The position numbers and the translations under genes are program-made. Positions 1-64,000 of a DNA stretch of 64,000 nt are shown piece by piece; position 1 is the first letter of the stretch, and every line of letters starts with the position of its first letter. Location of the stretch: NCBI GenBank assembly GCA_019752015.1, contig JAIEMQ010000030.1, forward strand, positions 1-64,000, given 5' to 3'. Under the pieces are notes generated by a model. It worked only from the letters and a program-made list of their open reading frames with translations. It was not told the origin of the DNA and searched no databases. This stretch comes from Cyanobacteriota bacterium. GTDB lineage: Bacteria > Acidobacteriota > Vicinamibacteria > Vicinamibacterales > UBA2999.

Positions 1-117
1 CCCGTCTTGCTTGATCCCATTCTGGACATCGTATCCGCCTTCCGGAAAGTGTCCACGGAATCGGATCAATGCCAGCCGCGCGCCTCCGCGACATAATCAC
101 ATGAGACGATCGTCGTT

Positions 118-1032
118 CTAGGTCCGCACCGGAACGTCTGAAACTCTGACAGTCAAACGCGCTCCCAGCCTCTCTTCCATTAGCACCAGCACCCCGAGAT
201 CGTCAGGCCCCATGGGGCAGCTCGAGCCGAGGACAACTTCAAACGCGGGTAGCGTGTCGAACAAGAGTTCCTTGAACGGAATCACGCGACCGGCCGATGC
301 GCGGAAGTGTGTTTCGCCCGCTGGCCCTTGTCCGTGTGGAGCACCAGGCCCACGCAACTCGTAGGCGATTAATCGCCATTCCTCTTCGGCTTCGAACGAC
401 GGATGCTTCAACTTGGGCGACGCCATCCACAGGTGGTCGGCCGCCACATCCCTGGCAACTGCCTTCAGGCGGTCTCGCTGGCGTTCGTCATCGATTGTTG
501 GCAGGAGTTCGCCCAAGGACTCATCGATGGTCCGAATGATCGTGTTGATCGCCTCGAGCTGAGCCTCGTGGCGGTAAACGATGCGGAATAGGTCGAATGG
601 AGGCTGCGTAAGACGTTCGGGATAGAAGCCGACGGCAACACCCGAACCCGAACGCCCGTAATGGAGCCACTGGCCGGCTAGGTTCAGGTTCCGACAGAAC
701 GACACGATGTAAGCCCGTGACTCGTCAGCTCGAGCGGCCACCAGTCCGTCCATGCCGTCGAGAGAGAAATTTGTTGCGGTGACTATTTGGCGCCGAAACA
801 GATCGCAGGCGAGATCAAGTCCGTACCGGACTTCGGACGGATCATTGAGAGAAGTGGCGAGCGAAGCCCATATCGTCTTCTTGTCGAAGATTCCGATCAG
901 CCCTGCACAGTCAGTGAAATGGTACAGGCGCTCAGGACGAGGGTCCGTGCTGCTGGCGGCGTACTTGCCGACCCGTTCGATCAACGACGCGGCGGCGCGC
1001 TGCCATTGTGACGATACCGCCCGACTCGCCAT
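118..1032 (-). CDS. DUF2971 family protein
   Basis: This 304-residue cytoplasmic protein looks like the DUF2971 family, whose biochemical role is not established. The signature is near the N-terminus: 'LYHFTDCAGLIGIF' followed by 'LNDPSE' (about residues 36-68), which matches the family pattern of a Tyr-His-x-Thr segment and an Asn-Asp-Pro/Ser-Glu segment. A second conserved stretch, 'WLHYGRSGSGVAVGF', lies around residue 120. The start ATG abuts the stop codon of the upstream gene with no gap (stop at 1033-1035, start codon 1030-1032), so the two are probably translated from one mRNA. DUF2971 genes are common in accessory and defence-rich DNA, which fits this part of the window. No signal peptide or membrane segment is visible. 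Confidence 0.8.
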   Translation of the reverse strand: MASRAVSSQWQRAAASLIERVGKYAASSTDPRPERLYHFTDCAGLIGIFDKKTIWASLATSLNDPSEVRYGLDLACDLFRRQIVTATNFSLDGMDGLVAARADESRAYIVSFCRNLNLAGQWLHYGRSGSGVAVGFYPERLTQPPFDLFRIVYRHEAQLEAINTIIRTIDESLGELLPTIDDERQRDRLKAVARDVAADHLWMASPKLKHPSFEAEEEWRLIAYELRGPGAPHGQGPAGETHFRASAGRVIPFKELLFDTLPAFEVVLGSSCPMGPDDLGVLVLMEERLGARLTVRVSDVPVRT

Positions 1033-1503
1033 TTACGTCGAGCGTTCCACGTCGGCGTACCGCTTGCTGACGTCCCCCGTCGTCTTCACGAAGTGATCAC
1101 GAGTTGTAAAAAGCTCGTGTCCCTGAGGGTTCGCCTCGTCCGACTGCATGACATCGGCTTCCGACGTGGTTTCGAGAATCTGTCGGACTCGATCAACCGC
1201 TATTCCCGTTTCTTCCGCGATCCCCTCAGCTGTGCGCCACGTGAAACGCGAACGATCGATCGCCGCAATTGTCAGAACTTCCTCGAGAACGCGCTTGAGT
1301 TCCTCTAGATCGACAGCGTTTGGGTCGGACTGCGACATAGTGCCGCGATATCGGTAGTCACCCTGCTGAGGATTCGACACGGACCGGAGGATGACGCCCC
1401 AACGGTCTACGCTTGGCAGGTATCCGAACCCGACGCCGTGGCCAGTGCCAGTCCCCACGGCCTCCCACTCCTGGCCCAAGTGGCGAAAGCGTCTTGTTGC
1501 CAT
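1033..1503 (-). CDS. Small protein with C-terminal winged-helix-like segment
   Basis: I do not recognise the family of this 156-residue protein. The N-terminal 45 residues are rich in Gly and Trp. Residues about 70-140 contain 'TAEGIAEETGIAVDRVRQIL', which has the layout of a helix-turn-helix, and then 'QGHELFTTRDHF', which could be the wing of a winged-helix domain. A DNA-binding role, or a role as sensor partner of the DUF2971 protein that directly follows it, is inference. It lies 59 bp downstream of a methyltransferase gene on the same strand, so the three genes may form one operon. Confidence 0.65.
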   Translation of the reverse strand: MATRRFRHLGQEWEAVGTGTGHGVGFGYLPSVDRWGVILRSVSNPQQGDYRYRGTMSQSDPNAVDLEELKRVLEEVLTIAAIDRSRFTWRTAEGIAEETGIAVDRVRQILETTSEADVMQSDEANPQGHELFTTRDHFVKTTGDVSKRYADVERST

Positions 1504-1562
1504 GAGGATCAGGATGACGGATTAGCGCCCACCTGACAAGGCCAAAGACGAAGCACGCAGGA

Positions 1563-2351
1563 CTATGCATCCTTCTTCCGAAAGATGGTCCACTGAAGTT
1601 CCCTGGGCATCGGGAACGACTGCTCGGGATCGAACGTGTGATCGCACCACTGACTCAACTGCATCAGGCATCGTTCCCGGACCGCCGACGGCACGTTCCA
1701 TACATACGAGAACTCCCCGCTGACGATTCGCTCGACGAACTGACGAAGCGTCAGGCTCGGGCCGGGGCCGCCGGGCAGCACAGCGCTTCGGATCACACCC
1801 AGATGTTCGAGATGCGCGTCGACATCGGCCTCGGTGCGAGCGCCAGGATGAAATGGGTGTTCCACTCCGGCCTCCTGGAACAGCGTCCGGAGTCTCTCAC
1901 GGACATGCACCCATGTCTCGCGGGCGTCGCCATTGCCCCATTCGTGCAGGATGTAGCCGCCAGGCTTCAAGGCGTCATGCGCTTCTCGCAAGACTGCCTG
2001 CCAGTCCGCCATTACGTAAAGGACTCGCGCGAGGACGACAGCATCGAAGAAGCTTCGAGGAAAGGGCAGGCGCGCGCCCTCGCCCGCCACGACCCGCACA
2101 GGTTGTCCTGCGACCTTCCTCTGCAGCTCGCCGAGCATCTTCACTGCCGGTTCAAGTGCCACGACGCGGCAACCGAAGCTCGCAAACGCGGTTGCCACGC
2201 GGCCGGTGCCGGCCCCGATATCGAGGACGCGCGATCCGCTCTCCAGCGCGGCAAGCGCCGCGAGCGCGCGCGCGACTTCAGGCGCAAGGATGGCACCGTG
2301 GCGCCGGTCATAGATTGTGGCGTTCGATGAAAAGTCGACGCGCTCGGTCAC
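1563..2351 (-). CDS. Class I SAM-dependent methyltransferase (UbiE-like)
   Basis: This is a 262-residue soluble methyltransferase of the Rossmann-fold class. Motif I, 'VLDIGAGTGRVA', is at about residues 43-54 and binds S-adenosylmethionine. An acidic residue closes strand 2 ('VVALEPA'), and motif 'LPFPRSFFDAVVLARVL' lies near residue 95. The C-terminal half, 'HPFHPGARTEADVDAHLEHLG', is a family-specific cap. The substrate cannot be read from the sequence. Small molecules are the usual targets in this group. It is the first gene of a probable three-gene minus-strand run. Confidence 0.85.
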   Translation of the reverse strand: MTERVDFSSNATIYDRRHGAILAPEVARALAALAALESGSRVLDIGAGTGRVATAFASFGCRVVALEPAVKMLGELQRKVAGQPVRVVAGEGARLPFPRSFFDAVVLARVLYVMADWQAVLREAHDALKPGGYILHEWGNGDARETWVHVRERLRTLFQEAGVEHPFHPGARTEADVDAHLEHLGVIRSAVLPGGPGPSLTLRQFVERIVSGEFSYVWNVPSAVRERCLMQLSQWCDHTFDPEQSFPMPRELQWTIFRKKDA

Positions 2352-2625
2352 GCCACAACGTTATCGCAGTTGTCTCGCCGACTCACCGGTCACGGGCCTC
2401 GTGGAGGGTTGAGGAGGGGGAACGCAGAGGGGAACGCTGGTTCGGCGGAGTGTTCCCCCTTTCCGCCAGCTCGGTACGCGTGGCCGAGTTGCCAGATCAC
2501 CGACTCTGGGAGACAGCAGCGGGCCGTCCTATCTTTCTATGCCCGCAGCACTTGCAGGCGACGATGACGGGCGGCGGTTTCTGCCGCCCTGGTTCGCAGT
2601 CGTCGTCTCCGATCGAGCGCCCAGA

Positions 2626-2713
2626 GCGCAGCGGGGGCGTGAGCGACCCCCTCCCAAGCGCGGCAAGTGCCCTGCCGCCTGACCCCGGAGGGTCGCTCAC
2701 GCCCCCGCTGCGC
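2626..2713. repeat. 24-bp perfect inverted repeat, GTGAGCGACCC core
   Basis: Arms at 2626-2649 and 2690-2713 are exact reverse complements over 24 bp and contain GTGAGCGACCC. The 40-bp spacer has no coding potential. A second palindrome with the near-identical core GTGAACGACCCC sits at 17786-17868, so this is a dispersed repeat type rather than a one-off terminator. No T-tract follows either arm. Confidence 0.85.
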
Positions 2714-2948
2714 ACATGTCTGTTCACATGGCACGCGGCGGTCGATGCCTCGCCGTCGACCAACGTCATGCCGCGTGCATTGACGCCGCCCGTCGTCGTG
2801 CCAACACGCGCCCGTGGCACGCGGCAGGGATCCGGGTTTGCGGGGTGTGGTGCACGTTGGATCGATCGCGGCAAGACCGTGTTCGGGACCGATGTGTCTC
2901 CTCGCCCTGGTCAACACAGATGCAGCCGGCCATCACGCGAGCGAGTAT

Positions 2949-3047
2949 GAAGCTGGGCTCGGCGCCGTCAAGGCCTCAGCGCTACGCGCCGACCGCGCGT
3001 GTGCATGTGCGCGGCTTCGGGCCTTGACCGCGCCTGCGCCCAGCTTC
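2949..3047. repeat. Long imperfect palindrome, GTCAAGG core
   Basis: The left arm 2949-2974 and right arm 3020-3047 pair over about 26 bp. They share GAAGCTGGGC at the outside and GTCAAGGCC at the inside, with a small bulge between. It belongs to a family with related palindromes at 5385-5474, 6188-6242 and 17345-17425, all built around GTCAAGR. Confidence 0.75.
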
Positions 3048-3257
3048 GGGATCTGCACTTGCGTGATGGCGGGCAAGAATCCGGAACGGCATCACGGATG
3101 GTTGAGTTTGACGTGGACTTCCAAGCGGCGGTATTCTGCAAACATCTCGGCGGTGTCACACGACACGACCCTCGGCATCGCACTCAGTGCATGCCGAGGC
3201 GTTTCCGATTCTCGCCCTCAGGGCACAATCCAACGCTCAATCGAAGTCGGCTCCGTG

Positions 3258-3311
3258 TTCGTTCACCGCAGGTGCACGAACGACTGGTTCACGAACGAAG
3301 CCGGTTCGTGA
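3258..3311. repeat. Four GTTCGT-type half-sites arranged as two dyads
   Basis: GTTCGTTCACC (+) faces GGTGCACGAAC across a 1-3 bp spacer. Immediately after, GGTTCACGAAC faces GGTTCGTGATCC. All four can be written as GTTCGTNNNCC on one strand or the other. Paired dyads of this kind are typical of operator or recombinase-binding sites. Which protein would bind is unknown. The serine recombinase gene begins about 480 bp to the right. Confidence 0.4.
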
Positions 3312-3599
3312 TCCGCTCTCAGCAGTGCTCGTCCTCGGGACCAGCGCTCACTGAGACGACGGGACCTTCAGCGGTTCGCGATACCCGTCGCAAACTGTGC
3401 CGAGGCCCCGCGTTATTGGTGCTCGCGGTCATCGACCGTGACCACAGCCGTGCGAGGTATGCACCTCACGCGGATCGATGCCGGCGTCACGCCCGCCATC
3501 AGCGCCACTGAGTCAGCGCGCCGCCCCCAGCAGGTCGGCGCGCTGCGCGCGCACTTTCCAGAACAAGCAACTGCCGGTGTTGGAACGCAGGGGCGAGCC

Positions 3600-3785
3600 A
3601 TGGAGCACGCGCACGACGCAGACGTTGGATCCGACGCGCTCTCGATCGCGCGCTGGCGGGAGCTACTGGGCGAGGACGCCGATGGATTGTCCGATCACGA
3701 AGTCGACCAGATTCGACGTCATGCTGACGCGATGGCGCGTGTGATCGTCGAGATGTTCGTGGAGCAGCGCGCCGTACAGGAGTAG
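3600..3785 (+). CDS. 61-residue acidic protein preceding the serine recombinase
   Basis: This ORF encodes a small His/Asp/Glu-rich protein starting 'MEHAHDADVGSDALSIARW'. It has a predicted helical C-terminal half ('LSDHEVDQIRRHADAMARVI'). It ends 5 bp before the recombinase start codon, so it is almost certainly cotranscribed and translationally coupled with it. I recall similar short ORFs ahead of recombinases in other genomes but cannot name a family. A directionality factor or regulator for the recombinase is an inference from position only. A longer in-frame extension upstream is possible, but its composition looks non-coding. Confidence 0.6.
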   Translation: MEHAHDADVGSDALSIARWRELLGEDADGLSDHEVDQIRRHADAMARVIVEMFVEQRAVQE

Positions 3786-3790
3786 GACGA

Positions 3791-5371
3791 GTGAGCCGCG
3801 TACCGATCACCTTGCCCGCGACGCACAATGGGTCTAAGCTGCGGCCCATGATTGGTGCGGTGATCTACGTGCGCGTCAGCACGAAGGAGCAGACGGAGAA
3901 CCTCAGCCTCCCGACACAGCTCCGCGCATGTGAGGAGTACTGCCGGCGCGAGGGCTACGAAGTACTGGAGCGCTTCAAGGAGGAAGGCGAGAGCGCCAAG
4001 ACCACGGACCGCAGTCAGCTCCAAAACCTGCTGAAGTACTGCCGGACACGTAAGGGCAAGGTTCATTTCGTGGTCGTGTACAACCTCACGCGGTTCGCCC
4101 GCGAGAAGTACGACCATTTCGCGCTGCACGCGCACCTGAAGTCTCTGGGCATCTCATTGCGATCGGCAACCGAGCCAATCGACGACACGTCCACAGGAAA
4201 ACTGATGGAAGGCGTGTTGGCGTCCTTCGCGCAGTTCGACAACGACGTGCGCTCTGACCGCACGCGCGCCGGTATGCGTGCAGCACTTGAACTCGGCCGA
4301 TGGACCTTTCCTGCGCCGATCGGATATCTGAACTCGCCGAAATGGTCTGGCAAGAGTCTGGTGCCGGACCCGGAACGCGCGCCGCTCATCGCGCGTGCGT
4401 TCGAGGAACTCGCAACGGGACGATTTACGAAACAAGAAGTCATTGCCCGAATGACCGAGACTGGCTTGCGCACGCGGCGTGGATTGGTGCTCTCGCCGCA
4501 AAGCTTTGGCCAGATGGTGCGGAATTCGATTTACATCGGCAGAGTCGAGAGCCCGGATTATGGCGTGTCAACCCGCGGCGATTTCGAGCCGCTGATCGAC
4601 GAGGCCACGTTCTATCGCGTTCAGGCCGTTCTCGATGGCCGCGTCGTCGTGGCCGGACCGCGACCGCGGAATCATCCGGACTTTCCACTCAGGGGATTCG
4701 TGCGCTGCGAGGCGTGTGGTCGGCCGCTGACCGGAAGTTGGTCGAAAGGACGCAACGACCATTACGCCTACTACCACTGCCAGCGTCAGTGCCGCGCCGT
4801 GAACGTGAGCAAGGCGAAGCTCGAAGGTTTGTTCGTGGACGAACTCGCGCTGCTGCAGCCCACGCCCGGGTACATGCGGTTGGTCAAGGATCGCGTCCTC
4901 TGCGTCTGGCAGCAGCTCACGTCGGAGATCAAGGACCGCGCGGCCGAGAGCGAGCGGCGAGTGAAAGCGATCCAGCAGAAGCTTGACCGGCTCGATGAGG
5001 CGTACTTGTTCGCGCAGACCATCGACCTGACCAGCTACGAGCGGCAGCGCGATAAGCTGCGCGAGGAATTGACGCTCGCGCAGATCGACCATCACGCCGA
5101 ATCGATCGAAGAACTCGACGTACAAGGCATCCTGGCGTTCGCTGAGCGCGTTTTACCGCGCGCGGCGGACCTGTGGGTGCAGGCCTCCCTCAATCAGAGG
5201 CAGCGCCTTCAGCAGCTGTTTCTGCCGGACGGGATCGCGTTCGACGGAAATCGATTTAATCGAACCGCCGCAACGGCACCATTTTTCAAGTACTTGGCGC
5301 CGGGCGAGAGTGCTGAGGAAAGTTTGGTGAGCCAGATAAGAATCGAACCGAAGGCCGCCGTCGCTCGATAA
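3791..5371 (+). CDS. Large serine recombinase (resolvase/invertase family)
   Basis: A site-specific recombinase of the large serine type. 'VIYVRVSTKEQTENLSLPTQ' (about residues 23-42) carries the catalytic serine in the canonical YxRVSTxxQ motif. A resolvase domain follows, with the usual 'FDNDVRSDRTRAGMRAALELGRW' linker helix (about residues 145-170), then a recombinase domain. Next comes a zinc ribbon, C-x2-C at 'CEACGRPL' paired with 'YHCQRQC' (about residues 303-330), and a coiled coil rich in Glu/Arg (375-430). The GTG at 3791 is closely coupled to the upstream small gene. ATG at 3848, directly before 'IGAVIYVRVS', is the better match to family N-termini and may be the true start. Full length (526 or 507 aa) suggests it is active. 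Its own attachment site is not identified. Confidence 0.93.
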   Translation: MSRVPITLPATHNGSKLRPMIGAVIYVRVSTKEQTENLSLPTQLRACEEYCRREGYEVLERFKEEGESAKTTDRSQLQNLLKYCRTRKGKVHFVVVYNLTRFAREKYDHFALHAHLKSLGISLRSATEPIDDTSTGKLMEGVLASFAQFDNDVRSDRTRAGMRAALELGRWTFPAPIGYLNSPKWSGKSLVPDPERAPLIARAFEELATGRFTKQEVIARMTETGLRTRRGLVLSPQSFGQMVRNSIYIGRVESPDYGVSTRGDFEPLIDEATFYRVQAVLDGRVVVAGPRPRNHPDFPLRGFVRCEACGRPLTGSWSKGRNDHYAYYHCQRQCRAVNVSKAKLEGLFVDELALLQPTPGYMRLVKDRVLCVWQQLTSEIKDRAAESERRVKAIQQKLDRLDEAYLFAQTIDLTSYERQRDKLREELTLAQIDHHAESIEELDVQGILAFAERVLPRAADLWVQASLNQRQRLQQLFLPDGIAFDGNRFNRTAATAPFFKYLAPGESAEESLVSQIRIEPKAAVAR

Positions 5372-5384
5372 TTGCCATGTCCAA

Positions 5385-5474
5385 GGGAGCGCGCTGGGCG
5401 GGTCAAGGGCGCGACGAGCATGTCGTGGAGCGGCGAGCGTGCGAGCGAACCCTTGACGCGCCCAGTGCGCTCCC
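5385..5474. repeat. 25-bp inverted repeat, GTCAAGGG core
   Basis: Arms 5385-5409 and 5450-5474 match in 23 of 25 positions as reverse complements (GGGAGCGC at the outside, GTCAAGGG at the inside). The 40-bp spacer is non-coding. It lies between the convergent serine recombinase and toxin genes and could terminate both, but no T-tract follows. The sequence is related to palindromes at 2949, 6188 and 17345. Confidence 0.75.
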
Positions 5475-5515
5475 GCAGAATCGAATGCCGGAGCGCCGGA
5501 GCTGATTGATCTCGT

Positions 5516-5899
5516 CTACGGCTCCACTGAAGACGTGGGTGCTGGTCGCAACAGCGCTACGACCGCGTCAACAATGCGCATGAGGGCTTCGGCTTTGAGC
5601 GCGCCGACTTCCGACGTGATGAGATCCCTGCTCGCGGTGAAGAGCTTTCCCGGTCTCACGTAGCTCGTGACGTCCAACGAGCCTGACGCGAAATCTGTCT
5701 GATCGAGCTTCACCGCCGACGAATCGCCGTACGGTTTGCTTGTGACCTGGCACAGCACATGATCGCCGCGGCCGACATCGGCAAGTACGACGGCAGGACG
5801 TAACTTGCTCCGCGAGAGGTCGGAGAACGGGAACTTGACGAGAACTACGGCACCCGTTGCAGGTGCGACCACGCTTCGTCCTCTTCCGTGCGATTCCAA
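5516..5899 (-). CDS. MazF/PemK-type toxin
   Basis: Type II toxin of the MazF/PemK endoribonuclease fold. 'GAVVLVKFPFSDLSRSKLRPAVVLAD' (about residues 16-41) gives the family's G-x-V-x2-V-x-FPFxDxxxxKxRPAVVL core, which includes the catalytic Arg region. 'VTSYVRPGKLFTASRDLI' is the second conserved block with the Ser/Thr and Leu-Phe-Thr residues. As drawn it overlaps the antitoxin gene by 55 bp. A GTG nine codons downstream (near 5872) would give a smaller overlap and an N-terminus closer to the family. Toxin and antitoxin are translated in tandem, antitoxin first. Confidence 0.9.
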   Translation of the reverse strand: MESHGRGRSVVAPATGAVVLVKFPFSDLSRSKLRPAVVLADVGRGDHVLCQVTSKPYGDSSAVKLDQTDFASGSLDVTSYVRPGKLFTASRDLITSEVGALKAEALMRIVDAVVALLRPAPTSSVEP

Positions 5900-6066
5900 T
5901 CCTCGCCAAGTGCCGCCTCGCTTAACAACGCCGTCTCGGAGACGCGTGCGGCCGGCGTCTCGTCCAGGATTGTCACCAGGGCGCGACGCGGGACGCCAAG
6001 GCGCACCTGTTCGAGCAGCTTCACATTGCCCTTCTCGTCGACAATCGCTTCCACGGTCTTGATCAT
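5845..6066 (-). CDS. Antitoxin partner of the MazF-like toxin
   Basis: A 73-residue protein beginning 'MIKTVEAIVDEKGNVKLLEQ', which resembles the AbrB/SpoVT-like or beta-strand N-terminal DNA-binding part of short antitoxins. The C-terminal tail is acidic and probably disordered ('ALGEDWNRTEEDEAW'), as expected for the segment that wraps a MazF dimer. It precedes and overlaps the toxin gene, the usual arrangement for autoregulated toxin-antitoxin operons. The assignment rests on the N-terminal pattern and on gene order. Confidence 0.82.
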   Translation of the reverse strand: MIKTVEAIVDEKGNVKLLEQVRLGVPRRALVTILDETPAARVSETALLSEAALGEDWNRTEEDEAWSHLQRVP

Positions 6067-6151
6067 TTGTTCAGGCTCTCGGGTACAGCGTACGCGAAGC
6101 GGCTGGCTCCCGGCAATCGTCGCGTTTGGCGTCCGGACAAGCGTCGCTGAT

Positions 6152-6280
6152 GTTCGGCGCTCCGCAGGCCGATCCTACGGTATCCTCGGCGCGCGTCAAG
6201 GCTGCCCTCCTTCGTCGGCGCTGCGCGGCCTTGACCCGCGCCATCGGCTCCCGTTTTTGGCAATTATCGGAGCGCCGAAC
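6152..6280. repeat. Nested palindrome
   Basis: Outer arms of 13 bp (GTTCGGCGCTCCG, 6152-6164 and 6268-6280) enclose inner arms of 18 bp (6188-6205 and 6225-6242, 16 of 18 paired, containing GTCAAGG). The inner stem belongs to the GTCAAGR palindrome type also seen at 2949, 5385 and 17345. The outer stem has no second copy in the window. Confidence 0.75.
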
Positions 6281-6546
6281 CGACTGCGCATCCCTGTGCA
6301 GGACGGCGGTTGGACGTCGCAGATCGCCGACGTCCTGCACTCGAACGTGACACGTGCCTGCCGCCTCGCGTACCGCCGACGTACACGGGCAGCAACTCGT
6401 GATCAGGCCGCATGTGTGAACCGTCAAAACGCGGCCCCGTTTCGGCAACCTTTACCGCAGTCCGGCGCCACGAATGTGCGCTGCAATCGCCCCTGATCGG
6501 TTCAGTGGCTTGCGCCCCGTTTGTGAGCTGATCGAAACCTCCGTCA

Positions 6547-6569
6547 GGGGCGGCAAAGAACGCCGCCCC
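6547..6569 (-). terminator. Hairpin downstream of cassette copy 1
   Basis: GGGGCGGC and GCCGCCCC (8-bp perfect arms, 7-nt loop) lie about 110 bp downstream of the minus-strand cassette. The second cassette copy has the equivalent hairpin GGGCGGC/GCCGCCC at 17897-17917. Both are followed, in plus-strand orientation, by CTGTCGCGCG-like sequence. Conservation next to both copies suggests a terminator or a boundary of the cassette. Confidence 0.5.
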
Positions 6570-6679
6570 ATCTGTCGCGCGACGCGCTCGCGCATCTTCT
6601 TGCAGGCACAGGCGTTCGTGGCGCGGACCAAGCGGAGGATGAACGCGACAACGAGTCCATCGTGGACGCGCGAGCGGGG

Positions 6680-7726
6680 TTAAGGAACCGGGTTGAGAAA
6701 CGGGTTGATGCTGTGCGGAGCAGCGTCCCCCCTCTGTTCCTCCATGCGACGTCCTCGACGGCGCATCCGGGGACGGCTCACCAGAAGAGGGGAGAGATGC
6801 TCGTACGTGTGCGGCAGGACCACACATTCGATCGTCGCGCGACCCGACGCGAGGGCGTCAGGAATGGCGGGCGGGACCTGTTCGAAGGCGGCCTCATCTT
6901 CGGTCAGCCATCGTCTGTAGAGGTGGGTGAATCGCGGCCCTCCGAACACGTCCGCACACCGTTTGAGAAAGGCGCGAAGCGCCTCCGGGATCGTGCTCAG
7001 ATCGGTGCCTCGCCGTCGGTGAAAGAAGTAGCGCTTGAGGTCGTAGATCGCGGCGGCCTGAAGCGGGCTCTCGAGCTCCTCGTGGACCACGGCGCGATAG
7101 GCCTCCATGCCGCGGCGCAGCGGTTGTGGAAACACGATCCGGATGGTCCACGACGAGGCCATCCGAAGCAGCGCCGTGTGCCCGACGAGGAACGTTCGGA
7201 AGTCATCGGTCCAAGGCACGGTCGCGAGGTACAGGACCACGACGTGCCCGCTCGCATCAATCCCGATCGGAAAGGTCCCAGGAAACTGGTTAGCCTGCTC
7301 CGATGACTCCGACGCGGCCATCGTCTGGAGAAATGCAACCTTCTCAGATCTTGTGGCGAGCCAGTCGAGATCCGGACCCGTGAGGGCCGCGTCAAGCCGC
7401 ATCAGCCGCTCTGCCGCAGACCGTGCGGGCACGGCCCGACGGTAGCGGCCATCGGCCTCGCCGATCGCGTGGTACAGCGCTCGGTGCTGGACGTGGTAGA
7501 GCCTGGCGCGGTTGTGGATGCAGTCCGCCGTCACCGCAAAGCCACGCCGCACCAGCTTGTCGAAAAATGTGTTGCACCTGTCGCCGCCGTTGGCGATGCT
7601 CGCGAACGTGGCGTACTGCCGCTTGACACACAGACCGGCGTGCCGCATCACGAGTACGAGGAATCGCGCTTGGCGTTCGGTGAAGCCGTACTCGACCACG
7701 ATCTGGGCGCGTTCGGTGTCCGTCAT
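6680..7726 (-). CDS. Mobile-element cassette protein 2 (winged-helix, unknown function), copy 1
   Basis: The start at 7726 (MTDTERAQIV) forms an ATGA overlap with the stop of the upstream cassette gene, so the two are translationally coupled. Residues about 1-85 look like a winged-helix domain ('TERQARFLVLVMRHAGLCV' then 'FFDKLVRRGFAV'). The remainder, about 250 residues, includes 'HVVVLYLATVPWTDDFRTFL' and 'THLYRRWLTEDEAAFE', which I cannot assign. It resembles proteins that travel with replication-relaxation and conjugation genes in soil-bacterial genomes, a recollection that needs a database check. A second, frameshifted copy lies at 17935-19126 and aligns along the whole length. Confidence 0.7.
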   Translation of the reverse strand: MTDTERAQIVVEYGFTERQARFLVLVMRHAGLCVKRQYATFASIANGGDRCNTFFDKLVRRGFAVTADCIHNRARLYHVQHRALYHAIGEADGRYRRAVPARSAAERLMRLDAALTGPDLDWLATRSEKVAFLQTMAASESSEQANQFPGTFPIGIDASGHVVVLYLATVPWTDDFRTFLVGHTALLRMASSWTIRIVFPQPLRRGMEAYRAVVHEELESPLQAAAIYDLKRYFFHRRRGTDLSTIPEALRAFLKRCADVFGGPRFTHLYRRWLTEDEAAFEQVPPAIPDALASGRATIECVVLPHTYEHLSPLLVSRPRMRRRGRRMEEQRGDAAPHSINPFLNPVP

Positions 7727-8631
7727 TTCCACAACTCCTCGGCGAGGCCGCCGTGATGCCCACCGCCGCCTCCGCCGCCGCTGCCGCGCCCGCCAATGCG
7801 CAGGCTCGATCCGCCGTAACATGAGAAGCCAGACCGCGCCACGCTTGAGGCGTGGCCGCCGCGGTAGTGCTCCGTGGTCACTTCGATGTCGTCGTGATCC
7901 CAGCGGTCGTCGGCGTCCCGATACTCGATGCGCAGGTCAGGGAAGTGAACCTCCTCATCGAAGTACGGGAGGTCGTGTTCATCGGCCCACGCGCGGATTT
8001 CCTCGTCGGTCCGATCGGGGTGGCCGTCGTAATCCGGGCGGTCGTGATCCCGCTCGTGAAGCCAGGTCTGATACTCACGCTTGAGCTCGTGGTCGAGCAT
8101 GACGCGCTCGATCCGCCCGCCACGCTCGGCGAGGCGCTCCGCCGCACGTTCGTAAGCGCGATAGACCTGAAGGTCATGTTCGCGTTCCCGTTCGCGTCTA
8201 AGGCCATCCCAGAAGGTCTGACGGCCACCGTGGTCGCGGTCTCGATGACGTTCGAGGAGCTTGCGGCCCTCCTTCGTCAGCGCCACGGCGTGCTCACGTG
8301 ATCCGTGCACACGAGCCGTCTCAACCAGCCCTTGTTCGCGAAGGTGCCGCAGGTCGCTTGAGCGTGGATCGAGCGGCCGATCGTGTTGATCACGCAGATC
8401 ACGACTGGAGACCACTCGAAACGCTCCGACGGTTGCGAGCGTGCGCGTCTCGGAGCCGCGCAACGTGTATTCACGATCGCGGTCTCGTACGATTTCGCGC
8501 TCCAGACCGCGCGGCAGGTCGAGATCACGCGTGAACGGCTCGCGCGAGTCGAAGGCGCGATCGGGCGGCTCGCGATCCGACCAGCGCGGCTCGTCCCGCG
8601 CATCAAGATCACGAGGGTCGAAATCCATATC
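7723..8631 (-). CDS. Mobile-element cassette protein 1 (Asp/Arg-rich, winged-helix), copy 1
   Basis: A 302-residue protein starting 'MDFDPRDLDARDEP'; an upstream in-frame extension covers the tRNA-derived repeat and is rejected. It has four parts. First is an Asp/Arg-rich N-terminus, followed by 'REYTLRGSETRTLATVGAFR'. Then comes a winged-helix segment ('LRHLREQGLVETARV', 'LTKEGRKLLERH') and a coiled region. The C-terminal domain contains 'FPDLRIEY' and 'DIEVTTEHYRG', with the spacing of acidic residues one might expect in a PD-(D/E)xK or replication-relaxation fold. The tail is Gly/His-rich. Copy 2 at 19117-19977 is highly similar. The function is unknown; a DNA-processing role in element transfer or replication is inference. 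Confidence 0.72.
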   Translation of the reverse strand, partial: DMDFDPRDLDARDEPRWSDREPPDRAFDSREPFTRDLDLPRGLEREIVRDRDREYTLRGSETRTLATVGAFRVVSSRDLRDQHDRPLDPRSSDLRHLREQGLVETARVHGSREHAVALTKEGRKLLERHRDRDHGGRQTFWDGLRREREREHDLQVYRAYERAAERLAERGGRIERVMLDHELKREYQTWLHERDHDRPDYDGHPDRTDEEIRAWADEHDLPYFDEEVHFPDLRIEYRDADDRWDHDDIEVTTEHYRGGHASSVARSGFSCYGGSSLRIGGRGSGGGGGGGHHGGLAEELWK

Positions 8632-8648
8632 TCTGTTCTTGACCTGGT

Positions 8649-8824
8649 TGGCTGACAAATGGCTGACAATCGGTCGCGGCTCGCAGTTTTCTGGGGTTGC
8701 CCCAAGCTGCGAATTTCCTGAGGAAAAGTCGGAGCAGTGGTTTCCCACTGCCCCCGGTTGCCTGGTTTGTTCCGCTTTGGGAGCGGAATGTCGCTGGTTC
8801 GAATCCAGTCGCCCCGACCACTTT
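8649..8824 (+). repeat. Attachment-site repeat, copy 1 (tRNA-Pro 3' half)
   Basis: This 176-bp sequence is repeated almost identically at 20624-20800. It begins with a tandem TGGCTGACAA motif (two copies in 22 bp) and continues with two small hairpins (GGGG/CCCC and GCAGTGG/CCACTGC). It ends in the 3' half of a tRNA gene at 8771-8820. Direct repeats ending at a tRNA 3' end are the hallmark of integrated elements that use tyrosine recombinases. TGGCTGACAA could be an arm-type integrase site. Confidence 0.85.
8771..8820 (+). tRNA. tRNA-Pro(UGG) 3'-half fragment (att core)
   Basis: The anticodon arm is TCCGC-TTTGGGA-GCGGA with a perfect 5-bp stem and anticodon TGG. It is followed by variable loop AATGT, a T arm with TTCGAAT loop, acceptor 3' strand CGCCCCG, discriminator A and CCA. 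No upstream sequence can pair with CGCCCCG, and no normal D arm is present. It is therefore a non-functional 3' fragment regenerated by integration, not a complete tRNA gene. Confidence 0.8.
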
Positions 8825-8926
8825 TTCGGAGATTTTTTGAAGTTCGGGCGCGCCGCCCATCCGAAAAGCTGCCGTCGGCTCACAAATGGCCATGATGTCG
8901 TTGCGGCACGCGGCTCATTTGGAACG

Positions 8927-9247
8927 TTAGGCACCTACACGAATGAGAGTCTTCGGCCTCAAAGCTTTCAGCGCTTCGAGCACTTGCGGTATCAGCGGCT
9001 CCACGGATTCCAGGCGATTGCTCTCGGCGATCAGCACGACGACTGCGACGGGGAGCGCGGCCAGATTCTGTTGGAATTCGATGTTGCGGTCGGCGGTCAG
9101 CACGACGTCAAACTTGCCGGCGGCTTGACGCAGCAGCACGCCGTTACTTAAGCTCGCCCAGGACTCGGCTTGCACAGTCGATACTTCATGGCCAGTCAGC
9201 GCCGAGCCAAGCGGGCGCGGCAGCGACTCATCGAGCAGGATGCGCAC
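8927..9247 (-). CDS. DUF5615 PIN-like toxin
   Basis: A 106-residue protein of the DUF5615 PIN-like (Mut7-C) group. It has 'MRILLDESLPRPL' with the first acidic catalytic residue (Asp at 6, Glu at 7) and 'DVVLTADRNIEFQQNL' with the second Asp cluster around residues 66-73. These positions match the metal-binding acidic residues of PIN nucleases. It overlaps the upstream DUF433 gene by 20 bp. The DUF433/DUF5615 pair is a recognised toxin-antitoxin arrangement. It is the first operon inside the left boundary of the island. Confidence 0.88.
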   Translation of the reverse strand: MRILLDESLPRPLGSALTGHEVSTVQAESWASLSNGVLLRQAAGKFDVVLTADRNIEFQQNLAALPVAVVVLIAESNRLESVEPLIPQVLEALKALRPKTLIRVGA

Positions 9248-9461
9248 GAGAGACTAAGAGGTTGGCGCCGATCTCCAACGCCGCGACGGCCTGTTCGCGC
9301 GTAACCGAGGGAAAGTGATCCAGGAAACGCTCGAGTGAATCACCAGCGGCCAGATAATCCACCAGGTTCTTGATTGGAACCCTAGTGCCGGCAAATACCG
9401 GCGTGCCGCCTAGAACGTCCGGATCGCACCGAACGACAGACTCGACAGTGGGCGTAGACAT
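9228..9461 (-). CDS. DUF433 antitoxin
   Basis: A 77-residue DUF433 protein. 'VRCDPDVLGGTPVFAGTRVP' (about residues 10-29) is the family signature, and the following helices ('LVDYLAAGDSLERFLDHFP', 'REQAVAALEIGANLL') form its helix-turn-helix-like fold. In known pairs this protein neutralises the DUF5615 nuclease and binds the operon promoter. Its gene precedes and overlaps the toxin gene, as expected. Confidence 0.9.
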   Translation of the reverse strand: MSTPTVESVVRCDPDVLGGTPVFAGTRVPIKNLVDYLAAGDSLERFLDHFPSVTREQAVAALEIGANLLVSRAHPAR

Positions 9462-9510
9462 ATCGAACCTTCTGGCTCATGCTACTCCCAATCGAGCTAC
9501 GGTGCCTATC

Positions 9511-10074
9511 ATGAAGCCGACGCGCTTCGCGGGGGGTTCATTCCGAGGCGTTCGGCGGACCTCCAGGAACGAATTGATCGAGATCCGAGACGAGCAGCGG
9601 GACGACGTCGACGCGGTTCGGGATGTGAATCGACAGGCCTTCGGTCACGAGCAAGAAGGTCGAATCATCGATGCGCTGCGTGAACGCGGCGGGGTGGTCC
9701 TGTCGCTCGTCGCCGTGACGAACGGCACAATTGTCGGCCATATCATGTTCAGCCCAGCGACCGTCGGGCCTGTGCTCGGGGCAGCGCTGGGGCCGATGGC
9801 GGTGGCCCCGGGCAATCAACGGAAAGGCATTGGCACCCAGCTCGTGGCCCGCGGAGTCGAACAGCTCCGAAACCGCGGTTGTCCATTTATCGTCGTCATC
9901 GGGCATCCAGCGTTCTATGCGCGGTTCGGGTTTCAGTCGGCGCCAGCGCAGGCATTGACGTGCGCATGGGATGTGCCCGCTGCGGCGTTCATGGTGAATG
10001 TGCTACACCCCGATAGTGCTGGTCGCCTGCAAGGCTCGGTCGAGTACCGCACGGAGTTCTCGACGGTTGAATAG
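9511..10074 (+). CDS. GNAT-family N-acetyltransferase
   Basis: A 187-residue acetyltransferase. The conserved acetyl-CoA site 'LGPMAVAPGNQRKGIGTQLV' (about residues 92-111) contains the Q/RxxGxG/A signature as QRKGIG. 'VVIGHPAFYARFGF' is typical of the subgroup that includes YhbS-like enzymes. Homology begins at 'IEIRDEQRDDVDAVR', so translation may start at TTG near 9573 instead of ATG at 9511. The substrate is unknown. It is convergent with the integrase remnant and appears to occupy the place where the rest of that gene would have been. Confidence 0.82.
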   Translation: MKPTRFAGGSFRGVRRTSRNELIEIRDEQRDDVDAVRDVNRQAFGHEQEGRIIDALRERGGVVLSLVAVTNGTIVGHIMFSPATVGPVLGAALGPMAVAPGNQRKGIGTQLVARGVEQLRNRGCPFIVVIGHPAFYARFGFQSAPAQALTCAWDVPAAAFMVNVLHPDSAGRLQGSVEYRTEFSTVE

Positions 10075-10100
10075 GCATCCGCCGCCGAACGAATTGCGGA

Positions 10101-10270
10101 TTCTGCTTCCTGTTTGGACATGACCGCTGCCTTTGCGCCGCGTGCAAACGCGAACGCGTTCACCGGCATACGGCATCGGCGGCCCTTGTGCATCACATCC
10201 AGCCCCATGGATGGCCGCAGCGCGGGCTCCTCTTGCAGCCCTTGCTGCGACATGGCTTTCGAACGGCCAT
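10101..10270 (-). pseudogene. Tyrosine integrase remnant (N-terminus only)
   Basis: ATG at 10270 follows a perfect AGGAGG ribosome site (10277-10282). It reads 'MAVRKPCRSKGCKRSPRCGH' and then hits a stop. The next frame, from about 10210, continues with 'LDVMHKGRRCRMPVNAFAFA' and 'SKQEAE'. Together they match, from memory, the Cys-rich N-terminal arm-binding region of phage-type integrases from soil bacteria. One missing G in the GGGG run near 10207 would join the frames. Similarity stops at about 10101, so the catalytic domain is deleted. It lies 18 bp downstream of the excisionase gene, the normal xis-int order. Confidence 0.65.
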
Positions 10271-10288
10271 ACGGGTCCTCCTTTCGGG

Positions 10289-10558
10289 TTACGAGGGTTT
10301 TGTTGGTGCGCCTCGACGGATCCAGTCGAGGACGTCTGTTGGATGGAACCTCCTTCCTCTGACGCCGAACCGTTGTGACACGAGCAACCCGCGCAGGTAC
10401 GCGCGGCGGACTGTCTCCTCGTGGCAGCCGACGAACTCGGCTACTTCGAACGCGGTCAGGAGATGATTCGGCAGTCCGTCAGTCGCCGGTCCGTTGCTCG
10501 CCGCCGGCTGTGCGGCTTCCGCAGTATGCGCCGATTCGGTGTAGATCGTCTTCCTCAT
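10289..10558 (-). CDS. Excisionase-type helix-turn-helix protein
   Basis: An 89-residue protein with a MerR-like/HTH_17 domain in its C-terminal 55 residues. 'LLTAFEVAEFVGCHEETVRR' is the helix-turn-helix, and 'RFGVRGRRFHPTDVLDWIRR' is the wing and final helix seen in excisionases. The first 30 residues are Ala/Thr-rich and probably disordered. It precedes the truncated integrase on the same strand with a short gap, so it was probably the directionality factor of this island. It looks intact although its integrase is not. Confidence 0.82.
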   Translation of the reverse strand: MRKTIYTESAHTAEAAQPAASNGPATDGLPNHLLTAFEVAEFVGCHEETVRRAYLRGLLVSQRFGVRGRRFHPTDVLDWIRRGAPTKPS

Positions 10559-11549
10559 CGGAATCCTCCAGACGTTTGCGGCATCGGACTCTCGTACGAC
10601 GCCTGGTTCTCGATTGACGAACCGAGTCGGAATGGTGCGACGGGAAGACGATCACTCGAGGCGATCGTCTCGCGTTGCGGACCCGGTGAGCGGGATTCAG
10701 AAGGCTGCGCGCAGCGCAACGCTCGAAATCAGCCGCCGTGCCGAAGGGCGATGCGTGGCGATGTGCGCGACGCATCGCGACTCCGGCGACCGTGGCGAGC
10801 GTCCTCTCTTAAGGGAGAAGTCGTCGGCAGCGGTTTAACAGGGAGGTTTCACCGGCCACGGTTGGTGCGCCTGTGAGCGGCGGGCAATGTACCGGCCGTC
10901 GTCAGATCGTGGGTCGCGTTTGCGAGCCGTCGATGGCGATATGGCGATCAACGCGTTCGGCTTGCGACCATTCCAACCGTTCCGATCTTGGGGCTTCGTG
11001 CGTTGACCCTGAGGGCAACGGCGTGAAGCACTCCACGTGGCCTGAGACGACGTGGAGGGGTGGCGACCCTTCGCCACAACAACGATACCTTGACGCTACG
11101 AGCGTTCGCGATTTCTGTCAAGCTCAAGCGATCGACTCTATCAATGTGAGTTCTAGGTGCATTGCCCTGTCTGGCTCGTACGTTCGGTGATAGGAGGCTG
11201 ATGATGCGGGACCGACAGCTTCGGATTGCCGCCTGAGACGAAGTTTCTACGATCGATATCGATTTTGTGATCGTTGTTGAACTCGCGCTTCCTGCTGGCA
11301 TTTCGGATAGTGACTGGCGAAAAGTTGCGACCCCTGGTGATTGGCAGAGTGACGGGTGATGCACCTGAAGCCGAACGTCCCGGTGTTCTGCTCATCCCTA
11401 AACGTTGCTCGTTGGTTTCCACTTGACCGACCGCCGGAGCGTGCTTGACTTTGCACCCTGCTTTGCGGCACTGTTGCCACCTCTCCTCCCACTGCCCCCT
11501 GACAAATCCCCCCACATCCACGCGCATGCGGAGCGTGTCAGGAGGGAGT
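10559..11549. other. Gene-free region upstream of the lasso locus and xis
   Basis: No ORF in this 990-bp stretch has recognisable motifs or convincing coding character. It lies between the minus-strand xis-int operon and the plus-strand lasso locus and so should contain both promoters. Small dyads are visible (CTCCACG/CGTGGAG around 11031-11056, GTGGCGA/TCGCCAC near 11061-11079). I cannot assign promoters with confidence. Confidence 0.5.
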
Positions 11550-11843
11550 ATGCCTCGCCGCCGACGCTTCTCGAATCCGTCGCTCCGTCAGGTTCACCTC
11601 CGCCTGACCGCGGCGGATTACGCATTTGTCCACCGTCTTGCGCGCTCGCGCGACGAGAGCGTGTCGCAATTCTTGCGACGTTTGATTCGCCGTTGGCGCG
11701 ATCGCGCTCGAGAAACTGGTACCGCCGCGGTACCGAAATTTGCGGACTCCGGCATCACCGGCGAAACTGCGGACTCGCCCCCGGAAAGGACTGCGGGCCA
11801 TCATGGCCGTAAAGACAGTACTCGCAACCGCGGCCGGCTCTGA
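11550..11843 (+). CDS. Basic ribbon-helix-helix-like protein
   Basis: A 97-residue protein starting 'MPRRRRFSNPSL'. 'RQVHLRLTAADYAFVHRLAR' followed by 'ESVSQFLRRLIRRWRDRARE' has the beta-strand, helix, helix layout of ribbon-helix-helix DNA-binding proteins such as CopG or MobC types. The last 35 residues are polar and probably disordered. The 3' end overlaps the start of the lasso B gene by 41 bp in another frame. The two are therefore likely coexpressed, and this protein may regulate the locus or belong to the transfer functions of the island. Neither role can be decided from sequence. Confidence 0.6.
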   Translation: MPRRRRFSNPSLRQVHLRLTAADYAFVHRLARSRDESVSQFLRRLIRRWRDRARETGTAAVPKFADSGITGETADSPPERTAGHHGRKDSTRNRGRL

Positions 11844-12558
11844 AGATCATCGGCGGTGGCAGCGTGGCGCCAGCGTGTTTGTGTGTAAGTACGACGGCGG
11901 CACCGCGCTGCTCTCGGTCAGGACAGGGAATTACTTCACGCTGAATGACGCTGGGAGCGCACTGTGGGCACGGCTCACTAGCGGACTGACCCTAGAGGAG
12001 GCCGCGCGTAGCCTCGCAGCCGATTACGAGATTTCTCTGGACGCCGCACGACACGACGCCGCCGAACTCCTCACACAACTGTTATCCAAAGCCTTGCTCG
12101 AACCGCGGGTTAATCGCCACAGCGACGCTGCCATGTCGGCTACCGCGCGGCAACGCCCGCTGTCGGCCACGGACACCCTGCGCGTACCATCGCTGCTTCG
12201 CACCTGGCTGACACTGATCAAGTTCCATGTCCTGCTGAAGGTAGGCCGTCTCACGCAGATTGCGGAACCGGGCCTCAATGTGACATCGAAGCGGTCGGCC
12301 ACGGTTCTCGATCCTGTATTGCGAGATGCACTGAATCGCCGCGTGCGCACGGCGGCGGCATGGTTGCCATTTCAAGTCGCTTGCCTTGCGCAAAGTCTGA
12401 CCGTCATCGACATTCTCCGTCGGCACGGCCTTGAAGCCACGCTGCGAGTCGGCATCTATCCCTACCCATTCTCGGCTCACGCGTGGGCGGAATGCGGTGG
12501 ACAACCAGTGAACGAGTTGCCGGAAGAACTGCTGCGCTATCGCGCGATTACGAGCTGA
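11803..12558 (+). CDS. Lasso peptide B1-B2 fusion protein (leader recognition plus leader peptidase)
   Basis: A 251-residue fusion of the two lasso maturation functions. Residues about 18-100 form a PqqD-like RiPP recognition element ('LLSVRTGNYFTLNDAGSALW', 'LTLEEAARSLAADYEI') that binds the precursor leader. Residues about 140-250 form the transglutaminase-like B2 protease, with the catalytic Cys in 'FQVACLAQSLTVIDILRRHG' and the His in 'PFSAHAWAECGGQPVNE'. It cleaves the leader using ATP-driven coupling with the cyclase. It is followed 15 bp later by the cyclase gene with an ideal ribosome site. Fused B proteins are typical of proteobacterial-type loci. Confidence 0.88.
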   Translation: MAVKTVLATAAGSEDHRRWQRGASVFVCKYDGGTALLSVRTGNYFTLNDAGSALWARLTSGLTLEEAARSLAADYEISLDAARHDAAELLTQLLSKALLEPRVNRHSDAAMSATARQRPLSATDTLRVPSLLRTWLTLIKFHVLLKVGRLTQIAEPGLNVTSKRSATVLDPVLRDALNRRVRTAAAWLPFQVACLAQSLTVIDILRRHGLEATLRVGIYPYPFSAHAWAECGGQPVNELPEELLRYRAITS

Positions 12559-12573
12559 ATCTGGAGGTCGCAC

Positions 12574-14389
12574 GTGTTTCTCGTGTTTGCTGCCGCCGAT
12601 CCGCGCACCGTGACGGCATTCCTGCATGATTGGCGAACTACGCACCCCGCCTGGTCGGAGGCGTGGCGCGCCCCGTGCAGCGTCAGCTTCGTGAACGATG
12701 GCTCGGCGGTCGCACACGTTCCTCAGCTGGCGATGTCGGCAGCGGGAACCGTGCGATTACGACGAATCGCCCGACGCAATGCGGCCACGCCGTTCGATCA
12801 CCTCGGAGCCGCCTTCGATGCCGCCCGGAAATCACGCCGTCCAGGACCTCGACGGGTGCTTTTCGTTCGCGGTACTCGATCGAAACGCCGGGTCGCTTCT
12901 CGCTTTCCGCGACCATTGCGGCCTGGCGGCGTTGTATTGGGCCGAGAAACACGATGGGATTCTAATTTCCGACTCATTGCAGGTGTTCGAACGCAATGCC
13001 GGGTTTGAACACCACACCATCGCTGAATTCATAGCCACCGGCCGGGTCGGCGTGCGCTCCACGATCTGGCATGGCGTCCAACAAGTTCCTCCTGCTTGCG
13101 CATTGGGCTGGCAAGACGGACGTCACACGGTCGAACGTTTCTTCCAGTGGACGTCCGGCGTCGTCGGCGCTTCGATGGCCAGTGATGAAGCGGCGAACGA
13201 ATGCCGCCGCCTGATGTTCGACGCGGTTGATGCAGAGATGGATCAGGGGTCGAGCACTTGGGCGGATCTTTCTGGAGGCCACGATTCGTCATCGGTGGCG
13301 TCGATTGCGGGTGCCCTCAGCCGACAACAGTCGTACCGGCGGCTCGGAGGCACCGTCACGTTCGTGGATTCGCTCGGTGAAGGCGACGAGACGGCGTTCG
13401 CGAAAACGGTAGTCGATCAGTACCAACTCGATTGGATTCGCGTCCACAACCCGTGGCCATGGCAAGAGGACGGACTTCCGCCTCCGGAGACGGACAGTCC
13501 GACACGCGATTACCCATACTGGGCTCGTGACCGCGCCGTCATGCGGGAACTCGCGGCCAGAGGCGGGACAAACGTCATGAGCGGAGCTGGCCCAGACTAT
13601 TACTTGCCGCTGACGGCCACGCATGCGCTCGACCGCGCCTCTAAATACCGATTCGGTGAAGCGGCAGCCATCATCCACGAATGGACGGTACAGAATCGGA
13701 CCACGTTCAGTCATGTCGTGCCGAGGGAGCTGCTCCTTCCGCTCCTACCAACATGCGTGCAATCAGCCGTGCTCCGGCGTCGCGTCAAGATCCCGCGATG
13801 GATCCGGCAGGACTTCTCCGCGCGTCGCACATTTGTCGATGCACAAGTTGCACGCGATGTAATTCACGGATGGCCCGGTTCGTTGAGCGCTGAACGCGCC
13901 GGTCAGCGGCTGAGCGAGCTTGGTTCGGCGCTCGAAGGCTGGCGCAAGACCGCGGGCCTCGAAGTGCGCCATCCGTTGCTGTCGGTGCCGCTGGTGCAGT
14001 TCTGTCTGGCGTTGGATCACCGATTGCGAACGAATTACCGTCGGCCGAAACCCGTCCTTCGGTTCGCAATGCGGGGCATCGTGCCTGCGACAGTGCTCGA
14101 GCGCGTTACCAAGGGATCGCTGGTCTTGCCTCGCGTCTGTTGGGCGCTGAACTTCGAACGACAACGTATTGCCGCGATGGCGCGCAATTCCGTGCTCGCC
14201 GACCTGGGAGTCATCGAACCGCGAAGGTTGTTGACCTCGGTGGATGCTTGCGCCAGTGGTCTGGACACCGCGCGTCACGTGTACTTCGCGCTCAGCCTCG
14301 AGACCTGGCTGTCCGTCAAGGCCGGGAGGGGCGACGCATTTGCCGCGGCGGTAGAGGTTCCCCCTTTTATGAAAGGAAGTAACCCATGA
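12574..14389 (+). CDS. Lasso peptide cyclase (asparagine synthetase homologue), frame interrupted
   Basis: ATP-dependent macrolactam synthetase that would join the core N-terminus to an Asp or Glu side chain. GTG at 12574 has a GGAGG ribosome site with 6-nt spacing and opens a frame beginning 'MFLVFAAADPRTVTAFLHDW'. From about 12827 the homologous sequence continues in another frame: 'GNHAVQDLDGCFSFAVLD', an amidotransferase-like segment. The PP-loop follows in 'WADLSGGHDSSSVASIAGAL', and the synthetase domain runs to the stop at 14389. Removing one C from the CCC run at 12824-12826 restores a single frame ('FDAA' joined to 'GNHAV'). It is either a recent mutation or a sequencing error. If the break is real, the gene could still start internally at 12698 but would lack part of its N-terminal domain. 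Confidence 0.85.
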
Positions 14390-14553
14390 TGAAGAAGAAT
14401 GTGACTCCAGAACCGTCGAAGACCCCGAAACTCCGCTACTCGAAGCCGGAAATTGTCGAACGGGGTTCTGTTGCTGAGCGCACGCTGAATTCCGAGTCGG
14501 GTGCTGATCCGGAAGGACTCGAAGACAACATCGTGTGGGTAACTGAGATCTAA
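14386..14553 (+). CDS. Lasso peptide precursor
   Basis: A 55-residue precursor whose ATG overlaps the cyclase stop (ATGA). Leader residues 1-34 contain 'LRYSKPEIVERG', that is Y18-x-x-P21-x-I23, the motif bound by B1, plus a conserved Gly at 27. They end in Thr33-Leu34, with Thr at the penultimate leader position as in almost all lasso leaders. The predicted core is 21 residues, starting Asn-Ser-Glu-Ser-Gly-Ala-Asp-Pro-Glu and ending '...NIVWVTEI'. Ring closure to Glu at core position 9 (or Asp 7) is possible; position 8 is Pro. Asn at position 1 is unusual. The leader resembles the 'YSKPSL' leader of the Firmicutes lasso peptide paeninodin (from memory). Confidence 0.85.
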   Translation: MMKKNVTPEPSKTPKLRYSKPEIVERGSVAERTLNSESGADPEGLEDNIVWVTEI

Positions 14554-14589
14554 CCTGCGGGGACACCTCGTCCCCGCAGGCTCCTTTTT
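14554..14589 (+). terminator. Rho-independent terminator after the lasso precursor
   Basis: Perfect 10-bp arms CCTGCGGGGA (14554-14563) and TCCCCGCAGG (14571-14580) with a 7-nt loop are followed by CTCCTTTTTG. The hairpin begins immediately after the precursor stop codon. It should end or strongly attenuate the B-C-A transcript and protect the precursor mRNA 3' end, leaving the permease downstream to read-through or its own promoter. Confidence 0.9.
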
Positions 14590-14655
14590 GTGCAGCGGCG
14601 TCTTGACTGTCGGGGATGGGCGCGCGTAGCCTCCGGGGTATCAGCGCGAGGTGCC

Positions 14656-17079
14656 ATGATCACTCCAACGTTTACTCTCGCAATGCGGCAGTTGACCAGC
14701 TCGGTCGTCTCGACCATGTTCATCGTCGTGTCACTGTCTATCGCGATCGGCGCCGTCGCCGGTTCGTACGGATTACTCGACGCGGTCGTGTGGCGACGGC
14801 TTGGCGTTCGAGAGCCGGAACAGCTGGTCACGATCGCGCCGATGACAGGCGAGGCTGTGCTCGGCATGTCCGGGGCAACAGTGGCAGCACTGGGCAAGGC
14901 GCAAACGTCGTTTGAAGGACTATGCGGGTTTTCTCGCGGCGCTATGCCGGTCGAGATCGCGTCTACGATTTCGCGCCGGGGTATGGAAGCTGTGAGCGGT
15001 GACTGCTATGACGTGCTTGGCGTCGGACCACACCTCGGACGCCTCATCGGGCCGGCTGACGCACCGCTGTCTGGCAACTCGGCAGCAGTCGTCGTCATCA
15101 GCCACGCACTATGGACGAATGCGCTGGGCGCAGACGCTGAAATCATCGGCCGGACTCTGCGCGTCGAGGGGGTCGATCTCTCGATCATCGGCGTCCTGCC
15201 GGCATCGTTCATGGGCCTCCACGTCGATCAAGGGCCCGACATCGTCTTGCCACTCGGTTTGGTGTCGTCGCTGCTGGGTAACAAGCCGCCGCGAGTCACT
15301 GCATTGTATGCCGTCGGCCGCCTTAAACAGCATGTCTCGCTGCAACAAGCGCGAGCGGAACTGCGGAATCTGTGGCCGGCGATATGGAGCGCCGCGAACC
15401 CATCGACCGTCGCCAATGCGCGGGTCTCTCCAGCCGCAGACCCGGCATCTCTGCGAATTGAAAGCGGCGCCGGAGGGATCTCCGATCTGCGGCGGCAGTA
15501 CGCCACGGCGCTGTATGCGGTGCTCGCCCTAGCTGCGTCCCTCCTGCTGATGGCGGGCGTCAACATCGCCGGCCTGCTGATCGCGCACAACATGAAACGG
15601 ATCGCGAGCTTCAAGATGCTGACGGCCCTCGGTGCGAACAGCGTCGCGATCGTCGGGCAGCTGATCACCGAGGCGTTCATGCTCGGTGTGATGTGCGCGG
15701 CGGGAGCGGTAGCCGTCGCGTGGACGGTCGGCTCGGTTGCAGCGGCTCGCGTATGGGTCGGTTTCCTGCCGATGACGATGGCGGTGACTCCGCAACCGGC
15801 ATTATTGAGCGCGACCGCGGCGTTCGCGGTGGTCGTGATGCTCATCCTGACCATCCCCGCGGCGGCGCTCGTATTGAACCACACGTCGAGTCAGTCCGCA
15901 GGAATCCGCAGCCCGGTGAACTGGACGTGGTGGCGGCGCAGCATCGTCGCCGCGCAAGCAGCCGTCGCGCTCGCGATCGTGTTCTGTGCGTCGCTGATCA
16001 CAAAGAATTTGATCGGCCTGCGCGAGATTGATCCCGGCTATGCAGTCTCGAGACTCTCGTTCAACCGACTCGAACGGCTCCCGGGACAGACCGCTGATTG
16101 GGATCGATCCGCGTACGTCGCGCAACTCCTCGACCGCATCCAGGGATTGCCCGGAATCGAAGGAGCGGCTCTGTCGAGCTCGTTTCCGACGACGGATCTC
16201 AGGCAGCTGACCTCGCTACTGAAGATCAGCAGTGCTGCCGGCGCATTCGTGAACGGCCGGGAATTTCGCGCGAGCCCCCGGTTCTTCGACACGATTCAAG
16301 TGGCGCTGCGCAGCGGTCGTGATTTCGCCTTCGACGACACCGCCGGCCGACCGCCGGTGGGCATCATCACCGAAACGCTCGCGCGTGAACTATTCGGCAA
16401 CACGGATGCTCTCGGTCAAACCATCGCCGTTGGGTCGCCTGACCGTCAGGTCACGGTAATCGGTGTCGTATCGGATTTCAGCCCAGGCGACGTACGCATC
16501 ACGAACCTGCCCGCCGTATATTCACCGCTCTTGCAGGCGCCGCAACAGCTTACTAGTCCGATGCTAGTTATCCGCTCCGGCAGTGCGCAGAACGATGCGA
16601 TCCGCCGCGCCGTCCGCGAGCAGAACAGACATTACGTCAGTTTCTCGCGCTCCGTAGCGGAACATCTGTCAACGCTCATCGCACGGGAGAGGATCTTGTT
16701 CGCGTTCGCGCTCTTGTTTGGTGTGGTCAGTATCGCAATTGGCGGAACCGGTCTGTTCGCAGCGCTTAGCTACGCCGTCGCGTCGCGGAACAAAGAGCTC
16801 GCCGTCAGACTTGCCGTCGGCGCGCAACGGCGGCAGATTCTCTGGACGGTCACGAGGGAGGCCGCGATCGCGGTCGGCGTTGGCATCGCACTCGGCGCAC
16901 CGCTTGCGGTCGCCGCGGCACGCGGCGGCGAGGAGCTGCTGTTCAGTCTGTCAGCAGTTGATTGGCCGCTGCTGATGACTTGCGCAGGTGCCATGGCGTT
17001 CATCGCCGGCGCCGCGGCGGTTTGGCCCGCGCTCTCAGCGACGCGAGTCGATCCAGTAGTGACGCTCAGAGACCTATAG
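14656..17079 (+). CDS. Orphan duplicated FtsX/MacB-type permease (ADOP-like)
   Basis: An 807-residue inner-membrane protein with the layout of the acidobacterial duplicated orphan permeases. It has an N-terminal anchor ('STMFIVVSLSIAIGAVAGSY'), a MacB-like periplasmic domain, and a first FtsX domain with three or four helices (around residues 285-440). A second MacB-like periplasmic domain follows, then a second FtsX domain at the C-terminus ('LAVRLAVGAQRRQILWTVTR'). No ATPase gene is adjacent, as is usual for this family. Translation from ATG 14656 is chosen because residues before it are not hydrophobic. Its place right after the lasso genes suggests a role in export or immunity, but that is inference; most members have no known substrate. 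Confidence 0.85.
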   Translation: MITPTFTLAMRQLTSSVVSTMFIVVSLSIAIGAVAGSYGLLDAVVWRRLGVREPEQLVTIAPMTGEAVLGMSGATVAALGKAQTSFEGLCGFSRGAMPVEIASTISRRGMEAVSGDCYDVLGVGPHLGRLIGPADAPLSGNSAAVVVISHALWTNALGADAEIIGRTLRVEGVDLSIIGVLPASFMGLHVDQGPDIVLPLGLVSSLLGNKPPRVTALYAVGRLKQHVSLQQARAELRNLWPAIWSAANPSTVANARVSPAADPASLRIESGAGGISDLRRQYATALYAVLALAASLLLMAGVNIAGLLIAHNMKRIASFKMLTALGANSVAIVGQLITEAFMLGVMCAAGAVAVAWTVGSVAAARVWVGFLPMTMAVTPQPALLSATAAFAVVVMLILTIPAAALVLNHTSSQSAGIRSPVNWTWWRRSIVAAQAAVALAIVFCASLITKNLIGLREIDPGYAVSRLSFNRLERLPGQTADWDRSAYVAQLLDRIQGLPGIEGAALSSSFPTTDLRQLTSLLKISSAAGAFVNGREFRASPRFFDTIQVALRSGRDFAFDDTAGRPPVGIITETLARELFGNTDALGQTIAVGSPDRQVTVIGVVSDFSPGDVRITNLPAVYSPLLQAPQQLTSPMLVIRSGSAQNDAIRRAVREQNRHYVSFSRSVAEHLSTLIARERILFAFALLFGVVSIAIGGTGLFAALSYAVASRNKELAVRLAVGAQRRQILWTVTREAAIAVGVGIALGAPLAVAAARGGEELLFSLSAVDWPLLMTCAGAMAFIAGAAAVWPALSATRVDPVVTLRDL

Positions 17080-17344
17080 GCTTCTTTCCTCGCACCTCCG
17101 GTTGACGGATCTTTACAACGACCTAATCCGATCACGTTTCCTGGTCACGCAAGCGGCCAATATCTTCTCGCTGGAGGTTGCTCCGATCAATGCAGCTAGG
17201 CGAGCGCGCGCAGGGCGTGTCAAGGGCGCGGCTCACCGAACATCCGCAGCGGCGAAGCGGACCCTCCTATGAGGGCTGTTGCTGTCAAGCGATTCGGCCC
17301 GATTTGAACACACGTTTCCTGTCGCTCCGCCAAGTGCAAAAATC

Positions 17345-17425
17345 ACGAGCGCGCGGAGCGCGGGTCAAGACCGCGCCAGCGGCGAGCAGAGCTCGCGGAG
17401 TCTTGACCCGCGTGAGCACGCTCGT
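17345..17425. repeat. Palindrome, GGGTCAAGA core
   Basis: Arms 17345-17370 and 17401-17425 pair with a few mismatches. The outside reads ACGAGCG and the inside GCGGGTCAAGA. It is the fourth member of the GTCAAGR palindrome type seen at 2949, 5385 and 6188. Confidence 0.75.
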
Positions 17426-17785
17426 ATGCTCGCCGGCGCGGAGCGACCAGAGTCTGATTCGTGGGCCAGCGGCCGTCTTGCCGTGAGCTGGGCGCCGCAT
17501 CACTAGGTGCGGCCTCGCAATCGCGCATGTCCGAGAGTGACTTTGTCAGTTGCGCGAAATCAACCGGCGCCGCAGCCGTTATGAATGGGCGGATACACGG
17601 TCGCAAATGCCGGCATCAGAACCAGTTTGTCCCCGCGCATGCCACGCAACATGTACGCGATCGTGCACATGCACATGCGCGCGATCACGGACGCGTTTTG
17701 CTCGCTCAAAACGCGCATATCTTCCGCCGCCATAGCCAGGATTCACGCCACGGCCGCCCGCTTTGACCGCACGAGCTTGGACGCT

Positions 17786-17868
17786 CGGAACCGAGACGTG
17801 AACGACCCCGAAGGGGCGCGGGGCCGCCTTTGCGCGCCGGAGCCGGGGTCGTTCACGTCTCGGTTCCG
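17786..17868. repeat. 25-bp perfect inverted repeat, GTGAACGACCCC core
   Basis: Arms 17786-17810 and 17844-17868 are exact reverse complements over 25 bp, starting CGGAACCGAGAC and containing GTGAACGACCCC. The spacer is 33 bp. The core is shared with the palindrome at 2626-2713; the flanks are different. Confidence 0.88.
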
Positions 17869-17896
17869 CATCTACGCTGACGGGACCCGCTTGCGT

Positions 17897-17917
17897 GGGC
17901 GGCACAGGACGCCGCCC
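17897..17917 (-). terminator. Hairpin downstream of cassette copy 2
   Basis: GGGCGGC and GCCGCCC (7-bp perfect arms, 7-nt loop) lie just downstream of the minus-strand cassette copy 2. The counterpart at 6547-6569 follows copy 1. Retention next to both copies argues that it belongs to the cassette unit and may end its transcript. Confidence 0.5.
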
Positions 17918-17934
17918 CTCTGCTGTCGCGCGGC

Positions 17935-19126
17935 TCACGGCTCAAGTCCCAGAGCTTTCTGCTGGTTGTACCAGTCATTGAGGCGGTGCCAATCGCGCGC
18001 ACACCCCGCCGGATCGTGAGGGTCGTAATCGGCGACCGGGGGTTGAGAACGTGGGTTAAGGACGTGCGGCGGCTTCATCCCCCTCTTCGTCTGCGTTGTT
18101 AACTCGGCCTTCTGTCGCCGGCGTATCGAGCGCGATGGGTCAACCAAGGGTAAGAGATGACGATAGCTGTGCGGCAGCGCAAGCGGCTGGACCTCCGCAT
18201 TCCCGGTGGCCAAGGCGTCTCTCATGGCCGTCGACAGCACCGACTCAAACGCCGCGTCGCCGTGCCGGAGCCAGCGGCGGTAGAGCAGCTGGAACCGCTC
18301 CCCATGGAACATGTCCGAGCCAACGTCGACAGGGTCGTACGTCCGATCTGAACGGTCATTGCATCGAGCGCGGCGACGGTCCAACTGCGCCTTGAGCTCG
18401 GCAATCGTTGCCGGCTGGAGAGGCGTCTTGAGCTCCTCGCCGATGACTCCTTCGTAGCTCCCGGACCAGCGGTCATTCGGCTGCACGAACACGAGCCGAA
18501 GTGTCCACGCCGGCAACAATCGCAATAGCGTCGCGTGCTCTTGGAGAAACCGCCGGAAGTCGGCGGTCCAGGGCGCGGTCACGACGTAGAGCAGCACCAG
18601 ACGACCTGATGGATCGAGGCCCATCGGAAAGCTGCTGGCAGCTACCGCTCGAGCGGTCGACGTAAGCGTCTGCGACGATGCTGCGCAGGTGCCGCTGGTG
18701 GCTCCGGATCCGCCCAAGGTCAACACGTATGCGGCCTTCTCGCGTCGGGTCGTGATCCAGTTGAGATCGGGGCCGGCGAGCACGGCATCCACCCGCATGA
18801 GCCGCTCGATTGCGACTCGCGGTGCTACCGACCGCCGATACGTGCTGTTCGGTTCGCCAATCGCGTAGTAGAGCCTTCGAGTGGATGTGAAAGACACGCG
18901 CTCGGTTGTGCACGCACTTGATGACGGTCGCGTACCCGCGCTTGATCAGCTTGGCGAAGAATCGATTGGACTTCGCCCCGCCGTGCGCCACGCCCGCGAA
19001 GCTCGCGTACTGCCGCGGAACGCAGACGCCGGCGTGCCGCATCGCCAGCACGAGGAAGCGCGCTTCGCGCTCCGTGAAGCGGAAGTTCATGACCGCGCGG
19101 ACTCGATCTTCGGCTGTCAGTACCAC
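17935..19126 (-). pseudogene. Mobile-element cassette protein 2, copy 2 (frameshifted)
   Basis: This gene is homologous to the protein at 6680-7726 over its whole length. GTG at 19126 opens 'MVLTAEDRVRAVMNFRFTER', a winged-helix segment that runs to 'HNRARVFHIHSKALL'. From about 18880 the homologous sequence continues in another frame, 'RLYYAIGEPNSTYRRSV', to the stop at 17935. A net shift of one extra base or two missing bases around 18870-18885 explains it. The C-terminus is about 40 residues longer than in copy 1. It overlaps the upstream cassette gene by 10 bp. Real inactivation and sequencing error are both possible. Confidence 0.75.
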
Positions 19127-19977
19127 AACTCCTCCGCATAGTCCGGGTCGAACGGCACACCGCCAACGCGGGTGCTCGACCCTCGAAATCCCTTGAATCC
19201 TGACCGCGCCACGCTCGCCGCGTGAGCGCCGCGGTAGTGCTGCGTGATGACCTCGACGTCCACGTGATCCAGCCGGCCATCCAGCTCGTATTCGATACGA
19301 AGGTCCGGGATATGGACCTGATCGTCGAAGTAGGGCAGGTCGTGCTCGTAAGCCCAGTCGCGGATCTCCTCGGGAGTGCGGTCTGGGTGGCCGTCGTAGT
19401 TGTCGCGATCCCGATCGCGCTCGTGCAGCCAGCGCTGGTAATCGCTCTTGAGCTGATAGTCGAGGATGACGCGCTCGATGCGCGCGTGCTCGTCGCGCAG
19501 CCGGTCCACCTCACGTTCGTAGGCGCGATAGACCTGGATGTCGTGCTCCAGCTCCCGCTCGCGTCTAAGGCCTGCGTAGAAGGTCTGGCGGCCGTCCCGG
19601 AAGCGGTGGCTCTCCAGAAGGCCGCGCCCTTCCTTCGTCAGGACGACGGCACGCTCGCGGGTGCCGGGTACGCGAACGGTCTCGACCAGACCCTGCTCGC
19701 GCAGGTGCCGGAGGCCACTCGAACGTGGGTCGAGCTCGCGATCACGTGAATCGCGGAGGTCACGACTGGAGACCACCCGGAAGGCTCCGACCGTGGCCAG
19801 CGTCCGCGATTCAGAGCCGCGCAGCGTGTACTCGCGATCCCGGTCTCGGACGATCTCACGTTCCAGGCCAAGGGGCAGATCCACGTCACGCGTGAATACC
19901 TCGCGCGGGTCGAAGTCGCGGTCGAGGCCGTAGCGATCGTCATTGCGTGAATCGACGTCGCGAGGGTCGAAATCCAT
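19117..19977 (-). CDS. Mobile-element cassette protein 1, copy 2
   Basis: A 286-residue paralogue of the protein at 7723-8631. It starts 'MDFDPRDVDSRNDD', shares 'REYTLRGSESRTLATVGAFR', the winged-helix 'LRHLREQGLVETVRV' and the 'IPDLRIEY' segment, and ends in 'YAEELWY' without the Gly/His-rich stretch of copy 1. The Asp/Arg-rich N-terminus, about 50 residues, is probably disordered. Conservation of an intact frame while its partner gene is broken may mean it acts alone, or that the partner's frameshift is artefactual. The function is unknown. Confidence 0.72.
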   Translation of the reverse strand: MDFDPRDVDSRNDDRYGLDRDFDPREVFTRDVDLPLGLEREIVRDRDREYTLRGSESRTLATVGAFRVVSSRDLRDSRDRELDPRSSGLRHLREQGLVETVRVPGTRERAVVLTKEGRGLLESHRFRDGRQTFYAGLRRERELEHDIQVYRAYEREVDRLRDEHARIERVILDYQLKSDYQRWLHERDRDRDNYDGHPDRTPEEIRDWAYEHDLPYFDDQVHIPDLRIEYELDGRLDHVDVEVITQHYRGAHAASVARSGFKGFRGSSTRVGGVPFDPDYAEELWY

Positions 19978-20102
19978 AGATCTACCGTCCTACCTGTTCG
20001 GCGTTAGAATGTCCGTATGTACGTCGGGCTGACGACACTGCGTCTTCGCCATGGAATCGCGAGTCGGTCGCTGTCTGGTCGTTGAGGTGTTACGCTGTCC
20101 CC

Positions 20103-20342
20103 ATGGATGCCAAACAGCTACTGGCTGAAGCCCTTCGGCTCTCTGACGAGGAGCGAGCCGCACTCGCTGGTGAACTGATTCAGAGTCTCGAACGCGAGGT
20201 CGACGCGGACGCGGAAGCGGCATGGTCTGCGGAGATTCGCGCGCGTCTCGACCGAGTCGACGCCGGCAACGCCACGACCATTGCCTGGTCCGAAGCACGT
20301 CGCCGCATTCATGCGGCAGCCGGCCGTGGCTCGCGCACTTGA
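20103..20342 (+). CDS. Addiction-module antitoxin (short helical type)
   Basis: A 79-residue protein, 'MDAKQLLAEALRLSDEERAA', followed by 'LAGELIQSLEREVDADAEAAW'. This is the pattern of the short 'addiction module protein' family that pairs with RelE/ParE toxins: a helical DxxxLLxxALxLxxxERxxLAxxLxxSL repeat followed by Trp and 'EIRARLDRVDAG'. It precedes the toxin gene with an overlap and lies on the plus strand at the right end of the island. Confidence 0.88.
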   Translation: MDAKQLLAEALRLSDEERAALAGELIQSLEREVDADAEAAWSAEIRARLDRVDAGNATTIAWSEARRRIHAAAGRGSRT

Positions 20343-20622
20343 ATACCTCGAAGAAGCTCTCCAAGAGGCGGAACGCGCCGCGCATTGGTACGCAGAGCGC
20401 AGCGCGACGGCTGCGGCAGCATTCAGCGAAGAAATGGATGCAGCCGAATCGGCGATTGCTCGTCTGCCTGAAGCATGGCCTCGGTACGAGCACCGAACGC
20501 GGCGCTACCTGCTCCGACGATTTCCGTTCAGCGTCGTCTACCGAGTGGAGGAGCCTCGCGTCTTGATCGTCGCTGTCGCGCACGCTCGACGACGACCGGG
20601 GTACTGGAAGTCGCGAGGCTAG
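20311..20622 (+). CDS. RelE/ParE-family toxin
   Basis: A RelE/ParE superfamily toxin of about 103 residues. It has 'ALEYLEEALQEAERAAHWYA', the family's N-terminal helices, 'RRYLLRRFPFSVVYRVEEPR' with the conserved basic strand and Y/F-x-x-hydrophobic core, and the C-terminal 'VLIVAVAHARRRPGYW', where His-x-R-R-x-P-x-Y-W is diagnostic. The start is uncertain: ATG 20311 or GTG 20326 both overlap the antitoxin. The stop codon is 1 bp from the right-hand attachment repeat, so the toxin-antitoxin unit is the terminal cargo and may stabilise the island. Confidence 0.9.
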   Translation: MRQPAVARALEYLEEALQEAERAAHWYAERSATAAAAFSEEMDAAESAIARLPEAWPRYEHRTRRYLLRRFPFSVVYRVEEPRVLIVAVAHARRRPGYWKSRG

Positions 20623-20623
20623 A

Positions 20624-20800
20624 TGGCTGACAAATGGCTGACAATTGGTCGCGGCTCGCAGTTTTCTGGGGTTGCCCCAAGTTGCGAATTTCCTGAGGAA
20701 AAAGTAGGAGCAGTGGTTTCCCACTGCCCCCGGTTGCCTGGTTTGTTCCGCTTTGGGAGCGGAATGTCGCTGGTTCGAATCCAGTCGCCCCGACCACTTT
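20624..20800 (+). repeat. Attachment-site repeat, copy 2 (island right end)
   Basis: This 177-bp direct repeat of 8649-8824 differs by a few substitutions and one extra A. It contains the same tandem TGGCTGACAA, the two hairpins, and the tRNA-Pro 3' half at 20747-20796. The backbone aminopeptidase gene ends 13 bp further right, so this is the junction with the chromosome. Confidence 0.85.
20747..20796 (+). tRNA. tRNA-Pro(UGG) 3'-half fragment (att core, right end)
   Basis: Identical to the fragment at 8771-8820: the anticodon stem TCCGC/GCGGA with loop TTTGGGA, T loop TTCGAAT, and CGCCCCG-A-CCA end. There is no 5' acceptor strand or D arm in front of it. It marks the distal end of tandem integration at a tRNA-Pro gene that must lie elsewhere. 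Confidence 0.8.
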
Positions 20801-20812
20801 CCTTCGGTCCAT

Positions 20813-22453
20813 TCATCGGCGGACGAACGGGCCTGCGTCCATCAGTAAGTTCGTATTCGGATCGAGCACGACGCCAGCCGGTGCCGCGTCGACGGGAAAC
20901 GTGAACGTACCCTGCTTCGCGGCCATGTCGAAGGCCTGCACTCTGGGAAGGTCGCCGGCCTGCGTCACGATCCCGACGTCGACCTTCACGTGAAACGCCG
21001 GTGTCGCCTGTGACTGCGTGAGCGTCACTTCGACGACTCGGCGCGCCGTGTCGTAGCGCCAGGATCCTTCGATCCTCGGCACGCCGGGGCGATTCAGCCA
21101 CTGCGTGAAGAACCACTCGAGTTGTCTGCCGGACGCCTGCTCGAAGATCGCACGCAGATCCGCGGTTGAGGCGTTGCCATTCTGATAGCGGCGGTAATAC
21201 TCGCGGATCGCCTTCCAGAAATTCTCCGTGCCGACTTCCTGCCGCAGCATGTGCAGCGTCCAGCCGCCCTTCTGGTAGACCAGGTTGTTGAGCACCTTGG
21301 TCATGTCGGCAAGGTTGCGATGGATCACCGGCGTGTCGGGCAGCTTCTGTTCGAGCTGCAGAATCTGCGCGCGGCTGCGTCTCAATCCGTCGACGAAGGC
21401 GTCGCGCCCTTCATCGTGCTCCGTGAAGAGCAGCGCGAAGTAGGTCGCGAATCCTTCGCTCAGCCACACGTCATCCCAGTCGCGCTCCGTGACGGAATCG
21501 CCGAACCACTGGTGCGCGATTTCGTGGACGACCGGGCCCCGCCCGGAGGCGACGCCCTTCTCGCCGTAAAAGATCGCGCTCGCGTACTCGGTGCCGCCCG
21601 TGAATCCCGTCGCCTGCACGTTGGCGAGCTTTTCGTACGAATACGGACCGATGTTGCTGATGAAGAACTGCATCGCGCGTCGTGAGGTGTCCTCGAACAG
21701 TTGCATGCCGGCGTCGCGATCCTGCGGGAAGACCCACGTCTGGATCGGAATGCCGTCGACCGCGCCCGCGAGATGCGATGAGAAACGAGCCACCGCGATC
21801 GTGTAGAGCCACGAGGCGATCGGGACCGACTGCTTCCAGTGCGTGCGGCGGAGGTTGTTCGGCAAGTCGAGCTCTTCGATCAACAGGCCGTTGGCCACCA
21901 CCTGGTATTGGTTCGGCGCCGTGACGATGAACTCGCCGGTGGCCTTGTCGTACGGGTGATCGATCATCGGCAGCCAGTGGCGAACCAGGTTCGGCCAGTT
22001 CTCGCCGAAGAAGGTGCGATCGCCGTGCATGTTGGGGCCGATGCGAAGTCCCTCGGCCGGCGTGCCGCGATAGCGAATCGTGAACACGAACTCCTGGCCG
22101 GCCTTCGACAGCGGCGGCAGCACGAGGTGCAGCCGGTTGCCGGCATGCGTGAACACGATGTTGTCGGACGGGGGACCGGGGATCTCGATCGGGCCGCCCT
22201 TCCTCACCGATTGCACGGTCATGCCGCTGGCGACGCTGAGCGACGTCAGATCGAGATTGAGCTCCGGCACGCCGTCACGCAGGAACTTGGCGGTCACGGT
22301 CGTCTCACCGGTGATCTCGCTCGATTGATCGGTGAGGCCGATCCTGAAGACGTAATGGAGGATGTCGACGCCGGTCTGGCGGGAATATGTATCAGCCAAC
22401 AGGCCTGCGGAGGCGGCGAGCGAGAGCGCCAAAGCGAGCGTGAGTCTGCGCAT
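20813..22453 (-). CDS. M1-family zinc aminopeptidase, exported
   Basis: A 546-residue metallopeptidase. An N-terminal signal peptide ('RRLTLALALSLAASAGLLA') indicates export. The zinc site is the gluzincin motif 'HEIAHQWFGDS' (about residues 309-319) with the third ligand in 'WLSEGFATYF', 18 residues later. The exopeptidase signature around 'GGTEYASAIFYGE' stands for the family's GAMEN motif and is degenerate here (GGTEY), as in many bacterial cold-active and LTA4H-like relatives. A beta-sandwich N-terminal domain and a short C-terminal domain flank it. It starts 6 bp after the stop of the upstream regulator gene on the same strand, so the two are probably cotranscribed. Confidence 0.92.
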   Translation of the reverse strand: MRRLTLALALSLAASAGLLADTYSRQTGVDILHYVFRIGLTDQSSEITGETTVTAKFLRDGVPELNLDLTSLSVASGMTVQSVRKGGPIEIPGPPSDNIVFTHAGNRLHLVLPPLSKAGQEFVFTIRYRGTPAEGLRIGPNMHGDRTFFGENWPNLVRHWLPMIDHPYDKATGEFIVTAPNQYQVVANGLLIEELDLPNNLRRTHWKQSVPIASWLYTIAVARFSSHLAGAVDGIPIQTWVFPQDRDAGMQLFEDTSRRAMQFFISNIGPYSYEKLANVQATGFTGGTEYASAIFYGEKGVASGRGPVVHEIAHQWFGDSVTERDWDDVWLSEGFATYFALLFTEHDEGRDAFVDGLRRSRAQILQLEQKLPDTPVIHRNLADMTKVLNNLVYQKGGWTLHMLRQEVGTENFWKAIREYYRRYQNGNASTADLRAIFEQASGRQLEWFFTQWLNRPGVPRIEGSWRYDTARRVVEVTLTQSQATPAFHVKVDVGIVTQAGDLPRVQAFDMAAKQGTFTFPVDAAPAGVVLDPNTNLLMDAGPFVRR

Positions 22454-22459
22454 GCGGGA

Positions 22460-24447
22460 CTAATCCTGCCAGCCGATAGTAACGCGAAGCGAGAGCGGCG
22501 CTGCGGCCGTGACCGCACGCACCATCAGAAACTCGGATCCATCGCGCGACACGTCGTAATTCGCCAGCGTCACCGTGCCCTTGACGTACGAGCCTTCAAA
22601 GAGCGTAGTGGGCATGCCCGCATCGGCAATGCCGCGGCTCACGTCGACGTGCATCAGGCGATCGCCACTGCGATAGAACAGTTCGCGGCCCTCGGCCGAC
22701 CACACCGGCTCCGTCCCGCCATCTGTCGACATGTGGTGCTTGCCCGTATCGTCGGCGTCGACGACGACCACCTCGGGTCGTCCGGACTCGTCGGTGACGT
22801 AGGCCACATGCCGGCCGTCCGGGGAAAATACCGGCGCGTATTCATTGAATCGCGTTTGCACAAACGGACGTGCCCGCTGGGTCCCGCGTTCGAGCATCCA
22901 GAGATCCGCACCGGTGGCCGGGTGGTATTCGGTGAACACGAGGGTCCCGCCGTCTGGTGACCACGATCCGGCGACCTTGTCGAACTCGCTGCTGACGAGC
23001 AGCTCAGGACGCGAAGAGCGATCGGATTGCAACACGAACAGATCCGCCGGGCCGCCGTTACTGGAGCTGAACGTGATCACGCCATGCCCTGGCCCCCAGA
23101 TGCCGGCAAAGTTCTCGCCGTCGAACGTCAGCCGGCCGAGGGCGCCGCGATGGAAATCGTACGACCAGAGATCCGAGCTGCGGTTGCGCACACTCACGAT
23201 CGCCGCGGATCGATCGGCGGCCCACCGCGGCTCCTCCAGCATCTCTCCTGCCATGTGCCGTGATTTCTCGCTGCCGCTACGGTCCACCGTCACCAGCACG
23301 CGCTGCAGCGTCTGCGCTTCGCCCGCGACATGGACCAGCACGCCGTTGCGCGAGCATGCGACCTGCGCGGCTCCGGTCGCCGTCATCGCCACACCCTGCG
23401 CGACCATGCGCGGCGCTCCTTCGAGCCGGGCCGCGCCGGCGTCGAACGGCGCCGCGAACAGCGCGCCGCCGCGCGCCCAGATCATCTGCATGCCCTGAAG
23501 ACAACGGCCGTCGGTCGCGTGCTGGAGCACGAGACGACGGTCGCCGGTCAGGTTCGCGATCGCGAGTGATGCGTCGTCGAATGAGCTGGCTCCGGCGTGG
23601 CCGATGGTGAAAATCACGCCGGTGCCGTCGGGTAGCGCGTGCGGCCAGCGATGCGTCCGCTCGCCGCCGGCAAAATCAAGAGTGGTCAGCGGCGTGGCCG
23701 CGCCGCCATCAGCGGCAATCTTCCACAGGCCCGTCGTCGGGCCGGGCGCATAAACGATATCGTCGCGCGCAGTCCACGTGGCGCCGCGCAATTCCGCGAC
23801 GTCGCTGAGCGCCAACGGCTTGCCGCCGTCGCGCGGAACTTTGCAGAGTCTCCGATTGGCTTCGAAGCCCAGCCAGCGGCCGTCGGGAGAGAAGAAGGGA
23901 TTGGCCGCGCCCTCGGTGCCGGCAATCGGCATTGCAGCGAATTCTCCCAACTGTCGCAAGTAGAGCCGCGTCGTGTCGCCCTCGCACGCGACGAAGACGA
24001 CGCTCGATCCGTCGGCTGCCACGGCAATCGCCGGTGTGGATCGAAGGGCCAGCGGCGACGCGGCGGGCAACGGGATTTCGAGCCGCACCGGGCCGCGATG
24101 TGAGGAGCGTCGGCCATTGCCGCGGTCGCGGTTGGTGCCTGCGCCCGGCTGATGACCGGGGCGACGAATTGATAGCCGCGCCTCGCCACGGTGGCGATGT
24201 AAGGCTCGGTCTCCGTCGCCCCCAGCAGCTTGCGGATCGTGAAGATGTGCTGGCTCAGGTTTGCTTCTTCGACGACGGTATCTGGCCACACCGTGCGATG
24301 CAGTTGGTCTTTTCCCACCGTCTGACCGGCCCGCTCGAGAAGCGCCAGCAGCACGTCGAAGGTCCGCGCCGTAATCGCGAGCGACTCGCCCCGTCGGGTG
24401 AGCACGCGCCGCGAGGGATCGACCGAAAAGGGACCGAAGGAATACAT
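22460..24447 (-). pseudogene. Winged-helix (OmpR/PhoB-type) plus TolB-propeller regulator, frame interrupted
   Basis: This reads as one gene broken near 24090. The 5' part begins 'MYSFGPFSVDPSRRVLTRRG' and forms a Trans_reg_C winged helix ending in 'YIATVARRGYQFVAPV', a very typical end of that domain. In another frame, from 'VRLEIPLPAASPLALRS' to the stop at 22460, runs a TolB/PD40 six- to seven-bladed propeller. It shows repeated 'FSPDGRWLGFE', 'WSPDGGTLVFTEY' and 'FSPDGRHVAYVTDE' blades. Adding one base to the GGG run at 24090-24092 (plus strand) fuses the two. Such fusions are common in acidobacteria and usually carry a transmembrane helix between the parts, which I do not see here. Sequencing error is a serious alternative to true loss. 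Confidence 0.8.
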
Positions 24448-24545
24448 ATTTGAGAACTATTGAGCGTTCTTCACGGCCAAATTAAGGACTTGGCGGCCCG
24501 GCGCGGCGAAGATGTGCCCATCACATTTCTTCAGGAGGTCGAGCG

Positions 24546-24815
24546 ATGGCAGTCTACATGGTCGAACGGAATCTCGCAGGGATCACAATGCCGCAGCTGG
24601 CTGGCGCGCAGCAGGCGGCGATCAGCACGGCGCGGCGTTTCACCGCCGATGGCACGCCGGTGCGCTACATCCGCAGCACCTTCGTGCCCGGCGAAGCGCG
24701 GTGCATGTGCCTCTTCGACGCCGGCAGCGCCGACGATGTGAAGAAGGTCAATGAGGCGGCCGAGCTCCCGTTCGTCCGCATCGTGGAGGCGCTGGATCTG
24801 ACCCCGGCGTCGTAG
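24546..24815 (+). CDS. DUF4242 protein (small ferredoxin-like fold)
   Basis: An 89-residue DUF4242 family protein preceded by an AGGAGG ribosome site (24532-24537). Its N-terminus, 'AVYMVERNLAGITMPQLAGA', and the central 'PVRYIRSTFVPGEARCMCLF' followed by 'VKKVNEAAELPFVRIVEAL' follow the family. Some annotations call members nickel-binding, but the evidence is slight. The gene stands alone between the divergent regulator and the methionine operon. A stress-related role cannot be derived from the sequence. Confidence 0.85.
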   Translation: MAVYMVERNLAGITMPQLAGAQQAAISTARRFTADGTPVRYIRSTFVPGEARCMCLFDAGSADDVKKVNEAAELPFVRIVEALDLTPAS

Positions 24816-24840
24816 CCGGCCGGGCGTTCCGGCGGGGTCC

Positions 24841-24870
24841 TTGACACGAATCATCCAATCGAAATACATT
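24841..24870 (+). promoter_or_regulatory. Sigma-70-type promoter of the methionine operon
   Basis: TTGACA (24841-24846) and TACATT (24865-24870) with an 18-bp spacer. They lie just upstream of the SAM-I riboswitch, so the leader would start near 24877. The -35 box is a perfect match and the -10 box matches four of six. Confidence 0.6.
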
Positions 24871-24892
24871 GATTCTGTCTTGGGCCCCGTCC

Positions 24893-25009
24893 GGGGGCGA
24901 GGACGTTTTATCCAGAGTGGCGGAGGGACCGGGCCCGATGATGCCACAGCAACCTGGCCGCTCGCCGAGGGCTTCGGCGGGCAGGCCACAGGTGCTAATT
25001 CCCGCCCCC
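24893..25009 (+). ncRNA. SAM-I (S-box) riboswitch
   Basis: The conserved core is unmistakable: ATCCAGAG, then GGAGGGAC, GGGCCCGATGA, GCAACC, and further on GGTGCTAATTCC. These are the P2 kink-turn, the junction and the SAM-binding strands of the S-box aptamer. GGGGGCG (24893-24899) and CGCCCCC (25003-25009) may form the closing stem, so the boundaries are approximate. Downstream, GGTCCCC (25046-25052) can pair with GGGGACC (25073-25079), a stem without a following T-tract that ends close to the GGGGAG ribosome site. The control may therefore be at translation. Genes behind it make homoserine and cystathionine or homocysteine, which fits repression by SAM. Confidence 0.9.
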
Positions 25010-25105
25010 ACCTACGCTCGTGCACATGGCGTGCGAGCTACGGTGGGTCCCCCGTAGCGGCTTCGCCGCAAAGGGGACCGTCAAGGGGAGAGATGAGATG
25101 CGGAC

Positions 25106-26476
25106 ATGCCGACCCTCGACTCCAGTAAGACCGGTCACCCGGAACCCGTAACCAATTGGCCCCTTCGCGTGCGGGCGCCGAAGCCGCAAAGCGGTACGGC
25201 GATCCGGACGATTCGCATCGGGCTCCTTGGCCTCGGCCAGGTCGGCCAGGCCGTTGCGCGGCTTGCCGCCGATCGCGCCGCTACCGCTCAAGCCGGCATC
25301 CGCTTTCAGGTTGAGCAAGCGCTGGTACGCGATCTGGCCAAGGCGCGTGGATGTCCGAAACCTGGCCGTCTCACCGACAACGCGACGGCATTTCTGCGCG
25401 GCACCTACGACGTCGTGATCGAGGTGCTCGACACGGTCGAACCGGCGCGCACGCTGGTCGCGCGCCTCCTCGGCCGCGGCACCGCGGTCGTCACCGCCAA
25501 CAAGGCGCTGGTGGCGGAGCACGGAGCGCAGCTCGATTCGATCGCGGCCTCGCGCGGCGCGGCGTTCCGGTACGAAGCGACTGCGCTCGCGGCCGTGCCG
25601 TTTCTCGGGACGCTCGCGGATCGTCCGCTCGTGGCATCAGTGGATCGAGTGCTCGCGATTGTCAACGGCACCTCCAATTACCTGCTCACGTCGCTCGCGC
25701 AGCCGGGCATCACGTTTGATCAGGCGCTGAAAGGCGCTCAGGCGCTCGGCTACGCCGAGCCCAATGCGGCGCGCGATCTCGACGGCCTCGATGCGGCCGA
25801 CAAACTCGTGCTGCTGACATCGATCTTCGGATGGGGACGACTGTCGCGGGAGGCGCTTGATGTCAGCGGCATTCGGAGCGTCACCGCGGATGACCTTGCC
25901 GCGGCGCGATCGCTTGGCGGCACGATCAAACCGATCGTCTCGGCGGAGCGCGATGCATCAGGCGTTCGCGCCTTCGTCGGTCCCGCGTTCCTCGCGGCCA
26001 CTGAACCGCTCGCCTCACTCGGCGGTGCGCTTAACGGCATTCGTCTCGACGGCCGCCACATCACGAATCTGTTCTTCAGCGGACCCGGCGCCGGTCCCGA
26101 CGTGACCGCGGTGACACTGCTCGACGACGCCATCCAGGCCGCGGCAGCGCTACATCCGGCGCTACGTCCGGGGGCTGGCCCCAAACGTAGTGCCGGACTA
26201 CGTTTGGGGCCAGCCCCCGAACGTAGCGTGTTTCCCGCGTCGCCGGCCACGCCGTGGTTCCTCCGCGTGACATGCCCAGGCGTTCTCCCTGCCGCGACCG
26301 CGATCGCGCCGCTGGTGGCCGCCGCGGGACTGCCGGTCGAGCGTGTCGCCGATTACGCGAACGCGAATTCCCGCTGGCTGTTGATCGGACCGCAGGGCCG
26401 GCGCGCCGTCGACGGCGCCATCGAAACACTGGCAGCGACTCACCGTATCGACGCTGTCGGATTTCGCAGGCTTTAA
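25106..26476 (+). CDS. hom: Homoserine dehydrogenase
   Basis: NAD(P)-dependent reduction of aspartate semialdehyde to homoserine, the branch point to methionine and threonine. The NAD-binding motif 'IGLLGLGQVGQAVARLAADR' is at about residues 37-56. The catalytic region includes 'TANKALVAEHG', 'YEATALAAVPFLGTLADRPL' with 'NGTSNYLLT', and 'AARDLDGLDAADKLVLL' with the catalytic Asp/Lys. An ACT-like C-terminal part follows. Between catalytic domain and C-terminus, residues of the form 'RPGAGPKRSAGLRLGPAPER' are encoded by a palindromic repeat (26161-26227) inserted in frame. The first 35 residues are unusual and may be dispensable. The gene is under the SAM-I riboswitch and is followed by a cystathionine-synthase gene. 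Confidence 0.92.
   Translation: MPTLDSSKTGHPEPVTNWPLRVRAPKPQSGTAIRTIRIGLLGLGQVGQAVARLAADRAATAQAGIRFQVEQALVRDLAKARGCPKPGRLTDNATAFLRGTYDVVIEVLDTVEPARTLVARLLGRGTAVVTANKALVAEHGAQLDSIAASRGAAFRYEATALAAVPFLGTLADRPLVASVDRVLAIVNGTSNYLLTSLAQPGITFDQALKGAQALGYAEPNAARDLDGLDAADKLVLLTSIFGWGRLSREALDVSGIRSVTADDLAAARSLGGTIKPIVSAERDASGVRAFVGPAFLAATEPLASLGGALNGIRLDGRHITNLFFSGPGAGPDVTAVTLLDDAIQAAAALHPALRPGAGPKRSAGLRLGPAPERSVFPASPATPWFLRVTCPGVLPAATAIAPLVAAAGLPVERVADYANANSRWLLIGPQGRRAVDGAIETLAATHRIDAVGFRRL
26161..26227. repeat. 31-bp REP-like palindrome inside hom
   Basis: Arms 26161-26191 and 26197-26227 are reverse complements with one mismatch, core GGGGCTGGCCCC, ends GCTACG/CGTAGC, loop GCCGG. The same repeat occurs intergenically at 38644-38707. 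It lies fully inside the hom coding sequence without breaking the frame. Confidence 0.92.
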
Positions 26477-26481
26477 CGACT

Positions 26482-26516
26482 TGGAACCTCTGGAACGGAT
26501 GGAACCCATGGAACCG
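26482..26516. repeat. TGGAACC word repeat at the metB start
   Basis: Four TGGAAC words in 35 bp. They hold three possible in-frame start codons of the cystathionine-synthase-like gene. A second array of the same word is inside the gene at 37495-38016. Confidence 0.8.
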
Positions 26517-27695
26517 AAGCTGCATTTTGCGACGCGCGCGATTCATGCGTCGCAACCCAGTGATCCTTCAACGGGCGCATTGATCGCGCCGATTTATCAG
26601 ACGTCGACCTTCGAGCAGGAGGGCCCCGGCGTCAATCTCGGCTTCGACTACTCGCGCACCAACAACCCGACTCGCCAGCGGCTCGAAGAGGTGCTGGCCG
26701 ATCTGGAAGGTGTCGCACACTGCGCGGTGTTTGCGTCCGGGCTGGCGGCGGAACATGCGGTGCTGCATGCGTACTTGAGGCCGCACGACGAGATCGTGGT
26801 GCCGCTCGATGTCTACGGCGGCACATTCCGGCTGCTGAATCGCGTGTTCGCCGGTTTCGATCTCACGATCACGCCGGTCGACACCGCCAATCTCGATGCC
26901 GTGCGCGCCGCGATCACGAAGCGGACACGCCTGGTGTGGCTCGAGACGCCGACCAATCCGCGGCTGATTGTCTCGGACATCAGGGCGATCGCCTCGATCG
27001 CCCACGAACAGGGCGCGCTTGTGGTCGTCGACAACACGTTCGCGACACCGGTGCTGCAGCAGCCGTTTTCGCTCGGCGCAGACATTGTCGTCCATAGCGT
27101 CACCAAATACCTGGCGGGGCATTCCGATTTGATTCAAGGCGCCGCCCTGGCCCGCGACGCGGCGATCTTCGAGCCGATCAAGTTTCTGCAGAACGCGATT
27201 GGCGCCGTGCCGGCGCCGCTCGATTGCTGGCTGACGCTGCGCGGCCTGAAGACGCTGGAGTTGCGCGTGCAGCGGCACGTCCAGAACGCCTCGCGGATTG
27301 CCGGCGCGCTGCTCGCGCACCCGAAGGTGAAGCGCGTCTACTATCCCGGCCTCGCGAACCACCCCGGGCACGACATCGCGACGCGCCAGATGGATGGTTT
27401 CGGCGGGATGGTGTCGTTCGAGCTCGACGGATCGATCGAGGATGTGGTGGCGTTCGTGTCAAACAGGCGGCTGTTCACGCTCGGCGAGAGCCTCGGCGGC
27501 GTCAAGTCGCTGATTTGTCATCCGGCGCGGATGACGCACGCGTCGATCCCCGCCGAGCGGCGCGCCGCTGCCGGGTTATCGGACACGCTGGTGAGATTGT
27601 CGCCAGGCATCGAGCATCCCGACGATCTGATTACGGATTTGATCGCAGGCCTCCACGCCGTCGACGTACCGCGCAACGAGCTGATCACGGCGTAA
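26508..27695 (+). CDS. metB: Cystathionine gamma-synthase-like PLP enzyme (Cys/Met metabolism)
   Basis: A gamma-family PLP enzyme of 395 residues. The PLP lysine is in 'HSVTKYLAGHSD' (about residues 192-203). The cofactor phosphate region is 'FASGLAAEHAVLHAYL', and 'DYSRTNNPTRQRLEEVLADL' and 'VVVDNTFATPVLQQP' are family signatures. It may act as cystathionine gamma-synthase, beta-lyase or O-acylhomoserine sulfhydrylase; the sequence alone does not decide. The riboswitch and hom context favour methionine synthesis. Start codons at 26481 (TTG), 26499 and 26508 all lie inside a TGGAACC word repeat; 26508 is chosen because homology begins there ('MEPKLHFATRAIHA'). Confidence 0.88.
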   Translation: MEPKLHFATRAIHASQPSDPSTGALIAPIYQTSTFEQEGPGVNLGFDYSRTNNPTRQRLEEVLADLEGVAHCAVFASGLAAEHAVLHAYLRPHDEIVVPLDVYGGTFRLLNRVFAGFDLTITPVDTANLDAVRAAITKRTRLVWLETPTNPRLIVSDIRAIASIAHEQGALVVVDNTFATPVLQQPFSLGADIVVHSVTKYLAGHSDLIQGAALARDAAIFEPIKFLQNAIGAVPAPLDCWLTLRGLKTLELRVQRHVQNASRIAGALLAHPKVKRVYYPGLANHPGHDIATRQMDGFGGMVSFELDGSIEDVVAFVSNRRLFTLGESLGGVKSLICHPARMTHASIPAERRAAAGLSDTLVRLSPGIEHPDDLITDLIAGLHAVDVPRNELITA

Positions 27696-27713
27696 TAGAA
27701 TGTGCTCCGGGGA

Positions 27714-28697
27714 ATGGCGAAGTACTTCGTCACGGGCGCGACCGGGTTCATCGGCGGAGAGATCGTCAAGCAGCTCGTCGGGCGCGGCCACAAGGTCGTC
27801 GCGCTGGTGCGATCTCCCGAGAAGGCGGTCATGCTCAAGGCCCTCGGCGTCGAGATCCACCAGGGCGACATCACCGATCGCGAAACGATCAAGGCGCCGA
27901 TGACCGGCGCCGACGGCGTGTTTCACGTCGCCGCGTGGTACAAGGTCGGCGTCAAGGAGCCGCTCGCCGATCAGATCAATGTCGACGGCACGCGCAACGT
28001 GCTGAAGACCATGTGCACGCTCGAAATTCCGCGCGCCGTCTACACCAGCACCGTAGCGGTGTTCTCCGATACCCATGGCGCGGTTCCCGACGAGAACTAT
28101 CGTTACGACGGCCCGCATCTCAGCGAGTACGACCGCACCAAATGGATCGCGCATTATCGCGTGGCGCAGCCGAAGATCAGCGAGGGAATGCCGCTGACGA
28201 TCGTGATGCCCGGTCTCGTCTATGGCCCTGGCGACACGAGCGGCATGCGCACGGCGCTCGTCGATCTGCTGCGCGGGCGGATGCCGATGACGCCGGCGAA
28301 GACGGCGTTCTGCTGGGCGCACATCGAAGACACGGCGCGCGCGCACATCCTCGCGATGGAACAAGGCCGGGCGGGGGAGACCTACATCATCGCCGGTCCG
28401 CGGCACACCTTTGAATACGCGTTTGATCTGGCCGCCTCGATCGCGAGGGTCAGGCCGCCGACGTTTCACCCGGGCCCGACGGCCATGCGCGCGATGGCGG
28501 GCGTCACCTCGGTCATCGGCAAGGTAGTCAAGCTGCCGGCCGCGTACACACCCGAGGCGCTCCGCGTTTTAGCCGGTACGACCTATTTTGGATCCAACGA
28601 AAAGGCCGTGCGCGAGCTGGGATTTTCTCCAAGGCCTCTGGAAGAAGGAATGGCTCAGACGCTCGAGCACGAATTGCGTCTGCTCGGTCGCGCGTAA
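27714..28697 (+). CDS. NAD-dependent epimerase/dehydratase (HpnA-like)
   Basis: A 327-residue extended short-chain dehydrogenase. 'FVTGATGFIGGEIVKQLVGR' is the NAD-binding N-terminus. Catalytic Tyr and Lys are in 'YDRTKW', and the Ser/Thr is in 'VYTSTVAVF'. It resembles the hopanoid-associated sugar epimerases ('AWYKVGVKEP' and 'MPGLVYGPGDTS'). The closest function is NAD-dependent sugar epimerase or reductase, with the exact substrate unknown. The start ATG at 27714 begins directly with the Rossmann strand. It follows the metB-like gene after 18 bp and could be in the same transcript. Confidence 0.85.
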   Translation: MAKYFVTGATGFIGGEIVKQLVGRGHKVVALVRSPEKAVMLKALGVEIHQGDITDRETIKAPMTGADGVFHVAAWYKVGVKEPLADQINVDGTRNVLKTMCTLEIPRAVYTSTVAVFSDTHGAVPDENYRYDGPHLSEYDRTKWIAHYRVAQPKISEGMPLTIVMPGLVYGPGDTSGMRTALVDLLRGRMPMTPAKTAFCWAHIEDTARAHILAMEQGRAGETYIIAGPRHTFEYAFDLAASIARVRPPTFHPGPTAMRAMAGVTSVIGKVVKLPAAYTPEALRVLAGTTYFGSNEKAVRELGFSPRPLEEGMAQTLEHELRLLGRA

Positions 28698-28775
28698 TGG
28701 CAAAATCTGCACATCGATCGAAAAATTTACGCGTTGATCGTCCCATCGACATCGCGTCTCAAATACAATTCTCCG

Positions 28776-31700
28776 ATGCTCAAAGCCCGGCCCCTCTTTG
28801 TCTTAGCCCTGCTGTGTCTGTGGATTACAGGTAGTCGAGCTCAAGGCACCCCCAACATCTTCATCAACGAGATCCACTACGACAACACCGGCGGCGACGT
28901 TGGTGAATTCATCGAGATCGCAGGGCCTGCCGGGACGAATCTCGCGGGTTACACCATCGTCCTTTATAACGGCGAAGGGACGCCCGTTGGACAGCAATAC
29001 AACCCGGTCATTTCGCTGGCTGGGTCGATCCCCAATCAGATGAACGGTTTTGGCACGCTCGCGTTCGATTACCCGGTGAACGGGATTCAGAACGGACCCC
29101 GCGATGGCATTGCGCTGGTGCAGGGCTCGAGCGTGCTCCAGTTCCTCAGCTACGAAGGGGTCGTCACGGCGAGCAACGGACTCGCTGCCGGCATGACCAG
29201 CACGGACATCGGCGTCAACGAACCGGGCACCGGACCCGTGGGCGACTCCATACGGTTGACGGGCAGCGGCACCGGCTACTCGGATTTCGCGTGGGCCGCG
29301 TCGGCGCCGAACAGCAAAGGCGCCGTCAATCAGGGACAGACATTCGTCGGGGGCGATAATGCACCGTCGGTCAGCAGCACTTCGCCGGTGAATGGCGCCA
29401 CCAATGTCCCCGTCACCTCGGCACTCGCCATCACCTTCAGCGAGAACGTCAATGCCACGGGCGCCGCGTTCTCGCTCTCGTGCGGTGCGGCCCAGCCGTT
29501 CACCCAGAGCGGCTCTCCCGCAACCACCATCACGCTCACGCCGGCCTCGAACCTTCCGTTCGACACGCAGTGCACGGTGAACGTCACCGCCGCGCAGATC
29601 ACCGACGCGGACGCGATCGATCCGCCTGATCAGATGGCGTCGAACTTCAGTTTCTCATTCCAGACCGAGCGCGCGGCCGACGATGCGCCGGCGGTCGTGT
29701 CGACGTCGCCGGTCGACGGCGCGATCAATGTCGCGGTCACGTCGAGCATCGTCATCAACTTCAGCGAGAGCGTCACCGCGACGAGCGCGATCACGCTGAA
29801 TTGCGACACGTTCTCGCAGACCGGATCACCGGCAACCTCGTTCACGCTCGATCCGGACGGCGAGCTGCCGTACTCGACGACGTGTACCGTGACGATCAAC
29901 GGCGCGCAGGTCTTCGATCTCGACGCCAATGACCCGCCCGATCAGATGGCGTCGACGGCCAGTTTCTCGTTCACGACCGCTGATCCGCCGCCGCCGGTCG
30001 CGACCAACGTGATGATCAACGAAGTGGATTCCGACACGCCGGGGGCCGACGCGGCGGAATTCGTGGAGTTGTACGACGGCGGCGTGGGTGGCACGCGCCT
30101 CGACGGCTTGACCGTCGTCTTCTACAACGGCAACGGCGACACGTCGTATGCGGCGTTCGATCTCGACGGCAAAGTGACCGATGCGAACGGCTACTTCATT
30201 CTTGGCAACGCCGGAGTGCCTGGAGCCGGGGTGACGTTCGCGGGCAACTTCCTGCAGAACGGCGCGGATGCCGTGGCGCTTTATGCGGGCAATGCCGCCG
30301 ACTTCCCGAACGGCACGCTGGTGACCCAGACCGGCCTGCAGGATGCGGTCGTCTACGACACCGCCGATGCCGACGATCCGGAACTACTCGTGTTGCACGT
30401 CACCGGGCCGCAGATCGATGAGAACGCCAGCAATGGCGCGATCGAATCGATCGGCCGCTGCCCGAATGGCTCGGGCGCCCTTCGCGATACCTCGTCGTAC
30501 GACACGGGCGCGCCGTCGCCGGGCGGCGTCAACAACTGCCCGCCCCCGCCTCCTCCGTATACGACCGATCCGCCGGCCAACGGCATCAACGTGCCGCGCG
30601 ATCCGACCATCGTCGTGACCTTCAACGAGCCCGTGACCGTTGATGCGAACCCGTTCGACCTGACGTGCGCGAGCGGGCAGCACAACGAGCACACCATGTC
30701 GGCGATCGGCCGCTTCATCGACATCACGCCGAATGTGCCGCTCACCCCCGGCGAGATCTGCACGATGACGATCTTCGCGGACAAAGTGAACGACGCGGAT
30801 GGCGGACCGGATCCGCTCACTGCGGATTACTCGTGGTCGTTCACGGTCGCGCAAAATATTGCTGCTCCGCCGTATCCGCCGGACGTCCACCTGACGTTCG
30901 GCGATCCGACGAACGCGGCGGCCGCCGATCCTCCCGATCCTGACAACTACTTGATGGTGAAGCCCGAGTACAGCCTGTCGTACAACGCGGCCTTCGGCCG
31001 GCCGAACTGGGTCAGCTGGCACTTGACGACGGAGTGGTTCGGATCGCTGGCGCGCGTGGACACGTTCCGCGCCGATCCGATGGTGCCGCCCGGCTGGTAT
31101 CGCGTGCAGGGCTTCGATTTGTCCGGCAGTGGCTTCGATCGCGGGCACATGGTGCCGAACGCCGATCGCGATCACCAGGACCGGATTGCGGTCAACCAGG
31201 CGACCTATCTGATGACGAACATCGTCGCCCAGGCGCCGGACAACAACCAGGGACCGTGGGCCGTTCTCGAAAACGATCTGCGAACGATCGCCAACGAGGG
31301 CAACGAGCTCTACATTGTCGCCGGTCCGGACGGCACCGGCGGCACCGGCAGCGCCGGCGGCGTGACGACGACCGCCGCGAATGGCCGCCTCACTGTCCCG
31401 TCGAGCACCTGGAAGGTGGCGCTGGTGCTGCCGATCGGCACCGACGATCTGTCGCGCGTGAGCTGCTCGACCCGGACGATTGCCGTGATCGTCCCCAACG
31501 TGCAAGGCATTCGTAACAACGACTGGCGCGCGCAGTACCTCACGACCGTCGATGCGGTCGAAGCGCTGACCGGATACAACTTCTTCTCGAACCTGCCGGA
31601 GCCGATCCAGCGGTGCATCGAGGCCGGCATCGACGGCAACAATCCGCCGCTCGATACGGACGCTGATGGCGTGGCCGACACCGTCGACAATTGCCCGGCG

Positions 31701-32801
31701 ACACCGAATGCCACTCAGTCGGACATCGATGGCGACGGCATCGGCGATGCGTGCGACGACATGGCGCCGCCGGTGATCAGCTGCGCGCCGCCCGACGGCT
31801 CGTGGCACGCCGGCAACGTCACGCTGGCGTGCACGGCAGGCGATAGCGGCAGCGGCCTGGCCAATCCCGCGGATGCGTCATTCATGTTGATGACGTCGGT
31901 GGCGCCTGGCGCGGAAGACGCGAGCGCTTCGACCGGCAGCCGCGTCGTCTGCGACACCTCCAACAACTGCGCGACCGCCGGCCCGATCGCCGGCAACATG
32001 ATCGATCGCAGGAACCCGGACATCACGTTGACCGCGCCGGTGAATGGCGCCGTTTACGGATTGAATCACGCGGTGATTGCATCGTTCGGGTGTGGTGACG
32101 GCGGTTCGGGCGTGGCCACCTGCTCCGGTACCGTCCCGAATGGCGCCGCGATCGATACGTCGTCGCCCGGCGCGAAGAGCTTCGTCGTTGCCGCGACCGA
32201 CACGGCCGGGAACTCGTCGTCGGCAACGGTGAGCTACACCGTGGTGTCGGGAGCAATCAGCATCAACAACATCCCGGCGCAGTCACAGGTCGGCGACTCG
32301 TTCGTGCCAACGTTCAGCTACGCGGGCGACGGCACGACCTCGGTCACGTCGAGCACGCCGCTGCAGTGTTCAGTGGCCGGCAACACCGTGAACTTGCTGA
32401 AAGCCGGTACCTGCACCCTCGTCGCTCATGCGACGGCGACTGCGAACTTCGACGCCGCCGACGGGACGGCGCAGTCGATCACGATCGCGAAGAAGACGGC
32501 CACGATCAGCATCACGAACATTCCGGCGACGGCCCAGCTCGGCAACAGTTTCGTGGCGACCTTCGCATATACCGGTGACGGCGCAACGCACGTGCGTTCG
32601 GAGACGCCGCTGGTCTGCCGCGTCCACAACGAGACGACGGTGCGGTTCACCGGTGCCGGCACGTGCCGGCTGGTGCCATGGGCCGGCGCCACCGACACCT
32701 ACTTGAAGGCCGAGGGCGCGCCGCAGGCGTTCCAGGTCAAGCTTGATATCAGGGAGCTGCTCGACTTCCTGCGCTGGCTGATCTTGCAGTGGCGCTGGTA
32801 G
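28776..32801 (+). CDS. Large secreted protein with DNA/RNA non-specific endonuclease domain
   Basis: A 1341-residue exported protein with signal peptide 'RPLFVLALLCLWITGSRAQG'. In order: a lamin-tail-like domain ('FINEIHYDNTGGDVGEFIEI', about residues 25-170), two Ig-like Big_5 domains (200-410), a second lamin-tail-like domain ('MINEVDSDTPGADAAEFVEL'), and a third Big_5 domain (585-690). Next is an NUC-type nuclease with the catalytic 'FDRGHMVPNADR' (His at about 791), the Asn in 'MTNIVAQAPDNNQG', and 'PWAVLENDLR'. A thrombospondin type-3 calcium repeat follows ('DADGVADTVDNCP', 'DIDGDGIGDACDD'). The end has Ig-like repeats including two homologous 'INNIPAQSQVGDSFVPTFSY' units. It is probably an extracellular nuclease for nutrient DNA or matrix. 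Confidence 0.9.
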   Translation: MLKARPLFVLALLCLWITGSRAQGTPNIFINEIHYDNTGGDVGEFIEIAGPAGTNLAGYTIVLYNGEGTPVGQQYNPVISLAGSIPNQMNGFGTLAFDYPVNGIQNGPRDGIALVQGSSVLQFLSYEGVVTASNGLAAGMTSTDIGVNEPGTGPVGDSIRLTGSGTGYSDFAWAASAPNSKGAVNQGQTFVGGDNAPSVSSTSPVNGATNVPVTSALAITFSENVNATGAAFSLSCGAAQPFTQSGSPATTITLTPASNLPFDTQCTVNVTAAQITDADAIDPPDQMASNFSFSFQTERAADDAPAVVSTSPVDGAINVAVTSSIVINFSESVTATSAITLNCDTFSQTGSPATSFTLDPDGELPYSTTCTVTINGAQVFDLDANDPPDQMASTASFSFTTADPPPPVATNVMINEVDSDTPGADAAEFVELYDGGVGGTRLDGLTVVFYNGNGDTSYAAFDLDGKVTDANGYFILGNAGVPGAGVTFAGNFLQNGADAVALYAGNAADFPNGTLVTQTGLQDAVVYDTADADDPELLVLHVTGPQIDENASNGAIESIGRCPNGSGALRDTSSYDTGAPSPGGVNNCPPPPPPYTTDPPANGINVPRDPTIVVTFNEPVTVDANPFDLTCASGQHNEHTMSAIGRFIDITPNVPLTPGEICTMTIFADKVNDADGGPDPLTADYSWSFTVAQNIAAPPYPPDVHLTFGDPTNAAAADPPDPDNYLMVKPEYSLSYNAAFGRPNWVSWHLTTEWFGSLARVDTFRADPMVPPGWYRVQGFDLSGSGFDRGHMVPNADRDHQDRIAVNQATYLMTNIVAQAPDNNQGPWAVLENDLRTIANEGNELYIVAGPDGTGGTGSAGGVTTTAANGRLTVPSSTWKVALVLPIGTDDLSRVSCSTRTIAVIVPNVQGIRNNDWRAQYLTTVDAVEALTGYNFFSNLPEPIQRCIEAGIDGNNPPLDTDADGVADTVDNCPATPNATQSDIDGDGIGDACDDMAPPVISCAPPDGSWHAGNVTLACTAGDSGSGLANPADASFMLMTSVAPGAEDASASTGSRVVCDTSNNCATAGPIAGNMIDRRNPDITLTAPVNGAVYGLNHAVIASFGCGDGGSGVATCSGTVPNGAAIDTSSPGAKSFVVAATDTAGNSSSATVSYTVVSGAISINNIPAQSQVGDSFVPTFSYAGDGTTSVTSSTPLQCSVAGNTVNLLKAGTCTLVAHATATANFDAADGTAQSITIAKKTATISITNIPATAQLGNSFVATFAYTGDGATHVRSETPLVCRVHNETTVRFTGAGTCRLVPWAGATDTYLKAEGAPQAFQVKLDIRELLDFLRWLILQWRW

Positions 32802-32802
32802 G

Positions 32803-33402
32803 TTAACTCCTCGATCGGAGCCAGCGGCGGAGATCTCTGAAGGCGCGCGCTCGATGCGAGATGCGCGCCTTTTCCTTGTCCGGCTGCTGCGCCGTCGTCA
32901 TGCCGAACGGCGGATACCAGAAGATCGGATCGTAACCAAAGCCGTGCCCGCCGGCCGGTGCGGTCGCGATCTCGCCTTCGACCGTGGTCTCGGTCTCGAA
33001 CAGGATCGCGTTGTCCTTCGCGACCGCAAGCGCCGTCACGAATCGCGCCGAACGATCGCGCCCCGCGATGCGCCGGAAGATTTCCTCGAAGCGATCGGGA
33101 TAGGACGTGGCGGCGCCCTTGAATCGCGCGGACAGCACGCCAGGCTCGCCGTTCATCGCGTCGATCACGAGGCCGGAGTCTTCGGCCACGGCGGTCAGTC
33201 CCGACGCCTTCGCGTAGGCGACCGCCTTGATGCGCGCGTTCCCCCAGAACGTGCTCGCGCTTTCGTCAGGCTCCGGAATCGGATCGATATCGTTCAGCGT
33301 GACGAGATCGTAAGGAACGTCGTGAAGGAGCGGGCGTATCTCGCGAATCTTGTGTGGATTCGTCGTTGCGATCAGCAGCTTATCTGCCAAGGATCGAGCC
33401 AA
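32803..33402 (-). CDS. rdgB: RdgB/HAM1 non-canonical purine NTP pyrophosphatase
   Basis: Removes ITP, dITP and XTP from the nucleotide pool by hydrolysis to the monophosphate. A 199-residue member of the HAM1 family: '[18 protein letters not shown]' is the N-terminal phosphate-binding signature (T/SxNxxK), '[17 protein letters not shown]' the substrate-binding helix, '[20 protein letters not shown]' the metal/base site, and 'GFGYDPIFW' the final motif. It overlaps the upstream RNase PH gene by 23 bp. The rph-rdgB pairing is widespread. Confidence 0.95.
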
Positions 33403-34108
33403 CGATTGCGCGCTGCGACGCGATCAGATCCGTGATGCCCTTGTCGGCGAGCGCCAGCAATCCGGTCAACGCATCCGTGCTGAACGGCTCGGCTTCCGCA
33501 GTGCCCTGGATTTCGACGAAGCGGCCGTCGCTGGTCTTGACGATGTTCATGTCGACGTCGGCTTTCGAGTCTTCCTCGTAGGCGAGATCGAGCAGCGGCA
33601 TGCCGGCGACAATGCCGACGCTGGTCGCGGCGACGTAGTCGGAGACCGGGATCGATTTCAGAGAGCCGGCGTCTTTCAGCTTGCCGAGCGCGAGGACCAG
33701 CGCCACGAAGGCGCCGGTGATCGACGCGCACCGCGTGCCGCCGTCGGCTTGAATCACGTCGCAGTCGAGCCACACCGTGCGCTCGCCGAGCTCTTCGAGC
33801 TTGATCACTGCTCGCATCGATCGACCGATCAGCCGCTGGATCTCCATCGTGCGGCCGCCGACCTTGCCGGCCGCCGCCTCGCGGTTCGATCGCGTCGTGG
33901 TGGCGCGCGGCAGCATGCCGTACTCCGCCGTGACCCAGCCCTTGCCGCTGTTGCGCAGGAACGGCGGCACCTTGTCTTCCACGCTCGCGTTGCAAATCAC
34001 GCGCGTGTGACCGACTTCGATCAGCACCGATCCTTCGGCGTGCATCGTGAAGCCGGGCGTGATGGTGACCGGGCGCAGTTCGTTCGGGGAGCGATCGTTG
34101 ACGCGCAT
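33380..34108 (-). CDS. rph: Ribonuclease PH
   Basis: Phosphorolytic 3'-to-5' exoribonuclease that trims tRNA 3' ends. A 242-residue protein, matching the usual 238-245. The start '[20 protein letters not shown]' contains the conserved R-x-D-x-R-x2-x-E-L-R-P. '[20 protein letters not shown]', '[20 protein letters not shown]' (here RSNREAAAG), '[19 protein letters not shown]' and '[18 protein letters not shown]' are all present and include the phosphate and metal ligands. ATG 34108 is taken because the upstream extension lies in an AATAAC-type repeat. Confidence 0.96.
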
Positions 34109-34111
34109 ACA

Positions 34112-34176
34112 GGAAATAACAGAATAACGAATAACGAACAACAAAAGGTGTTTTCGTTTTGTTATTTGTTATTGCT
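34112..34176. repeat. AT-rich AATAACGA word repeat with inverted arms
   Basis: In this otherwise GC-rich context, AATAAC-type units (34115-34140) are followed by GTTATT-type units (34159-34173), so the stretch can fold back on itself. The stop codon TAA of the GerMN gene lies within one AATAAC unit. It separates the coupled GerMN and rph genes and may have replaced the original intergenic sequence. Confidence 0.7.
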
Positions 34177-34822
34177 GAATCAGACTTTCGTTCTTTCGGA
34201 GCGGCCGCCGCAAGTCCACGTGTCCGGCGAGCGTGTCGGCTTCCTGCCCGCCGATCAGGATCTGCACTTCCTGCAGGTTCGGCAGGTTGGTGAGCACCGC
34301 GTTGACGATGGTGTAGACGGTCATCAACTCCTGCATGGTGCCGCCGGGATGCGCCGTGCGAATCGCCGGATCGAGATCGACGAACACCTCGTTGCGCTGC
34401 GATACGAAAATACCGCGCAGCAACGCGCCTTTAGGAATCGCCGACATCAGCGGCGCGTGCGCTTCAGCGGACAGCTGCGCTTCGAGGATCGATCGCGCCT
34501 GCGCGACCGCGCCTTCGGCGAGCGGCACCTCGCGCTCGGTCGGCACCAGGCGCAAGCCGTCTTCAGAGGCGAAATACAACGTCGCCTTGATCTTCGGCAC
34601 CGCCGGCGCTTCGGCCGGCGGCGTTGGTTTCGCGATCGGATCCGCCGCGACCGTGCCGGGCGCGGGCCGGCTGAGCAGGCGGCTCAGTCCCGTGAACAGC
34701 AGCACGGCAAAGACCACCGCCGCACACCCGATCAGGGTGATGACCGCCCATCGCCGGTTCGACGGCGGCGGCGGCGTGACGCTCACTTTCGGCGGTGGCG
34801 CCGTTGCCTTCCTAGTGTTCAA
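34169..34822 (-). CDS. Membrane-anchored GerMN-domain protein
   Basis: About 217 residues: a Pro-rich N-terminus, one transmembrane helix ('WAVITLIGCAAVVFAVLLFT'), and a GerMN domain from about residue 75 to the end. It contains 'ATLYFASEDGLRLVPTEREV', 'RGIFVSQRNEVFVDLDPAIR' and 'TVYTIVNAVLTNLPNLQEVQ'. The last reads VxxTLxxLPxVxxVxxLIGG in the family. GerMN is named after a germination protein but is common in non-sporulating bacteria. The TTG at 34822 overlaps the end of the amidase gene. A role in envelope or peptidoglycan upkeep together with the amidase is inferred from position. Confidence 0.82.
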   Translation of the reverse strand: MNTRKATAPPPKVSVTPPPPSNRRWAVITLIGCAAVVFAVLLFTGLSRLLSRPAPGTVAADPIAKPTPPAEAPAVPKIKATLYFASEDGLRLVPTEREVPLAEGAVAQARSILEAQLSAEAHAPLMSAIPKGALLRGIFVSQRNEVFVDLDPAIRTAHPGGTMQELMTVYTIVNAVLTNLPNLQEVQILIGGQEADTLAGHVDLRRPLRKNESLIQQ

Positions 34823-36314
34823 GGAACTCGCGGAATTTCGTGAGGGCGTCGAGGAGAGCCAACGCAATCTGATCCTGGTACGCGGCCGTGCCGAGCTGTG
34901 TTTCCTGATCGGTGTTCGACAGGTACCCGATCTCGACCAGCGCGGCCGGCATGTTGGCGCCGACCAGGACGCGCAACGGCAGCTGCTGCACCGGCCGGGG
35001 ACTCATCTCGACGCGCGGCCGTAGTGATTGTTCGATGAAGCCGGCGAGGCTTGCCGACTGTTCGAGATAGCGCGCCTGTGCCGTCTCCCACAGGATTAGA
35101 TCGATGGCGCGGCTGCCGCCGCCGAGCGCCGGCAGCGTCGTCGCATTCTCAGCGGCCTTCTTCCGCGCTTCTTCATCGGCGCGCTCGACGGTGAGGTAGT
35201 AGACCTCGGCACCTTTCAGCGCGGGCCGGACCGCGTAGTTCGCGTGGATGCTGAGGAAGACATCGGCGTGATGGTTATTGGCAAACGCGGATCGATCGTC
35301 CAGCGACATGGTGCGATCGTCTTCGCGCGTCAGGAAGACTTTCAGTCCGAGCCGGCTTTCGATCAGCGTGCGAAGCCGGCGTGCCACCGACAGCGTGATC
35401 TCTTTCTCGACCGTGCCTTTGGGACCCTGCGTGCCGAGCTCGTCGCCGCCGTGACCCGGATCGATCACCACGGTGCGCAGTCCCGTCGACGGCCCCTGCG
35501 TGGGAATCACCAGCCGCGTATCCGGCGCCGGCGACGGTGGTGCGGGTACTGGCGCCACGTCCGTCGTGGCCGGCATCAGATCGATCGTGACGCGGCCGGA
35601 CGCCGGATCCGGTTGCGACGCGGTGACGCGATGTGTCGCGTACCGCGGTCCGAGTGTGATGACAACCGTCTGTGGTGTATCGCCGGGCGCGATTGTCTGC
35701 ACGAAACCCTGCGTCGACACCAATGGGATGCTGAGATCGAGCGCGTCGGCATCGAACTGCACGACCAGCCGCCCCTGCTGCGCGTTGACGCGTGCCTCGG
35801 TGTTCGGCGTGATGTCCAGCGTCACGGCCACGTTGTTCGCGCCGGCATCGACGCGCGACACCACGCGCGGCACGCGCAGATCGCCCACGATCAGCAGGCG
35901 CGCCGAGCGCCGCAGATCGAGCCGCACGTCGAGCGCCGAGGACAAGGCGCGCGGCAGGAAATCAGCGGGGACGTACCAGCGACCGTCGCGCCGAACCGGC
36001 GGCGCGGGCAGCGTGACCAGCCGGCCCGCCACCGACACCACGTTCTGATTCTCGGTCAGCACGATCGATCGGCCGCGCGCCGTCATCGTCAAGCCGCCGG
36101 CCAGCCGATCTTCCCGCGACGTCGTCGCGAACGCGGCATTGATGTCGTCGACGGCGATGTAATCCTGGTTGTTGATCGACGTGACGGGCAGTGGCTTGCG
36201 CCCCTCGCGGGCGATCACGGTCAGCGGCGGCGTCTGGGCCGAGGCCAGGAACGACAGCCCGATCACCAGCATCAGGACGGCGGATGCCGCCACGACTCCA
36301 CGGCGGAAGTTCAA
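34812..36314 (-). CDS. N-acetylmuramoyl-L-alanine amidase (Amidase_3), exported
   Basis: A 500-residue exported cell-wall hydrolase that cleaves the lactyl-amide bond of peptidoglycan. Order: signal peptide ('VVAASAVLMLVIGLSFLASA'), a copper-amine-oxidase-N-like stalk domain (30-130), an AMIN-like region (140-240), a Pro-rich linker, and the Amidase_3 zinc domain. Zinc ligands are in 'TVVIDPGHGGDELGTQG' (His), 'GTVEKEITLSVARRL' (Glu) and 'ADVFLSIHANYAV' (His), and the catalytic Glu is in 'AALVEIGYLSN'. The C-terminus overlaps the GerMN gene. AmiC-like enzymes act in cell separation. Confidence 0.93.
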   Translation of the reverse strand: MNFRRGVVAASAVLMLVIGLSFLASAQTPPLTVIAREGRKPLPVTSINNQDYIAVDDINAAFATTSREDRLAGGLTMTARGRSIVLTENQNVVSVAGRLVTLPAPPVRRDGRWYVPADFLPRALSSALDVRLDLRRSARLLIVGDLRVPRVVSRVDAGANNVAVTLDITPNTEARVNAQQGRLVVQFDADALDLSIPLVSTQGFVQTIAPGDTPQTVVITLGPRYATHRVTASQPDPASGRVTIDLMPATTDVAPVPAPPSPAPDTRLVIPTQGPSTGLRTVVIDPGHGGDELGTQGPKGTVEKEITLSVARRLRTLIESRLGLKVFLTREDDRTMSLDDRSAFANNHHADVFLSIHANYAVRPALKGAEVYYLTVERADEEARKKAAENATTLPALGGGSRAIDLILWETAQARYLEQSASLAGFIEQSLRPRVEMSPRPVQQLPLRVLVGANMPAALVEIGYLSNTDQETQLGTAAYQDQIALALLDALTKFREFLEH

Positions 36315-36336
36315 GATGTTTAAATAATAGCGCCCG

Positions 36337-36831
36337 TTAGAGCTTCTTACTCATAAACCGCGTTCCCGCGATCGGCGTGTCGTAATACGGCGCGATGTCG
36401 CTGAACCCAAGCGAGACGTCGAGGGACTGCGCGTCGCCCATCATCGGCAGCGTGTCGAGGCGGATTTCGGAGTAGCGCAGCCGTCGTGCCTCATCCAGCG
36501 CGGCCGCGATCAGTTGCTTCGCCAGCCCGCGTCCTCGCGCCGACGGCCGCACGAACAGCCGTTTCATCTCGCCCGCCTCCGCGCTTCGCGCGTCGGCGAG
36601 GCAGGCTTTGCCGAGACGGCGGATGGCAATCATCCCAACCAGACTGTCCCCGTCGTCCGCGACGAACAATGCGCCGCCGGGAGGCGCATAGTCTCCCGGC
36701 AACGCGGCGAGCTCGGCGTCAAGATCCTGGAAGGCGAGATCCATCCCGATCCATTCGGCATATGCCTCCAGCATCCGGCGAACGTCGGGAATGTCAGCGG
36801 GGCGGGCGGGGCGTATGGTCACGTTTTCCAA
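36337..36831 (-). CDS. GNAT-family N-acetyltransferase
   Basis: A 164-residue acetyltransferase. 'IRPARPADIPDVRRMLEAYA' is the N-terminal strand and helix; the acetyl-CoA site is 'EMKRLFVRPSARGRGLAKQL' (RxRGLA as Q/RxxGxA). 'SLGFSDIAPYYDTPIAGTRF' is typical of the YP_plus/MSMEG-type subgroup with the GF-x-x-x-x-x-Y pattern. The substrate is unknown. It ends 22 bp before the amidase start and is divergent from the sigma-factor gene. Confidence 0.88.
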   Translation of the reverse strand: MENVTIRPARPADIPDVRRMLEAYAEWIGMDLAFQDLDAELAALPGDYAPPGGALFVADDGDSLVGMIAIRRLGKACLADARSAEAGEMKRLFVRPSARGRGLAKQLIAAALDEARRLRYSEIRLDTLPMMGDAQSLDVSLGFSDIAPYYDTPIAGTRFMSKKL

Positions 36832-36889
36832 CCGGGAAGGTCCGGCTACAGTCTATCTAGGCGTGAACCCGGCCGAACTGGCATTGCCG

Positions 36890-37498
36890 ATGATGATGAT
36901 GGGGGAGGCGGAACCTGCCGCCGCCAACCCGGAAGTCGTTCGGCTCGTAGCACTTGCGCGGACCGGCGACCGGGCGGCATTCGGCCGGCTGATCGAGGAT
37001 CACCTGTCGGCGGCCCGCCGCCTGGCCCTGGCCGCGGTCGGCCAGGCGATGGATGCCGACGAGGCCGTGCAAGAGGCGTCGGTCGCCGCGTGGACCCGCC
37101 TGGATGGCCTGAAGGATCCGGCCGCGTTCCGCGGCTGGTTCATGCGGATTGTCTGGCGCAAGGCGATCGATCGGCGGCGATCGGTGCGCAGCTGGTTCGA
37201 ACGCTTCGGCGTGTCGCCGTCGTCCGACGATCGCCCGATGGAATTCCCCGCAGCCGATCCTTCTCCCGACGCGATGCTGATGTCGCGCGAGCTGGCGCAG
37301 GCGATTGGCCAGGTCGTGAGGGCGCTGCCGAAGCAGCTCCGCGATCCGTTTCTGCTCGCGGCCAGCGGCGATCATCGCTATGAAGAGATCGCGCTGCTGC
37401 TCAGTATTCCCGTCGGCACGGTGAAGTGGCGCATCTCCGAAGCGCGCAAGTTGATCCGCCTGAAGCTCGAACGCCTCGGGCATGGAGATCCGCGATGA
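36890..37498 (+). CDS. ECF-type RNA polymerase sigma factor
   Basis: About 202 residues. Region 2 spans 'ARTGDRAAFGRLIEDHLSAA' to 'AAWTRLDGLKDPAAFRGWFM' and 'IVWRKAIDRRR'. Region 4 is 'ALPKQLRDPFLLAASGDHRY' with 'YEEIALLLSIPVGTVKWRIS', the helix-turn-helix for the -35 box. The start is uncertain: four consecutive ATG codons begin at 36890, with GTG at 36863 as an alternative. Its stop overlaps the next gene as ATGA, so the two are coupled. The partner is membrane-anchored and could be its anti-sigma factor. Confidence 0.9.
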   Translation: MMMMGEAEPAAANPEVVRLVALARTGDRAAFGRLIEDHLSAARRLALAAVGQAMDADEAVQEASVAAWTRLDGLKDPAAFRGWFMRIVWRKAIDRRRSVRSWFERFGVSPSSDDRPMEFPAADPSPDAMLMSRELAQAIGQVVRALPKQLRDPFLLAASGDHRYEEIALLLSIPVGTVKWRISEARKLIRLKLERLGHGDPR

Positions 37499-38016
37499 CG
37501 ACGAATCGCGACTTTCTCGACGAGGCGATCGATCGCGTTGCGTCGCGGATGACGCACGTCGAAGAGAACGACGCACTCGCGTCGCAGATCATCAACGCGT
37601 TGCCGGAGCGATCGGCCGGATTCAGCTGGTGGTCCCGCGCATGGGCGCCAAGCCTCGCGATGATTGCTGTTGTGATCACTGCCGCCATCGTGTGGGGCAC
37701 TCGCGAAACGCAGCAACGCGCGGCGACCGCTTCACCACTCGCGGCGCAACCGATTGCGAAAGTGACGCCGCTCATGGCCTCGGTGCGCGAAGCAGAACCA
37801 AACAGAACCATGCCTTTGGAACGTTTGGAACCCTTGGAACCTTTGGAACTGCCGACCATGGATTTTGATCGAAGTCTCCCCGCGGTCGGCGCGCCCGAGG
37901 CGCTTGTCATGCCGTCCCTGGCGCCTGAGGCGCTGGAGGCGAGTGAAGGATTGGTGTTGAAGCCCCTGGCGATTGCGGATTTGCCGTTGACGGCCGAATC
38001 CAATCCCCCGCGTTGA
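37495..38016 (+). CDS. Membrane-anchored protein coupled to the sigma factor (putative anti-sigma)
   Basis: A 173-residue protein with a cytosolic N-terminus ('TTNRDFLDEAIDRVASRMTH'), one membrane helix ('WAPSLAMIAVVITAAIVWGT'), and an outer part of low complexity. No zinc-binding His-Cys motif of classical anti-sigma factors is present, but size, topology and the ATGA coupling with the sigma gene fit such a role. In the outer part 'LERLEPLEPLELP' is encoded by a TGGAACC-type word repeat (37818-37852), apparently acquired inside the gene. Confidence 0.7.
   Translation: MTTNRDFLDEAIDRVASRMTHVEENDALASQIINALPERSAGFSWWSRAWAPSLAMIAVVITAAIVWGTRETQQRAATASPLAAQPIAKVTPLMASVREAEPNRTMPLERLEPLEPLELPTMDFDRSLPAVGAPEALVMPSLAPEALEASEGLVLKPLAIADLPLTAESNPPR
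37818..37852. repeat. TTTGGAACC word repeat inside the sigma-partner gene
   Basis: Four TGGAAC words, read in frame as 'LERLEPLEPLEL'. Same word as 26482-26516. Confidence 0.8.
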
Positions 38017-38029
38017 AGAGGAGTCAGTG

Positions 38030-38638
38030 ATGAAGAAGGTGATTCTTGCAATGTCGTGCGCGCTGGCGTTGATGGCGGTGCCGTCCGCTGCGCAAACCGG
38101 CAACGGCCGTCCAACAACCGCGGACCAGATCAAGGCGGACGCCGCTGAAAAGGTCGCCCAGGCGCAGGCGATCAAGACGCAGATCGACGCCGCGCAGGCG
38201 CTGAATCCGCGCTGGGTGCGTGGCCTCACCAACGTGCAGGTCGAGCTCACGCTGACCGATCAAACCGGCAACAATCCCGCGGAAAAGAAAACGGTCTCGA
38301 TGATCGCGTCGAGCGGCAGTTGGGGCAAGATCCGGTCGGCCGGCACGATTCGCCCCGGAGGCCAGCCGCCCGGTCCGCCATACATTGTGCAGCTTAACGT
38401 CGATGCCCGTCCATTCGTGTCGGTGGACGGTCTCATCCAACTCGAGCTGACGTTCGAGTACTACCCCCCGAAGAGCGGCGGCGAACAGCAGGAAGGCGCG
38501 AACCAGCGGCTCTCTGGCGTCAATCAGAGCCAGACCGTCATCCTGCAGAGCGGCAAGTCCCTGATCGTGTCGCAGGCGGCCGACCCAATCAGCGATCGCA
38601 AGGTCGTCGTCGAAGTGAAGGCCACCGTCCTCAAGTAG
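38030..38638 (+). CDS. Exported protein of unknown function
   Basis: A 202-residue protein with a clear signal peptide ('MKKVILAMSCALALMAVPSA' then 'AQTG'). The mature part is a helical segment ('DQIKADAAEKVAQAQAIKTQ') followed by beta-rich sequence with 'VQLNVDARPFVSVDGLIQLE' and 'QSGKSLIVSQAADPISDRKV'. I recognise no catalytic motif. It is third in a row with the sigma and membrane genes (13-bp gap), so it may be a target or sensor of that system. A GTG one codon upstream is an alternative start. Confidence 0.75.
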   Translation: MKKVILAMSCALALMAVPSAAQTGNGRPTTADQIKADAAEKVAQAQAIKTQIDAAQALNPRWVRGLTNVQVELTLTDQTGNNPAEKKTVSMIASSGSWGKIRSAGTIRPGGQPPGPPYIVQLNVDARPFVSVDGLIQLELTFEYYPPKSGGEQQEGANQRLSGVNQSQTVILQSGKSLIVSQAADPISDRKVVVEVKATVLK

Positions 38639-38643
38639 CCCGA

Positions 38644-38707
38644 CTACATTCGGGGCCAGCCCCCCAACGTAGCTTCGGCTACGTCCGGGGGCTGGCCCCA
38701 AACGTAG
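38644..38707. repeat. 30-bp REP-like palindrome
   Basis: Arms 38644-38673 and 38678-38707 around a TTCG loop, core GGGGCCAGCCCC, ends CTAC/GTAG. Same repeat as 26161-26227. It lies right after the stop of the exported protein and could also act as a transcription barrier. Confidence 0.9.
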
Positions 38708-38880
38708 CGCGATGCGCCCGCCTCATCCCTCCGCCCGGTTTTCCGCATAGCTCCATAAGAGACATTTGGTTGCAAGGCGTCCTTCGCTGTGGAAGAATTC
38801 GGCGCGCGCCGTTGATCGACACCCAATCGTCATGATCGCGGTTACCTCTCAGCAGTCAGGTGAATAAGGAGACCGTCAGC

Positions 38881-39315
38881 ATGCGTGGTGTGTCAAGGTG
38901 GTTTGGGATCGTGGCCGCGATTTGGGCCGTCGCCATGACGGTCGGGGTGCTGGCCCAGACGGCGGCGCCCGCCGGGCCGGCCGCGGTGCCGCCCGAAGCG
39001 AAGAAGATGAAGGCCGCCTTTGCCTCGTCGCCCGCGGCGATCGAGTCGGGCAAGGTCCTGTTCGCGAAGTACTGCCGCTTCTGCCACGGCAACACCGGCG
39101 CCGGCGACAGCACGATGGCGCCGAAGACCATGAAGCCCTCGAACCTGACCGATGCGGAATGGACGCGCGGCTCGAGCGAAGGCGAAATCTTCTGGGTCAT
39201 CCAGAACGGCGCGCCGCCGAAGTACGAAATGAAGGGCCTCAAGGGCAAGATCACCGACGCGGACACCTGGAACATCGTTCACTACGTACGAAGTCTCGGC
39301 GGTGCTGGTAAGTAA
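38881..39315 (+). CDS. Monoheme cytochrome c (ActE-like)
   Basis: A 144-residue exported c-type cytochrome. Signal sequence 'WFGIVAAIWAVAMTVGVLAQ', one heme site 'CRFCHGNTGAG' at about residues 61-71, and a distal Met ligand probably in 'PPKYEMKGL'. 'DADTWNIVHYVRSL' is the typical C-terminal helix. It lies immediately upstream of the ActA gene, so it probably serves as the monoheme subunit or electron acceptor of the alternative complex III that follows. In most act operons the monoheme gene comes after actD. Confidence 0.85.
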   Translation: MRGVSRWFGIVAAIWAVAMTVGVLAQTAAPAGPAAVPPEAKKMKAAFASSPAAIESGKVLFAKYCRFCHGNTGAGDSTMAPKTMKPSNLTDAEWTRGSSEGEIFWVIQNGAPPKYEMKGLKGKITDADTWNIVHYVRSLGGAGK

Positions 39316-39392
39316 GGCAGAAGGCAGAAGGCAAAAGGCAAAAGGCAAAATGGCTTCTTTTCGCCTTCTGCCTTCTGCCTTTTGCCTTTTGC
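39314..39392. repeat. AAGGCAGA/AAGGCAAA word repeat with inverted half
   Basis: Left half 39314-39350 is made of AAGGCAGA and AAGGCAAA words. Right half 39357-39392 is the reverse complement pattern (GCCTTCT, GCCTTTT). The hairpin loop holds the ActA start codon (39350-39352). The left half begins at the stop codon of the monoheme cytochrome gene; the right half encodes the ActA signal peptide. Confidence 0.85.
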
Positions 39393-39988
39393 TGGCGGCC
39401 GTGCTCTTGATAGTGACGGCTGCTTGCACGCTGGCCAGTCCTGGTCAGCCCAAGTGGAATGATGCGTCGGTGTCCCGATCGCGATGGGGCACGGATCCGG
39501 TGTTCACGCCGGCGCGATCGTCATTCGGCCAGGCATTCCGCGAATTTCTCGGACGGCGGCCCACCGACGTCGCGCAGCCGTTTCCGTTCTCGCACCAGAT
39601 CCATCTCTCGAAGGGCGCCACGTGCACCGACTGCCACACCGGTGTCGAGCAGGGCCCGCGCGCCGGACTGCCGAGCATCAACACCTGCATGATCTGCCAC
39701 TCGCAGATCGCGACCGATCGGCCGCTGATCCAGCAGATCACCAGGATGCAGGAGGAGGGCCGCGACCTCAACTGGAACCGCGTCTACAACTATTTTCCTG
39801 AATCGCACGTGCGCTTCGAGCACGCGCCGCACATTCGCGCCAAGGTCGAGTGCTCGACCTGCCATGGCGCGCAGATCGAGCAGACGGTGGCGCGACGCGC
39901 CGTCGACATGGACATGCAGTTCTGCGTGAACTGCCACAAGAACAACAAGCCGCAGGCGTCGAACGACTGCCTGACCTGTCATTACTGA
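39350..39988 (+). CDS. actA: Pentaheme cytochrome c, ActA-like subunit of alternative complex III
   Basis: A 212-residue protein with five CxxCH heme sites: CTDCH, CMICH, CSTCH, CVNCH and CLTCH. This is the heme number and spacing of ActA. The N-terminus ('FRLLPSAFCLLLAAVLL') is a membrane anchor or signal peptide encoded by the repeat at 39357-39392. 'IVTAAC' could be a lipobox. The subunit accepts electrons from the iron-sulfur ActB and passes them to a periplasmic carrier. The start ATG at 39350 lies in the loop of a strong hairpin, so translation initiation may be restrained. Confidence 0.9.
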   Translation: MASFRLLPSAFCLLLAAVLLIVTAACTLASPGQPKWNDASVSRSRWGTDPVFTPARSSFGQAFREFLGRRPTDVAQPFPFSHQIHLSKGATCTDCHTGVEQGPRAGLPSINTCMICHSQIATDRPLIQQITRMQEEGRDLNWNRVYNYFPESHVRFEHAPHIRAKVECSTCHGAQIEQTVARRAVDMDMQFCVNCHKNNKPQASNDCLTCHY

Positions 39989-39990
39989 TC

Positions 39991-42066
39991 GTGGATCGCC
40001 GACACTTCATCAAGCTCACCGCAATCACCGGCACCAGCGCCGCGCTGACGGCGTGCGGCAATCCGGAGAACCAGGTCATTCGGTTTATTCCCGAGGACGA
40101 TCTCGTTCCCGGCGTCGCCACCTGGAAGCCGAGCATCTGTCCACTCTGCAGCGCGGGTTGCGGCGTGATCGCGCGCGTGATGGAAGGCGACGCGGAAGTG
40201 TTTCGCAAGGGCCAGGCCGGCGTGATCCGCATGGGGCTTGCGAAGAAGCTCGAAGGCAATCCTGAGGATCCGATCAGCCAGGGCAAGTTGTGCGCGCGCG
40301 GACAGGCGGCGATTCAGATCACGTATCACCCGGATCGAATCGGCAATCCCAGGAAGCGCTCAGGAGAGCGGGGCAGCGGACAGTTTACCGACATCACCTG
40401 GGACGAGGCGATCAAGGAGCTCACCGGGAAGCTCAACGCATTGACTGCGGGCAACGACCAGGCGTCGCTCGCGTTTCTTACCAAGCCGCGCCGCGGCCGC
40501 CGTCTCGAGCTGATTGCCGATCTGTTGCAGCGTTACGGCGCCAGGCCGCCGGTCACGTCGGAGTTGTTCTCCGACGAAGTGCTGCGACGCGCGAACCAGC
40601 TCACGTTCGGGGAGCATCAGCTGCCGACGTTCGATCTCGCGAACGCGCGTTATGTGATTTCGTTTGGCGCCGACTTCCTCGGCACATGGCACTCCGTGGT
40701 GTTGCAGAGTGTCGCCTTTGGCCGGATGAAACAAGGGCGGCCCAAGTTCGTGCACGTGGATGCGCGGTTGTCGCAAACCGCGGCCAACGCCGATGAATTC
40801 GTCGCCTGCAAGCCGGGTACGGAGGGACTGCTGGCGCTCGCCATTGCCGGCGAATACGCCGTCGATGCCGCCGCCGAAAAAACCGGCGTCGGCAGGGCGA
40901 CGATCGAGCGCCTGACCAAGGAGTTCACGACGCACGGGCCCGCCGTGGCGATCATCGGTGGCGCACCGCTCGCGCATACCAACGGTCTTTTCCAGGCCTG
41001 GGCGGTGAACCGCTTGAACCTCGCCGCCAAAACGGTCGGCAACCCGGGCGGTCTGACGTTCGCCGCCTCGGCGCCGGTGGTTGCGACGCGAAGTCTCAAA
41101 GAGCTGCTCGACGTCCCCCCCAGGGTATTGCTGCTCGACGATGTGAATCCGGTGTTCACGTCACCGCCCGCGTGGAAGGTCGCCGAGGCATTGCGGCGCG
41201 TGCCCTTTATCGTCAGTTTCGGATCCTTCATCGATGAGACCAGCGCGCTGGCGGACCTGATCGTCCCCGATCATTCCTTCCTCGAATCGTGGGTGGATGC
41301 GGCGCCGGAAACTGGAACGGCACCGCGCTCGAAGTACGGCCCGGTGATGCGGCCCCTCTACGACACGCGTTCGACGCCTGATGTGTTGTTGCAGGTCGCC
41401 GCAGGGCTGGCGAAGCCGATCCCGGGTTTACCAGGCACGTTCGAGGAGTACGTCAATGCCGAGCGTCCGGAGGAGAACCGCGTCCAGCACGTGCCGCCCG
41501 GCGCAAAGCCTCGAGAGCTCGCCAACACGCGGCTGACAATCGCGTGGACGGATCCGCAATTTGACGGCGACACGTCGCAGTATCCCTTCCACTTCATGCC
41601 GTACGCGTCGCAGATGCTGTTCGACGGGTCGCTCGCGCACTTGCCGTGGCTGCAGGAGACGCCCGATCCCATGACGTCGGCGATGTGGTGCAGCTGGGTG
41701 GAGATCAACGAGCAGAAGGCGCGCGAGCTCGCCATCGAGCAAGGCGACATCATCGAAGTCACCTCGACGCAGGGCAGCGTCCGCGCGCCGGCGTTTTTGA
41801 ATCCGGGACTGGCGCCCGACGCCGTCGCGATGCCGGTCGGCCAGGGCCACACCAACTTCACGCGCTACGCGACGAATCGCGGTGTGAATCCAATTTCGAT
41901 TCTCGCGCCGGTAACGATTCCCGAGACCGGCACGCTGGCCTGGTCGGCGACGCGCGTGAAAATCGCGAAGGTCGGCGACAAGCAGACCTACGACAGCTTG
42001 ATCCTGTTCGGCGGCGCCACGCGCGAGCGTCCCGACTGGACCCACGGCCGCGGAGACGAACATTAG
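39991..42066 (+). CDS. actB: ActB-like molybdopterin-oxidoreductase-fold subunit (first half of split ActB)
   Basis: A 691-residue protein starting at GTG 39991, 2 bp after the ActA stop. The N-terminus 'VDRRHFIKLTAITGTSAALT' carries twin arginines and is followed by 'TACG', a possible lipobox. An iron-sulfur site is in 'CPLCSAGCGVIARV', with a further Cys in 'KLCARGQAAI'. The rest follows the molybdopterin-oxidoreductase fold, which in alternative complex III lacks the cofactor. In many bacteria ActB is a single fusion with the four-cluster ferredoxin part. Here that part is the next gene. Confidence 0.9.
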   Translation: MDRRHFIKLTAITGTSAALTACGNPENQVIRFIPEDDLVPGVATWKPSICPLCSAGCGVIARVMEGDAEVFRKGQAGVIRMGLAKKLEGNPEDPISQGKLCARGQAAIQITYHPDRIGNPRKRSGERGSGQFTDITWDEAIKELTGKLNALTAGNDQASLAFLTKPRRGRRLELIADLLQRYGARPPVTSELFSDEVLRRANQLTFGEHQLPTFDLANARYVISFGADFLGTWHSVVLQSVAFGRMKQGRPKFVHVDARLSQTAANADEFVACKPGTEGLLALAIAGEYAVDAAAEKTGVGRATIERLTKEFTTHGPAVAIIGGAPLAHTNGLFQAWAVNRLNLAAKTVGNPGGLTFAASAPVVATRSLKELLDVPPRVLLLDDVNPVFTSPPAWKVAEALRRVPFIVSFGSFIDETSALADLIVPDHSFLESWVDAAPETGTAPRSKYGPVMRPLYDTRSTPDVLLQVAAGLAKPIPGLPGTFEEYVNAERPEENRVQHVPPGAKPRELANTRLTIAWTDPQFDGDTSQYPFHFMPYASQMLFDGSLAHLPWLQETPDPMTSAMWCSWVEINEQKARELAIEQGDIIEVTSTQGSVRAPAFLNPGLAPDAVAMPVGQGHTNFTRYATNRGVNPISILAPVTIPETGTLAWSATRVKIAKVGDKQTYDSLILFGGATRERPDWTHGRGDEH

Positions 42067-42143
42067 ACGTGAGATTTCAGAAGTGAGAATGATGATTGTG
42101 AAAAAACAAGACTCAATCCGAAATCTGAGATCCGAGATCTGAA
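42067..42143. repeat. GAAATCTGAGATC word repeat
   Basis: A 77-bp AT-richer spacer made of related words (GAGATTTCAGAAGTGAGA, then GAAATCTGAGATCC and GAGATCTGAAATG), partly palindromic. The ATG of the following iron-sulfur gene is part of the last word. It separates the two halves of ActB. Confidence 0.75.
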
Positions 42144-42851
42144 ATGCCTTTTAGATGGGGCATGGCCATCGACCTCAATGCGTGCACCGGCTGCGAAGCC
42201 TGTGTGACGGCGTGCCATGCCGAAAACAACATTCCGACCGTCTCGGCCGAGCAGGCGTCGCGCGGCCGCGCCATGCATTGGATTCGCGTCGAGCGCTATT
42301 ACGAAGGCAATTTCCCGGACGTGCGGGTGAAGTTCCGCCCGGTGCTGTGCCAGCAATGCGACAACGCGCCGTGTGAGGCGGTGTGCCCGACGTATGCCGC
42401 GCATCACAACGAGGACGGCCTCAATGCGCAGGTTTACAACCGCTGCATCGGTACGCGCTACTGCGCGAACGCATGCCCTTACAACGTCCGATTCTTCAAC
42501 TTTTTCAACGCCGAGTGGCCCAAGCCGCTGCACTTGCAGCTGAATCCGGATGTGTCGGTTCGTGAAGTCGGCGTCATGGAGAAGTGCACCTTCTGCGTGC
42601 AGCGCATCAAGGCCGCGAAGACCGCCGCCAGGGCGGAGCATCGCGCGCTCGTCGATGGCGCCTTGCAGCCGGCCTGCGCGCAGGCGTGTCCGACATCCGC
42701 GATCGTGTTCGGTGATCTGAACGATCCGGACAGCCGCGTCGCGCGGCTCGCGCGGTCGCCGCGCGGCACCAGGTTGCTCGAAGATCTTGGCGCCGAACCG
42801 AAGATTACCTATCTGCAGAAGCAGCCCTGGCATGAACCGGACGCTTACTAA
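42144..42851 (+). CDS. ActB-like four-cluster iron-sulfur subunit (second half of split ActB)
   Basis: A 235-residue ferredoxin-type subunit. Four Cys groups are visible: 'CTGCEACVTACHAENN', 'CQQCDNAPCEAVCP', 'CIGTRYCANACPYNVRFFNF' and 'CTFCVQRI' with 'CAQACPTSAI'. Together they bind three [4Fe-4S] clusters and one [3Fe-4S] or [4Fe-4S] cluster, as in PsrB/HybA-type proteins and the C-terminal part of ActB. It transfers electrons from quinol oxidation at ActC to ActA. It overlaps actC by 20 bp. Confidence 0.92.
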   Translation: MPFRWGMAIDLNACTGCEACVTACHAENNIPTVSAEQASRGRAMHWIRVERYYEGNFPDVRVKFRPVLCQQCDNAPCEAVCPTYAAHHNEDGLNAQVYNRCIGTRYCANACPYNVRFFNFFNAEWPKPLHLQLNPDVSVREVGVMEKCTFCVQRIKAAKTAARAEHRALVDGALQPACAQACPTSAIVFGDLNDPDSRVARLARSPRGTRLLEDLGAEPKITYLQKQPWHEPDAY

Positions 42852-44211
42852 ACCGTTTACCGACGACATGGTGCGTCCGGTGATGAGCACCACGGTCTGG
42901 TTCTGGGCCATCGTGCTCGCGACCGGCACCGTCGTCGCCAGCGGCGCGGCGGCGTGGGGCTATCAGCTGTGGTACGGCATTGGCCTCAGCGGCAAGCGCT
43001 GGCCGGGATTCTGGGCGCTCTACCTGACCAACTTCGTTTTCTGGATCGGCATCAGTCACGCCGGCACGCTGATCTCCGCGATCCTGCGGCTCGTCAACGC
43101 CGGCTGGCGGCGTCCGGTGACGCGCGTCGCGGAGGTGATCACGGTGTTCGCGCTGATGATCGGCGCGATGTTCCCGATCATCCACCTCGGGCGGCCGTGG
43201 CTGGCGTTCTGGTTGTTCCCGTATCCGAGCGCGCGAGAGATCTGGCCGAACTTCCGATCGCCGCTGGCGTGGGACTTCTTTGCGATCAATACCTATCTGA
43301 CCGGCAGCGTGCTGTTCCTGCTGCTGCCGATGATCCCGGACTTCGCGCTGGTCCGCGATCGATCGACCGGCTGGCGAAGGAAATTCTACGGCGCGCTTTC
43401 ATTTGGCTGGCGCGGCACCACCAGGCAGTGGAACCGTCTCGAAAGCGCGATGCAGATCATGGCGATCGCGATCCTGCCGGTCGCGGTGTCGGTGCATACC
43501 ATCGTGTCGTTCGACTTCTCGATGGCCAACGTGCCGATGTGGCACTCGACGATCTTCGGGCCCTACTTCGTTGCCGGCGCGATCTTCAGCGGCATCGCCG
43601 CGTTGATCCTCGCCATGGCGGCGCTGCGCAAGGCGCTCCATCTCGAGAAATATCTGCTGCCGCTGCACTTCGAGAATCTCGGCAAGCTGTTGCTGTTGAT
43701 GAGCATTCTGTGGGGCTACTTCGTCTTCAACGAGCGCCTCACGGTGTGGTACGGCAACGAGCATCATGAGATGGCCGTGTTCTGGGCGACGCAGCGCGGA
43801 CAGTACGCGCCGCTCTACTGGACGATGGTGATCTGCAATTTCATCATCCCGATTGCGCTGCTCTCGAATCCCTATACACGCAACATCATCGGCTGCGTCG
43901 TCGCCTCGTTCGGCGTCGTCATCGGCATGTGGCTCGAGCGGTTCCTGATCATCGTGCCGTCGCTGGCGCACAAGGCGCTGCCGTATTCGTGGGGCACCTA
44001 CACACCGACGCCGGTTGAGCTCATGATCATGGCGGCGACGTTCGCGGCGATGATCCTGCTCTATGCGTTGTTCGCGAAGTTCGTTCCGATCATTGCGATC
44101 TGGGAGATGAAGGCCGGTGACTTCGCGCATGCACCGCGACAGGGTTTAGCGGCTGCTGATCCGCACCGCATCGACGCCGCTGCACCGGCATCGCCGGAGG
44201 CCGCGTCGTGA
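42832..44211 (+). CDS. actC: ActC, NrfD/PsrC-type membrane subunit
   Basis: A 459-residue integral membrane protein of the NrfD/PsrC family with about ten predicted helices. Quinol is oxidised at this subunit. '[20 protein letters not shown]' and '[20 protein letters not shown]' are very close to the ActC signature in which the [11 protein letters not shown] segment lies near the quinone site. The C-terminus is a cytosolic, Ala-rich tail. The start at 42832 ('[12 protein letters not shown]') lies within the end of the upstream gene, and the last 4 bp overlap actD. Confidence 0.93.
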
Positions 44212-44699
44212 GCGCGATCTACGGGCTCTACTCGGATCCGAACGTCGCGCAGGTTGCGGTCAACAACCTGCGCGCGGCGGGCGTTCCCGACGCCGACATC
44301 ACCGTGATTTCATCGGAGCCGTTCGAGCATTTCGAGTTCGGGCATCGCGATGCCAGGACGGCGATGCCGTGGATCGCGACGGCCGCCGGTGCCGCCGGCA
44401 TGGTCGCGACGTATTACCTGCTCGGACTATCGCAGCACGCGTGGCCGCTCGTGACGTCGGGGATGCCGGTCGCGCCGCTGTGGACGAACCTGATCATCAT
44501 CTTCGAGATGACCATGCTGAGCGCGATCGCCGCGACCGTGATCACGCTGATCGTGACCGCCTTTATCGGTGAGCGCGGCACGCTCTACGATCCCGAAGTG
44601 TCTGACGGCTACATACTCGTCGGTGTGGAAAAAACCGGCGACGCCGGGAAACTCGAGTCGGCGCTGAAAATCGACGGCGGCCGGGTCAAGTCGATCTGA
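44208..44699 (+). CDS. actD: ActD (DUF3341) membrane subunit
   Basis: A 163-residue DUF3341 protein: 'IYGLYSDPNVAQVAVNNLRA' is the cytosolic N-terminal part, followed by two membrane helices ('WIATAAGAAGMVATYYLLGL' and 'LIIIFEMTMLSAIAATVITL') and a C-terminal 'DGYILVGVEKTGDAGKLESA'. It overlaps actC (GTGA-type overlap). It is the last act gene here. actF and a downstream actE are not found before the transposase element that begins 41 bp later. Confidence 0.92.
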   Translation: MSAIYGLYSDPNVAQVAVNNLRAAGVPDADITVISSEPFEHFEFGHRDARTAMPWIATAAGAAGMVATYYLLGLSQHAWPLVTSGMPVAPLWTNLIIIFEMTMLSAIAATVITLIVTAFIGERGTLYDPEVSDGYILVGVEKTGDAGKLESALKIDGGRVKSI

Positions 44700-44740
44700 C
44701 CGTTTTCAAATACACTCGTGCGATTCATGCGCCTCTAATT

Positions 44741-45534
44741 TGTAACGAAGACTGACATCGCACCCCTGGTTTTTGATGTAGTTCTTGCCAGGTCATCGAG
44801 CGTGGTCGTCGCAAGAACCTCAATATCGCTTCAATTTGTTGCGGATCTCGTCGGCGTCGCACTCCGGCAGCGGCTGATCGACGAGCCTGATCCAGTCAAT
44901 CGGCAAGCCGATCGGATCGGGATCGAGGATGCCACGTCCGTTGCCAAGTCGTTCGGCCAGGCTCGACCATCGCCAGTCTCTGGCGCTGTGCACCAAGCCC
45001 GCTGTCAGCGGGTTCTGTTCCACGTAACGCATGCAGTTGAAGTAATAGCGCTCGTTGTAGATCGTCTTGGCCTTGAAGCGGTCCTGATAGACGTGACCCA
45101 GACCGATCGTGTCCGTACTGCGTCGCCATCGCTTGGCGTGCGTGCCTGTCAGACGATGCAGGAAGGCCGAGACGTCCCACTCAACTTCTACCCAGAAGAC
45201 AAAATGCCAATGGTTGCCCATGATGCAGTACGCAACGATTCTCACCGGGCAAATCGCCTTCGCCCAGCTCACTAACCACAGGAATTCTTCGAATTGATAC
45301 GCGCGTTCAAACAACAACCGCTTGTCGTTGCCACGATTGAAGACGTGGACGACGGATCCAGCTGGCAGATTTCGTGAATTGCCGGGCATGAGACACCTCC
45401 AGCCGGCGGATCAAGCAATCGCGACACCATCCACAGGCGTCAACAGGTGTTGTGAAAAATTGATCGGTACGGAGTGAGTGAGATCGCAGCAGTGCCAGCA
45501 AAAACAGTGGGTGCGATGTCAGTCTTCGTTACAA
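44741..45534. mobile_element. RAYT-type insertion element with 26-bp terminal inverted repeats
   Basis: The left end 44741-44766 and the right end 45509-45534 are perfect inverted repeats over 26 bp and contain CGAAGACTGACATCGCACCC. A further TTTTT/AAAAA match lies just inside. They enclose one gene, a Y1 transposase. The outermost TTGTAA of the right end supplies the last codon and the stop of the CitE-like gene at 45529. IS200-type elements normally lack inverted ends, so such bracketing is notable. Confidence 0.82.
44820..45389 (-). CDS. REP-associated tyrosine transposase (Y1, IS200-like)
   Basis: A 189-residue Y1 transposase of the RAYT type. 'GSVVHVFNRGNDKRLLFERA' is the N-terminal strand with the family's FNRGN. 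'IVAYCIMGNHWHFVFW' holds the HUH metal-binding pair (His-Trp-His). The catalytic Tyr lies in the helix around 'NERYYFNCMRYVEQNPLTAG', with the typical YVExNPxxAGLV and 'WRWSS' ends. It would cut single strands at hairpins. It is the only transposase in the window and a candidate for mobilising REP-type palindromes, though which palindrome it recognises is not known. Confidence 0.92.
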   Translation of the reverse strand: MPGNSRNLPAGSVVHVFNRGNDKRLLFERAYQFEEFLWLVSWAKAICPVRIVAYCIMGNHWHFVFWVEVEWDVSAFLHRLTGTHAKRWRRSTDTIGLGHVYQDRFKAKTIYNERYYFNCMRYVEQNPLTAGLVHSARDWRWSSLAERLGNGRGILDPDPIGLPIDWIRLVDQPLPECDADEIRNKLKRY

Positions 45535-46806
45535 CTTGCGCGCAGCGAGGATTTGAGGGAAGGAGCCGCTTTGCAACTCTGACTCCGTCAGTCCCGTCTG
45601 CTTCGCTTCCTCGATCGTGATCGCGCCGGAGCTCAGCGCGCGGGCGAAGAAGTTCAGCAGCGCCTGTCCTGTCGCCGCATCGTCGAACACGGCGCCGGCC
45701 TTGGCCGCCTTGTCGAAGAAGCTCTTCATCCGCGCCGTGGCCGCCGGGCGCGCCTTCAGGTAGAACGCATAGACCGCGGCGTAGCGCGTCGGCAACTGCG
45801 CGGGGTGCAGGTCCCAGCCCTGGTAGTAGCCATTCGTCAGCGAATGCGTCACGTCGTCGAAATGGATCTTCCACGCCTCGTGGACGTGCGGCGCGATCGG
45901 CAACACGTGACTCGATCCGTCCGAAATCATCACCCCGCTCTGCGCGAGCGCGGTCTTCATCAATTGCCTGGCGAAGTCGCATAGCGGATGTCGCAGGTGC
46001 TGCTTTGCTGCAGTAATGCCACTGAGCGCGGTGTAGTCGTAGATGCCAAAATGCGCGGTGCGGATGCGGCCCTGTCCTGCAGCGACCAGCGCCCGAAGCG
46101 CGCAGCTGCCGTCGGGCGCGATCAGCGGCTGCGGCGTTTCGATCATCAGATCGAGGCGCAAGCTTCCGCGCTGCAACTTCAACTTCTTCTCGAGCGCCGC
46201 GCACTCCTTCGCGACGACCGTGACATGCGCGGCGGTCATCACCTTCGGAATGACAATGGCAAAGTTGTCGGGAAGCCGCTTTGCCGCCTTGACGACAGCG
46301 GTCACAAAGATGTCGATCGTCCGCAAGCTGCGCTGATGCAGCTCCTTCGACAACGACTTGACGCGGATGCCGATGAACGGCGGCAGCGTCTTGTCCGCCA
46401 TGCCGCGTGCGACCTGCTCGGCCGACGATTCGGCGTGGCCGTCCTCTTCGCTGTCGGAGCGCGTGCCGTAGCCATCCTCAAAATCAAGATGCAGATCCTC
46501 GACCGGCTCGCGCTTCAATTTGTCGATGACTCGCGCCCTCACGGCTTCGGCGAGCGACGAGTCCTGCAACCCCAACGCGCGGGCCAGCGCTCGCGCCGTC
46601 GGCGCGTGTTCGTGCAGCGCCGCGAACGCCGCGGCGCCAAGCCGCGCCGGCATGGCGCTGTCGAACAGATGCGCGCCGGTGTAGTAGGTGTGAACCGGCT
46701 GCCTGCTGATCGATTCACCCGGATACGCTTTCGCGAATCGAGCGTTGGCCGCGCCGAGGCCCGCCGTGATCGCGGTGAGATCGCGCGGCGAGAGCGAGCG
46801 TGGCAT
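45529..46806 (-). CDS. CitE/HpcH-like protein (DUF6986) of the urate cluster
   Basis: A 425-residue TIM-barrel protein of the HpcH/CitE-like aldolase superfamily, DUF6986 type. 'DLHLDFEDGYGTRSDSEEDG' holds the acidic metal site. 'LMIETPQPLIAPDGS', 'HFGIYDYTALSGI' and 'GWDLHPAQLPTRYAAVYAFY' follow the family. The reaction is unproven. Members often sit next to purine-degradation genes, and condensation or cleavage involving glyoxylate (a malate-synthase-like activity) is plausible. The gene starts inside the HIU hydrolase stop (TAATG). Its own stop lies in the terminal repeat of the RAYT element, so the original C-terminus may have been altered. Confidence 0.78.
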   Translation of the reverse strand: MPRSLSPRDLTAITAGLGAANARFAKAYPGESISRQPVHTYYTGAHLFDSAMPARLGAAAFAALHEHAPTARALARALGLQDSSLAEAVRARVIDKLKREPVEDLHLDFEDGYGTRSDSEEDGHAESSAEQVARGMADKTLPPFIGIRVKSLSKELHQRSLRTIDIFVTAVVKAAKRLPDNFAIVIPKVMTAAHVTVVAKECAALEKKLKLQRGSLRLDLMIETPQPLIAPDGSCALRALVAAGQGRIRTAHFGIYDYTALSGITAAKQHLRHPLCDFARQLMKTALAQSGVMISDGSSHVLPIAPHVHEAWKIHFDDVTHSLTNGYYQGWDLHPAQLPTRYAAVYAFYLKARPAATARMKSFFDKAAKAGAVFDDAATGQALLNFFARALSSGAITIEEAKQTGLTESELQSGSFPQILAARKL

Positions 46807-47150
46807 TACGTGCCCCGGTACGTCGAGTAGCCGAACGGACTGAGCAGCAGCGGCACGTGGTAATGCGATTCGCCGCTGACCGTTTCGAACACGACCACGA
46901 CCTCCGGATAGAACGTCTCGATGTCGTCGGTGTCGAAATATTTCTGCGTATCGAACGTCAGGCGGTAGACGCCGGGCCGCAGCGGTTCATTGGCGGGATA
47001 CAAGGCGCGCTGCCGGCCGTCGTTGTCGGTGTGGCCGCGGCCGACGTGATCCCACCGGCCGTCTTCAGCCTGCCGCTCGAGCGACACACTGATGCCCGCG
47101 GCGGGACGGCCTTGCGACGTGTCGAGAACGTGCGTCGTGATCGCGCTCAT
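46806..47150 (-). CDS. uraH: 5-hydroxyisourate hydrolase (transthyretin-like)
   Basis: Second step of urate breakdown: hydrolysis of 5-hydroxyisourate to OHCU. A 114-residue protein. It starts 'MSAITTHVLDTSQGRPAAGI', with the catalytic His in 'THVLD' and the Arg region in 'NEPLRPGVYRLTFDT'. It ends 'LLLSPFGYSTYRGT', the transthyretin-related C-terminal signature (YRGS/T). The start at 47150 overlaps the allantoinase stop (ATGA). Translation is coupled on both sides. Confidence 0.95.
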   Translation of the reverse strand: MSAITTHVLDTSQGRPAAGISVSLERQAEDGRWDHVGRGHTDNDGRQRALYPANEPLRPGVYRLTFDTQKYFDTDDIETFYPEVVVVFETVSGESHYHVPLLLSPFGYSTYRGT

Positions 47151-48475
47151 AGGAGATGACCCAGCGGCGGGCCGATGCATTCGCCGTGATCGAAAATGAT
47201 CTCGCCGCGCAGCATGGTGGCGATGACGACGCCGCGGAGCCGGGCGCCATCATACGGCGTCACCGCGTGGTGATGGTAGAGGCGCGAGGCGTCGACGATC
47301 ATTTCGCGATCGGGATCCATGACGACAAGATCCGCGTCATACCCGGGGGCAATCGCGCCCTTGCGGCCGGTGAGGCCGGCGAGCCTCGCCGGGCCGGCGG
47401 CCATCCATCCCGCCAGGCGTTCCAGCGGCAGCCGCCGTTTGGCGGCGCCGTCCCACACGATCGACAGCGTTATTTGCAGCGACGCCACGCCGCCCCACGC
47501 CTTGACGAAGTTGCCGTCCTCGATGTGCTTCAGGCGGGCAGGTGCCGGCGAATGATCGGTCGCGATTAGATCGACATAACCATGCTTCAGCGCATCCCAC
47601 AATCGCTCGCGATGCTCGCCTTCGCGAATCGGCGGCGCGCACTTGAGCGCGGTATCGCCGTCGGCAATGTCCTCGGCGGCAAACGTCAAGTAGTGCGGAC
47701 AGGTCTCGACGGTAATCGGCACGCCGGCGGCGCGGGCGCCGCCAATCGACGACAGCGCATCGGCGTTGGCGAGGTGGACAATGTGCACGCGGGCGCCGGT
47801 CTTCGCCGCGAGATCGATCAGCAGATCGATCGCCGCCTGCTCGGCGGTGCCGGGGCGGCTGTCGAGCCACGTCGAGTAGCTGGCCGGATCGGCGTGCGGA
47901 TCCGGCGCGCGGAGCAGCGCCGGCATCTCCGCATGCACCAGCAGCGGCAATCCGGTCGCCGCCACGATCGGCATCGCCTCGCGAAGATCGGCTTCGGAGA
48001 CGTGGTGGAATTCATCGACGCCCGATGGACTCAGGAAGCACTTGAAGCCGAGCACACCGGCGCGTGCCAGCGGCTCGATGTCCGTGGCGTTGCCCGGGAC
48101 CACGCCGCCCCAGAAGCCGACGTCGACATGGAGCCGTCCAGTCGCCGCGCGACGCTTGGCCTCGAGTGCCGCGACGTTCGTCGTTGCCGGAATGCTATTG
48201 AGCGGCATGTCGACGAGGGTCGTCACGCCGCCGGCCGCCGCCGAGAGCGTGGCCGACTCGAACCCTTCCCAGTCGGCGCGACCCGGATCGTTGATGTGCA
48301 CGTGCGAGTCGACGAGGCCCGGCAGGATGACGGCATTCTTCGCGTCGATATCGACCGGCGCTTTCGACGGTCCCGTGGTGACGGCGGCAATCCGCCCGTC
48401 ATCGACACGGATGGTCGCCGGCCCCATGCCCTCGGGCAGCACGACACGCTCGCTGCGGATCAGACGCGAGGCCAT
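47147..48475 (-). CDS. allB: Allantoinase
   Basis: Hydrolyses allantoin to allantoate. A 442-residue amidohydrolase of the cyclic amidase family. 'GLVDSHVHINDPGRADWEGF' gives the first metal ligands (HxH). 'LGFKCFLSPSG' carries the carboxylated Lys, 'LLVHAEMPALL' and 'VHIVHLANADALSSI' the later His ligands, and 'LIATDHSPAPARLK' the final Asp. The spacing fits allantoinase better than dihydropyrimidinase, and the neighbours support that. The start overlaps the uricase stop (ATGA). Confidence 0.95.
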   Translation of the reverse strand: MASRLIRSERVVLPEGMGPATIRVDDGRIAAVTTGPSKAPVDIDAKNAVILPGLVDSHVHINDPGRADWEGFESATLSAAAGGVTTLVDMPLNSIPATTNVAALEAKRRAATGRLHVDVGFWGGVVPGNATDIEPLARAGVLGFKCFLSPSGVDEFHHVSEADLREAMPIVAATGLPLLVHAEMPALLRAPDPHADPASYSTWLDSRPGTAEQAAIDLLIDLAAKTGARVHIVHLANADALSSIGGARAAGVPITVETCPHYLTFAAEDIADGDTALKCAPPIREGEHRERLWDALKHGYVDLIATDHSPAPARLKHIEDGNFVKAWGGVASLQITLSIVWDGAAKRRLPLERLAGWMAAGPARLAGLTGRKGAIAPGYDADLVVMDPDREMIVDASRLYHHHAVTPYDGARLRGVVIATMLRGEIIFDHGECIGPPLGHLL

Positions 48476-49335
48476 CAGCGGGAGAGCGTCGCCTTGATCA
48501 GGCCGTGCGGTTCTTCGGTCGCGACAAAAATTTCGTTGCGATTCTCCATGCCGAAGCGCGTGAGATCGATCGGCAGGTGATGGCGGTTCGGCATCTCGAG
48601 CGAGATGCTCTCGACCTGGTCGATGGTGTTGAGGACGACATCGCCCATTGCGTAGAGGGTGTGCTGCACCGAGAGGCTGTCGTGCCGCGCGAACGCATCG
48701 AGCAGCGTCGATCGCACGGTGCGGAACATCGGCCCGAAATCGACATCGGGGTCGGTGTAGGTCCAGGTCGCGGTGAGCGCCGTCGCCAGCAGCCGATCTT
48801 TCGTCTCGGGCAACGTGGTGAACTCGTCGCGCGGATAAGCCTCGAACGCCGATCGCGACGTCTTCATGATGATGAGATCGGTCACGCCCGCGGTCGCCGA
48901 CGCGCCCTTGCGATCGGTGACGACCCGCGCCGTGCGCGCTTCGGGACCGCGACGCACGAACGCCTGGCCGTGCTCGCGAGCGCCGTCGGCAATATGGCTC
49001 CAGCCGTGATCGATCAGGTCAACGTGGACGCGTGTCAGTTTCGGGTTGCGCTCGATGAAATGGCGCCCGACGATCATGCCGAACGCCTCGGGCTCGCCGG
49101 CACGGTCGCGGGCCGCGAGCGCGTAGACGGTGTTTTTCATCGTGTCGGTCGGCAGCACGTCGCGATTGTCGCCCTCCGTATAGGATGTGTCGTACTCGCC
49201 CTCGAAGGCGATGGCGACGGTGAGATCGCGGATGTCGTGACGGTCGCCGCGGCGGGACACCTGCACGAGCCGTATGCGAGATTTTCCGTATGACGTGCTC
49301 GACAGGGTGATCTTATTAGGAGAGTTCGTGGGCAT
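48475..49335 (-). CDS. Urate oxidase (uricase)
   Basis: Cofactor-free oxidation of urate to 5-hydroxyisourate. The 286-residue protein begins at ATG 49335 ('MPTNSPNKITLSSTSYGKSR'); longer in-frame extensions are antisense to allantoicase. Typical motifs are 'TEGDNRDVLPTDTMKNTVYA' with the catalytic Thr and Lys region, 'HGQAFVRRGPEARTA', 'GVTDLIIMKTSRSAFEAYPR' and 'EMPNRHHLPIDL' near the C-terminus. The ribosome site CGGAG lies 6 nt upstream. Its start codon shares the bases CATG with the divergent allantoicase start. Confidence 0.93.
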   Translation of the reverse strand: MPTNSPNKITLSSTSYGKSRIRLVQVSRRGDRHDIRDLTVAIAFEGEYDTSYTEGDNRDVLPTDTMKNTVYALAARDRAGEPEAFGMIVGRHFIERNPKLTRVHVDLIDHGWSHIADGAREHGQAFVRRGPEARTARVVTDRKGASATAGVTDLIIMKTSRSAFEAYPRDEFTTLPETKDRLLATALTATWTYTDPDVDFGPMFRTVRSTLLDAFARHDSLSVQHTLYAMGDVVLNTIDQVESISLEMPNRHHLPIDLTRFGMENRNEIFVATEEPHGLIKATLSR

Positions 49336-50356
49336 GAGGACTCCGATGGCCGCAGGGCCTGAGTTTATCAACCTCGCCGATCTCGCGTCAGCGCGAGTTG
49401 GCGGGCGCGCGATCGCGACCAACGACGACTTCTTCGCGCCGAAGTCCAACCTCGTCAAGCACGAGCCGGCGCTGTTCATTCCGGGAAAGTACACGACGAA
49501 AGGCAAGTGGATGGACGGCTGGGAGTCGCGCCGGCGCCGCGTCCCCGGCAACGACTGGTGCATTGTCCAGCTCGGCATGCGCGGCATCGTCCACGGCGTC
49601 AATGTGGATACGAGCTTCTTCACCGGCAACTATCCCTCGCACTGCTCGATCGAGGCGGTCGACATGCCGGCGGGCATCAAGCCGTCGCTCCATGCCGTCG
49701 AGGGCGCGCCGTGGACGACAATCCTCGAGAAGACGGCGCTGCGGGGCAATGGCGAAAATCTCCTGGCGGTTGCCGATCGACGGCCGTGGACACACTTGCG
49801 ATTGAGCATCTATCCCGACGGCGGCGTGGCGCGGCTGCGCGTTTACGGCGAGGTCGCCGTGGACTGGGCGCGCGTGGCGCCGAAGGGTAAAGTGGTCGAT
49901 CTCGCGTCGATCAACAACGGCGGACTGTTTCTGGATGCGAGCGATACGCACTACGGAACCAAGGGCGCGCTGATCATGCCGGGACGCGCGACGAACATGG
50001 GCGATGGGTGGGAGACGAGACGGCGGCGCGGACCGGGTTACGACTGGGCGATCGTGCGTCTTGGCGCGACCGGCATCGTGGAGAAAATCGAGATCGACAC
50101 GAATCACTTCAAGGGTAATTATCCTGATCGCGCGTCGATCGAAGGATGCCTGGCGCCGGGCGCGTCGCGCGATCGTCTTCACACCGCATCGTGGTCAATG
50201 CTGCTGCCGGAAACGAAACTGTCCGCGAACAAGCGCCACTTCTTTGCCGGCAAGCAGCTGAATCCGATCGGCGCCGTGTCGCACGTGCGCCTCAACATCT
50301 TTCCCGATGGCGGCGTCAGCCGCCTGCGCGTTTATGGGTCGCTCGCGCGAACTTAA
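49334..50356 (+). CDS. alc: Allantoicase
   Basis: Cleaves allantoate to ureidoglycolate and urea. A 340-residue protein of two homologous jelly-roll repeats. The first begins near 'FINLADLASARVGGRAIATN' and 'DDFFAPKSNL', with 'WMDGWESRRRRVPGNDWCIV' and 'IDTSFFTGNYP' motifs (here VDTSFFTGNYP). The second has 'WETRRRRGPGYDWAIVRLG' and 'IDTNHFKGNYPD'. 'FPDGGVSRLRVYG' ends each half. ATG 49334 has AGGAGAG 9 nt upstream; ATG 49346 with GAGGA is the alternative. OHCU decarboxylase follows with a 23-bp overlap. Confidence 0.94.
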   Translation: MRTPMAAGPEFINLADLASARVGGRAIATNDDFFAPKSNLVKHEPALFIPGKYTTKGKWMDGWESRRRRVPGNDWCIVQLGMRGIVHGVNVDTSFFTGNYPSHCSIEAVDMPAGIKPSLHAVEGAPWTTILEKTALRGNGENLLAVADRRPWTHLRLSIYPDGGVARLRVYGEVAVDWARVAPKGKVVDLASINNGGLFLDASDTHYGTKGALIMPGRATNMGDGWETRRRRGPGYDWAIVRLGATGIVEKIEIDTNHFKGNYPDRASIEGCLAPGASRDRLHTASWSMLLPETKLSANKRHFFAGKQLNPIGAVSHVRLNIFPDGGVSRLRVYGSLART

Positions 50357-50828
50357 CGACGCTTCGGCGGATCAGGCGCGCGCGCTGCTGGCGCGCGCAT
50401 GCGGATCGTCCAGGTGGGTCGATCGCATGATGGCTCGACGTCCGTTCGCGAGCGACGCCAGGCTGCTGTTCGCGGCGCGCAACGAATGGTTCGGCCTGAT
50501 GGAGTGGGACTGGCTGGAGGCGTTCTCGCACCATCCGCGCATTGGCGATCGCGCCGCCCTCGAATCGCGCTTTCCGGCAACGCACGATCTCTCGTCGAAA
50601 GAGCAGTCCGGGATTGGCATTGCGGGCGCCGACGTCCTGCAGGCCCTCGCGCAAGCGAACAACGATTACTTCGATCGCTTCGGGTTCATCTTCATCGTGT
50701 GCGCGACTGGGAAGTCGGCGCCCGAGATGCTGGCGCTGCTGCTGTCCCGCCTGCAGAACGATCGCGCGACGGAATTGCGGATAGCCGCGGAAGAGCAGTG
50801 CAAGATCACGGCTCTCCGGCTCAGTTAG
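50334..50828 (+). CDS. uraD: OHCU decarboxylase
   Basis: Third step of urate oxidation: stereospecific decarboxylation of OHCU to S-allantoin. A 164-residue protein with 'LLARACGSSRWVDRMMARRP', the catalytic His in 'AFSHHPRIGDR', 'HDLSSKEQSGI', and 'FDRFGFIFIVCATGKSAPEM'. The start at 50334 ('MGRSRELNDASAD') lies within the end of allantoicase and aligns with family N-termini. Together with the divergent operon it completes conversion of urate to ureidoglycolate. No ureidoglycolate lyase or urease gene is in the window. Confidence 0.94.
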   Translation: MGRSRELNDASADQARALLARACGSSRWVDRMMARRPFASDARLLFAARNEWFGLMEWDWLEAFSHHPRIGDRAALESRFPATHDLSSKEQSGIGIAGADVLQALAQANNDYFDRFGFIFIVCATGKSAPEMLALLLSRLQNDRATELRIAAEEQCKITALRLS

Positions 50829-50847
50829 GCGGGTCTAAAGACCCGCC
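50828..50847. terminator. Bidirectional hairpin GGCGGGTCTAAAGACCCGCC
   Basis: A perfect 20-bp palindrome between the convergent OHCU decarboxylase and PQQ-dehydrogenase genes. It belongs to a set of four similar hairpins (also 53496, 61182, 62609), each directly behind a stop codon and flanked by GTAGA or TCTAC. Probably a bidirectional terminator or a REP-type element. Confidence 0.7.
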
Positions 50848-50848
50848 T

Positions 50849-52867
50849 CTACGAACCCAGCTTGTAAACGAGCAATTCGCCCGCGTATCCGGGTCCGCTG
50901 ACCGCGACCGCGATGTACTGCGTGCCGTTCACCGAATACGTCATCGGCGATCCCGTCTGCGGCGCCGGCATGAACACCTGGCCGGCATCAGCGCCCGTCG
51001 CCTTGTCATAGGCACGCAGGTAGGCGCCGCGTCCTTCAGGCGTTGTCGCGAAGCCGCCTTCACCGGCGATCAGCAACGTCTTCGTCGTCAACACGCCGAT
51101 GCGTCCCGGGCGGCCGGTGCGCGGAATCGTCAGCCCCTTCAACGCCGGGTTGTTCTTGACGTTGTCCGGCGTATCGCCGTGCGCAATGCGCCACAGCTGT
51201 TCGCCCTTGTTCATATCAATCGCGGTGATCGTCGCGTAGGGCGGCTTGATCAGCGGCAGGCCGCGCACGTTCAATCCGCCGCCGCCACCGCCGCCGGCCG
51301 CGGGCGCGGGCGTGGGATTCGGATTACGTGCGACACCGCGCACCATCAGCATGTCCGACGCGTTGTTCTCGGGCGGGAGCAGGCTGAGCGACGTGATCGC
51401 GACGTTCGTGAAGATGTAGAAGCGCTTCGTTTCCGGATCGAACGAACCGCCCTGCCAGTTGGCGCCGCCAGTTACTTCAGGAATCGCGAGCGTGCCGCGC
51501 GGGCCTTCCCACTTGCTGACGACCGGAGGCGTGAAGATCGGCCCCATCTTGTACATCGACGCGAGCTTGACCGCTTCCGCGCGCAGCTCGGGAGTGAAGT
51601 CGAGCAGATCGTCCACCGTCACGCCCTGCCGCTCGTACGCGGGCGGCTTGGTTACAAACGGCTGCGTCGGCGAATACCACTCGCCGGGCACATCACCTTT
51701 TTCAACCGGACGCTCTTCGATCGGCCACACCGGTTTACCGGTCACGCGATCGAACACGTAGAGCCAGTTCTGTTTCGTCGGCTGCGCGACCGCCTTCACC
51801 AGCTTTCCGTCGACGACGAGATCCATCAGGATCGGCGCGCACGGAATGTCGTGATCCCAGATGCCGTGATGAACGAGCTGATAGTGCCACTTGCGTTGGC
51901 CGGTCTTGATGTCGACGGCGACGAGGCTCTCCGAGTAGAGCGACGACTCGGGTCCCTTCGCGCCGCCGCGCCGATGGCCGCCGTAATAATCGCCAGTCGG
52001 CAATTCGACGGGCATATAAACAATGCCGAGCTCTTCGTCGGCGCTCATCTGTGCCCACACGCCGGTATTGCCCGTGTAGGACGCGGCATCCGGATCCCAC
52101 GAGTCGTAACCGAACTCACCCTTCATCGGGATGGTGTGAAACACCCACACGCGCTTGCCGGTGCGGATATCGAAGCCGCGGATGTAGCCCTTGACGTTGG
52201 CCTTGCTCTTCGGCGCGCCGCCTTCGCGGTGCGCGGCGCCGATCACGATGATGTCCTTCGCGATGATCGGCGCGGCATGCAGGCCGATCTCGGCGGTCGT
52301 CAGATCGAGCCCTTCCTGATCGAGCCCCAGCTTCAGATCGACGATGCCGTCGGTGCCGAAGCCTTTGACGCGCAGGCCGGTCTTCGCATCGAGCGCGACC
52401 ATCTGGTAACCCGGCGTGACGTAGATGACGCGCTCTTCCTTGCCGTCGCTCCAGTACGACAGGCCGCGGCCCGACAACTGTCGCGGCGCGGCTTCACCGC
52501 GCTTGCCTTCGTTGATGCTGTGCATCCACAGCATCTCGCCGGTCGTCGCATCGAGCGCGACGGCGGCGCGACGCGTGCCGGCGGTGACGAACAGCCGGCC
52601 GTTCACCATCAGCGGCGTGCCCTGGTACTGGAACTCGGGGCGCGGCCCGAGGTTCTCGGTCTTGAAGCGGAACGCGAGCTGGAGCTTTCCGAAGTTGCTC
52701 GCGTTGATCTGATCGAGCGGCGAGTAACGCGTGGCCGCGAGATCGCCGCTGTAGGTCGGCCACTCGCCGACCTTGGGTGCCCACTGGCCGCGCATCGACA
52801 CCGATGCGGCGCCGACGAGCAGGACGATGACACAGAGTGTGGTGGTGCAGCGGCTGAGTCGTTTCAT
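50849..52867 (-). CDS. PQQ-dependent dehydrogenase (quinoprotein), exported
   Basis: A 672-residue eight-bladed propeller enzyme. The signal peptide 'TLCVIVLLVGAASVSMRGQW' lacks the membrane domain of Gcd-type enzymes. 'EWPTYSGDLAATRYSPLDQI' is the family opening. Blade motifs such as 'AVALDATTGEMLWMH', 'MVALDAKTGLRV', 'VAVDIKTGQRKWHYQLVHHG' with 'WDHDIPCAPI', and 'AIDMNKGEQLWRIAHGD' are PQQ-binding tryptophan-docking repeats. The substrate is probably a sugar or alcohol. A Gly-rich stretch ('AAGGGGGGGLNVRG') is a likely loop. No heme-binding CxxCH is present, so electrons leave through a separate carrier. Confidence 0.92.
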   Translation of the reverse strand: MKRLSRCTTTLCVIVLLVGAASVSMRGQWAPKVGEWPTYSGDLAATRYSPLDQINASNFGKLQLAFRFKTENLGPRPEFQYQGTPLMVNGRLFVTAGTRRAAVALDATTGEMLWMHSINEGKRGEAAPRQLSGRGLSYWSDGKEERVIYVTPGYQMVALDAKTGLRVKGFGTDGIVDLKLGLDQEGLDLTTAEIGLHAAPIIAKDIIVIGAAHREGGAPKSKANVKGYIRGFDIRTGKRVWVFHTIPMKGEFGYDSWDPDAASYTGNTGVWAQMSADEELGIVYMPVELPTGDYYGGHRRGGAKGPESSLYSESLVAVDIKTGQRKWHYQLVHHGIWDHDIPCAPILMDLVVDGKLVKAVAQPTKQNWLYVFDRVTGKPVWPIEERPVEKGDVPGEWYSPTQPFVTKPPAYERQGVTVDDLLDFTPELRAEAVKLASMYKMGPIFTPPVVSKWEGPRGTLAIPEVTGGANWQGGSFDPETKRFYIFTNVAITSLSLLPPENNASDMLMVRGVARNPNPTPAPAAGGGGGGGLNVRGLPLIKPPYATITAIDMNKGEQLWRIAHGDTPDNVKNNPALKGLTIPRTGRPGRIGVLTTKTLLIAGEGGFATTPEGRGAYLRAYDKATGADAGQVFMPAPQTGSPMTYSVNGTQYIAVAVSGPGYAGELLVYKLGS

Positions 52868-52877
52868 AGCGGCAAAG

Positions 52878-52883
52878 TATACT
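52878..52883. promoter_or_regulatory. Palindromic -10-like AGTATACT in a divergent promoter
   Basis: Only 33 bp separate the start codons of the PQQ dehydrogenase (minus) and the PEBP protein (plus). TATACT at 52878-52883 lies within AGTATACT, which reads the same on both strands and could serve as a -10 element for either or both genes. A clear -35 box is not seen. Confidence 0.35.
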
Positions 52884-52900
52884 CAAGCGGGGAGAGATTC

Positions 52901-53494
52901 ATGCGACTCGCGACTACTTTCTGTGCCGCACTGATATTGAGCGTGGCGGCGGCAGCTGGCTCCACCTTCGCCAAGGCTACGGTGGATGAACAGACGCCCG
53001 CGACGCTGACCGTAACCAGCCCGACGATCAAGGCCAACGAGACCATTCCCGTGGATCACACGGCGGATGGCAAGAACGAATCGCCGGCGTTGTCGTGGAG
53101 CGGCGCCCCGGCGAACACCAGGCAGTTTGCGCTGGTCTATGACGATCCGGACGTGGTCTTCGGCGGCCAGACGTTCGTCCACTGGCTGGTTTACAAGGTT
53201 CCCGGCACCGCCAAGGGCCTGCCCGCCAACCTGCCGATCGATCAGGTCACGCTGACGGGACCCGCCGATATTGCCGGATCGATCCAGGGTTTGTCAGGAT
53301 TCAAACGCGCGCTGTATCGCGGTCCGGCGCCGCCGCCGGGCAAGCCGCATCACTACACGTGGACCGTTTACGCGCTCGACGCGGAATTGCCGCTGAGCGA
53401 AGGCCTCACTCGCAACCAGCTGATGGAGGCGATGAAGGGCCACATCATCGGCCAGGGATCGCTCGTGGCGATCTACGAGCGCAAGCCGAAGTAG
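52901..53494 (+). CDS. YbhB/YbcL-type PEBP-family protein, exported
   Basis: A 197-residue exported phosphatidylethanolamine-binding-protein homologue. Signal peptide 'RLATTFCAALILSVAAAAGS', then the insert 'STFAKATVDEQ' encoded by a dispersed repeat (52961-52990). The PEBP core follows: 'DGKNESPALSWSGAPANTRQ', 'FALVYDDPDVVFGGQTFVHW' with the DPD-x-HW ligand site, 'PPPGKPHHYTWTVYALDAEL' (GxPHHY), and 'MKGHIIGQGSLVAIYER'. Bacterial members bind small anions, but the function is uncertain. A GGGGAGAG ribosome site precedes ATG 52901. An upstream in-frame extension over the antisense PQQ gene is spurious. Confidence 0.92.
   Translation: MRLATTFCAALILSVAAAAGSTFAKATVDEQTPATLTVTSPTIKANETIPVDHTADGKNESPALSWSGAPANTRQFALVYDDPDVVFGGQTFVHWLVYKVPGTAKGLPANLPIDQVTLTGPADIAGSIQGLSGFKRALYRGPAPPPGKPHHYTWTVYALDAELPLSEGLTRNQLMEAMKGHIIGQGSLVAIYERKPK
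52961..52990. repeat. Dispersed repeat inside the PEBP gene
   Basis: TCCACCTTCGCCAAGGCTAC followed by GGTGGATGAA. It encodes 'STFAKATVDE' directly after the signal peptide. The ends TCCACC and GGTGGA can pair. It is related to 58675-58703 and 62702-62732. Confidence 0.75.
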
Positions 53495-53495
53495 A

Positions 53496-53515
53496 GGCGG
53501 GACTTCAGTCCCGCC
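53496..53515. terminator. Bidirectional hairpin GGCGGGACTTCAGTCCCGCC
   Basis: Arms GGCGGGACT/AGTCCCGCC with a 2-nt loop lie between convergent genes. The preceding GTAGA contributes the TAG stop of the PEBP gene. Same repeat type as 50828, 61182 and 62609. Confidence 0.7.
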
Positions 53516-55218
53516 TACACCGTCACATTCTTCCAGTTCTTCGCCAGATACTCCGCGGTCCGCCACGCTAACGCTTGCGCCGTTAGCGTGGGGTTCCGCG
53601 CGCCGCTTGTTCCCATCACCGATGCGCCGAGCACGCCAAGATTCGGGACTTCATGTGAGAAGCCCCATTCATTCACGACGTTCGTTTCCGGATTGCGTCC
53701 CATCCGAGTCCCGCCATACGCATGCGTGGTCGGGCCCATGGTGCCGATCGGATTCGACTGCGTCGCGATCGCGCCGGCGGCCTTGTACCACTCCGTCATT
53801 CGCTCCTGCGCCATCGCGCTGACGCGGCGCTCGTTGTCCTTGTAGTCCGCGGTGATGCGGCACACCGGGAAGCCGAGCGGATCCTTCACGACCGGATCGA
53901 GATCGAGGAAGTTGTCTTCGTACGGCAGCGTCGTCTTCTGCAGATACGACGTGTTCGTGCGATCGGCGTTCTGCATGACGAACTTCTTCCATTCCGAACC
54001 CCACGACGGCGTGCGTCCGAACGTGCCCATGCCGGCAGCGGCGATCGGCCGGCGATCCGACATCACCCACAGGTTCCCGCCGCCGATGTAATCGTGCGCG
54101 CCGTGATCGAAGTTGTCGTCGGCAAAGTTGTCGACGGCCACGCCTTGCGCCGGCAGTCCGTACCACGCGTTGATGTTGAAGGGGAAGAGCGCCGTGACGC
54201 TGCCACCCTGCGCGTGACTCATGTAGTGGCGGCCGACCTGGCCGTGATTGTTCGACAGCCCGTTTGGAAACGCTTTCGATTTCGACAGCAGCAGGAGCCG
54301 GGAGTTCTCGTAGGTGTAGCTCGCGAGCAGCACCACTTTCGCCGGCTGGATGAATTCCTGGCCGTCAGTGACGTAAGTGACGCTCGTGACGCGGCCGTTG
54401 GCGTCGGCGTCGATCGACGTGACATGCGCGCGCGTCACGACCTTCAGCCGCCCCGTCTCCTGCGCGCGCGGGATCGTCGTCAGGTGCGGGCCGTTCTTCG
54501 CATCCACGTGGCAGCCGCCCTTGTTGCAGAAGCCGTGATACATGCACGCCGATCGGCCCTGATACGTTCGCGAGTTGATCGCGGCCGGCCCCGGGAACGG
54601 ATGCCAGCCGAGGCCGCGCGCCGCCGACGTCATCAGATCGATGAAGCCGGTGCTACGCAGCGGCGGCATCGGATACGCGCGATTGCGCGGCCCTTCGAAA
54701 ATATTTCCGCGCGTGTCGATCGCGCCCTTGACGTTGCCGGCCTGCCCCGACACGCCGCATTCGTATTCGACTTTGTCGTAATAGGGCTCGAGCTCCTCGA
54801 GCCCGAACGGCCAGTCTTCGACCGTCGATCCGCTCGGGATGCGTGACGCGCCGTATCGCTTAGTCGTCTCGCTCACGACCTTGAAGTCCCACGGATTGAG
54901 CCGCCAGCTCTGCGCCCAGTAATGCAGCGTGGTGCCGCCGACGGCATTCATCATTGGATGGCTGCCGGCGCGCGTCGTATTCGCTTTCGCGTTGACGCGA
55001 TGCGTCGGCACTTCCTGCTGCGCCTTCTGCACCGCCATCGGCCAGTCGCGCACGTTATTGCGAAGCTCGTCGGGCGCGAAGTCGCGCTTGGTGAGCCAGG
55101 TGCCGGCCTCGAGGCCGACGACGACGATGCCGGCCTGTGTCAGCGGCAACACCGCGACACCACCGGCGGCGCCGAGGCCAACGACGACGACGTCGGTTTC
55201 TTTCAATCTAGTCGTCAT
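53515..55218 (-). CDS. GMC-family FAD oxidoreductase (gluconate 2-dehydrogenase large-subunit type)
   Basis: A 567-residue flavoprotein. The FAD-binding motif 'VVVGLGAAGGVAVLPLTQAG' is at about residues 10-29 and 'VVGLEAGTWLTKRDF' follows. 'NAVGGTTLHYWAQSWRLNPW' is the covalent-FAD or substrate segment typical of membrane-bound gluconate, sorbitol and 2-ketogluconate dehydrogenase large subunits. The C-terminal 'GTMGPTTHAYGGTRMGRNPE' and 'NLGVLGASVMGTSGARNPTL' hold the active-site His/Asn region. It overlaps the small Tat subunit gene by 11 bp. The cytochrome subunit usually found with such pairs is absent here. Confidence 0.92.
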   Translation of the reverse strand: MTTRLKETDVVVVGLGAAGGVAVLPLTQAGIVVVGLEAGTWLTKRDFAPDELRNNVRDWPMAVQKAQQEVPTHRVNAKANTTRAGSHPMMNAVGGTTLHYWAQSWRLNPWDFKVVSETTKRYGASRIPSGSTVEDWPFGLEELEPYYDKVEYECGVSGQAGNVKGAIDTRGNIFEGPRNRAYPMPPLRSTGFIDLMTSAARGLGWHPFPGPAAINSRTYQGRSACMYHGFCNKGGCHVDAKNGPHLTTIPRAQETGRLKVVTRAHVTSIDADANGRVTSVTYVTDGQEFIQPAKVVLLASYTYENSRLLLLSKSKAFPNGLSNNHGQVGRHYMSHAQGGSVTALFPFNINAWYGLPAQGVAVDNFADDNFDHGAHDYIGGGNLWVMSDRRPIAAAGMGTFGRTPSWGSEWKKFVMQNADRTNTSYLQKTTLPYEDNFLDLDPVVKDPLGFPVCRITADYKDNERRVSAMAQERMTEWYKAAGAIATQSNPIGTMGPTTHAYGGTRMGRNPETNVVNEWGFSHEVPNLGVLGASVMGTSGARNPTLTAQALAWRTAEYLAKNWKNVTV

Positions 55219-55897
55219 GATGGGCCTGCGCTTTGGTGAACATTTCCGTGTCGTACGCCGACTTGTGGGTTGGTGTGAGTTTGTTGCCGAGCCGTTGATC
55301 GTCAGCGGTGACGTTCAAGCGAATGCCGGGATAGCCAATCAAGTCCCAGCCGACGAAGTTCGCGTTGCCGCCGTAATACGGATCGCCAAACGTGCCTTGC
55401 AGCGTGTGCGTGCGGACCATGGCGAAGAATTGAGCGGAGCTCGCGGGGAACCCCGTAGCGGATCCGTTTTCGACATCGATCAGCACCGAATCCTGATCGC
55501 GCGGCGATAACTCCATGAACGGCGCCCGGCGCGACGAGCGGCAGTAGGTGTCGAAGGCGGCGAGTCCGGCGCGATACGCTTCGCGCGATTCTTTCAGCGC
55601 GCCGCCGAGCGCGCGATCGATGTAGTGTGCCGCCCGCGCTTCGCGCGCGCCCGGACCGTTGGCGTCGCTCGGAATGATCCGCGCGCAGATCGCTTCGAGC
55701 GTGTCCGCTTCGGCTGCGGTGAGATTTTCGATCGGCTCGCGTCGCGGTATTCCTTGCGGCGCCTCCGGCGCCACTGGCTTCGCCTGCGCGCCCGCTGTGC
55801 CCGACGTCACTGGTGTGAGTGGGATTGTCAGTGCCGCACCGGCCAGCCCGGCGCGCTTGATCAAGTCTCGCCGCGACACGCCTTCCTTGTTCGCCAT
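55208..55897 (-). CDS. Gluconate 2-dehydrogenase subunit 3-like protein (Tat-exported)
   Basis: A 229-residue small subunit that typically carries the Tat signal for the complex. The twin-arginine motif 'SRRDLIKRAGLAGAALTIPL' is at residues 8-27. The family region 'LTAAEADTLEAICARIIPSD' with 'GAREARAAHYIDRALGG' and 'FFAMVRTHTLQGTFGDPYYG' with 'NANFVGWDLIGYPG' is characteristic. It escorts the GMC flavoprotein to the periplasm. The gene is first in the pair. Confidence 0.92.
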   Translation of the reverse strand: MANKEGVSRRDLIKRAGLAGAALTIPLTPVTSGTAGAQAKPVAPEAPQGIPRREPIENLTAAEADTLEAICARIIPSDANGPGAREARAAHYIDRALGGALKESREAYRAGLAAFDTYCRSSRRAPFMELSPRDQDSVLIDVENGSATGFPASSAQFFAMVRTHTLQGTFGDPYYGGNANFVGWDLIGYPGIRLNVTADDQRLGNKLTPTHKSAYDTEMFTKAQAHHDD

Positions 55898-55920
55898 GAA
55901 GCGCAGCTTAAATCAAAGAC

Positions 55921-56145
55921 ATCCACGGATTTCACTGATTCCACAGATTCCGCGAGCGCGCCGGAGCAGACTCCAGCGAGCCGCATCGCCGGACCTAGTC
56001 CGGCGACAGAATGGCGAGACCGGACGCAGTCGAAAGCCCACGAAGTTGGTGTGGGGCTTTCGACTGCGTCCGGCCTCGCCATTTGTGGCGGCCTTCGGCC
56101 GCTGCGGCTCGCTCGTCATCCGTGTAATCGGTGAAATCTGTGGAT
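55921..56145. repeat. Nested palindromic repeat cluster
   Basis: Outer 28-bp arms (55921-55948 and 56118-56145, words ATCCACGGATTTCAC and GTGAAATCTGTGGAT) enclose four further items: a hairpin TCGCCGGAC/GTCCGGCGA (55986-56006), 30-bp arms 56010-56039 and 56054-56083 with GGACGCAGTCGAAAGCCC inside, and GCGGCC/GGCCGC (about 56089-56103). It fills the gap between two divergent genes. Outer arms of this sort are known from several soil and freshwater phyla. Confidence 0.85.
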
Positions 56146-56184
56146 CGTTTGAGATCTGCGCGCGGTCGGATAGCATCTCTCGAT

Positions 56185-56979
56185 ATGAAACGCGTCGTTA
56201 TCGCCCTCGCCCTGGTGTCCATCGCCTCAGCCGCAAACGCACAGGTCCTCGATCTATGGCCTCAAGGCAAAGTCGCTTTCGGCGTCTATGCGCCAAGCGA
56301 AGGCGAGCGCGGCAAGCCGCCGGTTTACAGTGCGGCCGGCGCTGCGGCTGCAGCCGCCAATCCGCTCTACGACTACGTCTTCCTCAACCTCGAAGGCGCC
56401 TACGATCCCGCTGCCGTCAAGACCTACGGCGAGGTCCTCAAGAAGAACAGCCGCAAGACGCTGATCGTCCGCATCCCGCCGATCTCGAAGGACGGCGCCG
56501 ACGCAACCAAAGCGCGCGTCAAGGAGATCTTCGATGCGGGCGCGGACGGCGTGACGATCCCGCACATCCGCGACATCGACGAAGCAAAGCTCGCCCTCAG
56601 CTTCTTCACGGCGGCGAAGGCGAACGTGTGGACGCCGAAGAATCCGAAGGGCACCAAGCTCGCCATGCTGATGCTCGAAGATCCGAAGGCGATCGAGCAG
56701 CGCAAGGAGATCGCCGACCTTCCCGGCATCAGCATCCTGGCGTGCGGCATCGGCAGCCTCGGGCAGGCGCTCGGCGGTGGTCCGGAGGGCCGCGCCGGCG
56801 CCGAGCGCGGCACGCAGCAGGTCCTCGAAGAGACCAAGCGCGTCAAGATTGCGAACATGCTCACCGCCAACGCAAAGGACGTCGAGCAGCGCGTCAAGGA
56901 AGGCTTCCTCGCGCTGCTGATGCAGGGCGCGCAGGCCGACGAAGCGATCAAGATCGGCCGCGCCGCCGCAGGTCGATGA
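56185..56979 (+). CDS. HpcH/HpaI aldolase-like protein with signal peptide
   Basis: A 264-residue exported protein ('KRVVIALALVSIASAANAQV' signal). The mature part is a TIM-barrel of the HpcH/HpaI aldolase type with 'YDYVFLNLEGAYDPAAVKTY', 'RIPPISKDGADATKARVKEI', 'FDAGADGVTIPHIRDIDEAK' and 'LAMLMLEDPKAIEQRKEIAD'. The usual metal ligands (Glu and Asp) are partly present: E in 'NLEGAYD' and E in 'MLEDP'. Cytoplasmic members cleave 2-keto-3-deoxy acids. An exported version has no known role. The ATG at 56185 directly precedes the signal peptide. Confidence 0.78.
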   Translation: MKRVVIALALVSIASAANAQVLDLWPQGKVAFGVYAPSEGERGKPPVYSAAGAAAAAANPLYDYVFLNLEGAYDPAAVKTYGEVLKKNSRKTLIVRIPPISKDGADATKARVKEIFDAGADGVTIPHIRDIDEAKLALSFFTAAKANVWTPKNPKGTKLAMLMLEDPKAIEQRKEIADLPGISILACGIGSLGQALGGGPEGRAGAERGTQQVLEETKRVKIANMLTANAKDVEQRVKEGFLALLMQGAQADEAIKIGRAAAGR

Positions 56980-56984
56980 GGCCT

Positions 56985-57020
56985 TGAGGTCGTGAGGTCT
57001 TGAGGTCGTGAGGTCTTGAA
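56985..57020. repeat. GAGGTCGTGAGGTCTT tandem words
   Basis: A 36-bp stretch between two genes consists of GAGGTCGT and GAGGTCTT words in alternation, ending directly at the ATG of the membrane-protein gene. Its GAGG parts can double as the ribosome-binding site. It is one of several short-word repeats at gene junctions in this window. Confidence 0.8.
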
Positions 57021-57533
57021 ATGCGATTGTTGACGCCCGCGATGGTCGGATCGCTGTTGCTCGCCGTGCTGAGCACTGTGGCTGACTACGTATGGTTCCT
57101 CGACATTCCGCAGCATCAAGTCACGTCAGGCGCGATTCACGGCTCGGTACTCTTCGCCGCGCTCGGTTTCTATCTCGGCTGGCGGAAAGGGAAGGCGCTC
57201 GTCGGCCTCGCCGGCGGTCTGATCAGCGGCCTCGTCGCGGCGCTGTCGTTCTACGCGCTTGCGCCGATCGGCGGCTACTCGATGATGCTGGTGTCGTGGT
57301 TGATCCTCTGGATCCTCCTCGCCGCGCTGCAGACACATCTCGACGGCCGTCTCGACATGGCGAAAGCCATCGGCCGCGGCATCATCGTCGCGATCGTCGC
57401 GGCGATCGGATTCGGCGTCGTCCTGTTCGAGCTCTATCGCGGCTGGCCGCCACAGTCGTTCTCGTTCTTCAAGCACTTCGTCGCCTGGGCGATGGCGTAC
57501 TTGCCAGGTCTGTATGTCCTCCTCAAGCGCTGA
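57021..57533 (+). CDS. Small multi-pass membrane protein
   Basis: A 170-residue protein with about five predicted helices: 'PAMVGSLLLAVLSTVADYVW', 'SVLFAALGFYLGW', 'LVGLAGGLISGLVAALSFYA', 'MMLVSWLILWILLAALQTHL', and 'GIIVAIVAAIGFGVVLFELY'. I recognise no family and no catalytic residues. It follows the aldolase-like gene after 41 bp and is followed by a terminator. The role is unknown. Confidence 0.75.
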   Translation: MRLLTPAMVGSLLLAVLSTVADYVWFLDIPQHQVTSGAIHGSVLFAALGFYLGWRKGKALVGLAGGLISGLVAALSFYALAPIGGYSMMLVSWLILWILLAALQTHLDGRLDMAKAIGRGIIVAIVAAIGFGVVLFELYRGWPPQSFSFFKHFVAWAMAYLPGLYVLLKR

Positions 57534-57544
57534 CAGCGTTTCTT

Positions 57545-57564
57545 GCCCCGCCTCCGGCGGGGCG
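57545..57564 (+). terminator. GC-rich hairpin after the membrane-protein gene
   Basis: CCCCGCC and GGCGGGG (7-bp perfect arms, short TCC loop) lie 12 bp after the stop codon and just upstream of the Dus gene. No T-tract follows, so it may be a weak terminator or act on RNA stability. Confidence 0.45.
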
Positions 57565-57573
57565 TGTTAGGTG

Positions 57574-58572
57574 ATGTTCGACGGTCCCTCGCCGATCCTC
57601 GCGCTCGCGCCCATGCAGGAAGTGACCGATCTGGCGTTCTGGACGCTCGTCCACGGTTACGGCGGGGCGGACGTCTACTGGACCGAATACTTCCGCGTCC
57701 ACTCATCGTCCACACCCGAAACGCGGATCCTCAACGCAATCACGCGACACACCACGGGACGTCCGGTCATCGCGCAGATGATCGGCAACGATCCCGCGGA
57801 GCTGGTGCGCACCGCGAAGATCCTGCAGCAGTATCCGGTGGCGGCGATCGATCTCAACCTCGGTTGCCCGGCGCCGATCGTGTATCGCAAATGCGCCGGC
57901 GGCGGGCTGCTGCGCGAGCCGGAGCGCATCGACGCGATCCTCGGCGCGCTCCGCGACGCCGTGCAGATCAAATTCACGGTGAAGACGCGGCTCGGATTCG
58001 CATCGCCCGATGAATTCGATCGCCTGTTGTCGATCTTCGCGAAGCACTCGCTCGATGCGTTGACCGTGCACGCTCGCACGGTCGCGCAGATGTATCGATT
58101 ACCGGTGCACTACGACCGCATCCGGCAGGCGGTGGAAACCATGGCGTGTCCCGTGATCGCCAACGGGCACGTGCACTCCGCGGCGCAGGCGCAACAGTTG
58201 CTCACGAGCACCGGCGCGCGCGGCTTGATGATCGGACGCGGCGTGATCCGCAGCCCCTGGCTCTTCAACCAGATTCGCCAGCAACTCCGCGGAGAGCCCG
58301 TCACGCAGCCAACCGGGCGGGACGTGGCCACCTACATTCGCGCGCTGTGGGATACGCAGGCCTCGCTCGCGACCGTTGAGAAGAAACACTGCGACCGCAT
58401 GAAGAAGTTCCTGAATTACCTCGGTGAGGGCGTGCCGGGACCGTTTCTGCACCAGATTCGCCGATCCGAGACGGCGGCGGACTTCCACCGCATCTGTGCG
58501 GAGTTCCTCGACCACGACGAGCCAATGGCCCTGTTGCCTGCCGAAATGAAAGCGGAAATGGCCCTCAACTGA
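57574..58572 (+). CDS. tRNA-dihydrouridine synthase
   Basis: FMN enzyme reducing uridines in the tRNA D loop. A 332-residue Dus protein with 'ALAPMQEVTDLAFWTLV' (FMN site), 'VIAQMIGNDPAEL', 'AAIDLNLGCPAPIVYRKCAG' with 'GGLL' (the catalytic Cys in the N-x-G-C-P motif region and 'KCAGGGLL'), 'QIKFTVKTRLGF', 'LTVHARTVAQMY' and 'RGLMIGRGVIRSPWLF'. GTG at 57571 directly in front is an alternative start. The subgroup (DusA/B/C) is not assigned. A housekeeping gene, apparently alone. Confidence 0.94.
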   Translation: MFDGPSPILALAPMQEVTDLAFWTLVHGYGGADVYWTEYFRVHSSSTPETRILNAITRHTTGRPVIAQMIGNDPAELVRTAKILQQYPVAAIDLNLGCPAPIVYRKCAGGGLLREPERIDAILGALRDAVQIKFTVKTRLGFASPDEFDRLLSIFAKHSLDALTVHARTVAQMYRLPVHYDRIRQAVETMACPVIANGHVHSAAQAQQLLTSTGARGLMIGRGVIRSPWLFNQIRQQLRGEPVTQPTGRDVATYIRALWDTQASLATVEKKHCDRMKKFLNYLGEGVPGPFLHQIRRSETAADFHRICAEFLDHDEPMALLPAEMKAEMALN

Positions 58573-58674
58573 GCTGAGCTTTCCGTGCTTTCTGCGGCCC
58601 TGGCCTGCTGCGGCGTGTCTCTGGATGTATCGGAAAAGATGGGACTTAGTTAGCTATACTGGCGCGAGAACGCG

Positions 58675-58703
58675 TCCGCCTACGCCAAGGCTTCGGCGTG
58701 ACA
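58675..58703. repeat. GTCCGCCTACGCCAAGGCTT-type dispersed repeat
   Basis: The repeat reads GTCCGCC...GGCGTGACA with AAGGCTTCGG inside, just ahead of the cytochrome gene. Related copies are inside coding sequence at 52961-52990 (PEBP) and 62702-62732 (ankyrin protein). The ends can pair to form a short stem. Confidence 0.7.
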
Positions 58704-58709
58704 GGCCCT

Positions 58710-61175
58710 ATGAAACGAACAATTTTTGCCCTTCTGCTGGTTGCGGGCGCGCTGATTTCACCAGCGCCCGTCCTGAGCGAGCGATTGATGGCCGAAGGCC
58801 AGCAACCGCGAGTCGAAGGACCAAAACCAGTGGCATCGCATGCACCGGCCGCTCCGGTCTTTGGTCCGGTCGAGCAGTCTGCCATGGTCAAGCAGTACTG
58901 CACCGGCTGCCATAACGATCGCGCGAAGGCGGGGCAGCTCTCGCTCGCGGCGTTCGATGCCGCCAAGGCCGCCGACGCCGATCACATCGTCACCACCGAG
59001 AAGATGATCCGCAAGCTGCGCGCCGGCATGATGCCGCCGGCGAACGCGCGCCGCCCGGAGGGGGCGCAGATTACCGCGCTCGCCGCGGCGCTCGAGTCGC
59101 GCGTCGATCGCGCCGCGCTCGTCAATCCGAATCCCGGCTCTCGGCCGTTCCAGCGTCTCAACCGCGCCGAGTACGGGCGCGCGGTGAAGGACATGCTCGG
59201 CATCGACGTCGATGTTGCCGGCCTGCTGCCGCCCGATTCGATCAGCAACGGCTTCGACAACGTCGCCGACGCCCAGGCGTTTTCGACGACGTTGATGGAG
59301 AGCTATCTGCGCGCCGCCGCGAAGGTGACGGCGCTCGCGATTGGCGACAAGGAAGCCGCCGCGACCGAAACGAACTACCGCGTGCCGAAGACCGCGTCGC
59401 AGCTGTCGCGCGTCGACGGCGCGCCGTTCGGCACGCGCGGCGGCATTTCGCAGCTGCACACGTTCCCGGCCGACGGCGATTACGTGTTCAAGGTCGAACT
59501 GCACAGCAACGCGTGCGGCGTGCTGTTCGGCGGTCCGAACGACGGCGAGCAGGTGGAGATCTCCGTCGACGGCGAGCGCAAGGCGATCATGAAGATCGAT
59601 CCGCGCATGGCCGAGACCACGACCGGCCTGTCGCTGAAGACCGGGCAGATCCACATCACCGCCGGCGAGCACCGCGTGACCGCGGCGTTCATCCAGCGCT
59701 TCGAAGGTCCGGTCAACGATCTGATCGCGCCGATCGATCACACGCTTGCGGACACGCAGATTGGCGTCGCGGTCGGCATCACGACTCTTCCGCACGTCAA
59801 GGACTTCAGCATCGTCGGTCCCTACAACGTCACCGGCATTTCGGACACGGCGAGCCGCCGGAAGATTTTCACGTGCCGGCCGACCTCGGCCGCCGATGAA
59901 GCGGCGTGCGCGGGGAAGATCGTGCGCTCGATCGCGACGCAGGCGTTTCGCGGTCCGGTCAGCGATCGCGACTTCAACGGGCTGATGAAGTTCTACACGG
60001 ACGGCCGCAAGGACGGCGATTTCGAGTACGCGATCGGCGCCTCCATCGAGGCGATCCTGGCGAGTCCGCAGTTCCTGTTCCGTCTCGAGAGCACGCCGGG
60101 CACGTTGCGCGCGGGTCAGTCGTACCGCCTCGCTGATCCGGAGCTCGCATCGCGGCTGTCGTATTTCATCTGGGGCACGGGACCTGACGCGGAGCTGACG
60201 AAGCTGGCATCGGCGGGCCGCTTGAGCGCGCCAGGTGTTTACGAAAAACAGATCGCGCGACTGCTGGCCGATCCGCGATCCGCAGCGCTGTCGCGCCGCT
60301 TCGCGCGCCAATGGCTGCGTCTTGGCGACGTCGACGCGGTGCTGCCGGATGCGGTGGCGTATCCGTATTTCGATCGCACGCTTGGTGACGCGTTCATCGA
60401 GGAGTCGGAGCTGTTCTTCGACAGCCTGGTCCGCGAGGACCGCAGCATTCTCGATCTGCTCACCGCTGATTACTCGTTCGTCAACGAGCGCATTGCGCGG
60501 CACTACGGCATTCCGAACGTGACGGGCAACGCGTTCCGACGCGTCACGCTGCCGCCCGAGCGCCGCGGCATCCTGACGCACGGCAGCGTGCTGGTGCTGA
60601 CGTCGGTCGCCGATCGCACCTCGCCGGTCATGCGCGGCAAGTGGGTGATGGAAGTGATGATGGGCTCGCCGCCGCCGGCGCCGCCCGCCGACGTGCCCGC
60701 CTTCGAAGCGACCAAAGGCGAGGTCGCCGGCAAGGTGCTGACCGTGCGCGAGCGCATGGAAGCGCACCGTGCCAATCCGACCTGCATGTCGTGCCACCGC
60801 GTGATCGATCCGATCGGCCTGGCGCTCGAGAACTTCGACGTCACCGGCAAGTACCGCATCAAGGATGCGGGTGTCGCGGTCGACACCAAGAGCACGCTGT
60901 ATGACGGCACGCCCATCGAAGGCACGGCCGGCCTGCGCGCGGCGCTGCTGAAGCACCAGGACGTCGTGCTGCTCAGCTTCACCGAGAACCTGATGACCTA
61001 CGCGCTCGGCCGCCGCATCGAAGGCCCGGACATGTCGGCCGTGCGCCGCGTGATTCGCGACGCCGAAAAGAAGAACCTGAGGATCTCCGCGTTCGTGCAA
61101 GGCGTGGCCACCAGCCCGTTGTTCACCATGGGCCGTGTTGCCGATCAGTCAACGACCGTTGCGGGTGGGCAGTAA
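58710..61175 (+). CDS. DUF1592/DUF1588/DUF1585 cytochrome-type protein, exported
   Basis: An 821-residue exported protein ('KRTIFALLLVAGALISPAPV' signal). The N-terminal heme site 'YCTGCHNDRAKAGQLSLAAF' (about residues 63-82) opens a DUF1587 domain. It is followed by a carbohydrate-binding-like beta domain (190-340), DUF1595 ('ATQAFRGPVSDRDFNGLM'), DUF1592 ('ADPELASRLSYFIWGTGPDA'), DUF1588 ('RRGILTHGSVLVLTSVADRT') with 'SCHRVIDPIGLALENFD' (a second CxxCH in 'TCMSCHRVIDP'), and DUF1585 at the end. The set is expanded in Planctomycetes and Acidobacteria, and its substrate is unknown. The next gene is its standard DUF1552 partner. Confidence 0.92.
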   Translation: MKRTIFALLLVAGALISPAPVLSERLMAEGQQPRVEGPKPVASHAPAAPVFGPVEQSAMVKQYCTGCHNDRAKAGQLSLAAFDAAKAADADHIVTTEKMIRKLRAGMMPPANARRPEGAQITALAAALESRVDRAALVNPNPGSRPFQRLNRAEYGRAVKDMLGIDVDVAGLLPPDSISNGFDNVADAQAFSTTLMESYLRAAAKVTALAIGDKEAAATETNYRVPKTASQLSRVDGAPFGTRGGISQLHTFPADGDYVFKVELHSNACGVLFGGPNDGEQVEISVDGERKAIMKIDPRMAETTTGLSLKTGQIHITAGEHRVTAAFIQRFEGPVNDLIAPIDHTLADTQIGVAVGITTLPHVKDFSIVGPYNVTGISDTASRRKIFTCRPTSAADEAACAGKIVRSIATQAFRGPVSDRDFNGLMKFYTDGRKDGDFEYAIGASIEAILASPQFLFRLESTPGTLRAGQSYRLADPELASRLSYFIWGTGPDAELTKLASAGRLSAPGVYEKQIARLLADPRSAALSRRFARQWLRLGDVDAVLPDAVAYPYFDRTLGDAFIEESELFFDSLVREDRSILDLLTADYSFVNERIARHYGIPNVTGNAFRRVTLPPERRGILTHGSVLVLTSVADRTSPVMRGKWVMEVMMGSPPPAPPADVPAFEATKGEVAGKVLTVRERMEAHRANPTCMSCHRVIDPIGLALENFDVTGKYRIKDAGVAVDTKSTLYDGTPIEGTAGLRAALLKHQDVVLLSFTENLMTYALGRRIEGPDMSAVRRVIRDAEKKNLRISAFVQGVATSPLFTMGRVADQSTTVAGGQ

Positions 61176-61181
61176 CGTAGA

Positions 61182-61202
61182 GACGGGTCTTTTAGACCCG
61201 CC
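61182..61202 (+). terminator. Hairpin GACGGGTCT...AGACCCGCC
   Basis: Arms GACGGGTCT and AGACCCGCC (one G-T type mismatch) with a TTT loop, flanked by GTAGA. It lies between the DUF1592 and DUF1552 genes. Because the two genes normally work together, it may act as an RNA-stability or attenuating element rather than as a full stop. Same repeat type as 50828. Confidence 0.55.
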
Positions 61203-61214
61203 TGGAGACGCTGA

Positions 61215-62606
61215 ATGAACTTCATCACGCAGAAACATCTCAATCGCCGCACCGTCCTCAAGGGACTCGGCGCCACGATCGCGCTGCCGTTCCTCGATGC
61301 GATGGCGCCGGCGCGCGCCTTTGTCGCGCCCAAAAAGCTCCGGCTGGTGGCGATGGAGATGGTGCACGGCGCCGCCGGCGCGACCGCGTTCGGCCTGCAG
61401 AAGAATCTGTGGTCACCCGCGGCGACCGGATCGGCGTTCGACCTCAGCGTGACGGCGCTCTCGCCGCTCGAGCCGTGGCGTGACTACGTCACGATCGTCA
61501 GCAACACCGACGTGCGCAACGCCGAAGCGTTCCTGCCGCCCGAGATCGGCGGCGATCACTTCCGCTCCGCGGCCGTGTTCCTGACGCAGGCACACCCGAA
61601 GCAGACGCAGGGATCGGATCTGAAGGCCGGCACCTCGCTCGATCAGCTGTTCGCGCAGAAGTACGGCCAGGAAACGCCGATGCCCTCGATGCAGCTGTGC
61701 GTCGAGAACGTCGATCAGGCGGGCGGTTGTTTCTACGGCTATTCGTGCGCCTACACCGACTCGATCAGCTGGGCGAACGAAGAAGAGCCGCTGCCGATGA
61801 TTCGCGATCCGCGGGCGGTGTTCGATCAGCTGTTCGGCATCGGCGCCACCCCCGAGCAGCGCGCCGCGCGCCGCAAGCGCGATCGCAGCATCCTCGACTG
61901 GGTCACGCAGTCCACGAACGAATTGAAGCGCACGCTGGGCGCGGCCGATCAGGTCAGGCTCTCGGATTATCTCGAAGACGTGCGCGAGATCGAGCGCCGC
62001 ATCCAGAAGGTCGAAGCGCAGAACTCGTCGGGTGAAGCGCGCGCGATTCCCGGCGCGCCGATCGGCGTGCCCGATTCCTACGACGAGCACGTCAAGCTGA
62101 TGTTCGACATGCAGGTGGTGGCCTTCGCCTCCGACGTCACGCGCGTCGTCGCCTTCAAGTTGAGCCGCGACGTTTCGAATCGCGTCTATCCGGAGACCGG
62201 CGTCAACACCGGCTTCCACATTGCGTCGCATCACGGCGAGCGCGAAGACCGCATCCTCGACCTGGCGAAGATCAACCGCTACCACGTCGGCCTGGTACCG
62301 TACTTCCTGAAGAAGCTGAAGGAGACGCCGGACGGCGACAGCAACCTGCTCGAGAACTCGCTGTTGATCTACGGATCGCCGATGGGCAACTCGAACGTGC
62401 ACAACCACAAGCGCTGCCCGCTGTTCTTCGCCGGCCACGCCGGCGGCGCGCTCAAGGGCAACCTGCACATCAAGGCCGCGGACGGCACGCCGATGGCCAA
62501 CGCCATGCTCGGCGCGCTGCGCGGTGTCGGGCTCGATCTCAACTCGTTCGGTGACAGCAGCGCGGTGATGGATCTGAACACCGCGCCGGCCTCGACAGTG
62601 GCGTAG
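61215..62606 (+). CDS. DUF1552 protein (Tat-type signal)
   Basis: A 463-residue exported protein. 'NRRTVLKGLGATIALPFLDA' is a twin-arginine-type signal followed by 'MAPARA'. The family sequence includes 'LVAMEMVHGAAGATAFGLQK', 'VTALSPLEPWRDYVTIVSNT', 'GGDHFRSAAVFLTQAHPKQT', 'FHIASHHGEREDRILDLAKI', and 'DSNLLENSLLIYGSPMGNSN' with 'HKRCPLFFAGHAGG'. The fold recalls alkaline-phosphatase-like DUF1501 relatives. It always accompanies the DUF1592 protein, presumably as a complex or enzyme-cofactor pair. The biochemical role is unknown. Confidence 0.92.
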   Translation: MNFITQKHLNRRTVLKGLGATIALPFLDAMAPARAFVAPKKLRLVAMEMVHGAAGATAFGLQKNLWSPAATGSAFDLSVTALSPLEPWRDYVTIVSNTDVRNAEAFLPPEIGGDHFRSAAVFLTQAHPKQTQGSDLKAGTSLDQLFAQKYGQETPMPSMQLCVENVDQAGGCFYGYSCAYTDSISWANEEEPLPMIRDPRAVFDQLFGIGATPEQRAARRKRDRSILDWVTQSTNELKRTLGAADQVRLSDYLEDVREIERRIQKVEAQNSSGEARAIPGAPIGVPDSYDEHVKLMFDMQVVAFASDVTRVVAFKLSRDVSNRVYPETGVNTGFHIASHHGEREDRILDLAKINRYHVGLVPYFLKKLKETPDGDSNLLENSLLIYGSPMGNSNVHNHKRCPLFFAGHAGGALKGNLHIKAADGTPMANAMLGALRGVGLDLNSFGDSSAVMDLNTAPASTVA

Positions 62607-62608
62607 AA

Positions 62609-62626
62609 GCGGGTCTTTAGACCCGC
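62609..62626 (+). terminator. Hairpin GCGGGTCTTTAGACCCGC
   Basis: A perfect palindrome right behind the DUF1552 stop, whose TAG is part of the flanking GTAGA motif. Fourth member of the GTAGAGGCGGGTCT hairpin set. Confidence 0.6.
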
Positions 62627-62641
62627 CTGCGGATGACTCTT

Positions 62642-64000
62642 ATGAAGACATCAAAACTCCTCGCTTTGATTCTTTCTGCGGCGCTCGCGTCATCACTGAG
62701 TGTCCGCCTTCGCGCAGACGCTTCGGCGGGACAGGCTGCGTCGGCGATTGCTGCAGCTGCACAGGCCAAGGACGCTGCCGCCGTGAAGAAGCTCCTGAAG
62801 GACGGCGCGGACGTCAACGGCGCGCAGGGCGACGGCATGACCGCCCTGCACTGGGCGGCGCTGAACGGCGATGCCGAGCTTGCATCGATGCTGCTCTACG
62901 CCGGCGCCAACGTCGGCGCGAAGACGCGCATTGGCGGCTACACGCCGCTCCATCTCGCCGCGCAGGTCGGTAACGCTGCCGTCATCGCGCCAATGGTCGC
63001 CGCGGGCGCGCAGGTGAGCGCGCTGACCGCCACGGGCGCCACTGCGCTCATGCAGGCGGCGCATTCCGGGAACGCGGATTCGGTGCGCATCCTTCTCGAG
63101 AACGGCGCCGATCCCAACGTCAAGGAAACCGCGAACGGCCAGACCGCGTTGATGTTCGCCGCGGCGTCTGATCGCATCGATGTCGTGAAGCTGTTGCTGG
63201 CGCGCGGCGCCGATATCAACGCGACCTCGCGCGTCGAAGATTTCTCGGCATTGACGACGAGCTCGGAGGTCGATCAGAACGGCGTCCCCCGCCAGGCGCA
63301 GCCGCCCCAGCGCGGCGACGTTCCGGGTGTGACGCGTCCGTTCAATTACAACGAATTGATCGGCAAGCACGGCGGCCTGTCGGCGCTGCACTTCGCGGCG
63401 CGCCAGGGCGCGATTGCCACCGCCGAAGCGCTGATCGCCGCCGGCGCGGATGTGAATCAGCGTTGTGCCGGCGACAAGACGACGCCGATCATCGTCGCCG
63501 CGGTGAACGGCCACTTTGATCTCGTGAGCATGCTGCTCGACCAGGGCGCGGATCCGAATCTCGTCAGCGAGGCCGGCATGTTCCCGCTGTATGCCGTGAT
63601 CAACGTGCAGTGGCAGCCGCGCTCGTTCTATCCGCAGCCGCGCGCCTATCTGCAGCAGAAGACGGATTACCTGACGTTGATGCAGAAGCTGCTCGACAAG
63701 GGCGCCGATCCGAACATGCGGATCTATCGCAAGCCGTGGTTCACCGAATACAACTTCGAGCTGCTGCGCACCGATGACTCGGGCGCGACCGCCTTCTGGC
63801 GCGCCGCCTGGGGCGCCGACATTGCGGCCATGAAGATGCTGGTCGAGCACGGCGCCGATCCGAACATCCGGACGATGAAGCTGGCGAGCCGCGGGAATTT
63901 CCAGGGCGGCACGCGCGGCGGCACCGATGCGGACCCGTCGGGGCGTCCGCCGATGCCGACCGGCGGTCCGGGCGCGACGGCGTTGATCGCGGTGGCCGGC
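62642..64000 (+). CDS. Exported ankyrin-repeat protein (3' end outside the window)
   Basis: An open frame of 453 codons that continues past the window end. Signal peptide 'KTSKLLALILSAALASSLSV' is followed by 'RLRADASAGQAA', encoded by a dispersed repeat (62702-62732). From residue about 45, ankyrin repeats follow one another, for example 'DGMTALHWAALNGDAELASM', 'GGYTPLHLAAQVGNAAVIAP', 'NGQTALMFAAASDRIDVVKL', 'GGLSALHFAARQGAIATAEA' and 'SGATAFWRAAWGADIAAMKM'. It is probably a periplasmic protein-interaction scaffold. The same neighbour relation with DUF1592/DUF1552 genes is seen in related genomes (from memory). Confidence 0.9.
   Translation, partial: MKTSKLLALILSAALASSLSVRLRADASAGQAASAIAAAAQAKDAAAVKKLLKDGADVNGAQGDGMTALHWAALNGDAELASMLLYAGANVGAKTRIGGYTPLHLAAQVGNAAVIAPMVAAGAQVSALTATGATALMQAAHSGNADSVRILLENGADPNVKETANGQTALMFAAASDRIDVVKLLLARGADINATSRVEDFSALTTSSEVDQNGVPRQAQPPQRGDVPGVTRPFNYNELIGKHGGLSALHFAARQGAIATAEALIAAGADVNQRCAGDKTTPIIVAAVNGHFDLVSMLLDQGADPNLVSEAGMFPLYAVINVQWQPRSFYPQPRAYLQQKTDYLTLMQKLLDKGADPNMRIYRKPWFTEYNFELLRTDDSGATAFWRAAWGADIAAMKMLVEHGADPNIRTMKLASRGNFQGGTRGGTDADPSGRPPMPTGGPGATALIAVAG
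62702..62732. repeat. Dispersed repeat inside the ankyrin gene
   Basis: GTCCGCCTTCGCGCAGACGC followed by TTCGGCGGGACA, ends GTCCGCC/GGCGGGAC pairing. It encodes 'VRLRADASAGQ' at the signal-peptide end. Confidence 0.7.

Follow-up and report, generated by a model that had tools for sequence, protein, structure and literature searches.

A lasso-peptide operon as probable cargo of a tRNA-Pro-integrated island in a member of the Vicinamibacterales

Results and discussion

Genes and signals of the lasso locus

The window analysed here is a stretch of 64,000 nucleotides, and the locus of interest lies on its forward strand as three consecutive genes in the order B, C and A. Gene B (11803–12558, forward strand) encodes the fusion of PqqD and transglutaminase domains that had been proposed from the open reading frame, with profile matches to PqqD (51.2 bits) and Transglut_core3 (78.6 bits) and with both the catalytic Cys and the catalytic His kept. 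Against the NCBIfam model for lasso B2, NF033537, it scores 72.4 bits (cut-off 33). The RRE domain of B resembles TbiB1 (PDB code 5v1u) and TfuB1 (PDB code 6jx3), although these are stand-alone proteins, whereas in the window the RRE is fused to the leader peptidase. A small RHH-like ORF (11550–11843, forward strand; RHH_1 18.4 bits, under the Pfam cut-off of 20.5) overlaps the start of B, and the operon may begin at this ORF, one gene before B.

Gene C (12574–14389, forward strand) carries the Asn_synthase domain (82.3 bits) expected of the cyclase; in this respect the earlier assignment stands, but the gene is not one open frame. By codon usage, the coding signal follows the frame of position 12574 until approximately 12.8 kb and then passes to the frame of 12698–14389, the synthetase part, which is open across 563 codons; the GATase_7 match lacks the first part of the model, beginning at position 67 of 123. 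In codon usage the signal is modest, some windows on the reverse strand being equally high (5.1 and 5.9). Comparison of the first-frame part with the N-termini of other C proteins revealed no significant similarity (local score of 26, equalled by 451 of 1000 shuffles), so that treating the two parts as one split gene depends on codon usage and position. On these grounds C appears to be frameshifted. Because B, A and the synthetase part are otherwise intact, the frame change may be recent, may be an assembly error or may be bypassed through an internal start. Programmed frameshifting was judged unlikely: within the overlap no stop codon of the first frame would oblige the ribosome to shift, and the change required is +1, whereas −1 is usual.

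The small ORF that follows (14386–14553, forward strand) encodes a putative precursor A of 55 amino acids, with a leader ...YSKPEIVERGSVAERTL and a predicted core of 21 amino acids (N1...E9). Its ATG overlaps the stop codon of C (ATGA), in keeping with the coupling originally described, and it has the features of a lasso precursor (YSKPEI...RTL-NSESGADPE), namely the YxxPxI leader motif, Thr at −2 and, as ninth core residue, Glu. Against lasso_leader_L3 the leader reaches 17.5 bits (E 0.003), slightly below the cut-off of 19. A regular expression for the leader motif plus a suitable tail, composed after A had been seen, had A as its single match in the 64-kb window; control DNA of 460,622 bp likewise gave one match. 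Directly after A lies a signal like an intrinsic terminator, as had been noted, a hairpin followed by a T-run (14554–14580, forward strand), with a folding energy of −25.4 kcal/mol and a z score of −3.2; two of 200 shuffles were as good.

Gene order and related lasso loci

The B-C-A order, with the precursor last, had been taken as unusual; it is, however, the arrangement seen most often in the host's taxonomic order, found in 15 of the 28 loci that could be scored, and in the text around Tables 1 and 2 of PMC9064862 two acidobacterial clusters, BGC 482.1 and BGC 44.1, run by gene number as B1, B2, C and A. A set of 80 retrieved loci served through its table alone and stayed outside the scoring of gene order. 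These clusters, from soil and with acidobacterial best BLAST hits, share with the window the terminal position of A, but have B1 and B2 as separate genes in place of the fused B; BGC 44.1 has an ABC transporter pair and BGC 482.1 a kinase, and the same part of PMC9064862 mentions no island for either.

The closest relative of C that we found belongs to locus L035 (G006:C837, apparently JACDBQ010000042.1), which also has the order B-C-A. Its precursor, like that of the window, reads T(−2)-L(−1)-N1 with Glu9, and its C protein shares the SGGxDSS motif with the window C; the two are 27% identical, but the C gene of L035 is one open frame. On the 5.5-kb contig of L035 there is no ADOP gene and no recognized island gene. 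Together with the score of B and the pattern of A, this locus supports the lasso identity of the window genes, which as a lasso cluster are ordinary.

A reading in which B and C would be part of a different RiPP or macrolactam pathway, with a cyclase of the albusnodin/ikarugamycin type or a PQQ-like system, can be set aside as highly improbable: C gives near-equal scores with the models macrolact_Ik_Al, eps_aminotran_1, lass_lactam_cya and asn_synth_AEB, always below the cut-off, but B exceeds the lasso B2 cut-off, its RRE is like the lasso B1 structures, the leader of the precursor follows the lasso pattern and the nearest related locus is built on the same logic.

The tRNA-Pro island

Two 54-nt direct repeats, at 8771–8824 and 20747–20800 (both forward strand), enclose 12 kb that include the lasso genes. 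The first 50 nt of each (8771–8820 and 20747–20796) equal the last 50 nt of tRNA-Pro(TGG), the left repeat being 98% identical over 54 nt to positions 2430–2483 of another contig of the genome, C80; approximately 125 nt upstream of the left repeat are also repeated. Contig C80 has an intact tRNA-Pro(TGG) at c2434–2510 and, on the same contig, a complete integrase. In a relative of the same genus (G082:C23), an unoccupied site brings together the orthologue of the M1-peptidase gene, tRNA-Pro(TGG) and the orthologue of one of the genes on C80; in the second relative compared (G080:C47) no tRNA lies beside the M1 gene, so that the arrangement was seen in one of the two. The island of the original prediction was recovered in its repeats, its target and its empty site, but the window itself has no tRNA gene according to ARAGORN, only the repeats with the 3′ 50 nt. 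Its G+C content is not distinctive (62.7%, compared with 64.8% to the right). Genomic islands integrated at tRNA genes by a tyrosine integrase have repeats of the tRNA 3′ end, a tRNA target and an integrase beside the intact tRNA, and the window island has the same; it differs in that the window copy is without a complete integrase and is marked by an unnamed pair of genes, here called WH and MOD2. We conclude that the tRNA-Pro-integrated island is real.

At the left end of the island, on the inner side of the repeat, lie a DUF5615/DUF433 pair resembling a toxin–antitoxin system (8930–9461, reverse strand; 33.8 and 68.5 bits, both above the Pfam cut-offs), a GNAT acetyltransferase gene (9370–10074, forward strand; Acetyltransf_1 47.1 bits), an integrase remnant (10095–10270, reverse strand) and a gene for an HTH_17 protein (10289–10558, reverse strand; 31.5 bits, cut-off 27) that is excisionase-like by position. 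The remnant comprises only the N-terminal 60 or so residues, matching the C80 integrase by tblastn in two pieces (95% over 22 amino acids and 60% over 50 amino acids; 88.9% DNA identity over 377 bp), and, by comparison with C80, the GNAT gene would occupy the place expected for the integrase body. At the right end there is an Unstab_antitox/ParE toxin–antitoxin pair (20082–20622, forward strand; 46.7 and 39.5 bits, both above the Pfam cut-offs), preceded by the two module genes, first WH (19117–19977, reverse strand), with a winged-helix match under the cut-off, and second, in the direction of the module, MOD2 (17938–19126, reverse strand), which matches the MOD2 of a neighbouring element as two tblastn pieces in different frames and is thus frameshifted at approximately 18.88 kb.

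The neighbouring element, of the same family, is represented by its right end (6683–8824, reverse strand), where MOD2 (6683–7726) and WH (7726–8628) are open frames, with 87% DNA identity over 2,251 bp to an island on contig C52. WH matches occur in 62 of 162 genomes of the host's order. The two-gene module is undescribed: searches of WH and MOD2 with PHROGs, PADLOC and NCBIfam gave nothing significant, AlphaFold models (mean pLDDT 48.0 and 39.8, respectively) were too poor for fold searches, and scans of viral contigs with B and with WH as queries yielded no useful result.

State of the island and its operon

We consider the best explanation to be that a B-C-A lasso operon, possibly beginning with the RHH-like ORF, is cargo of the 12-kb tRNA-Pro island (8825–20800), that the copy in the window is probably a relic in decay and that the permease gene downstream of the operon is most likely an unrelated neighbour; we put the probability of this reading at roughly two in three. 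By analogy with the families concerned, the RRE part of B would bind the YxxPxI leader, the transglutaminase-like part would cleave the peptide behind Leu(−1), beside Thr(−2), and the role of C would be to adenylate Glu9 and join it to Asn1 in a ring of nine residues that surrounds the tail. Because C is frameshifted, the integrase truncated and MOD2 frameshifted, the island is most likely incapable both of moving by itself and of yielding a mature peptide; the two toxin–antitoxin-like pairs could hold it in place. The proposal that the locus can spread is accordingly doubtful for this copy.

Alternatively, the cluster may work: the change of frame in C may stem from faulty sequencing or assembly, or C may start inside and function despite the absence of the first half of the N-terminal domain. 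The intact catalytic residues of B, the intact A with its motif and the long open synthetase frame of C are all consistent with such a cluster, but the change of frame is seen in codon usage, and the integrase and MOD2 of this island are damaged as well. Moreover, rows for ADOP genes of this genome contained an internal stop in none of 68 cases in one search and in one of 109 in another (some rows being partial), compared with three lesions within the 12 kb of the island, so that an assembly error is little indicated. We therefore regard a working cluster as unlikely, while still giving it some weight.

The downstream ADOP-like permease

Beyond the terminator lies a gene for an ADOP-like permease without an ATPase (14656–17079, forward strand). 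The protein is, as proposed, of the full-length MacB/FtsX type and covers positions 7–801 of the 803 in the ADOP model TIGR03434, but its score of 489.9 bits is under the curated cut-off of 622.3, and the genome has at least 68 ADOP-type matches, this one included. It had been suggested that this permease stands where an ABC exporter would be expected and may serve in export or immunity. A search of the window by regular expression for an ORF with Walker A and signature motifs, as would mark the optional exporter D, gave none, but the same expression found such ORFs in only eight of 75 lasso loci, so that an ABC exporter is usually absent from them.

Several arrangements speak for a permease dedicated to export of the lasso peptide or to immunity against it, acting in place of an ABC exporter with an ATPase from elsewhere. 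The window permease gene adjoins the lasso genes on the same strand; on the C1 island, in this genome too, an ADOP gene lies, with a GMC oxidoreductase gene, between two lasso operons on one strand; and at a foreign locus, L019, an ADOP gene lies 49 bp upstream of B2. For two lasso operons of this genome to adjoin same-strand ADOP genes, a rough post hoc estimate of chance is 0.006–0.014. Against this, the terminator separates A from the permease gene, the window and C1 proteins are only 25% identical, with many unlinked paralogues closer, and L035, with the closest relative of C, has no ADOP gene. Among the 75 lasso loci ADOP genes are present in six, and their density around foreign lasso loci is 4.9 per Mb, below the 11.5 per Mb of the host genome, the latter being a baseline from the host and not from the foreign genomes; ADOP matches also occur at six of 20 WH loci without lasso genes. 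A permease conserved beside lasso genes is thus not borne out, since its frequency is not above background. We consider a dedicated exporter or immunity role very unlikely.

Lasso genes as island cargo

All five lasso B2 genes found in the genome lie on three tRNA islands that have the WH-MOD2 module in common. This association does not extend to lasso loci in general: among 72 foreign lasso loci, ARAGORN found a tRNA in five, and there was an integrase match in one and WH in none, which rules out such islands as the usual location. Nor are WH elements general carriers of lasso genes, as neither B2 nor C was present at any of 20 foreign WH loci, sampled among the better matches and not at random. 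When the tables were compared by eye, the closest foreign WH and B2 sharing a contig, many contigs being short, were approximately 34 kb apart (G008:C12), and no such pair fell within 12 kb.

We tentatively suggest, as a possibility that we do not favour outright, that an undescribed acidobacterial family of WH-MOD2 elements integrating at tRNA genes acts as the carrier of lasso operons in this lineage, with at least four different lasso sets separately acquired on the three islands, at tRNA-Pro(TGG), tRNA-Leu(GAG) and tRNA-Leu(TAA). The whole lasso repertoire would then be mobile cargo, with ADOP genes adjoining it in two of the islands.

Because a single kind of tRNA island accounts for every B2 found in this genome, lasso peptides seem here to be exchangeable cargo and not a fixed trait. 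The kind of island that carries them is common in the host's order, and the WH-MOD2 pair provides a marker with which such islands can be located and the question asked of what other cargo they carry.

The lasso genes

The lasso stretch of the window (11.55–14.58 kb) comprises, in order, an RHH-like ORF, B, C, A and a terminator, followed by an ADOP-like permease. B (11803–12558), with PqqD and Transglut_core3 domains, scored 72.4 bits against the lasso_biosyn_B2 profile (cut-off 33), and its N-terminal half matched the lasso B1 proteins TbiB1 and TfuB1 in the PDB; together with a precursor, A, that carries the motif, these matches uphold the lasso identity put forward in the original prediction. 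When 77 B2 sequences were aligned, the Cys of B was common to 76 and the His to all 77; the presumed acid position, where the alignment is uncertain, is Glu in B, as in 13 of the 77, while 28 have Asp there and 29 have Gly.

The synthetase part of the cyclase gene C (12698–14389) encodes an Asn_synthase domain, and its GATase_7 match begins only at model position 67. A scan of codon usage, with 79 genes from this genome as the training set, gave a coding signal in the 12574 frame from 12574 to approximately 12.75–12.8 kb, and in the other frame beyond approximately 12.81 kb; the signal is modest, and certain reverse-strand windows equal it (5.1, 5.9). The first-frame segment did not resemble other C N-termini significantly (local score 26, shuffled mean 25.8, equalled by 451 of 1000 shuffles), and the evidence for the split is therefore codon usage, position and the truncated profile matches. 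C looks broken by a change of frame, and the locus is probably inactivated. A search of the class (193 genomes, with at most seven candidates scored in each) gave one further C match at E ≤ 1e-30, G006:C837, in another genome. The best match in a public genome scan, possibly made without the window's own genome, was JACDBQ010000042.1, at 27% identity; it agrees with G006:C837 in length and coordinates and is apparently the same record. This closest relative found for C is locus L035.

The precursor ORF A (14386–14553) carries YSKPEIVERGSVAERTL-NSESGADPEGLEDNIVWVTEI and scored 17.5 bits with the leader HMM, slightly under the cut-off of 19. The precursor motif, composed only after this ORF had been inspected, occurred 26 times in 1,124,043 bp of lasso loci, compared with a single occurrence in 460,622 bp of control DNA. 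The predicted core context is ...GSVAERTL-NSESGADPEG..., and the same stretch of the L035 precursor reads ...GNVVRETL-NGTNPLKSEN...; the two agree in Thr −2, Leu −1, Asn 1 and Glu 9, which makes a ring of nine residues, with Glu9, the likeliest prediction, and Asp7 of the window core the alternative ring residue. The tail DNIVW is common to A (14386–14550) and to a precursor-like ORF on contig C75 (locus L008, 946–1098), on a separate island of the same genome; the leaders differ, that of the C75 ORF having no YxxP, and NCBIfam gave no match to the latter ORF.

Gene order across the host's order

Of the 162 genomes of the order, 61 had B2 above the cut-off in the order-wide search, which lists 77 places, five of them in the window's genome; two places lie under the cut-off. 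All 72 foreign places were retrieved with up to 9.9 kb on each side, many being cut by contig ends, and with the window, L008 and L009 (on contig C1 of the window's genome) they form a sample of 75 lasso loci. A C profile match was present in 45. Precursor-like ORFs close to B2 or C numbered 42, in 34 loci, the remaining 41 loci not being scorable. A, B2 and C lie on a single strand in 28 of these 34; in the other six, B2 or C is absent from the precursor's strand. A is last in 15 of the 28 (a count that takes in the window, and L009, with two A-last operons, once), first in five, and between C and B2 in eight, of which L084 looks spurious. Lasso clusters are described as numerous in Acidobacteriota (PMC8692599), and published acidobacterial clusters, going by their authors' gene numbers, are also arranged B1-B2-C-A (PMC9064862). 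The B-C-A order, initially thought unusual, is thus not so. The lasso locus of the window is real, and its layout is a common one.

The ADOP permease

The permease (14656–17079), proposed originally for export or immunity, scored 489.9 bits against the ADOP profile (cut-off 622.3). Two lasso operons of the window's genome adjoin a same-strand ADOP gene, and at the foreign locus L019 an ADOP gene lies 49 bp upstream of B2, both of which count in favour of that proposal; the chance of two lasso-adjacent ADOPs in this genome is approximately 0.006–0.014 (a rough, post hoc figure assuming 5,200 genes). Against it, ADOP genes are present in only six of the 75 lasso loci, and their density around foreign lasso loci (five ORFs in 1,029,943 bp, or 4.9 per Mb) is below the 11.5 per Mb of the host genome, the two figures coming from separate searches of different genomes. 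The window's genome has at least 68 ADOP rows (67 of 168 candidates scored) and 109 matches to the window permease, fragments included; many unlinked ADOPs are closer to it than that of the C1 island, which is 25% identical. Moreover, six of 20 loci that have WH, the first gene of the island module, and no lasso genes also hold ADOP matches, so that an ADOP near a WH island is unsurprising. A terminator-like hairpin lies 3′ of A, ahead of the permease; such sites are no more numerous across the region than in shuffles (four compared with 5.1), but this one has 11 pairs. Over the 75 loci the permease is not conserved beside lasso genes, and it is most likely an ordinary neighbour of the locus.

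The tRNA-Pro island

ARAGORN found no tRNA in the window. The island repeats (8644–8824 and 20619–20800) nevertheless contain, in their terminal 54 nt, the last 50 nt of tRNA-Pro(TGG), of which the intact gene lies on contig C80; approximately 115 bp away from it is an ORF of 467 codons that encodes a Phage_integrase domain. In G082, a genome of the same genus, orthologues of the M1-peptidase gene that stands right of the island and of one of four C80 genes tested lie, with tRNA-Pro(TGG), within approximately 8 kb. The G082 locus is the unoccupied site, and C80 and the window's contig (C30), unjoined in the assembly, hence very likely flank one array. The gap from M1 to tRNA is 1.3 kb in G082, compared with a few bases at the window; a second relative (G080:C47) has the M1 gene with no tRNA beside it, and tRNA-Pro lies near M1 in one of 11 M1 loci (G082 only; the window is counted among the 11).

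The element itself (8825–20800) has only the N-terminus of an integrase, an HTH_17 gene, two toxin-antitoxin-like pairs near its ends (8930–9461 and 20082–20622), an open WH gene and a second module gene, MOD2, divided over two frames near 18.88 kb. Stops within the ADOP rows of this genome are nearly absent (0/68 in the first search, 1/109 in the second), and three lesions in 12 kb therefore favour real decay over poor sequence. The supposed integrated island, credited with an ability to spread, is real, but this copy is defective. A perfect inverted repeat (25-nt arms, 33-nt spacer) lies at 17786–17868, between the permease and MOD2, and a SAM riboswitch (RF00162, 53 bits) at 24905–25032.

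WH-MOD2 islands and their lasso cargo

WH-MOD2 pairs, at 6683–8628 and 17938–19977 in the window, mark an apparently widespread acidobacterial tRNA-integrating element. WH had no Pfam match above the cut-off, the MOD2 proteins scanned had none, and PHROGs, PADLOC and NCBIfam gave nothing significant for either. WH has eight matches, in seven places, in the window's genome. One, on contig C52 (L121, 8452–13968), is a 5.5-kb element with WH, MOD2 and perfect 46-bp tRNA-Arg(CCG) repeats at its ends, to which the integrase queries used gave no match; over 2.25 kb it is 87% identical in DNA to the element that adjoins the lasso island on its left.

The 24-kb C1 island (90535–114751) lies at tRNA-Leu(GAG), shows a perfect repeat of 59 bp and carries two lasso operons and an ADOP gene; within it, L009 (94000–113900) has split B genes in both operons, three precursor-like ORFs, and a GMC oxidoreductase and the ADOP between the operons, on one strand. 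The C75 island, cut by the contig end, has tRNA-Leu(TAA) and an integrase, beside which (L008, 127–4336) a lasso-type B fusion adjoins the precursor-like ORF without YxxP; no C was seen as far as the contig reaches. A second B fusion in L008 is followed directly by a B12-binding radical SAM protein.

WH matches, some weak, occur in 62 of the order's 162 genomes. In 20 foreign loci sampled from the better matches, MOD2 adjoined WH in all 20, with an integrase match in 11, a tRNA in seven and a clear 40-nt tRNA repeat (97.5%) in one (L249, tRNA-Lys). None of the 20 held B2 or C, and lasso cargo on WH islands is therefore a feature of this lineage, which we do not claim for the whole element family. 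In the literature surveyed, neither WH-MOD2 islands nor lasso operons carried by such islands were described, which does not prove that there is no earlier report. Three WH-bearing islands, those of the window, C1 and C75, between them hold every one of the five B2 genes detected in the window's genome, for which random placement of three sites gives, crudely, p of approximately 1e-5 to 3e-5. That a single island family carries every lasso B2 gene found in this genome was the least expected result of the analysis.
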